From Agarophyton chilense (Eukaryota > Rhodophyta > Florideophyceae > Gracilariales > Gracilariaceae), in the NCBI GenBank assembly GCA_030374765.1, contig JARGXX010000016.1, positions 806,001-870,000 of the forward strand: 64,000 nt of DNA. The letters are read 5' to 3'. Below the pieces are notes generated by a model that worked only from the letters and a program-made list of their open reading frames with translations, made no database searches and was not told where the DNA came from. The position numbers were made by a program, and so were the translations under genes. This document shows, in pieces, positions 1 through 64,000 of the stretch. Positions within the stretch are counted from its first letter, which is position 1. Every line of letters begins with the position of its first letter.

Positions 1-579
1 ATGCTGCGCTTCCAGGCTTGAAGAGTCAATCGTAATGGCTCCGGAGAAGATTAAATTATGATAGACTTCGTGCAGCATTACGGTAACAATGTCGTACACG
101 TCATCCGGGGTGTGTTCTTGTAGGTTGACATGCCAAGGAGTGGCATGATTTACCTTTACCAACACATCGTACTTGTCGAAACCTGTCTCACGGGCGTTCA
201 AATCGACGGAGGTCATAGCTTCTGCAGCAGCAATGGGTAACAGTTCCCGGTCAGGAGAGGCATCAAAACGGACGAAGAGCACACCTCCACCAGTTGCCAG
301 TGCATTAGGCGGTCCCAAGTCTGTAAACGTGACGCGAGTGTTTACGACAACCTTCGAAGTCCATGCATTAGATAATATATTGAAAGCGTATTGCAAAGCG
401 GGAAAGACATTAGAATCGTTGTGGATTCCATAAATATCAACGCGGTAAGTGGATGCGTTTCCGAAGGCGTGCAAGGTTCTGGCATAGTGTGTATCCGATG
501 CAGGCTTATCGATTTGCGCGCATACTACATGCATCAACTTCAACGTCAGCAGCAGTGCTGCGATGGGCACAGAGCGCAT
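1..579 (-). CDS. Secreted zinc-metalloprotease-like protein, C-terminal part beyond the window
   Basis: The minus strand is open from an ATG at 579 to the left edge (193 codons, no stop), so the gene continues outside. Residues 1-21 look like a signal peptide (hydrophobic LLLTLKL core, cleavage plausible after VCA). Two N-glycosylation sequons follow near residues 41 and 54. Residues 60-190 follow the layout of a family of secreted bacterial-type metallopeptidases: a VTFTDLG strand, an FVRF segment, a Y-D-[IF]-V-T-V-[MV]-L-H-E run, then the zinc motif HEVYH at 170-174 followed by NLIFSG. In that family the motif is usually HExGHxLGF; here Y replaces the usual G. Only the first two zinc ligands and the catalytic Glu fall in the window; a third ligand would lie beyond it. 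The likely role is extracellular protein cleavage, but substrate and activity are unknown. No intron is needed to read the frame. Confidence 0.72.
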   Translation of the reverse strand, partial: MRSVPIAALLLTLKLMHVVCAQIDKPASDTHYARTLHAFGNASTYRVDIYGIHNDSNVFPALQYAFNILSNAWTSKVVVNTRVTFTDLGPPNALATGGGVLFVRFDASPDRELLPIAAAEAMTSVDLNARETGFDKYDVLVKVNHATPWHVNLQEHTPDDVYDIVTVMLHEVYHNLIFSGAITIDSSSLEAQH

Positions 580-1144
580 GGGAGCAGAAAGATACAGCTC
601 CTCAACTAAGGCTCATGCGCGGGAATAGCGAACGCAGCCGCGGATTCGGTAAGGAAAGGAGTGAAATCAAGCCTGGGAGACGGTTGCGGGGCGTAGAGGG
701 TCATGCTCTTGGAGGAGGCTATGGGCCGTGCAGATTCAGAATGGACTGTTGTGTATGGTGGGAATGAACAGCCACGCGGGGCAGACGGTGACGAGCGCGT
801 TCAAAGGCATGAAGAGGGCGTTAGCAGCGCGGAACTGGCAACGTACAGGCGGCGGCAATGCATAAGAGGGGGGTTGCTCTCCATAACGCGCGCGACGGCT
901 TTCGCCACATTCTCCATGGACTTCGATACGGTCATGACGTCGGGGCAAGACCTGAATGCGAGGTGACAAGTCTCGGCTTTCGGGTTTGTCACAGGGTTTC
1001 TAAAGTTTCTGAAGTTGAGTTGGCATCTTTCTTGCCCTGGTGCTGAACACGTCACACGGCGCGGATTACGTACTGCATTAATCTGTCCACGTCGAGCAGA
1101 ACACATGCCCGCCTGTTGACAGGAACGTTTCAAAATTTGAGGAC
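580..1144. other. Intergenic region between divergent genes, no gene recognised
   Basis: This stretch separates the start of the minus-strand protease-like gene from the plus-strand polyproline gene, so it must hold both promoters. Only short overlapping open frames without recognisable products are present. I see no clear TATA box. Confidence 0.5.
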
Positions 1145-1333
1145 ATGAGGATAGATACTCATCCATTCCCAGAATCATTCTCCGTCCGTCCCCCTTCGTG
1201 TCCTCCCTTGTGCCGCGCCGCATCCCTGCTTCCGTCTGACGTCAATTCCCTGCTCTCCACGCTCTCCACTACCGCTAGCCCTACCACCAGCCCTCCTTGT
1301 TCGCTGCACCCCTTCCGCTCACAACCATCCGCC

Positions 1334-2632
1334 ATGGTGGACCCCATGATTGTTCTGGGCGCCGCTGCTACCGCCAAGCTGACTGGTGATCGTTTGGTCC
1401 GAGAATTCGTCGAGTATATCCGTCGCAACACTCGGGTGCGCGAGCATGCTCTGCGTACTCCCATTCCTCTCCAGCGAAACCGTCAACGTCTCTCTCGCAC
1501 CATGAAGCAATCAGCCACAACTGGCTCTTCCTCCAGCAGAAAACGACAACCGTCTCGTCGCTCAAAGAGACTTTCCCTTCTCACGGACGCTGACCTTGAG
1601 GCAGAGCTTGAGAATCGCCGCCGCCGCCGTGCTAAAGAGCGTTCTAATTATTCCCGTGCAATGCCGTCTGACAAGCTGGCGACTTTGGAATCTGAATTGC
1701 TTCGCCTACGTCGCGAGCTGTCCCGCATCGATGGCTCCAACGCTGTATCTCGCTCGCAGCCACTGCGTCCAGTTACTAGCAATGTACCACGTCTTTCGCC
1801 TTGCATCCCAAACACCTCCTTATCGCCGCCATCACAAACAACTCACATAATCCCAACGACACCACTACCGCCATCCTCAGTGACCCCGGCCCTCGCGGCT
1901 CCTTCTAAAGCTCCCCGTTCCGGGGGTCCACCTCCACCCCCGCCTCCGCCTCCGCCGATGGCTAGCGGAAATGTATCTTCTTCAATTGATCCAGAACGCC
2001 AAAAACAAGAGAAGATAGAACGACAAAAAAGACGTGAAGCAAAGAAAAAAGAGCGGGAAGAAGCGCAATCCAAACAGAAGCTGACGCTTGCAGATATTAT
2101 TCGCTCTGCTGGACCAGACCCTACACGGCACCTCAAACCAGCGTCAAAGAAGGCTGCTGACGAAGAGCGAGAAAAATATGAGCAGGAATTGAAGGAAAGA
2201 GAAGAGAGGGAAAAAACAGAAGAACAGCAGCGAGTCGAAGCTGAGAAGAAAGCACTCTTGGACATGAGCAAACGATTATCCCCGAGTCCGGTTCAAGGAG
2301 ATAAGGGGAAATCTATGGAAAAAGAAATCTCGACTGATGAGGAGTCTTCCAGGGGAAAGGAAAAAATCATAACACTCATTGAAGACAAACAAGAACAGAA
2401 TGACTGGTCGAAAAACAGCGGAAAGCCAAAGGATACGCCAGCTAAAACAACAAAGCAAGAGATGGATAAAACGAAGAGAGATGTAGGTGTTTCAATAGAA
2501 GAAAAGAGAATCAGTGACTCCACCGCTAGATCAGAGGCACGTGGTTCGTCCACAAGGGTTACAAAGGATGAAAAAAGCTCAGGAACTGCTCCATCTACGA
2601 AGAGGACGGCGACTTCCACCAAACCCCCGTAG
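1334..2632 (+). CDS. Polyproline and coiled-coil protein with a WH2-like motif
   Basis: The frame is open from 1145, but the likely start is the ATG at 1334. It has a good context (CCGCCATGG), and the 189 bases before it are pyrimidine-rich and low in complexity, like a leader. The protein would be 432 residues. Residues 3-12 are hydrophobic. A basic, Ser-rich stretch follows, then a charged helix at about 84-133 rich in Leu/Glu/Arg. A ten-proline run lies at 199-208. A long Lys/Glu coiled-coil-like helix covers 219-313, and the last 120 residues are polar and disordered. Between polyproline and helix, residues 252-270 (LADIIRSAG...HLKPA) resemble an actin-binding WH2 motif. Polyproline followed by WH2 is the layout of profilin/actin regulators, and MTFR1-type mitochondrial proteins are similar. 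An actin or organelle-positioning role is inference; the family is not recognised. Confidence 0.7.
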   Translation: MVDPMIVLGAAATAKLTGDRLVREFVEYIRRNTRVREHALRTPIPLQRNRQRLSRTMKQSATTGSSSSRKRQPSRRSKRLSLLTDADLEAELENRRRRRAKERSNYSRAMPSDKLATLESELLRLRRELSRIDGSNAVSRSQPLRPVTSNVPRLSPCIPNTSLSPPSQTTHIIPTTPLPPSSVTPALAAPSKAPRSGGPPPPPPPPPPMASGNVSSSIDPERQKQEKIERQKRREAKKKEREEAQSKQKLTLADIIRSAGPDPTRHLKPASKKAADEEREKYEQELKEREEREKTEEQQRVEAEKKALLDMSKRLSPSPVQGDKGKSMEKEISTDEESSRGKEKIITLIEDKQEQNDWSKNSGKPKDTPAKTTKQEMDKTKRDVGVSIEEKRISDSTARSEARGSSTRVTKDEKSSGTAPSTKRTATSTKPP

Positions 2633-2971
2633 CTGGTGGAAATCATCAAGTAATACGCCATTGGGTCGTTTTGTGTCTGAAAGTTGAAGTGTGGAACTAT
2701 CTAGGATGCGAGCTTTATTTTTACTTGTCTGAGGCTGCAGTCGGAGCTCACGAGGATACAGGGCTCCTCAAGACTCAGGCTTGCTTTTCTTGCCTTCGGT
2801 CAGTATAGTTTGTGCAAAGGTTTTGTGGTGACGGAGATTTATCAACATACCAATCAAATCAAGCAAACGTACACCAAGATGATCTCCGAGGGACATCATT
2901 TTTAGAAGCAGTCCATATGCAGGTAAGTAACTCTATCTCCATGTGAAGGCAAAAATCAAGTCTTCAAGTCC
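2633..2971. other. 3' regions of two convergent genes
   Basis: The plus-strand polyproline gene and the minus-strand cupin gene end facing each other across about 340 bases. Nothing coding is visible, so this is presumably two overlapping or abutting 3' untranslated regions. Confidence 0.5.
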
Positions 2972-3310
2972 TCAGTTCTCTTTCCACTTTATGGCAAGCC
3001 AGACTGTCGGCTGTGAGGTATCTGTCCATGAAACTTTGTGTTTGGTGTGGGCCGGAATGACAACGAAATTTCCGGAGTTCATGCGTATTGGTTTATCACT
3101 CCCCTCAAAGAGCAGATCAGCGGCTCCTTTCAATACGCAACAAAATTCAGTTTCGTCTTGATCGTACCAGTCTACAGACACTTGCCCAGTTGATATGATT
3201 TTTTCGATGATGAACTTTTCATTCTTCACAAGCACTTGAAAGAGTTCTTCGGGAAGGCGGTTTGGAACACTTTGGAACAAATCCCCTATCGATTGTTTCG
3301 AGAGTGACAT
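2972..3310 (-). CDS. Small cupin-domain protein, bacterial type
   Basis: The ATG at 3310 gives 112 residues and the whole product is one cupin barrel. An N-terminal helix (LFQSVPNRLPEELFQVL) leads into EKIISTGQ. The first cupin motif is at about 48-66 (WYDQDETEF...KGAADLLFEG) and the second at about 80-95 (GNFVVIPAHTKHKVSW), ending VWLAIKW. This matches a compact family of single-domain cupins very common in bacteria, annotated as cupin or phosphomannose-isomerase-type barrels. The reaction is not known for most members. The metal ligands usual in cupins (two His and Glu, then His) are only partly present, with H88 and H91 in the second motif. The frame is intronless and convergent with its left neighbour. 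It may be an old transfer from bacteria, which only a tree could show. Confidence 0.8.
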   Translation of the reverse strand: MSLSKQSIGDLFQSVPNRLPEELFQVLVKNEKFIIEKIISTGQVSVDWYDQDETEFCCVLKGAADLLFEGSDKPIRMNSGNFVVIPAHTKHKVSWTDTSQPTVWLAIKWKEN

Positions 3311-5239
3311 GGAGGAAAGGGTGTGCTTGTGCACCAATCCTTTTCAGCTACCTTCTACTTCGCCGTAGTTGTGATTTCTCGACACTAATGTGATTCGATG
3401 CTTTCGAAAATTGGAAGAAGGAATACACTATGTACCGACGGTAACCTATTGCGCGGCTTCCATGAGAGGAAGTCTTTGACTCGTTGCTCGAAGGTTTTCG
3501 ATTATGTGTTGATGAAATCCTCACGAACTATGGGTCATGAGAGCACACCTTTTCAATTACCGCGGAAGGATGGTAATTACCAGGGTTCTGCTGAGTACCA
3601 AAACAGTAACCATCGCTCTTCCTCCTGTTCCAAAGGTACTCAAACCCTTCCGAATGGGACACAGTTCTGAACATTGAGCTTCTCAGCCATGGCTTATTTC
3701 GAAGCTGCCTAGCTAGCCTCCCATATTCTGGACGACGAGGCGTTGGTTCAGCGTAGCGGGGGCATAAGTTTCTGATTCTGCTGTAGAGGCCTCGTTCCTT
3801 TGTTCCTCTCCTAGCCTCTCCTAGTTCTTCATGGTGGTGAGACGAAGAAAACCTGCCTGGCTTGGACCAAGGTCAAGTGTGGACTTTTCGGGGGCTCAGT
3901 CAAGAGAGAGGCCCCTGTGATTAAACGCTACCATTGTTTTGTCAGTTAGCACGTCCAATGCGAAGCTAGATGGATTGGTACTGTTGATACTCCATCGCTG
4001 GGATCACCTCGGGGGTGGGGAATAACTCATCCAAATTTACGTGTGTATGTGCTCGTATTCACAATATGCTCGATTCGCCGGTGCCTTCGTGGACAAGGCC
4101 ATCGATTCTCGTGAAGTTCCGAGTCGCAAAACGTTTGCAATTGCACCGTTTGAGATCCTTCGCTTTGTCTGGTGAAGACTATCAAAGTTGCGTCTATTCT
4201 TACGTCAAAGGGAATGTAGCTCCTGCCTTGGAAGCAATCAGAATGCTACTTTTCTTTTTCGCAGAGTACGTGGCCTCCTCTTTTTAAGAAGGTCAGCCCT
4301 AGCTGGTCCCCGTAGGCGTCCCAACCTCCAACTCATTTCGATCCAGGCCTCAGTGATTCGAATCGGAGATAGTTTCACCTCGCTAAAGCGAAAAATGTAC
4401 CCTTCTCGCATTTTCAAGACATTGTTCCATGAATTGACTCGCGAAGCCAGTCTTCGGCAAAACCCCTGTGGGAAAGGGTAGTGGTGGAGGCGTGGCCGAA
4501 ATGGAATCACTTTTGTGTAGCCATGCATTCTCGCGACGTGGTAGCCAAACTCCCCTGCAGCGAAAGTCGGGGGAAGTGCTTGTACAATATGTTTGTTTCA
4601 CTCTGCGCTCTAGATGGTTTGCTAGAGTGACTCGTCCGTGGGTAGAAAACATTTACATCTCATTGGGTTGAACCTGAAATCCCAATTTGCGCTGATGTCA
4701 AATTCAGCAGCTTCGATAGAACTCAAATTGCGGCATGAGAAAGCGGCCGTGAAAAGACCGTACCAATTTGCGTGCGAGTTTGTACTCTGCCGTCTGCACT
4801 CCTCAATACACGCCATCGCCACGATCCCTACGCGGTAGGTTTGAGATACATCGAAAACCGAGTGACCCGATATCGCACGAGGTTTTCGATATAACGTGCT
4901 TATCGCACTGCTGGCCAGTTCTGGCCAATGACGGCAACGCAGCGATGACAAACACACCTCATTCTTCATGCGAGTGCAATGCATCCGGAGAATGCATAAT
5001 ACACTATTTCTATCCTGCCTTCCGACGACCGAGTTGGCGAGGAGAGGGATGACCGACAGCGAAGAGAGCGCAGCGAGAGAAGGAAAGCGTCGCAGCCCGT
5101 GGTGTGCATAGCTTTTGAGCATTTGAAGAATACGAATAAAGGCCCGATTTGATATCACATTCGTCCCGATTTGACATCACACTCAAGCGAGTGAGATAAC
5201 TGTAAACGTCATATCCGTTCGAAGAAATTAGGGAACACA
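3311..5239. other. About 1.9 kb without a recognisable gene
   Basis: The short frames here overlap in all phases and none shows a domain, biased composition or good start context. The longest (minus strand, about 4622-5158) reads as random sequence. The region ends at the target-site duplication of the copia element. It may hold the cupin promoter, untranslated regions or an unrecognised spliced gene. Confidence 0.45.
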
Positions 5240-5244
5240 ACGCG

Positions 5245-5427
5245 TGTGACGCAATATGACACGCGCACACTGGGTGCAAATATCAGTGCCAATCACCGGG
5301 CCACTTGACAGTGGCGGGGCCGACACAAGCACCCGTTTGGGTGTACAAATAAACGAGCGACGGCGGCGGTGCCTCGCCGGAAACAGGGGGGGGAGGGGGG
5401 GGGCGGACGACCGATCGTCACGCTACA
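5245..5427 (+). repeat. Copia-C 5' LTR
   Basis: Starts TGTGACGC and ends ACGCTACA. It carries a TACAAATAAA stretch usable as TATA box or poly(A) signal, then a long G run (about 5384-5403) near the right end. It matches 22258-22433 closely. Confidence 0.93.
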
Positions 5428-6075
5428 TAGTAGCATCGCCCTGGGGACAACGATTCTCCCAGGGCGCGCGCATCCCCAGCTCTCTCTCCCGCACATACTC
5501 CCTCGCATTCCCCCTTTTGCGCCTTACCCCAACCGCTGCTTTGCACACATTCGACCCTTCCGCACTTTCTAAGGCTGCAAGGCGCGAACGCGTTCCCGTT
5601 TGCATTCAATCGCTGCAGAAGTTTGCCCGTCGATGCGAAACTGAACGTGGTACCTTTTTTTCTCATCATTGACAGCGTGCATCACTTCCGCTCAGGGCGG
5701 TAATACTTTGTGACTTACTCATAATCAACATGCCGAAACACACTTCCGCCTACGACCAACCTCAACCGTGAGGCAGTCGACCGATAATAATTCGCTCTCA
5801 ATTTGAAGAGTCAGTGCAACTACGCAATATGCCTTCATCACAATTGTTAGCCACAGTGGACTCCCTGTATCTTTAAGGTTGAAGTCCCGTGCAGGTCTCT
5901 GCCTAGTCAGGGGGTTAGCTGCCAAAGACCGGGGACCTCTGGCTACGATATTGAGCTAGATTACCTAGTGTTGGTCAAGGCGCCTCATGTTAGGACACTG
6001 CTACCCCTTTAGTGGACAGGTGAAGAACAAGATTAAGAAGAAGTAGAAGAAGAAGGAGGAGAGAAGCTAAGAAGT
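5428..6075 (+). other. Copia-C leader between 5' LTR and gag
   Basis: About 650 bases without a recognisable product. The sequence after the LTR (TAGTAGCATCGCC) is only a weak candidate primer-binding site. The last 45 bases before gag are an AAG/GAG-rich purine tract. Confidence 0.55.
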
Positions 6076-6380
6076 ATGGAACCTACGAAGAACGAAGAAC
6101 GTTGGAGGTTCCCAAGACTTACGGGACCTCACGACTATTACACATGGCTTATCTACGTCCGCAATCCTATGCATGCTGACACAACTTTACATGTATTGGA
6201 TGAAGATCACCCCGCCGAAAGTGCAAGTCAACAAGCACGACGAAGGTGGCATGATCACAATCGCAAAGCTCGGTCCACAAACGTACTAAATCTCGGACTG
6301 GAACCAATCGTAACAGTCAGCTCCATTTTTGAACAGGCTTCGTCTACGGCAAGAGAGGTATGGCAGAAGCTAGAAAGCAA
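6076..6380 (+). pseudogene. Copia-C gag, N-terminal part
   Basis: An ATG at 6076 follows a purine-rich leader. The product has the usual copia gag opening (WRFPRLTG...YYTWL, then a basic stretch and a W-x-K-L motif). It is interrupted at 6381 by the Gypsy-1 LTR; the rest of gag resumes after 18180. Confidence 0.75.
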
Positions 6381-7295
6381 TGTGGAGCAAAACCCGGTGA
6401 CGGGAAGTGCTCTCAAGGTGTTCGAAGCCTTGCTCCCTGGGGGAGGCAGACTCAGAGACAGAGCCCTCCGTTCCACCCGTAGTGTGGGGTGTAACTCCCA
6501 CGGGGGATTCCGGCAGTACCGACGGAGGTGAGGGGTAGAAACTGTTGGATCGGGAATGGGTATGGGTATCCCAAAGAATGGGGGAAAATCCGGCGAAGAG
6601 GAAAAACGGGGTGAGGGTCGGGCACTAACAGGCACCGGACCCGAGAACCAGAAAAGGGGCGAAACAACAAAAGAAACCCAATACAGGGGCGAAAACCTGT
6701 CCTCGAAAGGAAACACAAAAAGCACGCAACAAGTAAGCAGAACCCCCACGGGGTATCGTGCACGCAGGTCGTCTGAGCGGTCCCAAGGGGGTGGTTGCAC
6801 GGAACCCAAACGTGGGCACTCTCCAAGTGGAGTCGTGTCCCTACGCAGGCGTTGCTAACCAGAGCCCGTTCCGGGTTGTAAGGCCGAAACGATGGCGACG
6901 AAGAACCTCTAAAGGTATCGAAGACCAACCTTGGTTACCATTCACTCTGAGCTTCGGACTGTCAGATCTGATCTCCCTAAGTAGGGCCCACTAACTAAAC
7001 TCTACAGTAGTGCACACCTGCTCAGGGCCATACACGTGGAGATCCAACTGTCAGGGCCCAAAAGTCCAACGTTCTAACAAATATCCGAAAATCGGTGCCA
7101 AAATTAAGCCACGTGTATCACGGGGCCAATCCAACCATGGGCCATCCGAACTTTCCCTTAAAGGCGAACTCTAACCAGAAAACAGTGCCACCTCAGCACA
7201 CCTTAGAGGGGATCATAATCATAACCCTCGGAGGGTTCAATCCTCATTCTATGAGTTGCATCTTCAAGTATCCCCTAACTGGGCGTTGCTCTACA
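6381..7295 (-). repeat. Gypsy-1 3' LTR (915 bp)
   Basis: Nearly identical to 17268-18180. The boundaries follow from where the two copies stop matching and from the AGCAA duplication just outside. Confidence 0.95.
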
Positions 7296-7308
7296 TCTCC
7301 CCCTCCTT
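7296..7308 (-). promoter_or_regulatory. Gypsy-1 polypurine tract
   Basis: On the minus strand AAGGAGGGGGAGA lies directly against the TGTAG start of the 3' LTR, the standard site for plus-strand DNA priming. Confidence 0.8.
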
Positions 7309-7376
7309 AAGACGAGGAAGAACATTCCGAGCCGCGGGTGTCTAGCTTTCCGATCACTATACATACTTCTATCCCA

Positions 7377-9233
7377 ATGGGGTCCTTCACCACCTCTGAG
7401 GATCGCCACAAAACCGGCACATCGGTACAACTTTCTTCTACTCCTCCGACTTTCGGCGATAAGCAACTTCCCGCAACAGCGGTCTCAACCAGCCCTCTCA
7501 AGGGAATGAACCCATACGTCATCAACCCACTCTCGGGGCCATCGGCCTCCGCGCCGGCGGAAAACGAAGCTCCCCAGCAGGGTGGATATTTCTCCGGTTT
7601 GGATGCGGCTCCGTCAGGTACCGAACCTTCCGCCTCGGCGGGCAACCGAAATCCTCAGGAGGATTTGGACATTAACGCGGTGGCGTGGAACTCCGCTCAT
7701 GCGATGCCCTTGGTAGCAAACTCCAGAGGTTGGATCTCAAACGAATCCTTGCGAAGGTGGAGTCCCCTTACCGATCCGGTGATATATTCCCGCGCTCCGT
7801 GGTTCCATCCGACAGCGGTTCGCGACGATGAGCTCATCGACTCCTACGTGGAGGACGGCTTATTGCCGGGTGGCCTACCTGTCGAGGTTGTACGTTCTCC
7901 CGATTGGAGGGCGCGGGTAGCCATAGAGCCTCAGTATCTATACCGCAGTCGCGGGGAGTCCCTGGACAAGGCGCGCGCAGCGATGGCAGCTCTGGCCTAC
8001 CAGCGATTGGAGAGGTCACGCTTTGACCATCTGGTTCCCCCGGAGTACGGGTTCGATGTCGCCTATTACCGCACGTACGGTGAGGTCTCCTACGGGGATA
8101 ACCTGGCAGCCTTTCCCGAAGCCGAGTTCCGCGGACCGGGTTTTCCTCTCCGAAAAGATATGCTCCAATGGAGTCGTCCCATCCTTCGGGCTGAATTCAG
8201 GTACCTTCAACGGCAGTTTACCCAGTATGGGTTCGATCGACGCGTGCGCTTCGAGCGCCGCTCGCGCTCCCGTTTCGGGTTCCTTGTCCCGTATCCTCAC
8301 GTGGAACTGGAGCGTATCCGTAACATGGCGAAGGTTGGGCGATTTGTGCCACTTCCAGCTTGGTGGAGTAAGGTCGATGTCCCCCGAGGGTGCTTTTCTG
8401 AACTGCCCCCATGCATCTACTATATCGGGTCTCGTTTGATGCACGACCCGAACTCAGGATACTGGGCCCTCGTTGCAGCCGAGTGGGCAGTCCGCGTAGC
8501 GGCGCACCTCCTCTTGGATGCTCATGACCATTTCCGTATCTGGTATATTCCTCCGATGCTACGGACCATCATGCGTCAGATCGACTTTGTCCCAGCGTTG
8601 GGTTCGGCCAGCAACGTGCAGGACCTGTATCCAATCTTGGACGTGATCGACAACACCCAATGGGATCGAGTTCCAGTGGCAAATCAGCCTGCAGGGGAAG
8701 GATCCGCGCGAGACAAATCTCCTGGCCGGTACGCTCCGGGCTCCGGTAACTGGGTCTATTACAATCCCTTCGAAGGGGTTCGCATCAGCGCGGCGCAAGC
8801 ACGGGCGCTGATTGACTCGCCTCGACCGATGCCGGTGGGACACCCGACGGGGTTCATTTATACCGACGATTACGAGCACGAGCCTCCAGTAGACCTGGAC
8901 GATCCAGCGTTGGATAAAGACATGCCAGCTCCTAGTGGAGTACTCCCTGTGGAGCCATCTGCACCCTTCCAACCAGTGGGAACGACCTCAGCTGCGGCGG
9001 CGAATGCATCCGGTGGCGGTCCATCTGCTCCCCCCGGGTGGGGTGTGAACACCCTTGCGCAGGCGCCGGTTGCCACTCTGCAAGCGGACAGTGTGCGACA
9101 AGGCCTCGTGAACGCGGGCATTCCGATTCCCCCGGGTATGACGGATGTGAGCCAGATGTTGGCTTTCGCCTCACCGTACCATCAGGGTCAGAATCCCAAC
9201 GGTGGGGCGGGTCCCTCCTCGGGCTTTCCATAG
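7377..9233 (+). CDS. Long antisense open frame inside Gypsy-1, product unknown
   Basis: This frame runs opposite to gag and pol, between the 3' LTR and the integrase end. The first ATG at 7377 gives 618 residues; the frame is open a little further upstream without an ATG. Residues 1-100 are Ser/Pro/Ala-rich. Residues about 110-470 look folded, with many aromatic and Arg/Asp residues (for example WYIPPMLRTIMRQIDF). The tail, about 480-618, is Pro/Gly/Ala-rich. I recognise no catalytic motif, zinc finger or membrane segment. Antisense frames of this kind are known in some plant gypsy groups, where their role is unclear. Transcription could come from the neighbouring LTR. Six hundred codons without a stop in a young copy suggests selection, but this one copy cannot prove it. 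Confidence 0.6.
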   Translation: MGSFTTSEDRHKTGTSVQLSSTPPTFGDKQLPATAVSTSPLKGMNPYVINPLSGPSASAPAENEAPQQGGYFSGLDAAPSGTEPSASAGNRNPQEDLDINAVAWNSAHAMPLVANSRGWISNESLRRWSPLTDPVIYSRAPWFHPTAVRDDELIDSYVEDGLLPGGLPVEVVRSPDWRARVAIEPQYLYRSRGESLDKARAAMAALAYQRLERSRFDHLVPPEYGFDVAYYRTYGEVSYGDNLAAFPEAEFRGPGFPLRKDMLQWSRPILRAEFRYLQRQFTQYGFDRRVRFERRSRSRFGFLVPYPHVELERIRNMAKVGRFVPLPAWWSKVDVPRGCFSELPPCIYYIGSRLMHDPNSGYWALVAAEWAVRVAAHLLLDAHDHFRIWYIPPMLRTIMRQIDFVPALGSASNVQDLYPILDVIDNTQWDRVPVANQPAGEGSARDKSPGRYAPGSGNWVYYNPFEGVRISAAQARALIDSPRPMPVGHPTGFIYTDDYEHEPPVDLDDPALDKDMPAPSGVLPVEPSAPFQPVGTTSAAAANASGGGPSAPPGWGVNTLAQAPVATLQADSVRQGLVNAGIPIPPGMTDVSQMLAFASPYHQGQNPNGGAGPSSGFP

Positions 9234-10474
9234 TTCCGCCTTCGGGCAATTGTAGAGTCCATAGCTTGGCGACATTAGTAAACTTCTGATATTTGCATAA
9301 CTTCTTTTCTTCTTCCTTTTTAGGATCTTAACTTCTACTTCATCTTCTTCATTCCTTCTTAGGATCTTCTTCATCTTCGTCTTCATCTTCTTCCCTTCCT
9401 AGGGTCCAATCTTCTTCTTAATCTTCTTCTCCACTTCGTGGGTCTTCTTTTCCTTTTTCATCATAAACTGTCCCGATAACCGGTGCTGTGTTCCCCGGTT
9501 AATGGCGCTAGGCCGAGGGCCAGTAGACATTCCCTCTCAATACGTGTTCTTCGAGATACTCTCCTCAATTCCTCTTCAGAGGTCCAACATCTTCCTCACT
9601 TCGAGGTCCCATCCACACCAGTTCCCGTGGTGGCTTACCCGACTTGGGCACGATCCAGATTTGGAGGCAAGGTTACCCGAGCGCGTCGGTGATAGGATAA
9701 AACCTTAGACCACGGAAGGTGCTCAATGGGTTCCACTGTATCCTCATCAGGCAAGAATCCGTACCATCGGACTTGGTAGCGAACTTATCCCTCGGGGGTG
9801 TAGATGTGACGCACGATGCGATCGATAACGAATTCCTGCGGGTACACTTTTCCCTGTTCGGGCTTCTCTTCCATCTTGGAACGCTCTAGTTCCCTTGAGG
9901 GTGTCAACGTAGGGTCTAGACACACCCCGGTGGGTTCTTTTCCGTGTTGCGAGCGAGTCTCAGCACTTCGTCCAAACGGCGCCGAGTGGCCTGTGGGCTA
10001 CGTTGTAACTTCCGTCTACGGAGTCAAAACGGCCCAGTTTTGAATTCTTCTTAAAGCTGAGATCTTCCCGATAACAACGGTGTTCTTAGATTCCGTGACG
10101 GTTGAGAAACCGCGACGCGGTAGCGTCTCCAGTCTCAGGGGGGTAAGACTTCAACGTCAACCCGAGCTACGGGGACGAAGGTTGCTCTTGTGCAACGCGC
10201 CGTGCGACGGAGGCGGTTTGCGCGACGGTTGGTCGTCAGAGCCTTTTGATTGGCTCAGTGAGGCGTTTTGCGCGACGGTTGGTCGTCAGAGCCTTTTGAT
10301 TGGCTCGGTGCCATTCGACGTGTGCCACATAAATGCGCGGGCGCCGGTTGCCACTTTGCAAGCGGATGTGAGGTGGCTCTTCCGACACGCGCTAGCACTC
10401 TCCTGAGCTGTCCCCGACAGGTCTCACTCATTTCTTTCCCATTCCTGAGAGTTCCAGTGTCTCCATAGGAGTTC
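9234..10474 (-). other. Gypsy-1 noncoding stretch between integrase and antisense frame
   Basis: It holds a CTT/TCT-rich tract (about 9297-9460; AAG-rich on the element's sense strand), a tandem 50-bp duplication at 10211-10310, and about 30 bases near 10341-10368 that nearly repeat the end of the antisense frame near 9060-9090. No coding frame is recognised. Confidence 0.6.
10211..10310. repeat. Tandem 50-bp duplication inside Gypsy-1
   Basis: Two adjacent copies (10211-10260 and 10261-10310) differ at only a few bases. Confidence 0.85.
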
Positions 10475-13400
10475 CTATTCCCATTCCATAACGGAGAGCC
10501 AAATTTGGTCAACCTCGTCGTCGAGATCTTCCCCGTGCGGGTCCGCTGACACAGCTCGTTCCCGAGAAAGCGGGATTTGAGTGTGCGACACCTCAGTGTC
10601 TCGTCCGCGGCAGCTGGTGATCGTCGGCTCTGTAGGCGTTCCGGGTGCGGAGTTCTCCACACGACTCTCCCTAGGCGGGTTTTCGTCATCTTTTCTGACG
10701 TCGTGCTCGGCTGGGTCGGCGGTGATGTCGCTACCCATACGCTGGGGTTGTGCCTTCTCTGTCGCTGGCTCGGTCGGGCTCGCCGTCTCACTGTGAGAAC
10801 TAGATTCCCTGTTAGGGCGACTGGCTGACGCCGAAACATCGTCCTGCGAAGGAACTAAGTCCTCCTCCCCCTCCTTAGGCGGAGAGCCAGGAGGCTTGAT
10901 TACCTCCAGTGGGGGAGTAACTCTGTAAGAGTTCGTTGGCTGGGCCCTTGAGGGAGCGGGCCCAGGTTCGGGAGCATCCGAAGTTTTCGGTAGGTCGGTT
11001 AAACCACGTTCCGGGTGCGGAAGTATATCGGGGCGGGTGTTCGAATCTCCGCCTGACGGGTTAACTTCCGTTGAATCATCCCCTGTGGAAGGCGTTGGTG
11101 CCGACACCACTTCCACATTTGGGTTGGGCGCTCGTGTGATGCGGTCCCTGGAGATCCGTTCGTGGCGGTTAGCGATATCCAATACCACCGTGTCCGGGTC
11201 TACAGAAACCACACGATAGGGTCCGTCCGCAATTGGCGAAAGCTTGTGCCTACGTTCCTTTTCAGGATTGTAGTATTCCTTTCGAAGGAAGACGAAGTCG
11301 TCGGGCTCCACCTGAGGTAGAGGTTTGCGAACCCGATTGTCAAAGTCCTTCTTGTAGACGCGTTGAGCTTTGTCCATTGCTTTCCGGGCTATCGGCACCA
11401 TCTTCGTAAGCCACTCCTTCCAGACTTCTCGGTACAATCCCGGTGACGGGTACGTCGACAGCGTCGGTTGAGCCTCGATTGCGACCGGCGGCGGTGTCCT
11501 CGACAGTACCAGTTCGAATGGGGATAACGATGTAACCCGATGTACCTGGGTGTTGTATGCATACGTGATAGCTTCTGTGTACAAGTCCCATTTTTTGGGG
11601 TGATCCGCAACATACGATCTCAAAGCGTTGAGTATCGTGCGGTTAAACCTCTCCACCTGGCCATTCCCCTGAGGGTGATACGTAGTAACAAATAAATTCC
11701 TTACATCAAGGATTCAACATACTTCCTGAAAGAACTTTGATGCGAATTGCCCTCCGTTGTCGGATAAAAACTGCACCGGCGGTCCATATACGAACACCCA
11801 ATGGGTCACGAATGCTTGCGCGACGGTAGCGGCGGTGATCCGCTTCAGCGGCACAGTTCTCGTTAGCTTAGAGAATCTGTCAGAAATGACAAGCAGATAC
11901 CGATGACCTCGGGGCGTCCTGATAAACTCCCCTAGGATGTCTATGGCCACGAATTCTAGTGGAGCCCGTGCCGGGAACAGCGTCAACTTCTTAGAGTGCT
12001 TCCGAAGTTTGACGTCATTCTTGGCGCAATTGGCGCAGGCCCGTCTGACGGCGTAACAATCGAATGCCATTGCCGGCCAATAAAAGTCCCTTCTCAACGT
12101 GAGGTACAGATTTCTTCCCCCGGGGTGGGCGCCAACCTTCACATAGTGAGTGAGGTGTAATACCCTCTGTTGTAGGGCGTGCGGCACCACTATCCTCGGG
12201 CGAGGTCCAACGGTCCTGATTAGGTAACCCTGATGGTCGTCCTCGAAAGGTAACTGAAATCCTCTGTTGAGGCGAGCCCGAATCCGTGTACAGAATGGGT
12301 CGAGCTGTTGCTCGCGTATCATCTCCTCTGGAGAGATAGGTATAAAAGAGCCGGTTGGCGAATCCAGACTCTCGTTGACGAGTATATCGTCACAAACATC
12401 ATCCGTCAGCGGTTGAGCTCCTCCCTTGAGGTCCAATACCATAAAGCATGGGATGTCATCGTCCTCGTAGGGTTCCGTTTCCGCTGTGGTTCCCAAGCGG
12501 GATAGTGCATCAGCCTGAGTGTTCAGCTTCGCTTTCTTGTACAGGATCTCAAAGTCGAATTCCGACAGTCGGAGACGCCAGCGCATAAGGCGGCCCGAGG
12601 GTTCGGAGATCTCCAGGAGCCAACGCAAGCATGCGTGGTCCGTATGGACTTTGAAACGAGTACCCATCAGATAGGGGCGAAGTGTAGCTAAGGCCCACAC
12701 AACGGCTAAACATTCTTTCTCGGAGACCGAGTAGTTCCTTTCATGGACATTCAAGGAACGTGACCAGTACCCAATAGGGTGACGTTCACCATCCTCAGAG
12801 GATTGGAACAGTGCACAACCAACTTGGTTTGCACTAGCATCGGTGTCCACTTCGTAAGGGAGCCCAGGATTGGGTAGAGCCAAGATTGGCGGTGATGTTA
12901 CGGCATTCACCAGTGCCGTGAAGGCAGACGCTTCCGCGTCGCCAAAAGGTTCCAGTTCAACTGGTTGTGCGTTCGTCAGGAGCCTGTTGAGGGGGGTGGC
13001 AATATCCGCAAAGTTCGGGACGAATCGGCGATACACGTTACACAGACCTAAGAAGGATCGCAACTCCGTTTGAGTTTTCGGGTGTTTTGCTTCCTTCAAG
13101 GATTTCACTCGTACTACATCGATTGAAAGCTGTCCGGGACGGATGATATGACCCAGATATTTAACCGAATCGGTGAAAAACTCGCACTTCTTGAGTTTCA
13201 AGGTGATTCCCGCGTCGCGGAGTATCTTCATTACGTCCCTGACGTGTTCGAGGTGGTCTTCCAGGTTGTTGGAGAAGACAACAATGTCGTCTAAATACAC
13301 TAGACACGTCCTCCACTTGAAGGGAGCCAACAGAATGTCTATCGCCCGTTGAAACGTTGCGGGGGCATTTGTCAACCCAAAAGGCATCCTCCGGAATCGG

Positions 13401-14965
13401 AAAAGTCCTTGATGACACACGAAAGCCGTTTTGTCTCGATCTTCCTCCCTAATAGGGACTTGCCAGTAGCCCGAATTGGCGTCGAGGGTAAAGAAAACAG
13501 TAGCGCTCCCAAGGGAGTCGATTTATTCGTCCATCTGAGGGATCGGGTACACATCCTTAATGGTTACCTCGTTCAGGCGTCTGTAATCGATGCAGAAACG
13601 CCACGATCCATCCGGTTTCGGAACTAACACCACTGCTGAGGCCCAAGCGGACTGGGCAGGTTCAATTACGCCCGCTTTAAGCATCTTCTCCACCTGAGAT
13701 TTCTCCTCTTCCCGAGCTTTCGGTCCAGCCCTGTAAGGGTGTTGGGCAATAGGCCGAGTGTTCGGTAACAAGTCGATGCGGTGTTCTGTAATCCCAATAG
13801 TTCCAAGGGAACCATCCCACATGGGGGTAAATTCACGAAGCATGTGCCTCAGCTTCTCCCGATGAGATGCGGGTACATGGTTGAGATGCCATTTCTCCAA
13901 TTCCTGAACAGGATCCGCCTGGTCTGCTCCTGTGATAGGGGCCGTAACCTCCTGAGGTTTAAAGCATTCAGCGTGTGGAGCTGCAGTCGTATGCTCACCT
14001 TCTTCCGCGATTTCGGCAGTGTCCTCCCCCTCCTTAGGGTCCGCCACACCAAGGACCTCTGCGATAGAGATCTTTGTAGGTACGACCGCATGCGGGTGTG
14101 GAAGAACAGAACCCAGGATCTGGTGTTTGACCAAATGCTGCGTTGTCTTTCCAAAGTTGGCTACCAAAACCTTGAAAGGTTTATCCGGTTCCACGGAGAC
14201 AACCCCATTCGCAAGGGCGAGTTGACGCCGCGTATACAGAGACGGGTTCGGTTGTACCACATGCACACCAATTTGCTTGGTAACAACTGTGACCCAAACC
14301 TGGGTTTCTGGCGGGATAGCCACTGACTTCGCAACCTTTACCCGTGTAGACACCGGGTCCTTCTTCACAGATTCTTGCGCGACAGGGAGAGGAACGCGTG
14401 TTCGCGCTGCTCCCTGTAAAGGTTTACGAACGATTGGGATCGTAGACCCGTCTTCGAGTTCCACAGTTCTATTCCGAGGACGGCTGGCTTCCACGAAGCG
14501 GTCGCAAAAGTCACAACCCAGTATGACTGGTGCTGCAAGTGACTTGCATACAATAAACTCTAGCTGAACGAGATAGGAGCCTAACCTCACCATGAGGGAA
14601 ATTGTACCCAGTGTCCGTAGCGGGTGGTTGTTCGCATCGGCGATATCCAAACGTGGACCGGTACGAACTTGAACCCGGAGCAGCGGGGGTAACAATTCAA
14701 CATGAATTAAGATAGGAGCGGCTCCTGTATCCAGGACAGATATTTGACGAACCATAAACTGGTTGGACAGGCCGAAGTCGGCGAATACTTTATAATTCCG
14801 CTTGGCCATTACCATAACTCGATCCGGAATACGGAGATTACGGGACCGTATCCACGGGCCGCGGAGGACACTAAAGTATCCCGAGTTAACGTCGGTGTCA
14901 GCCGTTCTCCTTGAAAGGATAGTCACAGCTGGGGAGCGAAGCTGGAGCGCCTCGGGCGTCTTCAA
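10475..14965 (-). pseudogene. Gypsy-1 pol (protease, RT, RNase H, integrase), broken
   Basis: Reading from the right: an aspartic protease (LDTGA motif near 14.73 kb) and the start of reverse transcriptase (SWRFCIDYRRLNEVT near 13.6 kb). Then follow the RT palm (MPFGLTNAPATFQR and YLDDIVVFS near 13.3 kb) and RNase H (DTDAS and HTDHACLRWL, 12.6-12.9 kb). Integrase has its HHCC zinc region near 12.1 kb, a core with FVAIDILGEF and FLSDNGGQF (11.75-11.95 kb) and the ERFNRT block near 11.65 kb. A long Pro/Ser/Asp-rich tail follows. The order is that of Ty3/gypsy. A few breaks interrupt it. Confidence 0.9.
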
Positions 14966-15009
14966 CTCCGGCTTAGAAGACGCCCCTCCCGCAGGGGAGA
15001 CTCCTAAGT

Positions 15010-17040
15010 TTAGTTTTTCGAAGCGGACCCCACCGAATTCGATGCAGCTGCCTCGAAGGGGACCGGTTGTTCCCCGTTCGCGGGTACAAGTTCTGTATCC
15101 CTGTCAGCAAGGTGAGCTCGGAGTATCCTTTGTTCCTCATAGGACCTACTCGGGACTCGAGCTTTCTCCTCAGGGGTCAGAGCCTCGTACTGAGCGATAA
15201 TTCGTGAACCCTCCCGCAGGGGAAAAGTGCAGTCTGGTGCTTTGTGACCACGGAGGTAACACAAATAGCAAATCAGCTCTCCCGGGTTCGGTTGTGGACG
15301 TGAATCCACGCGACGTGGTGCTGTTTCCCTCCATCCAGGGCGAGAGAACCGAGCAGCGGTATTCGCAAAAGGTAGTGATGCGGCTGGCACCCTCCGTCCG
15401 TGGGTATAGAGCGCAGGGTCTTCATTCGTAGTCGGAGCGGATGTCGACGGCAAGTCAGACGTACCCATAGATTCGGGGTTACTTCCCATGAATTGAATGT
15501 TATCATTGACCGCCACAGGGGCAGGGCCTCCTGCGAGTGACAAAGACGAGTTACCTCCATCGGCGAGGAGTGCACGTGTCGGCCGACTCTTTCGGTTCTG
15601 CCGGGCACGGAGAGTATCCCCCTCCGCCTGGGCGTACTGAACCAATTCCAAGTAGGTCAGCTTGCGCTTCTCTTCCCGATGTCGGGCAACCAATGCACTT
15701 ATCGAGGGGTCCAAACCATCCACAAACATGGAACATCTCTCGTAGGCGGGGAATGCATTCCCGCATCGGTGAAACGCTTTATTCAAGCGAGTTGAATACA
15801 CCGTTTCGGTTTCCATCGGCTTCTGCCCCGTTTCCCTTAATGCAAGGATTGCTTCCTGAATCGCATTTCCAGTATCGTATGACCTCAAGAGGTACTGCAC
15901 CGCTTCGGGCCAGCACGTGACTCCCCCTTCCGAGGCTCGGGATGATTCACGGACGGAGCTGAACTGGTCTTCAGCCATCCCCTTCAAGAAATAGGGTAAT
16001 GCAAGATACGCTTGCGCTTCACTCATACCGAGGATGTCAGCCTCCTGGACGAACCTCGCAAGGAAATCGAGCACCAGAATTGGGTCTGTTCCTGTGAACT
16101 CCCTCTTCTGTAGGGTGATGCTCAGCCTTTTGATGTAGTCCTTGACCTTACCCGTTTTGCGGGGTGTTCGATCTCCCGAAGGGTTATCCAACCGGTAATA
16201 GCAGTACGATAGCAGCTTCCGATAGAGAGGATTCGTCGGCTTCAGCTCCCTTAATCCAAGGTGTTTCGTACCCTTCTTCCGGGTACGGATTGCCCCTTGA
16301 GAGGTGTAAATAGCCTTCGACCGAGTCGCCCGGGATGACCGGCGTTCATCTTCACTATCCGAAGATTCGGAGGACGAACTCGATGACGAGCGATTGGGAT
16401 CGGAATCCGATAAATCCTCTTGGAGGTGAACCCTCTTCTTGGACTTGCGGCGGTCCCGTTTAGCGGAGCGGTGTTCTTCGTCTTCCGAAAAGTCGGGTTT
16501 ATCCTTCGAGGCTTCTATGTCTCCGTCCATACGGATAATGGCCTCGAGGGTGTCCAGCCGAGCTCGGAAGCGTTCCGCTTGCACGCGGTGTTCCTCCACG
16601 AGGCTCCGGTACTCCTGGATAAAGACCCCAGGGGTACCAAAGCTTTCCGAAAGGGAGTTCACATCCCTCCTCAGGGTATGAAGGTCATCGGCGACTCCCC
16701 GCACCTGGGCGTCCTCCACCTTGAGGCGGAGGGTAGTAACCTCCTGAAGGAGCTCGACGTGAGCCGCGTTGGCGATATCGATTCGAGTCTCCAGGCGCTG
16801 TAATTCAGGGTCGGCCCGACTTCGGGGTGCTGCTGAGGGGGTCTCCACCACTGGAGCTGGGCCCACAGCCACGACCTTTCGAGGACCTGAAACCACTGAG
16901 GGTGCTCTCCGAGTGTCCGGATCGATACCGGAATCGTTCCGACCTTCGGGAATTGAGCTCCTCGACCTAGGCGGGGCCGGGGGCACTGAATCCGCTTGAC
17001 GGTTCGATCCAGTCCTGGAACCACGGGTAATCGGCGACAT
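15010..17040 (-). CDS. gag: Gypsy-1 gag, looks whole
   Basis: 676 residues from an ATG at 17040. The N-terminal 100 residues are Ser/Pro/Arg-rich. A coiled-coil region and an acidic/Ser patch (DEDERRSS-type) follow, then the capsid-like gag core (about 280-500), and a CX2CX4HX4C zinc knuckle near the C-terminus (CYLCYLRGHKAPDC). It lies just downstream of the primer-binding site and in a different frame from pol. The function is formation of the retrotransposon particle. Confidence 0.88.
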   Translation of the reverse strand: MSPITRGSRTGSNRQADSVPPAPPRSRSSIPEGRNDSGIDPDTRRAPSVVSGPRKVVAVGPAPVVETPSAAPRSRADPELQRLETRIDIANAAHVELLQEVTTLRLKVEDAQVRGVADDLHTLRRDVNSLSESFGTPGVFIQEYRSLVEEHRVQAERFRARLDTLEAIIRMDGDIEASKDKPDFSEDEEHRSAKRDRRKSKKRVHLQEDLSDSDPNRSSSSSSSESSDSEDERRSSRATRSKAIYTSQGAIRTRKKGTKHLGLRELKPTNPLYRKLLSYCYYRLDNPSGDRTPRKTGKVKDYIKRLSITLQKREFTGTDPILVLDFLARFVQEADILGMSEAQAYLALPYFLKGMAEDQFSSVRESSRASEGGVTCWPEAVQYLLRSYDTGNAIQEAILALRETGQKPMETETVYSTRLNKAFHRCGNAFPAYERCSMFVDGLDPSISALVARHREEKRKLTYLELVQYAQAEGDTLRARQNRKSRPTRALLADGGNSSLSLAGGPAPVAVNDNIQFMGSNPESMGTSDLPSTSAPTTNEDPALYTHGRRVPAASLPFANTAARFSRPGWRETAPRRVDSRPQPNPGELICYLCYLRGHKAPDCTFPLREGSRIIAQYEALTPEEKARVPSRSYEEQRILRAHLADRDTELVPANGEQPVPFEAAASNSVGSASKN

Positions 17041-17247
17041 GCTGCAGACACGATACCGACGATTCGGGGTAACGATGAAATTCGATCACGATATTCCCGG
17101 AGAACGGATGACGTAACACAAAACAAAAATAAAAACGAATTCCACCCTTTCCAAAGGGGACCACTACAACAAATCTTCACGACGGTGCTTCCTCTTCCAA
17201 GAGATATTCCAACACGTGGATGACCAACCCAAAAGTCCGAGAACGGA

Positions 17248-17265
17248 TTCTAAGTCGGGAGACCA
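17248..17265 (-). promoter_or_regulatory. Gypsy-1 primer-binding site
   Basis: Two bases inside the 5' LTR the minus strand reads TGGTCTCCCGACTTAGAA. It begins with the TGG that pairs with a tRNA CCA end. The same 18 bases occur at 31150-31167 in Gypsy-2. Confidence 0.8.
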
Positions 17266-17267
17266 CT

Positions 17268-18180
17268 TGTGGAGCAAAACCCGGCGACGGGAAGTGCTCT
17301 CAAGGTGTTCGAAGCCTTGCTCCCTGGGGGAGGCAGACTCAGAGACAGAGCCCTCCGTTCCACCCGTAGTGTGGGGTGTAACTCCCACGGGGGATTCCGG
17401 CAGTACCGACGGAGGTGAGGGGTAGAAACTGTTGGATCGGGAATGGGTATGGGTATCCCAAAGAATGGGGGAAAATCCGGCGAAGAGGAAAAACGGGGTG
17501 AGGGTCGGGCACTAACAGGCACCGGACCCGAGAACCAGAAAAGGGGCGAAACAACAAAAGAAACCCAATACAGGGGCGAAAACCTGTCCTCGAAAGGAAA
17601 CACAAAAAGCACGCAACAAGTAAGCAGAACCCCCACGGGGTATCGTGCACGCAGGTCGTCTGCGCGGTCCCAAGGGGGTGGTTGCACGGAACCCAAACGT
17701 GGGCACTCTCCAAGTGGAGTCGTGTCCCTACGCAGGCGTTGCTAACCAGAGCCCGTTCCGGGTTGTAAGGCCGAAACGATGGCGACGAAGAACCTCTAAA
17801 GGTATCGAAGACCAACCTTGGTTACCATTCACTCTGAGCTTCGGACTGTCAGATCTGATCTCCCTAAGTAGGGCCCACTAACTAAACCCTACAGTAGTGC
17901 ACACCTGCTCAGGGCCATACACGTGGAGATCCAACTGTCAGGGCCCAAAAGTCCAACGTTCTAACAAATATCCGAAAATCGGTGCCAAAATTAAGCCACG
18001 TGTATCACGGGGCCAATCCAACCATGGGCCATCCGAATTTTCCCTTAAAGGCGAACTCTAACCAGAAAACAGTGCCACCTCAGCACACCTTAGAGGGGAT
18101 CATAATCAACCCTCGAAGGGTTCAATCCTCATTCTATGAGTTGCATCTTCAAGTATCCCCTAACTGGGCGTTGCTCTACA
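17268..18180 (-). repeat. Gypsy-1 5' LTR (913 bp)
   Basis: Near-identical partner of 6381-7295; followed at 18181 by the AGCAA target duplication. Confidence 0.95.
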
Positions 18181-21100
18181 AGCAAGTACCAGAAGGACAA
18201 TCTTCAGTCCAAGATGAACCATCGTCAACGATTATCAACCTCCTTATTCAATGACAAGGATGACTTCAACAAACATATCACGAAAATGGAAAAGAAATTC
18301 CTCGAGCTGGCATGAATGAACGATGGTATCCCCGACACGGAAAAGACTGCTGTGCTCCTACGATCTCTGCCCGACTCACTCATGGCCATCACTCTCTCGG
18401 CAGATGCGAAAAGCATGTCTTCTGATCAAGTAGTGGCGCTCGTGAAGTCGGAGCTAGATCTCCGGCGAACAAGGGATCAAATTCAAACCCCTGTAACCTT
18501 TCCAAAAAACACTGAACAGTCTAAGCCCCGGCTTGGGGCACGAAAGGCTCTTCAACACAGGAACTTCAGAAAGAAGTTAGGAGTCAAATGATGGTCTTGC
18601 GGCAAGATTGGCCAAATCCGCAGAGATTGCCGATCGCGTCCTTCGAACAACAACTCAAATAACACAAACCGTGGTCCTTCGTTCACACGAAACGATAAAA
18701 ACATTAGGAACTCGTGGAATAACTGGAACAATCGAAGCCCTGGTAGGAACAACTACCAGAACAACAACACCCCTAATAGACGTGTAGGATTCTTTGTTCG
18801 CACCAAATCCCGTTTCAGGGCTTCCGACTACGACAGGGAGATGCATACTTGGCTGGACTCAGGTGCGAACTCGGTCTTTGTATTCGACAAAAATTTCTTC
18901 TCGGACTACCAGGAGAAGAGGACTGAATTGGTCGAGACATCTGACGGCCTATCTCCTATCGTCGGAGCCGGGACAATCAAACTCCCCATTGGTGACGGTT
19001 TGTTGCTTCATGCAAAGCACACACCAAATTTCACAGACAACCTCGTCTCACTCCACGAACTTACAAAGTTGGTGAAGATCGACTTCGAACAAACGGACTC
19101 CTTTGATGGTGTGAAGATCTGGGACAAGGATCATAAGACATGTCTCTACGAGTTTCGATCCAACGATGGTTTATATCCCTTACCTAATCCGGTGAGAGGC
19201 GTAATCTCACTGCAGCTCGCGCCTCTTTCAAGGACGACGCCAAGCTTTGGCATGAAAAGCTTGGACATCCCGGACAAAACCGAATGATCGCGGCATCCCA
19301 CTCCACCTATGGCATTCCCCACTTCACCAAGGAGGACACCGAGACGATAGACTGTACTTCTTGCAAGGAAGCCGCAACAAGTCGGGCTCCAGTGTACGAG
19401 AAGCAGTCTGTTACTCCGAAACCTCTCGAACTGACTCACATTGACATCTCTGGTCCGATCAGTACCGTGTCATCTAATGGATCATCGTACTTACGGGCCA
19501 TTCTCGACGACAAAACGAGACAGTCAACTGTGTACTTCTTCTCCAACAAGTCACAGAACTTCTCATGCATCAAGCGCTACAACGCACTAGCCGAAAACGA
19601 GCTCATCAACTGCCGCATGTATCGTATTCGATTGGATCGAGCGGGTGAAAACAGCTCCAACGAACTTATCACGTTTTGTGAAGACAGCGGTATACTCCTG
19701 GAGTACTCTCCGCCTTACGTACATCAATCGAATGGCGCAGCTGAGAAACTCATCCAGGATCTCTGGAAAACAGCCAAAACCTTGCAATTCGCTTCGGAAC
19801 TCCCTGAACTTCTTTGGGAGGAAGCAATTGACCACGCAAACTGGATACGGAACCGTCTCCCCTATGCAAGAGTTAACATATACACTCCACACTCGCTTTG
19901 GTTTGGTAAACAACCGAACTTGGAGCATCTCCTACCCTTTGGACAGCAAGGTCACACCTACATATATCGGTCCGACACTGCTCCGCACAAGAAGTTTCTA
20001 CCACGCGCTGTGCTTGGACACTTTGTGGGAATAGAGAGTCCGAGAACCCTATTGCGCATTTATGTGCCACAGTGGGATAAAATCATCAACACCCGCCTGG
20101 CAGATTTTCGGACATCCACACCGGATCGATTACCTTTTCTACCTGACTTAATCGATTTCACTTCTCGCAACCGCCAAGAATCTGAACTCGAAGGGGACGA
20201 TGAGGGTGAAGATCACTTGGAAACTTCTCTCATACATTGTATGGCCGCAAAATCAAGGTCTACTACCGGTACGGGCATCCCAAAATCGTTCGAGGAAGCC
20301 TGGGAGGTCAAGGAATGGGCAAGAAGCCATCGATCGAGAATTTGAAGCCTTGATCGATCGTGGCACATGAGAATGTGTAGACCGAACCCTGGATATGAAG
20401 CCCATACCACACTTGTGGACATTCATTCGCAAGGATACAGCTGACAGCTGACATGCAACAGCAGCTTCACGAAGCTAGCTGTGTCGTTCGAGAAGACAAG
20501 CAACTCCCTTTCCTCGACTACAATCCAGATGAAATCTACGCACCAGTAGCCCGTCATACAACTATTCGCCTACTCATTGCAAAAGCTGCTGCAAAGGACT
20601 TGCTCCTGGAAACAATGGAAATTAGCAACGCATACCTTTACGGTGATATGGGCAAGCCATTGATTATCAAACAACCTACTAACTCCAGTGGACCATCGTA
20701 TCAACCCGGAAAGGTCTGCTTACTCCTTAAGTCAATGTACGGGTCGGTACAAGCAAGTAAGATCTGGGGATCTCTTTTTCATGATGTTCTTCTCCAGATG
20801 GGTTTCAAGAATTCGAAGAGCGATCACAGACTTTACCTCTACAAGTCGGACGATGGATCCTTTCTAAACTTGGTCGTTGTGGTTGACGACATCATGTTTG
20901 GTTCGTCCTCAAAGTCTCTTATGGCTGACTTCAAGGAACAAATGATGTCAACGTTCAAAGTGAATTGCCTTGGTCCTGCGAAAATCTTCATTGGTTGGAG
21001 TATTACTCCTTCAAGGGATGGAATATTTCCAGATCAATCCAAGTACATCGAATGAATCGCTACGGAACACGGACTGCGACACAAGAAGTCGGTCCGTACT

Positions 21101-21856
21101 CCACTACCTACAACGTATGAATTGAGAAATTGGTACGAGGATAAACCCTTACTTGGACGAAGGGAGCACGACGTATACCGTTCTCTCGTCGGATAAACCA
21201 TGTACATAGCGGTATGCACCCGTCCTGACATATCCTACGCCGCTTCACATCTAGAATGGCAAGTGCATGAGCCCACTCAACGTCACTTGATGCTTTTGAA
21301 GCGAATGGTTAAGTATGTATTGGGAACGAAACATTATCGACTTTCATTTCCGTCGATGAGCAAGGAGCCCTTGGAAGCCTTTTGCCACTCCGATTGGGCT
21401 GGGTGCAAAGAGAATAGAAGGTCAACGACAGGGTATCTGGTACAGGTGAACAACGCTCCGATTATGTGGAGTTCAAAGAGACACAGTATCGTTGCACTTT
21501 CGTCTGGAGAGGCTGAATATATCGCTCTTTCGCAGAGTGCACGGAACATTGTGTGGCTTCACAGAGTGTTCTGAGAGCTTTTTCATAATGAGAACTTAAG
21601 CTCGGAACCAGAACTGTATCCGGTGAAGATGCACACTGATAGCTCAGCCGCGGGATCCATGGTGAAGAACGACAAGCTCACGGATAGGAATAAGCACATC
21701 TCTATTCGGTTCCACCATGTGAAGGATCTCGTGGATTCTGGAGTTGTTGAACTCATTCAGGTAGAATCTTCTCAGCAACCTGCAGACCTGTTGACTAAGC
21801 CATTGTCGTACCAAGACTTACAAAAGCTTCTTCCTTTGTTTGGAATCTTGATGTAG
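18181..21856 (+). pseudogene. Copia-C gag end and pol, broken
   Basis: After Gypsy-1 the copia coding part resumes. The rest of gag and a zinc-knuckle region lie at about 18.2-18.65 kb. An aspartic protease (LDSGANS near 18.86 kb) and the gag-pre-integrase region follow. The integrase core (THIDISGPIS near 19.44 kb and a downstream HQSNGAAEKLIQ block near 19.73 kb) comes next. Reverse transcriptase is at about 20.45-21.05 kb and RNase H at 21.2-21.85 kb (CHSDWAGCKENRR, ALSSGEAEYIALS, HTDSSAAG, ADLLTKPL). The ADLLTKPL box near the end is typical of copia RNase H. Several breaks are present; the element is not functional. Confidence 0.9.
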
Positions 21857-22257
21857 TGCTTAGATCACTAACCTCAACTGACTTGTCTCATTCTTACTGT
21901 GTTTTCTTTTCCTTTGTGTTTCTGATATGTGTTTTGTGAATTCCTATCCTATTTTGTTACAAATTCATATGCTTTGGTACTATACGTGAGGCTATAGCTT
22001 TTCCTTGTGTGAAGTTCTTTCTCCTACATGGTTTTAACTTCCGTCGAAGGTTTTTAACGGTAGCAAACGTCTTTATATTTCTCTAGTTCTAGGTCGCTGT
22101 TACGTTTATTGAGATTAGCTATCTTTCGTGTCGAAGATGCTCATGTTGTTGAAAACAAATTCCTGTGTGCACGGGTGATGAGCTAGAGTAAGCAATATAC
22201 TTTCTTGGAGGTGATGCAAAGAGAGTTGATAACATCAACGATCTCTTCGAAGGATGG
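21857..22257 (+). other. Copia-C 3' noncoding region
   Basis: About 400 T-rich bases between the end of RNase H and the 3' LTR. A short purine-rich run (GAAGGATGG) directly before 22258 is the likely polypurine tract. No coding sequence is seen. Confidence 0.65.
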
Positions 22258-22433
22258 TGTGACGCAATATGACACGCGCACACAGGGTGCAAATATCAGT
22301 GCCAATGACGGGGCCACTTGACAGTGGCGGGGCTGACACAAGCACACGTTTGGGTGTACAAATAAACGAGCGACGGCGGCGGTGCCTCGCCGGAAACGGG
22401 GGGGGGGGACGGACGACCGATCTTCACGCTACA
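22258..22433 (+). repeat. Copia-C 3' LTR (176 bp)
   Basis: Matches 5245-5427 including TGT/ACA ends and the G run; followed by the ACGCG duplication. Confidence 0.93.
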
Positions 22434-24116
22434 ACGCGGGTGGCTACAACCCAAGGGGGAAAAAAGGAGTAAATATGCACTCGAGAGTTCGAGCCCGGAA
22501 TCGGGCATAGAAAAGAAGTCAAAAAAACGACAGAAAGAACGAGTGTAATGGGTAGAGAGAGCGGATGATAAAATGATCAATATTTATGTGGCAGGTAGAA
22601 GCAAAGTTATGAATATGTGATGTAATAAGTAAATGTGTAAAAGCTTGTAAGATGATGTTAAAACTGGATAAATATACCGCAAACGTTCTAGAACATAGTA
22701 ATGGTTTCCTTTCTGACGGCGGCACGATGAAAAAGACTCCTATAACGAATTCGGAGATTGTGGGCTTTGGGGAACTTGATATTCCATACATCGCACCAGA
22801 TGTCGGTGTCTTTGTAATAAGCGCGTCGTTATGAATTTTGGTTCTTACGAACGCCTTCATGTATCTCTGATTGGCGCTGGCTCTACACGGTAATGCTGCA
22901 AACAAAACCGTTTTTCAGGGAGAGTTTATGAGATGAAGGACGGCGGTGACGCTTCTCGCGTTAAGTAGCGCCTCAACGGATGTAACGGGCGTGCGACTTG
23001 CTAAGCAGTTCGATAGAAGTTGAAGAGTCGGTCAAGGATGTGGTTTTGCTTGTGAGGCCGACGGCTTTCAATTCCGAATCGAAACCCTGCACAGTTGAAT
23101 ATTCGCTCGAAGAATTCGCAGACGTTGGCATCTTGAACGAATGCAAAAAAGCCCTAGATTGTGAGCCTTACGCCGTACTACTCTGTTTGGTTCTCAAAAG
23201 AAGTTGCTTTACAATCCCCCGTGAGTGAAGGGTTCGCAAAAAAGAACGGCACAGTCGCAATAGAAAGCTAACCAAACCCTCCAAGTAAAGAAATAAAAGG
23301 CGCAGAGTTGATGGCAAAAGAGGCACAGACTATTCTAAGAGGTATTTTGGGTACCCAAAAAGGAGGCAATAAACCGCTTAAGGCGAGGTGATTCGAACAG
23401 AGTTGATCGGAGCCGACCGAGGTCGGCCTTATATCGAAATTTTGGAGAAAGGCCGGCTCAAAAATTCGTGCAACTTCCGGTCTGGTACCGGACACTCTGT
23501 CTTAATTGCGCGCCTTACTCGACGCAAAACGCATTTGCGTTTCGAACTCAACTTGTGGCTCTAAAAAATCATCTTTTTACAGCGTTACGTTCAAATAATA
23601 GTTTAGTTACTATATTTGTTGAGTGAAACTGTTGGACCGATGCGGGTCACTTACGTTCATATATACGAAGTGGCGCGCGTTTCACATGTGCGTTAAACAC
23701 GGTTCACAATAACCAAGGACCGCTCAGATATCAGCACTCTCACAGTACGATGGGAGAATATGTTTTCTCTGTAAGGTGCTAATGCTTTTTTTTTTTACTG
23801 CAGCGAAGAAAGAGTCGCCTCCCTCTAGTGTCTTTTCGAGATTTTTGCTCAGTTCAGCCCAGGAGACTCAATTGAGCAAGTTTCGGTGACATTCTTAAAA
23901 CATGATATCATTAACAATAGATTATCAAGACTGCGCCAAAAGAAAGTTCATGGTCTATACATGCATGGTCCGCATCAGACGTTCTCATAAAGTGAACGGG
24001 ATTCACCCTTCAAGCACTTAACCTCCAACGATCTGTGCTAAATTGGCAGCAACAACCTTCTCAAAGACGCGCGGCTGGAAAAGAGAGCGTTTGTTACTGC
24101 CATTTACTAGGGTATT
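22434..24116. other. About 1.7 kb without a recognisable gene
   Basis: Flanking sequence of the copia insertion. Short frames only. On the minus strand a pyrimidine run ending in CAG (about 24.08 kb) is followed by a 16-codon open stretch ending in a stop near 24.02 kb, which could be a terminal exon, but I cannot connect it to a gene. Confidence 0.4.
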
Positions 24117-25486
24117 GTGAGTAAGCAAGGTGCGAGTAACTTCTATGGACCAACGTATCACAAAGGGAAACTGCAGGAAAGGGTCATTAAGGCTGCCCAA
24201 AAATTCATGAATAGTGGCCATTACAAACATTTGCGATGCATTTTCGCCCTTGGTTCCGCAAGAACGAAGGCCAAGACGCTTACGCTTGGGTTTATCAGCA
24301 TTAGATTGATTGATGCTATTGGTGAAGAGCCCTCAAATGACCTTCATCGCCTATTCAATCAGTATTTTCCGCCGTTACCAATAGATGATGAATTACAGAA
24401 CCATATTGTCACTTCTTCGGGTCATGACGGTAGTGCCACTTTAATTCCCGTGGTTACGAGCAGTCAGGATGTGGTTTAAACAGGTTTTACAATGCGCTTC
24501 GATTCCTTAATTCAGCCTCATATAGTTCATGATACTTCAAATAGAAACACAAATAAAGGGGTTGTAACAGCCCATGGATTGTCTTGGTCTGTCGACGAAC
24601 CGAATCGAGAGTATAATGGACCAATCATTCCTTGGAACTGATCAACACATAAGCCAAATGGAACTATTATTCGAGAAGGCACTGCTCTCGAGGAAATGGC
24701 AATCTTTGACTACTTCCTATGGATGTTTCCGATGGCATTTTTGACTGAAATAGTGTCGATGACAAATGTGCAGCTTAAAAAGAGTGGACTTATCGAAACA
24801 GACTCAGGCTAGGTTATTAAGATTTTTCTTAATTGGGTACTAATGACGAGGTACAAGTTTTCTAATCATCGTGATCTTTGGAAGCGAAATGGTATCACAG
24901 GCCTTTTAAAACCATCCGACGTCTCTAGATTTATAAGGAGAGGTCGTTGGTAGACCTTGCGGCGCTGTATCAATTTCAGCAGTTACTACAAAGATGATAG
25001 AGTGGAGTACAGCGAGGCAAGGGAGTAAAGTAAGAGCGAGGCCTTTTTCAGTGCCATTAACACTCACAGACAGGAAAATTTCTACCCTTTCTATCATCTG
25101 TGTGTTTATGAATCTATTGGTCGAAGGTATGGTCTTGGAGAGTCTTGGGTTGATGTAGAAGCCCTTTCCTGTGAGTCATTGGACCGAAAGCCAGAAAGAG
25201 GCCTTGAGATACAAGATATCGCGTGCCGCGAGTTGGTAATTCTATGTGCTTTTAAACTTTTCACATCTGCTGAGTAAATGCTCCGTGAAGAAAAAGATTC
25301 AAATCTCAGCGATGGGACGAACATATTGGTTGATTAGTGCAAACCATGGCAGAGCGAATAGTGTGTGCAGATGTGTACTTTGCTTTCGTGGAGCCCGCTG
25401 AGGCATTGCTCGGCTTGAACTTGCGGTTGGTCAGCGCCATGAAAACCGTCACCCATAATCATCCCATGTCATATTTCAACAGCCAA
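24117..25486 (+). pseudogene. Decayed piggyBac-type (PGBD4-like, DDE_Tnp_1_7) transposase
   Basis: From about 24.58 kb one frame keeps the family's landmarks in order: WSVDEPNREYNGP, REGTALEEMAIFDYF, an MTRYKFSNHRDLWKR block, AFFSAINTHRQENF, YESIGRRYGLG, LDRKPERGLEIQDIAC, then VCADVYFAF and THNHPMSYF. This is the arrangement of piggyBac-derived transposases common in oomycetes and algae. The frame carries about seven in-frame stops and a frame change near 25.35 kb, and the first catalytic Asp (family CVDES) reads CVYES. The second (VCAD) is kept. The 24117-24479 part is open and probably the N-terminal region, less surely. The gene is cut at its right end by the large transposon starting at 25487. 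Confidence 0.8.
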
Positions 25487-27000
25487 CGTCTGTGATTTCG
25501 GAAAGCTAGTACTGGGTGCTAGATTTCTAGTTTGGGCGTGCTAGAGTGTCTATGGTTAGCATTGAAACATTCGCAAAACTTTGATTCCAGAATAGGTAGC
25601 GCAAAAATACTAGCCCAAGTGAATTTTGGGGAGAATGTAGAAAACTAGCAAACACCGGTACTAACACCGGCATACTAGGAAGAATGGAAGAGAACTTGGG
25701 AGATATCTTTCGATACTCATAAATCCTAGACCATGAATTCTACCGATAATGAAAGGAATACTGAACGCGATCTAGCCCATGATCATTCATTTCGCGTAGG
25801 TATCGCAGCTCGTATGAACCGTTCAAATGCCCTGCACATTCAATTTAATGACCTCTACTGACTCTAATGGCCAGTTCATAATACTTCGATCCTGCAGCTG
25901 AGACCCGAAACGGGTCCCCGTTGTACGTGAAATGAAATCTTCCCAATTCACATGCGGTGACCCGCTTTGCATCACGTCCTCCGATCGTTGCGCTTCACTT
26001 CGCGTCGCGGTTCGCGCGACGCGAAGAACCCTCCATTCTCCAAGAACCGTCCAAGCGGTACACGAGTTCACCGTTCATCAATCACAAATTCCAATATAAC
26101 TAGATAGACATCACAAAATCACACAAAATAGAGCCCAATTCCTCGCTTCATGCAAGCAAATTCTATACGAACAAACTTACCTCTGCCAAATATGTGCTCC
26201 TTGTCTTGCTCCCACTTTGTGCATTCGCATCAATAAATAGACAAAAGTCAGATCTCCGTCACAAAACAAACCCAAACCACATCAGCACGACACTTACCTC
26301 TATAGCGACCACTTATCCCACATCTCGCCCAATCTTGCCTCCATGTTCTCTTGCAGCAGCAAATAAAGGTAAGTCAGATCTTCTCCCCTAAATCATACAA
26401 AATACGATTGCAGCTCGCACTTACCTGTGAATGCCACAATTTCCCGATCAATCACTGTCGTAACATGAAAGAAATATAAATTCAGACTTCCACCAAAAAT
26501 CGGAACCACATTACTTCAATGACGCACTCACCTCCTAAGAACCTTGCTCGGCCCAGTCCTTCGAGAATGTCCCCCTCCTCACCCAATCGCTCTTTTCTGT
26601 CGCTTCGCAGCAGCAAAAAATAACATGTCAGAACTCATTCCAAAATCAATACCAGATACCAGTAGCACTTGCACTTACCCGCACTTCCATCATTCCCCCT
26701 TCATATAGCGTCGCCCTCACTGTCGAAACAATAAACAAATACAAATCAGATCTCCGTCAATAATAGAAAGAAATTTCCTCAGCGACGCACTCACCTGCTA
26801 AGCAGCTTTCTTGATTCACTTCCTTCAAGGATGTTCCCCTCCCAACTAAATTTTTCCTCTCCGTCGCTTCGCAGCAGCAAACAAGAACATGTCAGGTATT
26901 CTTCCTACATCTCTACGAGACACCAGTAGCACTCGCATTCAACATTAACTCAACGAATCCTGCCCCCCCATTCCAATTTTCTGTCCCTTCACAGCCACAG
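25487..27000 (+). repeat. Left terminal inverted repeat
   Basis: The reverse complement of 42371-43874 with many substitutions and small indels. The outer 250 bases are rich in CTAG-containing motifs (GCTAGTA, CTAGATTTCTAGTTT), which look like subterminal transposase sites. The inner 1 kb contains the exon/intron-like array. Confidence 0.88.
26170..27000 (-). other. Left array of exon-sized segments and short intron-like units
   Basis: Read on the minus strand, GTAAGT/GTGAGT donors recur near 26180, 26296, 26423, 26533, 26677 and 26792. Each is followed by a TCTGAC branch-like box and a pyrimidine/GCTGCTGCGAAG or TTACGACAG acceptor. Exon-sized pieces of about 40-70 bases lie between. It mirrors the right array and reads outward. 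Confidence 0.6.
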
Positions 27001-27165
27001 GGGAGGGTGTGAGGTCGAGCTCGCTATCGGAGGTAAACGGCTGCATGTTACCGACCTGCGGATGAAGTCTTCTAAGATAGAGATGGTCGCATTGTTTCGT
27101 AAGGCGCAGCTGTGAGCCGGTTCTGTACGGTGTTCCCAGCTCGAAAGTTGTCTGTTCAAAAGGGC

Positions 27166-27660
27166 TTAGTCTGTGTTCTCGGGAAGCTAGTATTAGCCGC
27201 TAATTTAGTATGCGGGAAGATATCCGGCCAAAAAATCTGCGAAAAATGACGGATCGCGGATGCAGAGGTAGTTTCTGTTCATTTTTTAGAGTGCCAGATA
27301 GTTTTGGCTTTCGATTCTATATCAAAATCCTGCACATTACGAATGGGAAACGAATGCAAAAGCCTCTGCTAGTTTACCGCCTATGTTTGGATGCCAAACG
27401 CTAGATGTGAATCACAAAAGCCTGGCTCAAACACCCTCACACGAACTTGGTGTTCTCGGAATGTTAGTTCCAGGTGCTTGAAGCGTAGGGGGCAAAGAAA
27501 ATCGTCAAAAAAATCTGCGGAAAATGAAGAATCGGCAATGTGCAAGCAATTAATTCAGATTTTTCGTATACCACACCTTCACGCATTCACGCGAATACTA
27601 GCATTGGAGAATGCAGAACGGAAGTGAACTGAAGGGCTAGTTTGTATCTCATTCGATGGA
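27166..27660. repeat. Internal copy of a transposon-end-like sequence, in two degenerate units
   Basis: GTCTGTGTTCTCGGGAAGCTAGTATT at about 27169 closely matches the first 26 bases of the transposon ends, and a weaker second unit starts near 27428 (GGTGTTCTCGGAATGTTAGT). Both continue into similar AAAATCTGCGRAAAATGA stretches. This looks like a nested or duplicated terminus of a related element. Confidence 0.5.
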
Positions 27661-27781
27661 AGTGAAACGCTAGTTTATCTACCTTTAACAACCACCAATA
27701 AACTCTTCAATAATCCTACCATCGGCACTACACCCCTACCATTCTTCCCTTCCGAAGGACTCCCAACCCGGTGGCAGCTAC

Positions 27782-28195
27782 GTGGCCGTGTCCAGGAACA
27801 ACTGCCACGCCTGGAATACTTTCAACCATCTACTTCTCCTCCTCAACACCCCCCGCCACCCCCAACGGATGCTCTACATCTCTTACACCAACGTCTCCAA
27901 GTCTCTACGTCGGGCTCAATTCGTCGGCGACATCGTTCTCTGCATTCGAACATTGCTCGACCGAGTCATATCCGTCTTCTTCGCTCACTTCCTCCTGGAA
28001 TTTTTCAAGCACTCTTCCTTGATCTCCTCCACAGCCGCCTCTCCCCTAATCACCAACACCCTCTTCAGCACACTCTTCATATTCATATTCTCTGCTGCCG
28101 TCAACTACGAACTGGATTACAAATTCAAGCGCTACATCTCCGCATTCGGGGTGTACCCATTATCACGTACCAGACTCCTCCTTCCCTTCGAATAG
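27782..28195 (+). CDS. Possible membrane-protein frame or exon inside the transposon, unrecognised
   Basis: An open frame of about 138 codons. The first in-frame ATG is at 27869; upstream it is open without an ATG, so it may be an exon. It contains two hydrophobic stretches (VISVFFAHFLLEFF and LFSTLFIFIFSAAV). The sequence is CT-rich and the frame could be chance. Confidence 0.25.
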   Translation: MAVSRNNCHAWNTFNHLLLLLNTPRHPQRMLYISYTNVSKSLRRAQFVGDIVLCIRTLLDRVISVFFAHFLLEFFKHSSLISSTAASPLITNTLFSTLFIFIFSAAVNYELDYKFKRYISAFGVYPLSRTRLLLPFE

Positions 28196-28742
28196 CACTA
28201 ACACTTACACTAGAACACTACCAGACTTTATTCTTTACGGCCTAGTGAACAATAAATAAAAACACTCTTCACTTAATAACTCAGCTCCCCTCCTCATCAT
28301 TCCCCGCATTCACCCCTTTCAAAGGTTTGTAGCTCCCACCCTCTTCATCTCCCTTGTCTTTGCATTCGTCTACCACCTCAATCACTCCCTCCTCATCCTC
28401 TCGGACTTAATCATCTACTGCCACGTTTTCTTCCTGTTCATCCACGCCATTCTCTCTCAAAACGCAAAGTTCTTCCTAAACCTTAGCTTTCAGTTGCACC
28501 CCATCAGGCAAGTTCTAGTTCTCCGGAACCACGTAAATATGGTATCGAAACAGCTTCTAATCCGACATGACACCGTCTGCACTTCCCGCTCCAACATGAA
28601 AGACATCACCCCTCCCAACGAATATCGACATCGGCGATATCGTGTTCTTTTTCACATACATCCGTTGCGCGACCCACTCCAACTCCGCATTGCTCTTTGC
28701 GTATAGGTTATGCGATCTTACACACACCCACATTAGAAACTA

Positions 28743-29874
28743 CTACCTTCCAGTTGCCATCATTAAATAGCCCGGGTTCTTCCTCTCCATCTTGTCACGG
28801 TTCGTCAACGTCTGAAAGTCAGTATGTAGCTCTTTCCGCGGGCATCCATTCCCAGTACACAACACCCTTACCCTATTATTTGGAGCGTACATCTTCATCA
28901 CCGCCACTTGGTTATCTTTCAAACCCGAGCACACACATATCCGTCCCATTCGTGGATCCAACATCGCACGCATCTTCCCCCATACATTCCTATCCACTTT
29001 CAACTTCATGTCGTCCACTTTCCCCCTCGTCATCGTCATATAACTTCCAAGCCCCATCCTACTATCCGAGGGGCTCTGCTCCTCCCCAGCCTTGATGATT
29101 GCATCCCAAATAGGCTGATACTCCGGATACCGGAAGTCATCTTGCTGCCTAAAACTGATCTCAAAGAACTCCAGCATTCACTCACTTACATCCCCACCCA
29201 TAAATTCGCTCGTCTCCCACAGCTTCTTCAACGTTAATCCATCCGTCGCAAACCCTTCCATCACACAGAACCCACGCACTTTCAGTTTCTCTACCCTCCT
29301 CGCAAAATACACAAGAGCACAAAACTCTTCAGTCATCGCCCCCTTCCATAATCGTTTCTCCTCTTCCTTTCCCACCACTCCCTCCCTAACCACCATCGCC
29401 CTCTCCTCTTCGTACGACGCCTGCCAACACACCGCATGACGAAGAGCTCTTATGTCGTGCGATCTCAGCACAGATGGCCACGGTGTTGTTTTCGCAAGTG
29501 CACTATATCCATCCAGGAATACATGTCCTTGATCGCCTCCTCAGTCCCCTCCGGCCATCTGATCTTCAGCTACGTCGCATATCCGAGCCACGTCTTCTAC
29601 CCTTCCACTCCTACTCCAACCCAGGTTCTAGTAGCGCCGGAACCAGATCATCAAATGCCAGAAAATTGGCACTCTCCTCCTCTGCGTGCTCGGACTCACC
29701 GAGAAGGGGAACGTTCTGGCAACTGAAACACTCCCGCAAATCCCAAGATCCTATCGCCCGGAAATAGCTTATCAAATACTCTGGGACAGGGTCTTCTAAC
29801 CTGGCCTTCTTCGAATACTGTCCATTTCCACCTTGCTTCACACGCCTATTCCAAACGCTCCGCGAAACATACAC
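28743..29874 (-). pseudogene. Decayed transposon gene of unknown function
   Basis: Minus-strand frames at 29611-29874, 29178-29471 and 28743-29177 have protein-like composition. The last two are in one frame separated by a single stop at 29178-29180; the first is in another frame. The C-terminal part has a Cys-rich patch (RICVCSGL, VLCTGNGCPRKEL) that could bind zinc. I do not recognise the family. The 5' end abuts a truncated copia LTR at 29910. Confidence 0.4.
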
Positions 29875-29909
29875 CTCGTCATCTTCTTCATCCTCATCAC
29901 CTTCTTCCG

Positions 29910-30339
29910 CAGCTGGTGTACTATGTACAAGTCTCCCAACGTGTATCGAATGTACTTGGAGAAGAGAGTGTCATGTCTATTACAGAAGACTTGGTGTACT
30001 GTGCTGGAAGGTGAACGTGTATGGAGGCGGATTGCAAGAAGCGTGTGCTGGCATATTGAATTTGTGCACACGTCAGTGTAATGATGTGCTGTGCACTGTT
30101 GTATTGCCTTGTTGTGTGCTGCAATGAACTTTGGCTAGGGTTAATGTCGTGCTTGAATATGATTGGTAGTATCGGGTGTCCCTGCTTTGTAGTCTAGGGT
30201 CTACTCTGGGTTGGCGTCTGGTTGGCTGACGTTTTTTGAGTTTTATATAAGTGAGAGATTGAATGCCTCCAAGTAAATCCGAGCCAGAGCTGGCGAACTT
30301 TCCTTTCATCCCTCAACCTTTCCTTCAGCCTTTCCCTTT
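29910..30339 (+). repeat. Truncated Copia-A LTR
   Basis: Matches the second part of the LTR at 33053-33741, including the GCTGACGTTTTTTGAG stretch and the TTTCCATCA end. The 5' portion is absent. No primer-binding site follows. Confidence 0.85.
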
Positions 30340-30397
30340 CCATCAGCCCTCGCTTTCCCCATCTCTTTCGCTCTCTCTTTAGCCCTCGCTCTCTTCG

Positions 30398-30580
30398 TTG
30401 CCACTCGCAATTTCTCTTCGCTGCACGCGATGCCTCAAAACGTTTCCAAACAAAAACGCCCTCAATCGACACATGGTCGTCCATCACATTGTCATATCTT
30501 CGCCACTGCCCACCACAGTGCAACATACATTCCCCGATTTCGTGACCAATCAATTGCCAACCTCAACTCCGTCTTCATAA
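30398..30580 (+). other. C2H2 zinc-finger fragment
   Basis: The frame encodes CTRCLKTFPNKNALNRHMVVHH, spacing C-x2-C-x12-H-x4-H, followed by a Pro/Ser/Thr-rich stretch. It may be the N-terminal finger of another Plavaka-like transposase, because that family often starts with such a finger. It is isolated between a truncated LTR and Gypsy-2. Confidence 0.45.
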
Positions 30581-30730
30581 CCAACTTTTGTACCGCCATC
30601 ACCAAAACACCATCTGCCGCTGCAATACCGTCCGCAATTAACCTGCGCACCAACTCCACCTCCACCACCGACCCCACTCCAACTCTAACTACGAACCCTC
30701 CTGTGAAGAAGCGATGATAACGGTTGGGCA

Positions 30731-33052
30731 ATGTAGGCTGCCGGGCCCTGAAGGATCTCGCAGGTGACACGTGGAAGGGTCGACCTCACATGGACTCATG
30801 TGGATTTTGAATTATTTTAATTAGTTTAATAGATTAGCATTACAGTGCCAGGGAGATCCTAGCGCCTCATCAGTATTAATTACTGGGCTCGAGTGACGCG
30901 TCCCCCTTAGAGTACAGTAGGTACCGTTAGGATACTAAATAACCCTCTTTGGTATATTAGTTCCACCCTTTGGTCTTCAAGCCATCGTTTCGGTATCTCC
31001 AACCGGTAGGACTACGCAGTAAACGCCATTCCATTGCACCAAGTACTCTGGGAGTGCCGCCGTCAAGGATTCGAAGCTTGGGACTCGTTCTACAACGCTA
31101 CCACCGGTTGAGACCCGTACGCTGACCCAACAGTCATTGCGGTACGTTTTGGTCTCCCGACTTAGAAACCTTTGAAATAATTGAAGGGACCACTGGAACG
31201 AAGAATTATCCGGATTCTAACTTTGGTTTAATTCCCCAGCGGACCAGAAGTACAGAAGCAACCGCCATTATGGATGCAGGAAACACACTCAATCGACCAG
31301 ACCATAGGGCTCCTACGGCAGAATATAGTGCGACTACCACGCCGGCGATATCGCCTGACCCTCAGGTCGACACCGTTAGCAATCGCAGGAGCACGAGGAG
31401 CAAGCCGCAAGAAGTACTGACCCCCTTGGATAACCCTGAAAGGACTCGCCGAGAACCCACGGTGGCAGCGCGTTTACGAGAACGCCTCACCAGGGCCACC
31501 TCTAGGCCAAAGACACCTCAAGGGGAAACCCACCAGACCGAAGGAATTAGAGAAAACATCCCCGCAGGGCTTGCCGACCTTCTCTGGTCCCGTCTCCGTG
31601 AGCTCTGCTCAGCCCATATGGATTCCGTTATGGACGTCCGACTCGCTACGGCGATCGCTGTACGGATTACCTCATCACGCGAATCGTCCTTAAGGTAGTG
31701 GAGTCTGAATTATTCATAGACTCTCTTCTACAGGCCGTTCAAGAAGCAGTCACCCGCCAGGCAGGCAATTTTGTCCCTAGAACCACCCAACCACAAATTA
31801 ACCATCAGGTCTCCATATGGCAACCCCCAGGAGTGGCGGCATTATCCGCCCCTCGCCGGGAATACCATCAGGAAAACTCCATGGTGGGACAATCTAGGAG
31901 CAGAAGAGAAGCTCCGCGTTTAGATGAGAGACAGGTTGCCCATCAGGATAATCCAAGGCAGGAACAAGCGAGGAGCAGAAGAGAAGCTCCGCGTCTAGAA
32001 GAGAGACCGCTTGGCCCACCCAACGGATTAAATGAGGTACAGCGACCTCAGGTCTCCATCGGATCTGATAGAGAGATCGATCCTTTAGGTCCCTACTCCA
32101 CTGGAAAGAAAAGAAGAAACCGCAGCAGAAAGAAGAAAAGAAGTAGCAAAAGAAGAGCACGAGTGATTCCGAATCGGCCTCGACCAAAACGACCGACTTG
32201 GAAGTGGATGAGGCTGCCGTTCGAGGCCTCAGACCACTGACAACCACAAACGAACTTTTCCTTAAGGTTGCCCACTACCGGAAGTACCGGCGGGCCGACA
32301 GGTTCGCGAATTATTCGGGTTCGGTGGCTTGCAAAGTCGCCAGATGGGCCAAACGGATGCAACTAACCATTACGGACAAGTTGTCGGGTTTCGATCCCAT
32401 TGCTGTCATTAGGTTGCTAAGTTTTTTCCGTACGGCCTGCGATCAGAACAGTGTCCACGAGGGCGACGCTCTGTATTTTTTCCAATTCTTCCTTACAGGA
32501 CAGTCGCGTGACCGAGTGGTTTCGAAGATATCTGGCACAACTGACCTCGTGGATGCTCAAGACCGTGAGCTCTTCAGGTCATACCCCCAGGTATTTCATT
32601 ACCTCTTGGAAACTTTCGCCACAGATGACGTTATAATGGATGCACACCAGGAAATGATATCCTTTACGCAGATCTCCAGCATGACCGAATCGGCTTTCGC
32701 AGACGATCTATAGAAGAAGGTTTACCGACGTGGAAACGTGTTCTCCGAAGGACGACTTAAACGTCACTTCGTCACGGGATTGCTCCCTGCCATTCGGACA
32801 CATGTGGGCAATTACCACACGGAAAACCCTCAATACTCTGTCCGAAGGCTCTTCAACTACGCCGAAAGTCATGGCAAAACCTACAGGACCTCCAGGCGCA
32901 ACGCTGATATATCCAGAGAACACGAAATTCCATTGCGTAAACCCAACCAAGCCCATTTGGTTAGCTGCACGGTGTGGGACATGGATGCTTCACTCAATTG
33001 TGACGATTCGGGAAACCTCCTCGCGGTCCATCTCAGTGCTTCTCCGTCCGAG
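30731..33052 (+). mobile_element. Gypsy-2: 5' part of a Ty3/gypsy element, broken
   Basis: A TGTAGG start at about 30731 and a region to about 31149 form the LTR (right edge uncertain). The primer-binding site TGGTCTCCCGACTTAGAA (31150-31167) is the same as in Gypsy-1. Gag follows from about 31270, with an Arg/Ser-rich first part and the gag core at 32.2-32.7 kb (KLSGFDPIAVIRLLSFF, YFLQFF-type helices). The element ends abruptly where a Copia-A LTR begins at 33053; protease and pol are missing. It has a few breaks. Confidence 0.78.
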
Positions 33053-33741
33053 TGTTGGTGCAAGTGCCTGTGCTGTCACTGAAAACCAAATGTGAAGGAG
33101 AGCATGGGCTGTTTTGAAGGGTGCCTCTGGAAAAGCGCACATGCGTATCAGCCGGATCTCAACGTGAACTCGTGCTGTGATTGGCTACTGCAAATATGCA
33201 CCTGCAATGTGGTGTGTACAAGTGGTATGGCACTATTGGGATTTTCTGGAGTACAAGTGTGTACGTTGTCTACTTGTACTATTGTGCACGCTGTTCAGGA
33301 TGTCCAGCTGGTGTACTATGTACACGTCTCCCAACGTGTAACGAATGTACTTGGAGAAGAGCGTGTCATGTCTATTACAGAAGACTTGGTGTACTGTGCT
33401 GGAAGGTGAACGTGTATGGGGGCGGATTGCAAGAAGCGTGTGCTGGCATATTGAATTTGTGCACACGTCAGTGTAATGATGTGCGGTGCACTGTTTCATT
33501 GCCTTGTTGTGTGCTGCAATGAACTTTGGCTTGGGTTAATGTTGTGCTTGAATATGATTGGTAGTATTGGGTGTCCCTGCTTTGTAGTCTAGGGTTTACT
33601 CTGGGTTGGCGTTTAGTTGGCTGACGTTTTTTGAGTTGTGTACAAGTGAGAGATTGAGTGCCTCCAAGTAAATCCGAGCCAGAGCTGGCGATCTTTCCTT
33701 TCATCCCTCAACCCTTTCCTTCATCCTTTCCCTTTCCATCA
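33053..33741 (+). repeat. Copia-A1 5' LTR (689 bp)
   Basis: Starts TGTTGG and ends TTTCCATCA. It contains the CGCATATGCG-like and GATTGGCTACTGCAAAT promoter elements near its start. It matches six other copies in the window. Confidence 0.9.
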
Positions 33742-33755
33742 GGTTATGGGCCCAG
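33742..33755 (+). promoter_or_regulatory. Copia-A1 primer-binding site (initiator tRNA-Met anticodon arm)
   Basis: GGTTATGGGCCCAG directly after the LTR is complementary to the anticodon stem-loop of eukaryotic initiator tRNA-Met, the half-tRNA primer used by Drosophila copia. Confidence 0.85.
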
Positions 33756-35212
33756 CCCCGCTGACCTCTGCCGTCTAGTTCGTCTCTCGCCGCTCTCCCT
33801 CACCGCCGTTCACCCGTTTCGCTGTTCTTTTCTCTTCGTCTCCACCGTCGTAGCCGTTGCCTCGGGTGTGTGACCTTATCGTGGGTTGGTGTTGGTATTT
33901 CCTTTCGGTCTTGCGTTCCTCCCTGAGGGCGTTGTGGTGGTAGTGGTTCGACTCTATTATCGAGATTGTGGTTGGGTGCGCGTTTTTGCCCGTGTTTGTC
34001 GATCGATACCCGTTTCGTTTGGTCTCCCTCTGTTTCGTTGATTTGTAGATCCCCGTGTCGTGTTTGCGGGTTCTGATTCGAGAGGTTGAGGACCGTGTTT
34101 GTTGATGTCTGGGCCTGGAGTTCTTGGCTCAGCGTTCGTGTGTGTTTGTGTGTTTGGTCTGCATCTTTGCCTGTGCGACGAGCGGTTGATCCGAGGTACT
34201 TTGGGTGATTCCTTGTACTCGGGGACGTTAGCCTGGCGGCTTTAACCAAAGAAAATGTACTGTCAAGTGGGTTCCCCACTGGTCCTTTTAGGGAGGATAA
34301 CAGTGACGGTCGAAAGATCTGGTTGAACTTTGCGGGTGCATTTGTAGACGGGGTACCGTGGCGCACTGCATTTGGCTGGTTGTTTGACTTTGTGTGTGAG
34401 CCCTACTTTTGTGGATGGGCACTTGGACTGTTTTGAACAGCATCTATAAGGAGCTCTTGATCCGCAGTACGCGGGGAGGCGACGTTTCGAAGGCTGACCT
34501 CCTTTTCAGGATCAGGCCGCGTGCGATCTTCATTGATTGCTCGTTAGAAGCGTATCTTGGTGTTGAAGTAGCTTCGGTTTCGAGGTCGTACTAGTTCCTG
34601 AAAGAGGGCAGAGAGGGCCAACTTGGTGAAAGCATATCTCCGGTCGTTAACCATCCTCTGGAAGCCTCGTAAGGAGCAACGCGCCTTCTCCTTTTGACGT
34701 GGGAGGAGGGAGACTGCAGAAAAACGTTATCTACCCAGAAGAGCTCTGGGGACCAGGGGTCCGACTTTTAGGGACGCGGGTATAGGAAGCCCTGCCAGTG
34801 CGCCCGCAGATTATTGTCTGTTCAATCTTGAAGAATTGTTTGTTGTTTTTGTGGTCTGTTGTTATTGTTTATTTGTCTGTTGTTGTCAAGCTATCTGTTT
34901 GGGACTCTTGTTAAACTTTGCGCAACATGGATTCATTCAGTGGGGTGAAAATCGAAAAGCTGGTTGAGGATAACTTCCACGTATGGAAGCAGAAGAGTGA
35001 GCTGCTGCTTGCACTCAAGGACCTCGACGATCACGTCGACTCGGTTAGACCCATTGACGAAGATGAGCTGTCGACTTGGAAGAAGAGAGGTGCCAAGGCC
35101 AGAGCTATTATTGGGCTCACACTCAGTGATGAGTATTTAGATCATGTGCGGGACGCCGACAACGCTGCCGATATATGGTAAGCCATTTGCGATGTGTTCC
35201 AACGTAAGACCC

Positions 35213-35891
35213 TGATGGAAAGGGAAAGGCTGAAGGAGAGGTTGAGGGATGAAAGGAAAGTTCGCCAGCTCTGGCTCGGATTTACTTGGAGGCGCTCAAA
35301 CTTTCACTTATATACTACTCCAACATGTCAGCCATCTAGACTCCAGCCCAAAGTATACCCTAGACTACAAAACAGGGACTCTCAATACTACCAATCATAT
35401 TCAAGCACGACATTAACCCTAGTCAAAGTTCATTGCAGCGCACAACAAGGCAATGCAACAGGGCACAGCCCATAATTACACTGACGTGTGCACAAATTCA
35501 ATATGCCAACACACAATACTTGCAATCCGCCTCCATACACACTCACGGTCCAGCACAGTACACCAAGTGTCCTGTAATACACATGACACGTCTCCCCTCC
35601 AAGTACATTCGTTACACCTTGTGAGATGTGTACATAGTACACCAGCTGGACATCCTGAACAGCGTGCACAGTAGTACAAGTAGACCACGAATACACGTGT
35701 CATACAAACACACCCAATAGTGCCATACCACTTGTACACACCACATTGCATGTGAACATTTGCAGTAGCCAATCACAGCCCGAGTTCACGTTGAGATCCG
35801 ACTGACACGCATATGCGCTTTTCCGGAGGCACCCTCCAAAACAGCCCATGCTCCCCTGTTTTCAGTGACAGCACAGGGTCAACAGCCAACA
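35213..35891 (-). repeat. Copia-A LTR, inverted
   Basis: TGATGG...AGCCAACA, the reverse orientation of 33053-33741, about 90% alike. Flanks GACCC and ATTCA do not match, so this is not a simple insertion. Confidence 0.88.
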
Positions 35892-36003
35892 ATTCACAGA
35901 GTCCCGGCATGCATATCAATGCAACGGTCTTCTTATCGACAGACCCCCGGATCATGCAGTCAGGAGTGTCGAACAAGGGGACGCTGAGGGGTCAAACAAC
36001 CGA

Positions 36004-37720
36004 GTGGGCGCGGGGAGACCTCCGAAAAACCAGAGCGTGAGGGAGTGGAGAAAGGGAGGGGAGGTTGAAAAAGGAGATGGACTCCGGGGTGGGGATGAGG
36101 AGGATGAGGATGCAATTCGCCCGTGGAAGGAAGGCGAACACAAGCGGATGAAGTATGCAGAAACGAAGTTTATTGGGCGGAATCACTTGTTGGCCAAGCT
36201 TGGAAACATTTAGAGGGAGCTTTAAAGGGCAAGGGATGACAACGCAAGTTTGCAACTAAGCTTGAAACTCGTACACAGGGAGATGAAGAGGCTGGAGGGC
36301 GAAGATATGAAAAAGGAAATGCTGCTGACGTCATTGCAAGAGAATCTTCGTGGTCGACCAAGAGAAGTGGGTGGCGAAGAAGGGAAGGGCGGTCGGAAAC
36401 GGTATGGAATTGAAGTGGATATGCGATTTATTGGAGTAGCCTCGAGAGCTTACGAGAACATATTGCGTTATGCAAAGGAGGAGACGAGTGAGTTGTGCTT
36501 CGGAAGGAGGGAACCGGAGCAAAACTGGTCGAACCGGGCAGAAGAAGTGAGGGCGGGAAGGAATCAGATTATTCTGATGATAAATGAAAAAGAGATTGGT
36601 GCCTATAGATCCTATGGAGCTGGAAAGAGGAAGAAAGTCGTGGGGACCGAACGTCTACACTCCGTCTTTTCAGGGAGGGAGTGATGAGATGTTGTTGCAT
36701 GTGGGGCGGATGGAGTTGGAGAATCCGATATGGAGAAAATTTGCTGGGAGAAGGATGAAGAAGCAGTGTGAAGAGGAGTTGAGGAGGGATACGTGTTTGA
36801 GGAGGCGGATGAAACAGGCTCTCAGAAATGCTGTGGGGGTTCGGAAAAGGAATGCGAGGGATAGGTTATTTTTGGGTCTGGGGTATACTCTACTTGCTAG
36901 AAAACCTCTTTACGAAGTTGATGAAGAACTGAATGTGCTGTATGAAGAGCAGAAGATGGAGGCTCAGGAAAAGTTGTTGCCGAAAGACGCAATGGGGGAG
37001 CCAGTCATATCTGCGTGGAGGTTGGACAAGCTGGAGAACCTATGTTTTTGAGGGTACGGTGTGAACTTGACAAAGTACGGGGATGAACCTGATGACTTGT
37101 ACTTCAAGAACGGATTGAGTGTGGAGGTGTTGAGAGAGTTTATGGGGTACGATGTGAAGCAACCGTGGAAGGAAGGAGAGACACAGTATGTGGATGAAAG
37201 TGTGATGCATCTGGCCCGCCTGGATGCGTAGATTGCATCTGTGGTAGAGGCCTTGGATGAGGAGATGGGTAGAGGAGGGAAGCGACAGATGCTGTTTTCG
37301 AAACTGTATGCGAAGCATTTGCCGGTTGCTGTGGAGGATATCTTACCGACAGCGAGAAGGAAGGTGGGAGAGAAGTACGGAGAGGAGCTGGTGAACCATG
37401 GTGTGAAGGATGAGCACCCAACTGAAGTGCTGGGAGATGACGAACGTGAAGGAACGGTTGCGTTTTGGATCCCTTCGAACCAACTAGTCTATCTGGGTGT
37501 TCGTTACGAGGTGTTTCTGGAGGAGATGACGACTTTTCTCGGGTATGTATTTGATTGCTAGGTCGGACGTTGTATGCCTGAAGAACGCGAGTTTAAGGAG
37601 TTGTTGGCGGAGGAGAAAGAAATGTGGGAGGCGAACGAGGAAGGAGAGGAGAGAGATGGGGAGGGGGTGGAAGGCGGAGGTGAAAAAGATATTTTTGATG
37701 AGTGATAACTTTATTATCAG
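36004..37720 (+). pseudogene. Decayed charged, partly coiled-coil transposon gene
   Basis: Plus-strand frames (36004-36684, then another frame about 36584-37720) together show one continuous charged composition rich in Lys/Glu/Arg. Visible parts are an early GRPPKN and a later LRGRPREVG motif (AT-hook-like), and a coiled-coil-like stretch around 36.24-36.33 kb (SLKLVHREMKRLEGEDMKK). Helical segments around 36.8-37.0 kb and a C-terminal acidic tail follow. I count about four in-frame stops and one frame change. It lies tail to tail with the transposase gene and could be the element's second, DNA-binding protein; the family is not recognised. Confidence 0.45.
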
Positions 37721-37730
37721 AAGATGGGGG

Positions 37731-40700
37731 TCATTTGCTTAAAGTTGATTCTTTTGTAGAGAAACAAGCTCTCGCTCGTGGGTCGCGGTAGAATCTGTTG
37801 ATATAGAAGCGATGTTCATGCCAGGGGAGGGGCGGGAAGAAAGGGCGTGCTGGGTAGTTCTGGCGGACAAGATGGACGGAACCGAGGATGGCGGAGAAGG
37901 GAACGAGACCGAACCAGGGTGCGACATAGGAGCCAGAGAGTTGGAATCTGTCTCCAGCGGGGGGGATTGTGTGGTTCTGTTCATCGTCTGTTGCCCAACG
38001 GAGGGTGATGCACTTCAGGGTTTCATCCACGTGATCGAGGGGAGTTGTGAGTTCGAAGAAGCGGACAAAAGCGTATTCGCGTTCGTCAGGATTTTCATCT
38101 TTTTTGGGAAAGCGAAGAAGGGCGAGGAGCTTGCAGACCCAAACAGTGGGGAAGTTGCAGTTAGGTGGTGGAGTACCGGAGACGAGAATGTGAGAGGACT
38201 TTGGAAGTTTGGAAGCACCGAAGGTGGAGGTGGCAAATATGCGCTGTGTGACGGGGACTGGTGGTTCTCTGAAGCGGATGCAGTTGAATGTTTCGTCGAC
38301 GTCGTTCAAGGCGGGGGTGAACCCGCTGGGGATGAAGGCAGAGTTGAAGAGGGAGAAGGTAGGAGAGGAGAGAGACAGGGAAGAGGGAGAGAGTCCGAGA
38401 GCTTCGAGGCACAGGTCGTGAAAGGGTGAAATGGCGTCGCGTGAGATTTGGGTGATGAAAGAAAGGTTGGAAGATGTGAACATGTTTGGGAGAGATGCAT
38501 TGGAGCAGTTTCGGTTTGCACGGAGGTACTTCTTTTCAGTGATGATGTCACGGAAGATCACGGTGGTACCGTCGCGGACCATGGAAAACGGTCGAGCATG
38601 ACGGAAGGAGCAGTTTGAGGAGGAGGAAATGTGGTGGGGAATGGCGGTTGAGTTTCGGAAGCCTTCTGTGAGCTGGATTGCGTCGACTGTTTCTATCTGA
38701 GCGGTTGAAGATCTTCGGGATGTGCGTCGATAGTGGTTTTTGAAGTAGAGGTGTGCATTTCCGTAGATGTCGGCGTCGGTGAACTGAAGACCTTCGTATA
38801 GATCAATATCAGCAATGATGTGGTCCAGAAGGTGGAACTTCAGTGTTCTGAAGTGAGAAGCTTGGAAAGGGGCGAGGACGGAGACGCAGAGAGACTTGAA
38901 TGCTTGATGAGCTCCTGGAGGGCGCAAAGTCGTTGGTCTCTCCATTCTGAGGTGGTGTTGTGGTGGAGTGTGGCGGTGAAGAGGTCGGCGTATGCTGTGA
39001 AAATGGAGGTGATGGGAGCTGTGTCACCGTCACCGCAACAACGGTCGAAGAACGCACCTATGAAGGGGAAGACCATGTCGACAGCGCAGTAGTCTTTTGC
39101 CTCGAGAATGACTTTGATGCCGTCCAAGGTGAAGAAGCCGTTTAGGTATGTACCCTTTTCTGGTGTGCGAAAGTCGATGTGCAGTCCGGGTGCGGAGAAG
39201 TTGGCTTCGATATCTGCGAGGATACTGTTTGCGTGGGTGAGAAGGAAGCTTCGGATGGATTTAAAGGATTTCGAGGAGCCGTTGGAGGACGCAGGACTGT
39301 TGAAAATGCTGTCGGACTTCAAGCGTTCGATCGTTGTCAGTTTGACGAGCTTGTATTGGATAGGGAAATGCTGAAGGAAAGGTTGAGGGAATGAAAAGGA
39401 AGTTCGCCAGCTCTGGCTCGGATTTACTTGGAGGCGCTCAATCTCTCACTTATATACAACTCAAAAACGTCAGCCAACTAGACGCCAACCCAGAGTAAAC
39501 CCTAGACTACAAAGCAGGGACACCCAATACTACCAATCATATTCAAGCACGACATTAACCCTAGTCAAAGTTCATTGCAGCACACAACCAGGCAATACAA
39601 CAGTGCACAGCACATCATTACACTGACGTGTGCACAAATTCAATATGCCAGCACACGCTTCTTGCAATCCGCCTCCATACACGTTCACCTTCCAGCACAG
39701 TACACCAAGTCTTCTGTGATACACATGACACGCTCTTCTTCAAGTACATTCGTTACACCTTGTGAGACGTGTACATAGTACACCAGCCGGACATCCTGAA
39801 CAGCGTGCACAATAGTACAAGTAGACCACGTACACACGTGTACTCCAGAAAATTCCAATAGTGCCATACCACTTGTACACACCACATTGCATGTGCACAT
39901 TTGCTGTAGCCAGTCACAGCCCGAGTTCACGTTGAGATCCGACTGACACGCATATGCGCTTTTCCAGAGGCACCCTCCAAAACAGCCCATGCTCTCCTGC
40001 ACATTTGGTTTTCAGTGACAGCATAGGGTCAACAGCCAACAGCTTGGAGATACCCAGATGCAAATTGTGAAGGGGTTCGAAGGAGAAGATAGAGTAGGTG
40101 GTGAAGAGTGGGGATATATTAAGTAGAGGGTATGTTTCGAAGAAGGATTGGTACGCGGAGAGGGAGTTTGTGCGGAGGAGAGATGCTGCTTGGTCTCTGA
40201 GAGTTCTTGCTACGCGCGGTCCGCGAAGTTGTTCGGCGTCGTTGGCATCCTTGAGAAGGGCGTCGTGTGCGGATCTGGTGTGACGGGTGTGGGAAATAGT
40301 TCGAGGGGATACGGAAGTGAGGTGGAGGTTGAGGTCGGAGCGAGGTGTTAGGCATCTGTGGCACGGCTTGGATGGGTTTGTGCCGTGTAGGATGGCGAGG
40401 ATGTCTTTTGCTTCTGGGATGTCTGCAGCATAGTTTGCGATGACTGGGTGGCACTGTCGGATGACCTGGTCTTCATCACGGAAAAGAAAACCCTTGAGGG
40501 GGACTGCAGCGAGGGGTTCGAGGATGGTTTGTAGAGAACCTTGGATGAGTTCCATTCGGGTGGTGTGGCTGAGAGCTTCGAACGAGGTGGGGAAGTAGCC
40601 AAGGAGGGTGTAGTTGCGGGAGATGAAATGGCGGCGGAAGGAGTCTGAAAAGTTGAGGAGGGTGATGTGAAGGGGGTAGGAGGTGATAGAGGAGCTTTTC

Positions 40701-41542
40701 AGGGAGATGGACGACTTGTCTGAGTAGAGCTGGATGAAGCCGATGAAAGATTCCATGCCAGTGATGTCCGCGTTGTGCCAAATAACATCTGGGTCTTGAG
40801 AGCAGAGGATGTGGTGTTTGAGGTCCGGATAAACACAACTGCCGAGTTTTGAAGCCATGGGATGAGCGAGTGTAAAAGAACCATCTGAAGAACATTGTCT
40901 GACGTGGTGGAAGAAGGTGGTAGCGCGAGTGCGAGTGGCCTAGCGAAGCTGCTGGAGAAGGACATCGACGTGATTTTTGAGGTAGAGAGTTGAAGTGATG
41001 TTTGAGGGATTGTGACGAACGGTTGTGGATTTGAAGGCGATGGAGCCGACAGTGTCCTCGAATAGTTTGGAATGAAGTTGAAGGCAGTGGGAGACGGAGG
41101 TAACCTGTTGAATGAGTGTTTGGGAGTAGTTGGGGTCCTTGAGGGGGGTAATGAGTTCGTCGGCTTTGCATTTTCCCAGCTTGGTGGCGATGAATGAGAT
41201 GTAGGAGACGATGGAATGGAGCTTCACGAGTGGGCGAGGGCTGGAAGAAGGGGAGCGAAGAGAAGCGTTGAGAATGTTGGCGGCGTTTGCGGAGCGTATG
41301 GCCAGAGCGAGCTGGCTCGAATGGTAGTCGTCCTCTTCTACCAGCGGAACGATGTCGGAAAGGCGGTTGGAGATGCCAACGGAGCGCGTGTCTGTGGTCT
41401 GGACGCGTGGGCGCTTCGTGCGTGGTGGGAATTGAGTTCCATCTTTTGGGGTGGTGCGGTAGCGACACCGGCACTGGTGTTGGACAAGGGAGGTATCACC
41501 TTTTGTCTCGAAGGTGCACCTTGGGAAGCGACAAGGCTGCAT
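37731..41542 (-). pseudogene. Plavaka-like transposase of the large DNA transposon
   Basis: The start ATG is at 41542. Residues 1-28 hold a Cys/His finger (C-x4-C-x12-H-x3-C). The frame runs to about 40.04 kb with one in-frame TAG at 40940-40942. Landmarks of Plavaka transposases follow: QLYSDKSS (catalytic-type Asp, near 40.72 kb), YPLHITLLNFSDSFRR, LLGYFP, CHRCLTPRSDL near 40.3 kb, and FSFEPLHNLHLGISKL near 40.05 kb. A solo copia LTR interrupts at GISKL; since LTR plus duplication is 693 bases, the phase is kept. Reading resumes at 39.35 kb. A frame change lies between 38.84 and 38.95 kb. The last part has the family's KFHLLDHI...DIYGNAHLYFKNHYRR block and a 250-residue C-terminal domain. 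A TATA-like TATATATT lies about 80 bases upstream. Confidence 0.8.
39354..40041 (-). repeat. Solo Copia-A LTR inside the transposase gene
   Basis: 688 bp, flanked on both sides by GCTTG (39349-39353 and 40042-40046). A clean 5-bp duplication with no internal copia sequence marks an insertion later reduced by LTR-LTR recombination. Confidence 0.92.
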
Positions 41543-42198
41543 GGTGTGGAGGGTGCCTGCGCGCGATCTCGGAAAGTAAATCGGGGAGGTGAAAAAGACG
41601 TAGGACGAGGTGAGAAGGAGAGAATATATACAGGCTGGAGGTGAGGAAGATGCACGACGAGGACGATGCACGACGAGGACGATGGGGAGAGTTTAAACTT
41701 ATCAGGCGTACTCACCAAGGTCAAGTGATGCGCCAGAGACACCCACAAGTCGTGCGGCAGGACAGAAACGGCGCATATGTGGCTTAGAAAGTGCGTTGGA
41801 ATGAAAATATTCAAAGTTGTTTATTTTTGAGTGGCGGCGTGTACTTGTATTGATTTTGAGTAGTGGCCGGATGAGCAGTTGTGGGATCTTAAGATCCTGT
41901 GATGTGATGTCTTCTGAACCTTGTGGACCTTCCGCGATTTCTAGGTGCGTGAGAAGCGGTATTGGGCGTGCGTTTCAAAAGTGCTGACTGTGTTTCTATT
42001 TGTGCGCGAGCGGGCGGAGCACGACCGGGGCGTTTAGTGATGCGGTGCGGTGTGGTGGGTGACGGGTTTACCAGCTTGCGATTGAGATCTACATCGTCTA
42101 TGTTGATCTGGGGCCTTGAAACTGTTTGTGGTCATGCGCAAGCGGGCGAAGAGCGAGGGGAGTGATGGGTGATGCAGTGTGGGGTGAAGGGTAGGCGG
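41543..42198. promoter_or_regulatory. Divergent promoter region between transposase and right-end array
   Basis: Minus-strand TATATATT at 41623-41630 suits the transposase start at 41542. On the plus strand the region leads into the outward-reading array. Two degenerate units of about 135 bases begin near 42.0 and 42.13 kb. No other gene is seen. Confidence 0.4.
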
Positions 42199-43261
42199 GT
42201 GAGTTGGTTGCGATTTGGAGGTACCCGGCGCGCAACGTTGACTTGGTGTGTTTGTTCTCCTTCTGGTTGCTAACATGAGAAACCTATTTCAGCGGCCCTC
42301 ATGATGATGAACAGGTAAGTTTGCTACGTTTTCTGCTCTGCAATCTGGACGAAGACCTGACATATTTTGGACTGTGGCTGCGAAGCGACAGAAAATTGGA
42401 ATGGGGGGGCAGGATTCGTTGAGTTAAAGGTGAGTGCGAGTGCTACTGGTGTCTCGTAGAGATTTAGTAAGGATATCTGACATGTTATTGTTTGCTGCTG
42501 CGAAGCGACGGAGAGGAAAGACTGGGTGGGGAGGGGAACCTCAAGTGAATCAAGCAACTGGCTTAGGAGGTGAGTGCGTCGCTGAGAAAATTTCTTTCTG
42601 TTATTGACGGGGATCTGACTTGTATTTTTTATTGTTACGACAGTGCGGGCGACGTTGTATGAAGGGGGAATGATTGAAATGCGGGTAAGTGCGAGTGCTA
42701 CTTGTGTCTGGTATTGTTTTTGGAATGAGTTCTGACATGTTATTTTTTGCTGCTGCGAAGCGAAAGAAAGGAGCGATTGGGTGAGGAGGGTGATATTCTA
42801 GAAGGACTGGGCCGAGCAAGCTTCTTAGGAGGTGAGTGTGTCATTGAAGTAATTTGGTTTCGATTTTTGGTGGAAGTCTGACTTATATTTCTTTCTTGTT
42901 ACGACAATGGTTGTTCGGAAAATCGTGGCATCAAAGTTAAGTGCGAGCATCAATCGTATCTTGTATGCATTAGGGAAGGAGGTCTGACTTGCCGTTGTTT
43001 GCTGCTGCAAGAGAGCAGGGGGGCAAGATTGGACAAGAGGTGGGATAAGTGGTCGCTATAGATGTGAGTGTCGTGCTGATGTGGTTTGGGTTTGTTTTGT
43101 GACGGAGATCTGACTTTTATCTATTTAGTGATGCTAATGCAGAAGGTGGAGGCAAGACAAGGAGCACATATTTGGCAGAGGTAAGTTTGTTCGTATAGAA
43201 TTTGCTTGCATGAAGCGAGGAATTGGGCTCTAACTTGTGTGAATTTGTGATGTCTATCTAG
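42199..43261 (+). other. Right array of exon-sized segments and short intron-like units
   Basis: Donor-like sites lie at 42199, 42315, 42430, 42570, 42685, 42832, 42938 (TTAAGT), 43064 and 43181, with spacings alternating around 115 and 140 bases. Nearly every unit then has a TCTGAC box, about 25 bases of T-rich or GCTGCTG sequence and an AG. Clear exon-like pieces are 42506-42569 (64 bases), 42644-42684 (41) and 42761-42831 (71). Two unit types alternate, so the array grew by duplication of a dimer of about 255 bases. Exon lengths do not keep one phase, so a protein product is doubtful; a spliced noncoding transcript is possible. Confidence 0.6.
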
Positions 43262-43874
43262 TTATGTAGGAATTTGGGATTGATGAAGGTTGAACTGGTG
43301 TACTGCTTGGACGGTTCTCGGAGAATGGAGGGTTCTTTGCGTCGCCTGAAGTGCGACGCGAAGTGAAGCGCAACGATCGGGGGACGTGATGCAAAGCGGG
43401 GCTCCGCATGCGAATTGGGAAGATCTCATTCCACGTGCAACGGGAACCCGTTTCGGGTCTCAGTTGCAGGATCGCCGTATTATGCACTGGGCATTAGGGT
43501 CATTAGAGGACATTAAATTGAATGGGCAGGGCATTTGAACGGCTCATACTAGCTACGATACATGCGCGAAATGAATGATCATGCGCTAGATAGCATTCAG
43601 TATTCCTTTCATTGTCGGTAGAATTCGTGGTCTAGGATTTATAAGTATCGAAAGATATCTCCCAAGTTCTCTTCCATTCTTCCTAGTGTGCCGGTGTTAG
43701 TACGGATGTTTGCTAGTTTTCTACATTCTCCCCAAAATTCAATTGGGCTAGTATTTTTGCGCTAGATATTCTGGCATCAAAAATCTGCGAATCTATGAAT
43801 GCTAACGATAGACATTCTAGCACACCCAAACTAGAAATCTAGAACCCAATACTAGCTTTCCGAAAACACAGACG
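42371..43874 (-). repeat. Right terminal inverted repeat
   Basis: Inverted partner of 25487-27000; ends CTAGCTTTCCGAAAACACAGACG at 43874. Confidence 0.88.
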
Positions 43875-43936
43875 GGGTGGTTGTTAACGTATAGAAGGGC
43901 TGAGGTTACGGAATGTTGCGATCTGAAAGACTGCGG
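43875..43936. other. Short junction between the transposon and Copia-B1
   Basis: 62 bases with no recognised content. They may be flanking piggyBac sequence, but too little is left to tell. Confidence 0.3.
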
Positions 43937-44609
43937 TCACAACGTGAGCGCAGGTTAGGTAAAGAAAAAGGAAGAAGAGGGGGAAAAGACGAGAAGAAGA
44001 GAAAAATAAAAGAAGAGAAACAAAGGAAGGTAGTCAGCCTTGACAATTTACTTCGATCGTTGGCGACCGTCATTGAAAACTATATCTACCTCGCACGCAC
44101 TTCCGCCGCCGGTGCTGACCGTCGGCGGGTCACCCACGTCTCACACCTTGCCACTGTGCGACGAGGAGTTGCGCGCCAAAACAATTTCAAACATGAAGCA
44201 TATCAAATAAAAACTCAAAAAATCATCCAAAGTGGTGCGCCAGTGCCAACCACCCCGCGCAGCCCAGATTCGGCTGTTACGGCCAAACCCCGTATCCAGC
44301 CCACATTCGCACATTCTCTCCAACTGCATAGCCCGTGCTCATTCAGCGCTCTCGTCCAATAAAATCGCTCCACTTGGGCCGAAGCCCCAACACGCCCCAT
44401 TAGAACCAGACCACTTGTCCATACCACGTTGCATGAGGGCATTTGCAGTAGCCAATCAGATGGCCGTTTCACGTTGAGATTGAGATGAGGCGCATATGCG
44501 TTTTTCCGCGAAGGGTGCCCAAAAGTGCCCATGCTTAAATCCACTTTTTGTTTTCCACTATTTCCAACACTCCAAAGGGCTTGGGGGCACAGTCGACCAA
44601 ACCTCAACA
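43937..44609 (-). repeat. Copia-B1 3' LTR
   Basis: Begins TGTTGAGG on the minus strand. It carries CGCATATGCG (44491-44500) and GCAGTAGCCAATCA upstream promoter elements. The gag-pol stop falls just inside its edge. Confidence 0.92.
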
Positions 44610-47600
44610 CTCCTCCTCGACTGGTCGGCCAAGTCCAACACGGTCCACGTTATTGTTGTGAAGACCTGGGCCAAGTGGTTTAGTTAAGAAGTCCGCATCA
44701 TTGTCTTCACTTGGAACGTACGTCACATTGATGTGACTATCCTTGACTAGTTCCCGAACGAAGTGCAACTTAACGTCAATGTGCTTAGCGCGACCCGACG
44801 GACAGCGTTCACCAGTTGCCCAGTCAATGGCGCACTGGTTGTCCGAACGAATGGGCACAGCACCTTGCACTTTCCATCCAATCTCCTTAAGCACACGCTT
44901 CAACCAAATAACCTCCTGACACGCAAGCGTCAAAGCATAATACTCGGCCTCGCCGGTAGACAACGCCACCGAAGCCTGTTTTCTTGCGCCCCACATACAT
45001 GTCGCTTTGCCAAGCTTCACTAAGAAACCAGACATTGACTTGCGATCACGCGTGTCCGCAGCGTAGTCAGAGTCAACGTACGCCTCCAGTTTCACCATGC
45101 CAGAGTGATAGTGCACACCATGTTCAGTTGTACCGCGAAGGTAACGAAGAACCCGCTTTGCTGCCTTGTGACAGTAGGCCGTGGGCGATTTCTGAAAACG
45201 AGCCAAGATTAGGACGGGTGCTAATATATCCAACCGAGTTCTCAGTGCCAAATACAAAAGCGATCCAATGATCTGCTGGTACAGCTGAGTATCCTGGATG
45301 GATTTGTCTTTCTCAGATGTCCACCCGGAAAAAAAAGATTCTACCATAGGGGTGCATGCCGGCTTGGATCGCTGAAACCCGAAACGGCGCAACACGCTTT
45401 CCGTGTACAGTGACTGACCAAGATACAGCGACACAGGTCGACCATCTGAATCTAAAGTCCATTTGAATTCAACGCCGAGGTACAAGTTCACTTCCTCCGC
45501 AACACGCAGCTCGTAAAACGACTTAAGCTCCTCCAAAATCGCATCACGTTCCATGGCAGAAGTTGTGAATATTAGCAAGTCACCCACATAAACTAGCACG
45601 AACGCATCCTCATTGCTCTCGTTTTGGCGGCGAAACACGCAAGGTGCACTCGGTAACTCTTCAAAACATATGCTTTTCATATCCTCGCATAGTTTGTTGT
45701 GCCATGCCAAGTGCGCTTGCTTAAGTCCATAGATAGCCTTGAGCAACTTGAAGCATCGTGAAGTCACGCCAGGTATACCTCGAGGTGACATGATCCACAC
45801 ATCTTCCTCAAGTTCGCCATTGAGAAACGCAGTCTTCACATCCACCTGTACCACATACATGCGCAAGCATAACGTCAGATACAAGAATATGCGAACCAAA
45901 GAGAACGAAACAACTGGTGCATAAGTCTCCATGTAGTCCTGACCATATGTTTGGTGGTTTCCACCGGCTACAACACGAGCCTTAAAACGTTCAACTGACC
46001 CATCAGCATTGCGCTTTACCTTCAGTATGACGTGAGTTGGTAGTGGTTGTGAAGCAGGAGAGTCATCAGGTTTCCAAGTTTGCTTCGACTCCAATGATGA
46101 AAACTCTTCATCGACGGCTGCTTGCCACATGGTACGCTCCTGCGCACTGGCGGACATTGCCTCCTTGAGTGAGGGCTCATCACTAGTAGTGACTTTGACT
46201 TGCGATGTACAGTGAGCAGACCCTGCCATGAACCACCTCAGAGGTTGACGGCGCGTGCGCCGCGGGTAGCGTGGTTCCGTATCAGCGTTGGCAGATGTAT
46301 CAAGGTCATCAGCAGCACTTTCGTCATCACTTTCGGAATCCTGTGCATCGTCTTCATTGCTGCCGGAGTCTGACTCCGACTGCCTGAGTGCTGGAATCAG
46401 GTGCGAGGATCCGTCATGAACCACCTCCTCCTCAACATTATCGACGGAGAAGGTATCCGATTCGTCATCAATGCTATCACACAATCCCATATCAGAGCTA
46501 TAGTCAGCATCTGACGCACTTTCATCATCCATGTAGTTGGCAAGAGATGATGCGCCAGGGAACTTGGATTCATCAAAAGTAACATGTCGTGACTCAATAA
46601 TACGCGGAGTACCGTCATTATCAACGACGAGTACCTTGTACACACCATGCTCAAGAGTCTCCAAGTACACTCCCTCAAGTGCACGAGACTCGAACTTGGG
46701 TCCACGCGGAGTCCTTAGCACGAATGCAGTGCATCCAAACACACGCACGTGCTTCAACAAAGGTTTATTTCCAGTTACCAGAAAGTAGGGACTGTTGTTA
46801 ACAGTAGAATGTTGCACTCGATTACGCACAAAGATAACATGTTTCAGCGCATATGGCCACAAACATTCTGGTAGATCGGCTTGGATCAGCAACGATCGAG
46901 CAGCTTCCACCATGGTACGATTGATGCGCTCAGCTATAGCGTTGTGTTCGGGGGTGTATGGAGCAGAGAAAGAAGTGAGGCCATGTTCTGCTGCCAAGTT
47001 CTCTTGCAGGGCAATATATTCTTCTGCACCGTCCGAGTGCAAACTTTTGATATGCACTCCTCCAACCTGCTTAAACTTTGCCGCAATACCCACAAACACA
47101 TCACTAAGAGCACTGCGATGGATCACCAGACCTAGGAACACATACCGTGAGTGATCATCGAGGAATGTACATGCATATTGAAACTTTTCCGGAAAAGACT
47201 TTTCCAGAGGACCTACAATATCCGAGTGCACAATGTCACCAACCGCGGATGCATGTTCAAAGTGACCTGGGAACGGAAGCTTATGAGCCTTGCCAAGTCG
47301 ACATGCTCGGCATACCTCCTCCATGTCACACAAGTGCGGCACTCCATCTGCGTACTTGTGTACATGTTGCAGATCACGTTGGTTGATGTGAGCCAGTCGT
47401 CGGTGCCACAGTTGAGTCTCCGTAGACTTAGTCGCAAGCGCAAGTTCCACACCAGCATGCCCTAAAGGTTGAGGCAGTGTGTACATGCGAGATACCTTGT
47501 CACGACCACCAATGCCCACCTCAAAACCATTTGACTCTAGCGTCAAACGTACACTATGACGACCGAAGAGCGACTCAATACCTTTGTCGGCCAAACACCC

Positions 47601-48905
47601 GGTTGAAACCAAGTTGTAACCCAGAGCGGGGGTCAGTAGGGCATCACTCAGACGTATGTTCGCATTGTCCAAAGGAATGATCACCTCTCCGCGTTGTTTA
47701 GATACAACAGATGTGTTATCGGCAAGCATCACTGTCCTTTCGTCGCAAGGTTCAAGTGAACCGGGCACGAACGCACAAACAGAATGGAAGCAATGTACTG
47801 TCGCACCGCTGTCTGCGTAGGTACTCAGGTCATTCGGCGGAACTATAGTGGTCCTTTCCACAGTTGCACCAGCAATTTCGATTTTTCCAGACTTTCCAGA
47901 AGACTTGCTCGAGGCGCTTCTACCACTACTGCCACCCATTCGCTTGGGTTGTGGCGACAGTTTATCGAGGATACTCTGCGGCAAGTGGTTGTCCGGGTTG
48001 TCCGGATTCATAAAGCAACGATCTTGTGTGTGTCCATCGCGATCACAGAAGTCGCAATGATGTCCATTGCTCGATCCTGAACGATCAAATGATGACGATC
48101 TCAAGGCGGCAGCAAGTGCACGAGCAGTAGACTCAATGTCGGAGTGACCATCAGACTCCTCATCTTCGTTGTTTGCACTACTGCGGGTACGATTAGTCGA
48201 TTCAGAATGTCGACCAGATTTTTTCCTGCCCTTCTTCTTGCGACGTGAACTACGTCCAGACGGCCTTGCAGACACCTGTTTCGCGTTGTATTCATCTATG
48301 AGGGTCGTGGCCACGTAGTCCCATGTAAGCTCAGCGATATCCTTGGTTCGAAGAGCTGCAGCAGTAGACTCCAGTGTGCAATTGGGATCAATAGAAGCAA
48401 GTAACATGGGAGCTTTGTGCGACTCCGGTACTGCCGCATCCTTCCCCATGCGCTCTAACTGAGCAAATAACGCCGTGTACTGGTCCACATAGCCTGACAT
48501 ATTCTGACCATTGTATCCCATACGGAATAGTTGAGTCTGCACAGCAATTCTGGATACAGTACGATTGAACGCATACCGTGCATCAAGTAATGCGAGCATG
48601 CGCGCCGGGTCGTCGTCGACATCCATGACCACACGAAGTGGCGCATCACCCAAGGCGCATATTATGATTCCACATGCCTTCTCGCGCTTGGCGACAACTC
48701 GAGCGCTATCAATAGCGGTATCCGATGTTGCTTCAGTAGTTGCTGAATATCCAGAATCGGATTCCACAACGTTCCACACACCTTTAACACGGCATGCAGC
48801 ACGAAGGCGATGGCGCCATAGGGCATAATCATCACCACGCCTTCCATGAAAACGAGGGATTTTCATCCCGGTAGTATTTTCGGATTCCATTTCCGTGTCC
48901 GACAT
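44604..48905 (-). CDS. gag-pol: Copia-B1 gag-pol polyprotein
   Basis: ATG at 48905, 1433 residues in one frame, the usual length for copia. Gag occupies about 1-280 with a basic linker (GRSSRRKKKGRKK). The CX2CX4HX4C knuckle is at 284-297 (CDFCDRDGHTQDRC) and the protease motif DSGA at about 365. The gag-pre-integrase HHCC region is at about 501-535 (WHRRLAHINQ...CRACRLGKAH). The integrase core has D562, the LHSDGAEEY block near 625 and the HNAIAERIN block near 659. A long acidic linker covers about 790-880. Reverse transcriptase is at about 940-1200 (VDVKTAFLNGELEEDVW, AIYGLKQAHLAWH). RNase H with copia signatures (ALSTGEAEYYAL, DNDADFLTKPLG) ends the protein. No readthrough or frameshift between gag and pol is needed, as in Drosophila copia, where splicing makes gag. 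Confidence 0.92.
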   Translation of the reverse strand: MSDTEMESENTTGMKIPRFHGRRGDDYALWRHRLRAACRVKGVWNVVESDSGYSATTEATSDTAIDSARVVAKREKACGIIICALGDAPLRVVMDVDDDPARMLALLDARYAFNRTVSRIAVQTQLFRMGYNGQNMSGYVDQYTALFAQLERMGKDAAVPESHKAPMLLASIDPNCTLESTAAALRTKDIAELTWDYVATTLIDEYNAKQVSARPSGRSSRRKKKGRKKSGRHSESTNRTRSSANNEDEESDGHSDIESTARALAAALRSSSFDRSGSSNGHHCDFCDRDGHTQDRCFMNPDNPDNHLPQSILDKLSPQPKRMGGSSGRSASSKSSGKSGKIEIAGATVERTTIVPPNDLSTYADSGATVHCFHSVCAFVPGSLEPCDERTVMLADNTSVVSKQRGEVIIPLDNANIRLSDALLTPALGYNLVSTGCLADKGIESLFGRHSVRLTLESNGFEVGIGGRDKVSRMYTLPQPLGHAGVELALATKSTETQLWHRRLAHINQRDLQHVHKYADGVPHLCDMEEVCRACRLGKAHKLPFPGHFEHASAVGDIVHSDIVGPLEKSFPEKFQYACTFLDDHSRYVFLGLVIHRSALSDVFVGIAAKFKQVGGVHIKSLHSDGAEEYIALQENLAAEHGLTSFSAPYTPEHNAIAERINRTMVEAARSLLIQADLPECLWPYALKHVIFVRNRVQHSTVNNSPYFLVTGNKPLLKHVRVFGCTAFVLRTPRGPKFESRALEGVYLETLEHGVYKVLVVDNDGTPRIIESRHVTFDESKFPGASSLANYMDDESASDADYSSDMGLCDSIDDESDTFSVDNVEEEVVHDGSSHLIPALRQSESDSGSNEDDAQDSESDDESAADDLDTSANADTEPRYPRRTRRQPLRWFMAGSAHCTSQVKVTTSDEPSLKEAMSASAQERTMWQAAVDEEFSSLESKQTWKPDDSPASQPLPTHVILKVKRNADGSVERFKARVVAGGNHQTYGQDYMETYAPVVSFSLVRIFLYLTLCLRMYVVQVDVKTAFLNGELEEDVWIMSPRGIPGVTSRCFKLLKAIYGLKQAHLAWHNKLCEDMKSICFEELPSAPCVFRRQNESNEDAFVLVYVGDLLIFTTSAMERDAILEELKSFYELRVAEEVNLYLGVEFKWTLDSDGRPVSLYLGQSLYTESVLRRFGFQRSKPACTPMVESFFSGWTSEKDKSIQDTQLYQQIIGSLLYLALRTRLDILAPVLILARFQKSPTAYCHKAAKRVLRYLRGTTEHGVHYHSGMVKLEAYVDSDYAADTRDRKSMSGFLVKLGKATCMWGARKQASVALSTGEAEYYALTLACQEVIWLKRVLKEIGWKVQGAVPIRSDNQCAIDWATGERCPSGRAKHIDVKLHFVRELVKDSHINVTYVPSEDNDADFLTKPLGPGLHNNNVDRVGLGRPVEEEC

Positions 48906-49804
48906 ATTTCAGTCTGTTATCCACGAAGCAGATAGAACGGAACCAAACGAAATTAATTAGTAGAGGAAAGCAGAGTGAGGGACTCAATGCCTTGGGAAGT
49001 TTAAGAAAAGGGCCACGAGCAGTGATGAATTCGTGGCCGAGCTTGCCCGAACGGAGTATCCCAACTCAAACGTTCGACAGCGAGGACGACAGCGGAGACT
49101 TTTGACGTAGCCTGCAACGCTCACCGAGACGCGTCTCGTACGCGATCACAAGCGGAGCTCGGGTGCTCCCACGCTTGGAGTATACTCACGGGCAGTGGCA
49201 GAAGGCGTACCCGGAACAGACAAACTTCTCGACTTCGGGTTGAAACTTCTTGATTGAACCTACAGAGACTTGCTCGAGGTAGGCGGGCGCACTGGCGGGA
49301 GAAACTACCTCCGCTACCCTAAAGTATGATCCCCTGGACCCTGGTTACTCTCTCCAGGTGAGGTACGCTTTGATTACCTACCGAACTCTGCGCACTTCAG
49401 AGTCCGGCGCTTTTAGTCCCTACGAGGCGTCCCAAGGAGGGGTGTCGTCAAGATACACTTCCCCCAGTTGACCCAAGCTAGCCTCTTGCGGGAAAGTAGC
49501 GCGGTCGTGCGGTGTAGTACGGTTGCTCCTACACTTCCAAGCCCAATTCATCGACCTCCGTACTCTACGGACGGAGAGCAGGATTTAGCAGACTTCCCGG
49601 TCTCGTGCCAAGGGGGTACTAACAGACGCGATATGTTTTCGCCACCAAGGAGGAAGTCCGCAGGGTACACGCCTGTCGCAAAACAAAATAACTTCTTGAA
49701 TCCAGATGAGCGTTAGTCGTAGATCGCGCACCTGTCGCAGTAGGGAATCTTCTTGAATCCAAATAAATGTTAGTAGAGCGTGACGTCTGCGAAGAGTCGA
49801 CGCT
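48906..49804 (-). other. Copia-B1 leader
   Basis: About 900 bases between primer-binding site and gag without a coding frame. Blocks at about 49284-49358 and 49410-49500 resemble the Copia-A leader, including a hairpin of the CCTGG...CCAGG type. Confidence 0.7.
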
Positions 49805-49818
49805 CTGGGCCCATAACC
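49805..49818 (-). promoter_or_regulatory. Copia-B1 primer-binding site (initiator tRNA-Met anticodon arm)
   Basis: Minus-strand GGTTATGGGCCCAG directly follows the 5' LTR; same site as in Copia-A. Confidence 0.87.
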
Positions 49819-50491
49819 TCACAACGTGAGCGCAGGTTAGGTAAAGGAAAAGGAAGAAGAGGGGGAAAAGACGAGAAGAAGAGAAAATTAAAAGAAGAGA
49901 AACAAAGGAAGGTAGTCAGCCTTGACAATTTACTTCGATCGTTGGCGACCGTCATTGAAAACTATATCTACCTCGCACGCACTTCCGCCGCCGGTGCTGA
50001 CCGTCGGCAGGTCACCCACGTCTCACACCTTGCCACTGTGCGACGAGGAGTTGCGCGCCAAAACAATTTCAAACATGAAGCATATCAAATAAAAACTCAA
50101 AAAATCATCCAAAGTGGTGCGCCAGTGCCAACCACCCCGCGCAGCCCAGATTCGGCTGTTACGGCCAAACCCCGTATCCAGCCCACATTCGCACATTCTC
50201 TCCAACTGCATAGCCCGTGCTCATTCAGCGCTCTCGTCCGATCAAATCGCTCCACTTGTGCCGAAGCCCCAACACACCCCATGAGAACCAGACCACTTGT
50301 CCATACCACGTTGCATGAGGGCATTTGCAGTAGCCAATCAGATGGCCGTTTCACGTTGAGATTGAGATGAGGCGCATATGCGTTTTTCCGCGGAGGGTGC
50401 CCAAAAGTGCCCATGATTAAATCCACTTTTTGTTTTCCACTATTTCCAACACTCCAAAGGGCTTGGGGGCACAGTCGACCAAACCTCAACA
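49819..50491 (-). repeat. Copia-B1 5' LTR
   Basis: 673 bp, about ten differences from 43937-44609. Confidence 0.92.
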
Positions 50492-52666
50492 GTAGTCCTC
50501 TTCCTCATAGCTAAACTGGTTGTCTGAGCCCGAAAACTCATCAAACCGTACATCTCTTGACACAATCACCTTTTTCTTTTCAGAGTCCCACAACTTGTAT
50601 CCGTGAGACCCTGGTGTGTACCCAATAAAGATAGCTTCCACACCACGCTCCTCTAGCTTCTTCAGCTTATGATCCACAACCTTGTACCAGCATCGGCTCC
50701 CAAACACACGCAGGTTGCTCACATCAGGCTTCTGACCATGCCACAGTTCATATGGTGTCACACTACTTGGAAGAGCTTTGCAAGTCACACGGTTGCGCAC
50801 ATACACTGCAACATTCAGTGCCTCAGCCCAAAAGTGCTTTGGCAATTTCTTGTGACATAACATCGATCTGACCAAGTCCATGAGTGTGCGGTTGAACCGT
50901 TCGGCAAGTCCATTCTGCTGAGGATTGTAAGGCACAGTTCGCTGATGCTCAATACCGTGACGTTCAAGTTCTTTGGTAAAACGATGTGACAGATATTCAC
51001 CACCGTTGTCAGTGCGCAATGCTTTGAGCACACTGTCACGTGCGGTGATGGTTTTCACTTGTCTGCCAGTTTGGTTTTGAACAAACTTGAGCCACCTTAG
51101 GAACATCTGGAACACCTCATCCTTAGTTTTGAGCATGTAGAAGAAGCAGAAACGACTGTGATCATCGATGAATGTGACGAAGTAGTGCGAGCCTCCCAAG
51201 GATTTCACACTTACTGGACCTGACACATCGGAGTGAACAAGTTCCAGTACGTGTTTTGCTCGTTCCCCCCCTTGCTTGGGAGTCGGAGCACGCGTTGCTT
51301 TTCCTACTACACATGAGCCACACACATCTGAATCCTGCGCAACGTCTACATTGAGCCCTGACACAACCTTGTTTCGAGCCATATGCTTGATACCATCCAC
51401 ATTCACATGAGCCATTCGAGCATGCCATAGTGACAAGTCCGACACAAGTGCGCTGTTTACATCTGAACACTGGTGTGCAGCAGTGCAAAGGTAGTATAGG
51501 CCTTTGACGCGGCGCCCCAAGGCAACCACTTTTGACCCCTTGCATACACATACCTTCTCTTTTTCAAACACTACTTTGCACCCCACATCACAAATCGCCG
51601 ATACAGAAAGCAAATGGTACCTTAAATTCGGTACATGAACAACTTGCTTCAGCTGGCACTTTCGTTTGGACCCTTCCACAATCAGATCAAGCTCCACACT
51701 ACCGTGACCAACAGACTCTAGTTTGGAATCATTACCGATGCTAACGCCAGAAGACACCTTACTATCATATGTTTGGAACATGGATTCGTCAAAAGTCATG
51801 TGGGCAGTAGCACCAGAGTCAACAATCCAGTCACTGTTCGTGGCTTTATCAGAGCCAGTAGCAATGAGACATACAAAGTCAGAGTCGTTGCCACCCGTAC
51901 CTCGCTCATCGCTGAGCTCAGTATTGACAGTTGGGTGAGCAGCACCGACCTGATTCATGTTAGCCCCATCACGTTGCTTCTTGAAACAGTTCCTCTGGAT
52001 ATGACCCTTCTTATGACAATAATGACACTCGATGTTCTTCCATCGCGACTGCCTGCCAACCAAAGCTGCCTCACTTCCACCAGGCTCCTCCTTGGCACGA
52101 TCGTTCATTCGCTGCTCTTCTTGCAGCAGACGACTCTTCACAAACTCTAGAGTGAGTTGACGATCGCCAATCGTGGTATCAATTGCGACAATGAGGTGCT
52201 CGAATCTTTCCGGAAGTCCGCATAGGATGGCCATAGCGATGTCCTCCTCCTCAACAACAACGTCCATACACTTCAGGTCTGATGCCAGATGACGTACACG
52301 GTTGATGAACTGTAGCATTTTCTCATCATCACGCATCTTGGCAGAGTAGAAGGACCGTCGGGCGTTGATTTTGTTGAGCAGAGTCTTGCGTTGGAACACA
52401 TCGCAAATGGCTTTCCACATATCGGCAGCGTTGTCGGCGTCCCGCACATGATCTAAATGCTCATCACTGAGTGTGAGACCAATAATAGCTCTGGCCTTGG
52501 CATCTTTCTTTTTCCAAGTCGACAGCTCATCTTCGTCAGTGGGTCTAACAGAGTCGAGGTGGCCGTCGAGGTCCTTGAGTGCAAGCAGCAGCTCAATCTT
52601 CTGCTTCCATACGTGGAAGTTATCCTCAACCAGCTTTTCGATTTTCACCCCACTGAACGAATCCAT
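50492..52666 (-). pseudogene. Copia-A2 gag, protease and integrase, incomplete
   Basis: ATG at 52666 (MDSFSGVKIEKL). The UBN2-type gag has a long Lys/Glu/Arg helix. Then come a CX2CX4HX4C knuckle (CHYCHKKGHIQRNC, near 52.02 kb), protease VDSGATAHM near 51.8 kb, and gag-pre-integrase LWHARMAHVNVDG with CGSCVVGKATR near 51.3-51.4 kb. Integrase blocks are FIDDHSRF, LRTDNGGEYLS and PQQNGLAERFNRT. The part that is present reads openly; the remainder of pol is missing. Confidence 0.9.
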
Positions 52667-53855
52667 GTTGTGCAAAGTGTCACAAGAGGCCGAGAGAGAT
52701 GGCTTGGCAGCAACAGACAAGTGAACAACAACAACAGACAACAACAACAAAGAAAAAACAACAAACGACAAATAATTCTTCAAGATTGAACAGACAATAG
52801 TCTGCGGGCGCACTGGCAGGGCTTCCTATACCCGCGTCCCTAAAGGTCGGACCCCTGGCCCCCAGAGCTCTTCTGGGTAGATAACGGTTTTCTGCAGTCT
52901 ACCTCCTCCCACGTCAAAAGGAGAAGGCGCGTTGCTCCTTACGAGGCTTCCAGAGGATGGTTAATGACCGAAGATATGCCTTCACCAAGTTGACCCTCTC
53001 TGGCCTCTTTCAAGAACTAGCGCGACCTCGAAACCGAAGCCACTACAACACCAAGATACGCTTCTAACGAGCAATCAATGAAGATCGCACGCGGCCTGAT
53101 CCTGGAAAGGAGGTCAGCCTTCGAAACGTCGCCTCCCCGCGTACTGCGGATCAAAAGCTCCTTATGGATGCTGTTCACAACAGTCCAAGTGCCCAACCAC
53201 AAAGGTCGGGCTCACACACAAAGTCAAACAACCAGCCAAATGCAGTGCGCCACGGCACCCCGTCCACAAATGCACCCGCAAAGTTCAACCAGATCTTTCG
53301 ACCGTCACTGTTATCCGCCCTAAAAGGACCAGTGGGCAACCCGCTTGACAGTACACCTGCTTTGGTTCAAGCCGCCAGGCTAACGTCCCCGAGTACAAGG
53401 AATCACCCAAAGTACCTCGGATCAACCGCTCGTCGCACAGGCAAAGATGCAGACCAAACACACAAACACACACGAACGCTGAGCCAAGAACTCCAGGCCC
53501 AGACTTCAACAAACACGGTCCTCAACCTCTCAGATCAGAACCCGCAAACACGACGCAGGGATCCACAAAACAACGAAAGAGAGGGAGACCAAACGAAACG
53601 GATAGCGATCGACAAACACGGGCAACAACGAGCACCCAACCACAATCACGATAAAAACGTCCAACCACTACCACCACAACGCCCTCAGGGAGTAACGCAA
53701 GACCGAAAGAAAATACCAACACCAACCCACGATACGGTCACACACCCGACGAAACGGCTACTACGGCGGAAACGAAGAGAATAGAACAGCGAAACGGGTG
53801 AACGGCGGTGCGGGAGAGCGGCGAGAGACGAACTAGACGGCAGAGGTCAGCGGGG
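52667..53855 (-). other. Copia-A2 leader, about 1.2 kb
   Basis: Unusually long for a copia leader, with GT-rich sense sequence. A hairpin-capable CCCAGAGCTCTTCTGGG lies at 52861-52877. The plus strand has a 206-codon frame (53164-53784) that is not preserved at full length in the A3 copy, so I do not call it a gene. Confidence 0.65.
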
Positions 53856-53869
53856 CTGGGCCCATAACC
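53856..53869 (-). promoter_or_regulatory. Copia-A2 primer-binding site
   Basis: Minus-strand GGTTATGGGCCCAG next to the LTR; initiator tRNA-Met half-primer type. Confidence 0.87.
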
Positions 53870-54557
53870 TGATGGATAGGGAAAAGCTGAAGGAAAGGTT
53901 GAGGGAATGAAAAGGAAGTTCGCCAGCTCTGGCTTGGATTTACTTGGAGGCGCTCAAACTTTCACTTATATACTACTTCAAAACGTCAGCTGTCTAGACT
54001 CCAACTCAAAGTAAACCCTAGACTACAAAGCAGGGACACTCAATACTACCAATCATATTCAAGCATGACATTAACCCTAGTCAATGTTCATTGCAGCGCA
54101 CAACAAGGCAATATACAGTGCACAGCCCATAATTACACTGACGTGTGCACAAATTCAATATGCCAGCATACACTACTTGCAATCCGCCTCCATACACATT
54201 CACTTTCCAGCACAGTACACCAAGTCTCCTGTAATACACATGTCACGTCTCTTCTCCAAGTACATTCGTTACACCTTGTGAGATGTGTTCATAGTACACC
54301 AGCTGGACATATTGAACAGCGTGCACAGTAGTACAAGTAGACCACGTACACACGTGTACCACAGACAAACCCAATAGTGCCATACCACTTGTACACACCA
54401 CATTGCATGTGCACATTTGCAGTAGCCAATCACAGCCCGAGTTCACGTTGAGATCCGACTGACACGCATATGCGCTTTTCCAGGGGCACCCTCCAAAACA
54501 GCCCATGCTCCCCTACACTTTTGTTTTTCAGTGACAGCACAGGGTCAACAGCCAACA
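53870..54557 (-). repeat. Copia-A2 5' LTR (688 bp)
   Basis: Almost identical to 61682-62369. It has a TATATAAGTG TATA-like box in sense orientation near 53965. Confidence 0.92.
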
Positions 54558-55755
54558 GGCGTGGTGATGATTATGCCCCATGGCGCCATCGCCTTCGTGC
54601 TGCCTGCCGTGTTAAAGGTGTGTGGAACGTTGTGGAATCCGATTCTAGATATTCAGCAACTACTGAAGCAACATCGGATACCGCTATTGATAGCGCTCGA
54701 GTTGTCGCCAAGCGCGAGAAGGCAGGTCGAATCATAATATGCGCCTTGGGTGATGTGCCACTTCGTGTGGTCATGGGTGTCGACGACGACCCGGCGCGCA
54801 TGCTCGCACTACTTGATGCACGGTATGCGTCCAATCGTACTGTATCCAGAATTGCCCTGCAGACTCAACTATTCCGTATGGGATACAATGGTCAGAATAT
54901 GTCAGGCTATGTGGACCAGTACACGGCGTTATTTGCTCAGTTAGAGCGCATGGGGAAGGATGCGGCAGTACCGGAGTCGCACAAAGCTCCCATGTTACTT
55001 GCTTCTATTGATCCCAATTGCACACTGGAGTCTACTGCTGCAGCTCTTCGAACCAAGGATATCGCTGAGCTTACATGGGACTACGTGGCCACGACCCTCA
55101 TAGATGAATACAACGCGAAACAGGTGTCTGCAAGGCCGTCTGGACGTAGTTCACGTCGCAAGAAGAAGGGCAGGAAAAAATCTGGTCGACATTCTGAATC
55201 GACTAATCGTACCCGCAGTAGTGCAAACAACGAAGGTGAGCAGTCTGATGGTCACTCCAACATTGAGTCTACTGCTCGTGCACTTGCTGCCGCCTTGAGA
55301 TCGTCATCATCCGATCGTTCTGGATCGAGCAATGGACATCATTGCGACTTCTGTGATCGCAATGGACACACACAAGATCGATGCTTTATGAATCCGGACA
55401 ACCCGGACAACAACTTGCCGCAGAGTATCCTCGATAAACTGTCGCCACAACCCAAGCGAATGGGTGGCAGTAGTGGTAGAAGCGCCTCGAGCAAGTCTTC
55501 TGGAAAGTCTGGAAAAATCGAAATTGCTGGTGCAACTGTGGAAAGGACCACTATAGTTCCGCCGAATGACCTGAGTACCTACGCAGACAGCGGTGCGACA
55601 GTACATTGCTTCCATTCTGTTTGTGCGTTCGTGCCCGGTTCACTTGAACCTTGCGACGAAAGGACAGTGATGCTTGCCGATAACACATCTGTTGTATCTA
55701 AACAACGCGGAGAGGTGATCATTCCTTTGGACAATGCGAACATACGTCTGAGTGA
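54558..55755 (+). pseudogene. Copia-B2: gag-protease fragment of a B-lineage copia
   Basis: Plus strand. It begins within gag (RRGDDYAPWRHRLR), runs through the knuckle (CDFCDRNGHTQDRC) and protease (ADSGATVHC), and stops just after protease where an A-type LTR begins. About 98% like Copia-B1. Both ends are cut by Copia-A LTRs. Confidence 0.9.
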
Positions 55756-56442
55756 TGATGGAAAGGGAAAGGCTGAAGGAAAGGTTGAGGGATGAAAGGA
55801 AAGTTCGCCAGCTCTGGCTCGGATTTACTTGGAGGCACTCAATCTCTCACTTAAATACAACTCAAAAACGTCAGCCAACTAGACGCCAACCCAGATTAAA
55901 CCCTAGACTACAAAGCAGGGACACCCAATACTACCAATCATATTCAAGAACGACAGTAACCCTAGCCAAAGTTCATTGCAGCACACAACAAGGCAATACA
56001 ACAGTGCACCGCACATCATTACACTGACGTGTGCACAAATTCAATATGCTAGCACACGCTTCTTGCAATCCGCCTCCATACACGTTCACCTTCCAGCACA
56101 GTACACCAAGTCTTCTGTAATACACATGACACGCTCTTCTCCAAGTACATTCGTTACACCTTGTGAGACGTGTACATAGTACACCAGCTGGACATCCTGA
56201 ACAGCGTGAACAATAGTACAAGTAGACAACGTATACAGGTGTACTCCAGAAAATCCCAATAGTGCCATACCACTTGTACACACCACATTGCAGGTGCATA
56301 TTTGCAGTAGCCAATCACAGTACGAGTCCACGTTGAGGTCCGGCTGTTACGCATATGCGCTTTTCTAGAGGCACCCTCCAAAACAGCCCATGCTCTCCTG
56401 CACATTTAGTTTTCAGTGACAGCATAGGCACTTGCACAAACA
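55756..56442 (-). repeat. Copia-A3 3' LTR
   Basis: 687 bp; its start resembles Copia-A1 (TGCAAGTGCC) more than its own partner. Confidence 0.9.
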
Positions 56443-56462
56443 CCCCCCCTTTGTCACTGACT

Positions 56463-59201
56463 TCAAAGGTCTAGGGGCATCAAGCCACTCTCACTTCGAA
56501 ACTTCTCCAGCTTTAAACGCCCAAGTGGTTTTGTTAGCATGTCGGCAACCTTGTTCCCGGTGGGGCAGTACTGCAACCCAATGGACTTGTCCTGTACAGC
56601 CTCTCGCGTGAAGTGAAAGCGAATGTCAATATGCTTGGTTCCCTTGTTCACAACTCCGTTCCGGGCGAGGTCTATGGAACCCTGATTGTCTACATAGACA
56701 GTCGTGGGTTCTACCAAGAGCTTTACGGACTTGTCCACTTGCAGACCACTTGCGTTGCCGATGCCATTCCACAGTCGCCTCAGCCAGATCGCCTCCTTCG
56801 TCCCAGTGCACAGACTCACATACTCAGCTTCAGCACTGGACAGCGCAACCACTTCCTGTTGGCGAGAGCTCCAAGACAACGGAGCACCACACATCATGAA
56901 CACAAATCCACTGGTGGATTTGCGAGAGGAAGTGTCACCGGCCCAGTCCGAGTCAACGTATCCGTACAGCTGAGTATCCGTGCATGAGCCATATGTGAGT
57001 CCGAATAATCGAGTGCCATTGAGGTACCTCAGCACCCGCTTGACTGCCTTCCAATGAGTCTCTCTAGGTTTCTCGACAAACTTTGCTAACTTGGACACTG
57101 CAAATGAAATGTCCGGTCGAGTCCCCACAGAAAGATACATCAGGAATCCAATCGCTTGCCTGTATGGTATGCTGGTCAAAGGTTCCTCAATCTGAGTAAG
57201 GTCCACACCGGAGTCCATGGGAGTGTCCACTGGCTTTGACTGGCACATGCCAAAACGTTCCAGGACCTTGTGCGTGTACGCTGACTGCGTCAGGAACAGC
57301 ATTTTCTTGGCTCTGTCACGGTGAATCTCGAAACCGAGAACCATGCGAGCCTCGTTTAGGTCCTTCATGCGTAAACGGTTTGACATCTCAGTTTTCACGT
57401 GCTTAATCGCATCCATACTCGGAGTTGCAATAAGCAGGTCGTCCACATACAGAGCAATGATTACCATGACTCCCAGCTCCACTCCGATGTAAACACACTC
57501 GTCTGCGGCGTTCGGCTTGAGACCCATCTCCCCAACAAGAAACGCATATATCTTTGCGTGCCACTGCCTTGGTGCCTGTCGTAGCCCATAAAGAGCTTTC
57601 TTCAGTTTGCACACCAAGTCCTCGTTTCCGGGTTTAATGAATCCGTCCGGTTGCTCCATGTACACAGTCTCGTCGAGGTCTCCGTTCAAGAATGCAGTCT
57701 TCAAATCCATCTGGTGTAGGTGATAATCTTTCTCTGCCACAAGCGACAGAATCATCCTCACCGATGTGAACTTGACCACTGGCGCATACGTCTCGGAGAA
57801 GTCGACGCCCTCAATCTGTAGGAAACCACGAGCAACCAGACGAGCCTTGTACCGAACTGTCGGCTCACCGTCAGCACCTGCTTCATACTTCTGCACAAAT
57901 ACCCACTTGGATGATATCCAGTTGCTGTCTGCTGGTCTAAGCACTAAGTCCCATGTGTCATGCTTCATTAAAGACTCATACTCGCTGCCCATCGCCTTGA
58001 TCCACGACTTGCAATCAAGACGAGACACTGCATTGCTGTACGAGCTAGGAGTGTCATCACTGGCCGTGAGTAGAGCAGTTGGGCGCCACCAGGACGAAGA
58101 CGGCTTTCGCACACGAGTAGATTTACGTAATGGCACTGGCTGTGGCACCTCAGGAGCATCTTGTGGAACATCGGTGGATTCTTCAGCACCACTTTCTGGT
58201 ACCTCATCCGGAGGTGTGATCGTGCCAGGATCTTGATTATTGGGTTCAACTGGTGGTTGAGAGGCGGAAGTTTGGTCAGATTTGGACTTCACCGAAATTT
58301 CAATCTCGGTATAGTTCTCATCAAAATTATCAGTAGTCTCATCTATGTCATTGTGTTCATCAAACTTCACATCTCTCGACACTACCATCTTTCTCTTCTG
58401 CTCATCCCACAGCTTGTAGCCATGGGATCCAGCAGTGTACCCAATGAAGATTGCCTCAACAGCACGGTCCTCCAGCTTCTTCAGCTTATGATCTACCACC
58501 TTGTACCAGCACTTGCTCCCAAACACACGCATATTGCTCACATTAGGCTTGTGTCCATGCCACAATTCATATGGTGTCACGGTACTTGGCAATGCCTTGC
58601 ATGTAACTCGGTTGCGCACATACGCCGCAACATTCAGTGCTTCTGCCCAGAAGCTTTTGGGGAGTTTCTTGTGACAAAGCATTGACCTGACCAGATCCAT
58701 GAGTGTGCGGTTTAACCTTTCGGCCAGCCCGTTCTGCTGCGGATTGTAAGGCATAGTTCGCTGATTTTCAATACCGTGTGACTCAAGTTCTTTTGCAAAC
58801 TTCTTGGAAAGGTACTCACCACCATTGTCCGTTCGTAGCGCACGAAATACGCATTCACGGGCAGTGATGGTTTTGACTTGTGTACTAGTTTGGTTTTGAA
58901 CAAACTTGAGCCACTTCAAGAACATCTGGAACTCCTCATCCTTGGTCTTGAGCATGTACAGGAAGCAGTACCGACTGTGATCGTTGATGAATGTGACAAA
59001 GTAGCGCGAGCCTCCCAAGGAACCAACCTCCACTGGACCACATATGGCCGAGTGAACGAGGTCCAACAGCTTGGTTTCGCGCTCCCCCCCTTGCTTGGGA
59101 GTAGCAGCGCGGGTAGACTTGCCTACAACACATGAGTCACAAACGTCCAGCTTCTGCGTTACATCCACATTCAGCCCTGACACAACGCCATTGCGAGCCA
59201 T
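56463..59201 (-). pseudogene. Copia-A3 integrase, reverse transcriptase and RNase H
   Basis: From the right: gag-pre-integrase tail (CDSCVVGKSTR), integrase (FINDHSRYCF, LRTDNGGEYLS, PQQNGLAERLNRT), and a Pro/Glu-rich linker. Reverse transcriptase follows (WVFVQKYEAGADGEP, VDFSETYAPVVKFTS, MDLKTAFLNGDLDETVYM, ALYGLRQAPRQWH, ALYVDDLLIA), then RNase H (YVDSDWAGDTSSRKS, ALSSAEAEYVSLC, ADMLTKPLG). This is a complete copia pol 3' half of about 912 codons. Confidence 0.9.
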
Positions 59202-59204
59202 TTG

Positions 59205-60482
59205 CTAGATGCCACCTAAATTCATGTGAGCCATGCGAGCATGATATATCGACAGGTCCGACACAAGTGCACTGTTTACATCACCAAGTTGTGACACTGC
59301 AGTGCAGAGGTAGTACAGGCCTTTGACGCGGCGTCCCTGGACAATCAGAGTAAAGCCCTTGTACACACACACCTTGTGCTTGTCGAACACAACAGTAGCA
59401 TCCAAGTCACAAATTGCAGATACCGACAGCAGGTGGTACCGCAGACTTGGCACGTGCACTACCTTGTTCAGCTTGCACTTGCGCGTGAACCCCTCAACAA
59501 TCAGATCCAGTTCAACACAACCTTGGCCATGAGACTCTAACTTGGAATCGTTGCCGATACTCACACCAGGGGACACCTTGCTCTCATACCATTGGAACAT
59601 GGAGTCGTCATAAGTCATGTGTGCGGTAGCTCCATAGTCCACAATCCAGTCACTGTTGGTGGCCTTAGAGGTACCGCTGGCAACCAGGCAAACGTACTCA
59701 GTGTCTCTGTCACCCAAACCATGCTCTTCACGGTAAGCATGTTGTACACTTGGGTGGGCACCAGCTTCCTGAGCGTTGTTAGACTCATCAAGTTGCTTTT
59801 TGAAACAGTTCCTTTGGATATGACCTTTCTTATGACAATAATGATACTCGATGTTCTTCCATTGCGACTGCCTGCCAACCAAAGCTGCCTCACTTCCGGA
59901 CTCCTCTTTGCCACGATCGTTTATTCGCTGCTCTTCTTGCAGAAAACGACTCTTCACAAACTCTAGCATGAGTTGACGATCGCCAATCGTGGTATCAATT
60001 GCCACGATGAGGTGCTCGAATCTTTCCGGAAGTCCGCATAGGATGGCCATAGCGATGTCCTCCTCCTCAACAACAACGTCCATACACTTCAGATCCGATG
60101 CCAGATGACGTACACGGTTGATAAACTGTAGCAGTTTCACATCATCACGCATCTTGGCAGAGTAGAAGGACCGTCGGGCGTTGATTTTGTTGAGCAGAGT
60201 CTTGCGTTGGAACACATCGCAAATGGCTTTCCACATATCGGCAGCGTTGTCGGCGTCCCGCACATGATCTAAATGCTCATCACTGAGTGTGAGACCAATA
60301 ATAGCTCTGGCCTTGGCATCTTTCTTTTTCTAAGTCGACAGCTCATCTTCGTCAGTGGGTCTAACAGAGTCGAGGTGACCGTCGAGGTCCTTGAGTGCAA
60401 GCAGCAGCTCAATCTTCTGCTTCCATACGTGGAAGTTATCCTCAACCAGCTTTTCGATTTTCACCCCACTGAACGAATCCAT
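59205..60482 (-). pseudogene. Copia-A3 gag and protease
   Basis: Gag starts at the ATG at 60482 and matches Copia-A2 almost base for base down to about 59.8 kb, near the CX2CX4HX4C knuckle. Beyond that the protease and gag-pre-integrase part are only moderately similar. The element is broken within this part. Confidence 0.85.
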
Positions 60483-61667
60483 GTTGTGCAAAGTGTCACA
60501 AGAGGCCGAGAGAGATGGCTTGGCAGCAACAGACAAGTGAACAACAACAACAGACAACGACAAAGTAAAAACAACAAACAACAAATAATTCTTCAAGATT
60601 GAACAGACAATAGTCTGCGGGCGCACTGGCAGGGCTTCCTATACCCGCGTCCCTAAAGGTCGGACCCCTGGCCCCCAGAGCTCTTCTGGGTAGATAACGG
60701 TTTTCTGCAGTCTACCTCCTCCCACGCCAAAAGGAGAAGGCGCGTTGCTCCCTACGAGGCTTCCAGAGGATGGTTAATGACCGAAGATATGCCTTCACCA
60801 AGTTGACCCTCTCTGGCCTCTTTCAAGAACTAGCGCGACCTCGAAACCGAAGCTACTTCAACACCAAGATACGCTTCTAACGAGGAATCAATGAAGATCG
60901 CACGCGGCCTGATCCTGAAAAGGAGGTCAGCCTTCGAAACGTCGCCTCCCCGCGTACTGCGGATCAAAAGCTCCTTATGGATGCTGTTCACAACAGTCCA
61001 AGTGCCCAACCACAAAGGTCATGCTCACACACAAAGTCAAACAACCAGCCAAATGCAGTGCGCCACGGCACCCCGTCCACAAATGCACCCGCAAAGTTCA
61101 ACCAGATCTTTCGACCGTCACTGTTATCCGCCCTAAAAGGACCAGTGGGCAACCCGCTTGACAGTACACCTGCTTTGGTTCAAGCCGCCAGGCTAACGTC
61201 CCCGAGTACAAGGAATCACCCAAAGTACCTCGGATCAACCGCTCGTCGCACAGGCAAAGATGCAGACCAAACACACAAACACACACGAACGCTGAGCCAA
61301 GAACTCCAGGCCCAGACTTCAACAAACACGGTCCTCAACCTCTCAGATCAGAACCTGCAACACGACGCAGGGATCCACAAAACAACGAAAGAGAGGGAGA
61401 CCAAACGAAACGGATAGCGATCGACAAACACGGGCAACAACGAGCACCCAACCACAATCACGATAAAAACGTCCAACCACTACCACCACAACGCCCTCAG
61501 GGAGTAACGCAAGACCGAAAGAAAATACCAACACCAACCCACGATACGGTCACACACCCGACGAAACGGCTACTACGGCGGAAACGAAGAGAATAGAACA
61601 GCGAAACGGGTGAACGGCGGTGCGGGAGAGCGGCGAGAGACGAACTAGACGGCAGAGGTCAGCGGGG
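60483..61667 (-). other. Copia-A3 leader
   Basis: About 1.2 kb, nearly identical to 52667-53855, with the same hairpin-capable segment. No gene called. Confidence 0.7.
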
Positions 61668-61681
61668 CTGGGCCCATAACC
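61668..61681 (-). promoter_or_regulatory. Copia-A3 primer-binding site
   Basis: Minus-strand GGTTATGGGCCCAG adjoining the 5' LTR. Confidence 0.87.
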
Positions 61682-62369
61682 TGATGGATAGGGAAAAGCT
61701 GAAGGAAAGGTTGAGGGAATGAAAAGGAAGTTCGCCAGCTCTGGCTTGGATTTACTTGGAGGCGCTCAAACTTTCACTTATATACTACTTCAAAACGTCA
61801 GCTGTCTAGACTCCAACTCAAAGTAAACCCTAGACTACAAAGCAGGGACACTCAATACTACCAATCATATTCAAGCATGACATTAACCCTAGTCAATGTT
61901 CATTGCAGCGCACAACAAGGCAATATACAGTGCACAGCCCATAATTACACTGACGTGTGCACAAATTCAATATGCCAGCATACACTACTTGCAATCCGCC
62001 TCCATACACATTCACTTTCCAGCACAGTACACCAAGTCTCCTGTAATACACATGTCACGTCTCTTCTCCAAGTACATTCGTTACACCTTGTGAGATGTGT
62101 TCATAGTACACCAGCTGGACATATTGAACAGCGTGCACAGTAGTACAAGTAGACCACGTACACACGTGTACCACAGACAAACCCAATAGTGCCATACCAC
62201 TTGTACACACCACATTGCATGTGCACATTTGCAGTAGCCAATCACAGCCCGAGTTCACGTTGAGATCAGACTGACACGCATATGCGCTTTTCCAGGGGCA
62301 CCCTCCAAAACAGCCCATGCTCCCCTGCACTTTTGTTTTTCAGTGACAGCACAGGGTCAACAGCCAACA
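61682..62369 (-). repeat. Copia-A3 5' LTR (688 bp)
   Basis: Twin of 53870-54557, with only a few differences. Confidence 0.92.
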
Positions 62370-64000
62370 GCCATATGCTTGATACCATCCACATTCACAT
62401 GAGCCATTCGAGCATGCCATAGTGACAAGTCCGACACAAGTGCGCTGTTTACATCTGTACACTGGTGTGCAGCAGTGCAAAGGTAGTATAGGCCTTTGAC
62501 GCGGCGCCCCAAGGCAACCACTTTTGACCCCTTGTATACACATACCTTCTCTTTTTCAAACACTACTTTGCACCCCACATCACAAATCGCCGATACAGAA
62601 AGCAAATGGTACCTTAAATTCGGTACATGAACAACTTGCTTCAGCTGGCACTTTCGTTTGGACTCTTCCACAATCAGATCAAGCTCCACACTACCGTGAC
62701 CAACAGACTCTAGTTTGGAATCATTACCGATGCTAACGCCAGAAGACACCTTACTATCATATGTTGGGAACATGGATTCGTCAAAAGTCATGTGGGCAGT
62801 AGCACCAGAGTCAACAATCCAGTCACTGTTCGTGGCTTTACCAGAGCCAGTAGCAATGAGACATACAAAGTCAGAGTCGTTGCCACCCGTACCTCGCTCA
62901 TCGCTGAGCTCAGTATTGACAGTTGGGTGAGCAGCACCGACCTGATTCCTGTTGGCCCTATCACGTTGCTTCTTGAAACAGTTTCTCTGGATATGACCCT
63001 TCTTATGACAATAATGACACTCGATGTTCTTCCATCGCGACTGCCTGCCAACCAAAGCTGCCTCACTTCCACCAGGCTCCTCCTTGGCACGATCGTTCAT
63101 TCGCTGCTCTTCTTGCAGCAGACGACTCTTCACAAACTCTAGAGTGAGTTGACGATCGCCAATCGTGGTATCAATTGCGACAATGAGGTGCTCGAATCTT
63201 TCCGGAAGTCCGCATAGGATGGCCATAGCGATGTCCTCCTCCTCAACAACAACGTCCATACACTTCAGGTCTGATGCCAGATGACGTACACGGTTGATGA
63301 ACTGTAGCATTTTCTCATCATCACGCATCTTGGCAGAGTAGAAGGACCGTCGGGCGTTGATTTTGTTGAGCAGAGTCTTGCGTTGGAACACATCGCAAAT
63401 GGCTTTCCACATATCGGCAGCGTTGTCGGCGTCCCGCACATGATCTAAATGCTCATCACTGAGTGTGAGACCAATAATAGCTCTGGCCTTGGCATCTTTC
63501 TTTTTCCAAGTCGACAGCTCATCTTCGTCAGTGGGTCTAACAGAGTCGAGGTGGCCGTCGAGGTCCTTGAGTGCAAGCAGCAGCTCAATCTTCTGCTTCC
63601 ATACGTGGAAGTTATCCTCAACCAGCTTTTCGATTTTCACCCCACTGAACGAATCCATGTTGTGCAAAGTGTCACAAGAGGCCGAGAGAGATGGCTTGGC
63701 AGCAACAGACAAGTGAACAACAACAACAGACAACAACAACAAAGAAAAAACAACAAACGACAAATAATTCTTCAAGATTGAACAGACAATAGTCTGCGGG
63801 CGCACTGGCAGGGCTTCCTATACCCGCGTCCCTAAAGGTCGGACCCCTGGCCCCCAGAGCTCTTCTGGGTAGATAACGGTTTTCTGCAGTCTACCTCCTC
63901 CCACGTCAAAAGGAGAAGGCGCGTTGCTCCTTACGAGGCTTCCAGAGGATGGTTAATGACCGAAGATATGCCTTCACCAAGTTGACCCTCTCTGGCCTCT
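62370..64000 (-). mobile_element. Copia-A4: gag-protease part, running off the right edge
   Basis: Nearly identical to 51379-53010 of Copia-A2. Gag ATG at 63658; knuckle and protease are present. The leader continues past 64000, so the 5' LTR lies outside. The left side is cut by the Copia-A3 LTR. Confidence 0.9.

Follow-up and report, generated by a model that had tools for sequence, protein, structure and literature searches.

Decaying outward-reading arrays of intron-like cassettes in the inverted arms of a Plavaka-like transposon

The ends of maize Spm can supply splice sites. The closest described systems are Plavaka elements, introns multiplied by tandem duplication, CACTA subterminal repeats, and introners. 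PlavakaA elements of Agaricomycotina have a 2-bp target-site duplication and TGT..ACA ends, according to the available part of Kojima 2025 (PMC12730594). Like them, the element considered here has the Plavaka transposase domain (PF18759), TGTG..CACA ends, and, by eye, a possible C(2)C motif; unlike them, it shows no matching target-site duplication, its transposase region is split, and it contains a 1.5-kb inverted copy of one end that bears an intron-like array. The multiplication of an intron together with a flanking exon by internal tandem duplication is also known (Knowles and McLysaght 2006 and Gao and Lynch 2009, as cited in the available portion of PMC4974935). Here, too, the repeated unit comprises a complete intron with exon sequence, but in contrast to the cases covered by that portion, seven to nine cassettes lie in a transposon end and no frame is clearly kept.

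In the soybean CACTA element Tgmt*, as described in PMC2613891, 24 subterminal repeats lie in 732 bp of the right border and 4 in 159 bp of the left; some of these repeats lack the 10-bp motif AATCTTACAG or carry it only in part. As in Tgmt*, the repeats studied here lie between the terminus and the genes and carry a donor-like box on one strand; however, the motifs described there are short and form palindromes, whereas here the units are 104-147 bases long, have one orientation, and contain separate boxes. Introners, as presented in the available part of PMC9860276, are likewise intron-bearing mobile sequences, but they are inserted in many genes, whereas the present cassettes form a local tandem array. 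Among the titles and abstract openings listed in literature searches, none mentioned intron arrays in Plavaka ends.

The locus was analysed within a window of 64,000 nucleotides, the whole stretch of DNA studied, to which all positions refer. We assign a probability of about one half to the reading that the array descends from an outward transcript with many introns, was multiplied by tandem duplication, and is now a relic.

Identity and boundaries of the element

The affiliation with Plavaka, which an earlier note on this DNA had proposed, is borne out by the PF18759 domain (E=1.6e-22, profile positions 109-318 of 325) at 39917-40939 on the minus strand. This domain and the intron-like signals described below suggest that the host is a fungus. 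The domain lies in the 5' part of the transposase region (39917-41692, minus strand); the adjoining 40943-41692 gave no domain match in the Pfam profile search. In the translation, examined by eye with catalytic residues unaligned, CHRC represents the C(2)C motif, and LHNLHLG has H(2)H, where the Plavaka motifs are C(2)C and H(3-4)H between the second D and E. Because an LTR-like repeat of approx. 690 bases (39357-40041), further copies of which occur in the window, interrupts the transposase region, this copy of the element is most likely dead. Minus-strand reading frames at 37731-39445, which have no Pfam match, may continue the transposase. A search for relatives of the transposase domain gave 6 pattern stretches in viral_contigs and 38 in genome_contigs, of which 0 were confirmed, and phage records gave no match.

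The left arm (25487-27000, minus strand) is an outward-reading inverted copy of the right end. In a BLAST alignment, its reverse complement is 89.9% identical, over 1514 columns, to the right arm (42372-43874, plus strand), which holds the bulk of the outward array and the outer terminal region; the 139 substitutions between the arms comprise 69 transitions and 70 transversions. The arrays had been described as mirror images, and large inverted copies are indeed present, but the mirror is incomplete. The left copy begins partway into the second intron of the array (42315-42385 in the right arm) and is therefore devoid of the first exons; the interval 42199-42371 falls outside the inverted repeat, so that the left arm has none of the first intron and only a minor part of the second.

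Terminus-like sequences are found at 25491, 27172, and 27449 on the plus strand and at 43870 on the minus strand. Plavaka-type termini are present as TGTG at 25491 and 27172 and as CACA ending at 43870, although their exact position is approximate because the GTC preceding TGTG is also common to the ends. By eye, the 2-bp target-site duplication is absent (TC precedes 25491 and 27172, and GA follows 43870). Old or rearranged ends could account for a missing duplication.

The terminus pattern was derived from the ends themselves, and its informative matches are those at 27172 (1 mismatch) and 27449 (3 mismatches), where 0.00 were expected. Together with alignments, this pattern marks a candidate true left end (E2, 27172-27404, plus strand) and a second left-end-type terminus (E3, 27449-27673, plus strand). 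Over 26 bp, the sequence 27169-27194 agrees with the right terminus; beyond these bases, E2 resembles the right end weakly (score 61, shuffle maximum 56), while the ends at 27172 and 27449 are clearly tandem copies of each other that have diverged (score 87, shuffle maximum 50). Since left-end-type termini occur at both positions and the left copy starts in the middle of an intron, the original element probably ran from 27172 to 43870 and had a short TIR. Contrary to the earlier proposal, the 1.5-kb inverted repeats are thus doubtful as native ends, and 25487-27000 is probably an additional inverted copy of the element's right end.

Signals and repeat units of the array

A strict cassette was defined as GTRAGT followed by a CTRAY branch box and then by AG. 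The right array (42199-43261, plus strand) comprises nine intron-like cassettes, at 42199-42292, 42315-42385, 42430-42505, 42570-42643, 42685-42760, 42832-42907, 42937-43011, 43064-43128, and 43181-43261, each beginning at its donor, with donors spaced by 104-147 bases. Seven of these are strict; the cassette at 42832 has no AG, and that at 42937 has no GT (its donor reads TTAAGT, and a shifted GTTAAG begins at 42936). The left array (26100-27000, minus strand) has seven cassette positions, of which three are strict (26794-26720, 26678-26603, and 26424-26350). Strict inward cassettes number 0 in either region; the array is thus one-directional, unlike the CACTA-type pattern of a short motif repeated near the ends in both orientations. 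Dinucleotide shuffles (1000 per region) yielded means of only 0.161 (right) and 0.103 (left) strict outward cassettes, with maxima of 3 and 2, and the other 60.9 kb of the window contain 3 on both strands together, in unrelated sequence. No related copies of the array occur in the window outside the arms, and the donor pattern occurs 0 times in viral_contigs. The outward intron-exon architecture, which had been noticed earlier as a donor-branch-AG series in both inverted repeats, is real and far above chance.

The outermost cassettes, 42199 and 43181, combine GTRAGT and CTAAC with TTTCAG or CTAG acceptors, and the stretch between branch box and AG is 53% T in the right array. In the strict scan, the signals of U2-type spliceosomal introns thus follow one another in the expected order in 7 of 9 cassettes on the right and 3 of 7 on the left. 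It should be noted that all four type-A acceptors (42385, 42505, 42760, and 43011) read AAG, a weak acceptor, which counts against an origin in a spliced transcript.

Two unit types, A and B, alternate, as had been claimed; they form two-unit repeats, one half A and the other B, spaced by 252-264 bases, and single units are 60-77% alike. Tandem Repeats Finder, at a minimum score of 30, did not list the array. Because the units are tandem copies, the cassettes are not independent events; the key point is that the signals have been kept despite this divergence of the units. Candidate internal exons in the right array measure 22-71 nt, so exon-sized pieces are present, but their range is wider than the 40-70 bases first given. 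Purines make up 68.5% of the internal exons and 48.0% of the introns; for T, the proportions are 18.4% and 37.9%, respectively.

In an alignment of seven right-hand units, donor and branch columns are invariant at 9/11, compared with 9/78 of the other gap-free columns. The donor contribution is biased upward because the units were cut at donors; the branch columns, which are free of that bias, are invariant at 5/5, and the exon columns at 0/21. Conservation is lacking in the sole AG column free of gaps (identity 0.333). The units 42430, 42685, and 42937 are almost the same at bases +7 to +12, and this also counts against the relic of a spliced transcript, since splicing does not require it. 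Overall, as judged from their sequence, the features of the units look like those of introns rather than those of one repeated binding site.

The latter possibility deserves consideration, nonetheless. The array might be a subterminal series of sites to which a DNA-binding protein of the transposon attaches, in the manner of plant CACTA elements, and might resemble donors by virtue of its sequence on one strand. Its location between the transposase gene and the terminus would fit, the box reads ACTTAC/ACTCAC on the inward strand, and the 10-bp motif of Tgmt*, as given in the accessible sections of PMC2613891, complements a GTAAG-like donor. However, every cassette points in one direction, the spacing is long, and each unit has two separate boxes together with T-rich and purine-rich zones. 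Moreover, CTAG-rich sequence that may hold transposase sites sits apart from the array, in the outer 310 bases: CTAG occurs 10 times in the 315 bases of the outer right end (43560-43874) and 9 times in its mirror at 25487-25800, compared with 132 times across the 64-kb window. Transposase sites would be better placed in these CTAG-dense outer bases than within the array. The box positions are also not conserved between the arms, which speaks against a working site as well. Binding sites are thus an unlikely explanation of the array.

Signal loss and coding potential

The expectation that splice bases would be more conserved than exon bases failed on the sole copy pair available: splice positions differ between the arms at 10/91, compared with 68/784 elsewhere in the array (Fisher p=0.44). 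Differences affect 4/42 positions of the donor hexamers, 4/35 of the branch boxes, and 2/14 of AG, as well as 5/35 of the core GT, A, and AG positions; exons differ at 38/352 and other intron sequence at 30/432 (p=0.07), and the outer repeat differs at 60/613. In this one copy pair, splice signals are therefore not conserved between the arms on the timescale concerned. Among the seven shared cassettes, two (42570 and 42685) are intact in both arms, and at the other five a signal has been lost in one arm. The losses concern the left donor at 26942, the right AG at 42907, the right donor at 42937, the left AG at 26233, and the left branch box opposite 43230. In addition, the left branch box opposite 42878 is altered by an inserted base, of which the column count registers only a change from C to T. 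Both copies of the array are decaying.

This bears on whether the array could specify a functional many-intron outward noncoding transcript, selected in the family, for example, because it controls the divergent transposase promoter or host read-through. The right region does keep 7/9 cassettes, canonical introns stand at both ends of the array, and the array is divergent to the transposase region. However, for 5/7 of the shared cassettes, one of the two arms carries an impaired version, and the transposase region is split. No RNA structure above that of shuffles was found either (z = +0.95; 16/20 shuffles fold at least as well), so a regulatory RNA, which had been suggested, receives no support as a folded RNA; Rfam gave 0 matches at the gathering score, and 0 tRNAs were found. 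A functional transcript of this kind is very unlikely.

A repetitive peptide had also been suggested. When exons are joined at the first AG after the branch box, all three frames contain stops in both arms (8, 10, and 13 per frame in the right arm, 42100-43480, and 9, 9, and 6 in the left, 27000-25900), and no open stretch exceeds 78 and 58 codons, respectively. With freely chosen acceptors, the suggestion fares better: a four-exon outward chain from 42644 (26719 in the left arm) is open for 54 codons in both arms, with the same TAA end and similar peptides, although it was picked post hoc from 32 (right) and 12 (left) combinations without a shuffled control, and it needs GAG-type acceptors and, in the right arm, AA instead of AG. 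Inward frames were rejected as candidates, as those at 42324-42797 (right, 157 codons) and 26104-26391 (left, 95 codons) are each interrupted in the other arm.

The substitutions between the arms are spaced by threes in two stretches of the right arm, 42764-42860 (9/9) and 42976-43066 (13/14). By a statistic chosen after the data had been seen, the longest run (10) was reached in a fraction of 0.00095 of 20,000 random placements, and two runs of at least 8 in 5e-5. In the run at 42760-42866, 6 codons are synonymous and 3 changed, whichever strand is read; in that at 42970-43070, 11 are synonymous and 2 changed inward, and 10 and 4 outward. Inward, this second run reads without interruption as far as a terminal stop; its outward frame has an internal stop. 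Both runs cross the intended exon/intron borders and count against the relic of a spliced transcript. None of the models considered here fully accounts for them.

These runs and the open chain common to both arms are what a protein-coding gene with small outward exons or, less likely, an inward frame, under codon-level constraint until recently in both arms, might leave behind. Against such a gene stand the post hoc selection of the chain and its unusual acceptors, the stops in all frames of the first-AG exons, and the second run, which has an internal stop outward and enters an intended intron. Under a simple coding model that allows GT-AG introns, with scores taken across the entire arm and shuffling confined to the array part, the values were 15.97 outward (null 90-95% 15.66-16.51) and 19.19 inward (18.57-19.43), neither clearly above 200 shuffles. 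A protein-coding gene is therefore quite unlikely, although a former small protein is possible.

A putative origin and its implications

If the array is indeed a relic of an outward transcript, an outward transcription unit would have started between the transposase gene and the array and run toward the right end, and introns of 65-94 bases would have been removed from its transcript. An ancestral exon-intron cassette of approx. 125 bases may then have been multiplied by tandem (unequal) duplication, presumably with an A-B pair arising first and pairs of 252-264 bases later, so that every copy would have come with a donor, branch box, T-rich tract, and AG. The segment that stretches from within the second intron to the right terminus could later have been copied in inverted orientation to the left side, hence the mirror-image array; the left copy might be an extra end of the same element or the end of an adjoining related copy. 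The unit may possibly once have coded for a small protein.

The structure is real and unusual. Most likely it is a relic that arose through a variant of known processes. There is a slim chance that it belongs to a Plavaka family with a functional outward cassette gene beside the divergent transposase gene, specifying a noncoding RNA or a small, fast-changing protein, in which splicing would tune transcription at the end of the element or onward into host DNA and of which this copy would be a decayed member.

If the cassettes are not spliced, they call for caution, as a donor-branch-acceptor series can persist as relics. If they are spliced, a transposon end would hold a natural series of introns that multiplied on the spot, which would help in studying the multiplication of introns and in asking whether terminal splice signals occur in fungal CACTA-like elements.

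Arms and left-end termini

Between the two inverted arms, which bear outward intron-like cassettes, substitutions fall at multiple-of-three spacing in two runs (42764-42860 and 42976-43066), both of which cross borders of the intended introns of the right array. At 27172-27673, two left-end-type termini stand in tandem, offset by 277 bases.

Frames inside the Plavaka-like element

Minus-strand frames of coding appearance occupy 28743-29970, between the element's left end and a nested repeat; a Pfam search of two of the minus-strand frames (28746-29177 and 29181-29540) returned no match. On the plus strand, a 75-base tandem repeat at 31865-32014 falls within a 212-codon open frame.

LTR-like repeats and copia elements

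The Plavaka transposase region contains an LTR-like repeat of ~690 bases (39357-40041), further copies of which lie at 29912-30342, 33067-33738, 35216-35891, 53873-54568, 55759-56428 and 61685-62371. An open copia gag-pol frame of 1433 aa, possibly intact, extends over 44604-48905. The interval 55756-62371, in which gag/pol frames sit between LTR-like repeats, is probably a minus-strand copia element with copies of the ~690-base repeat as its LTRs.
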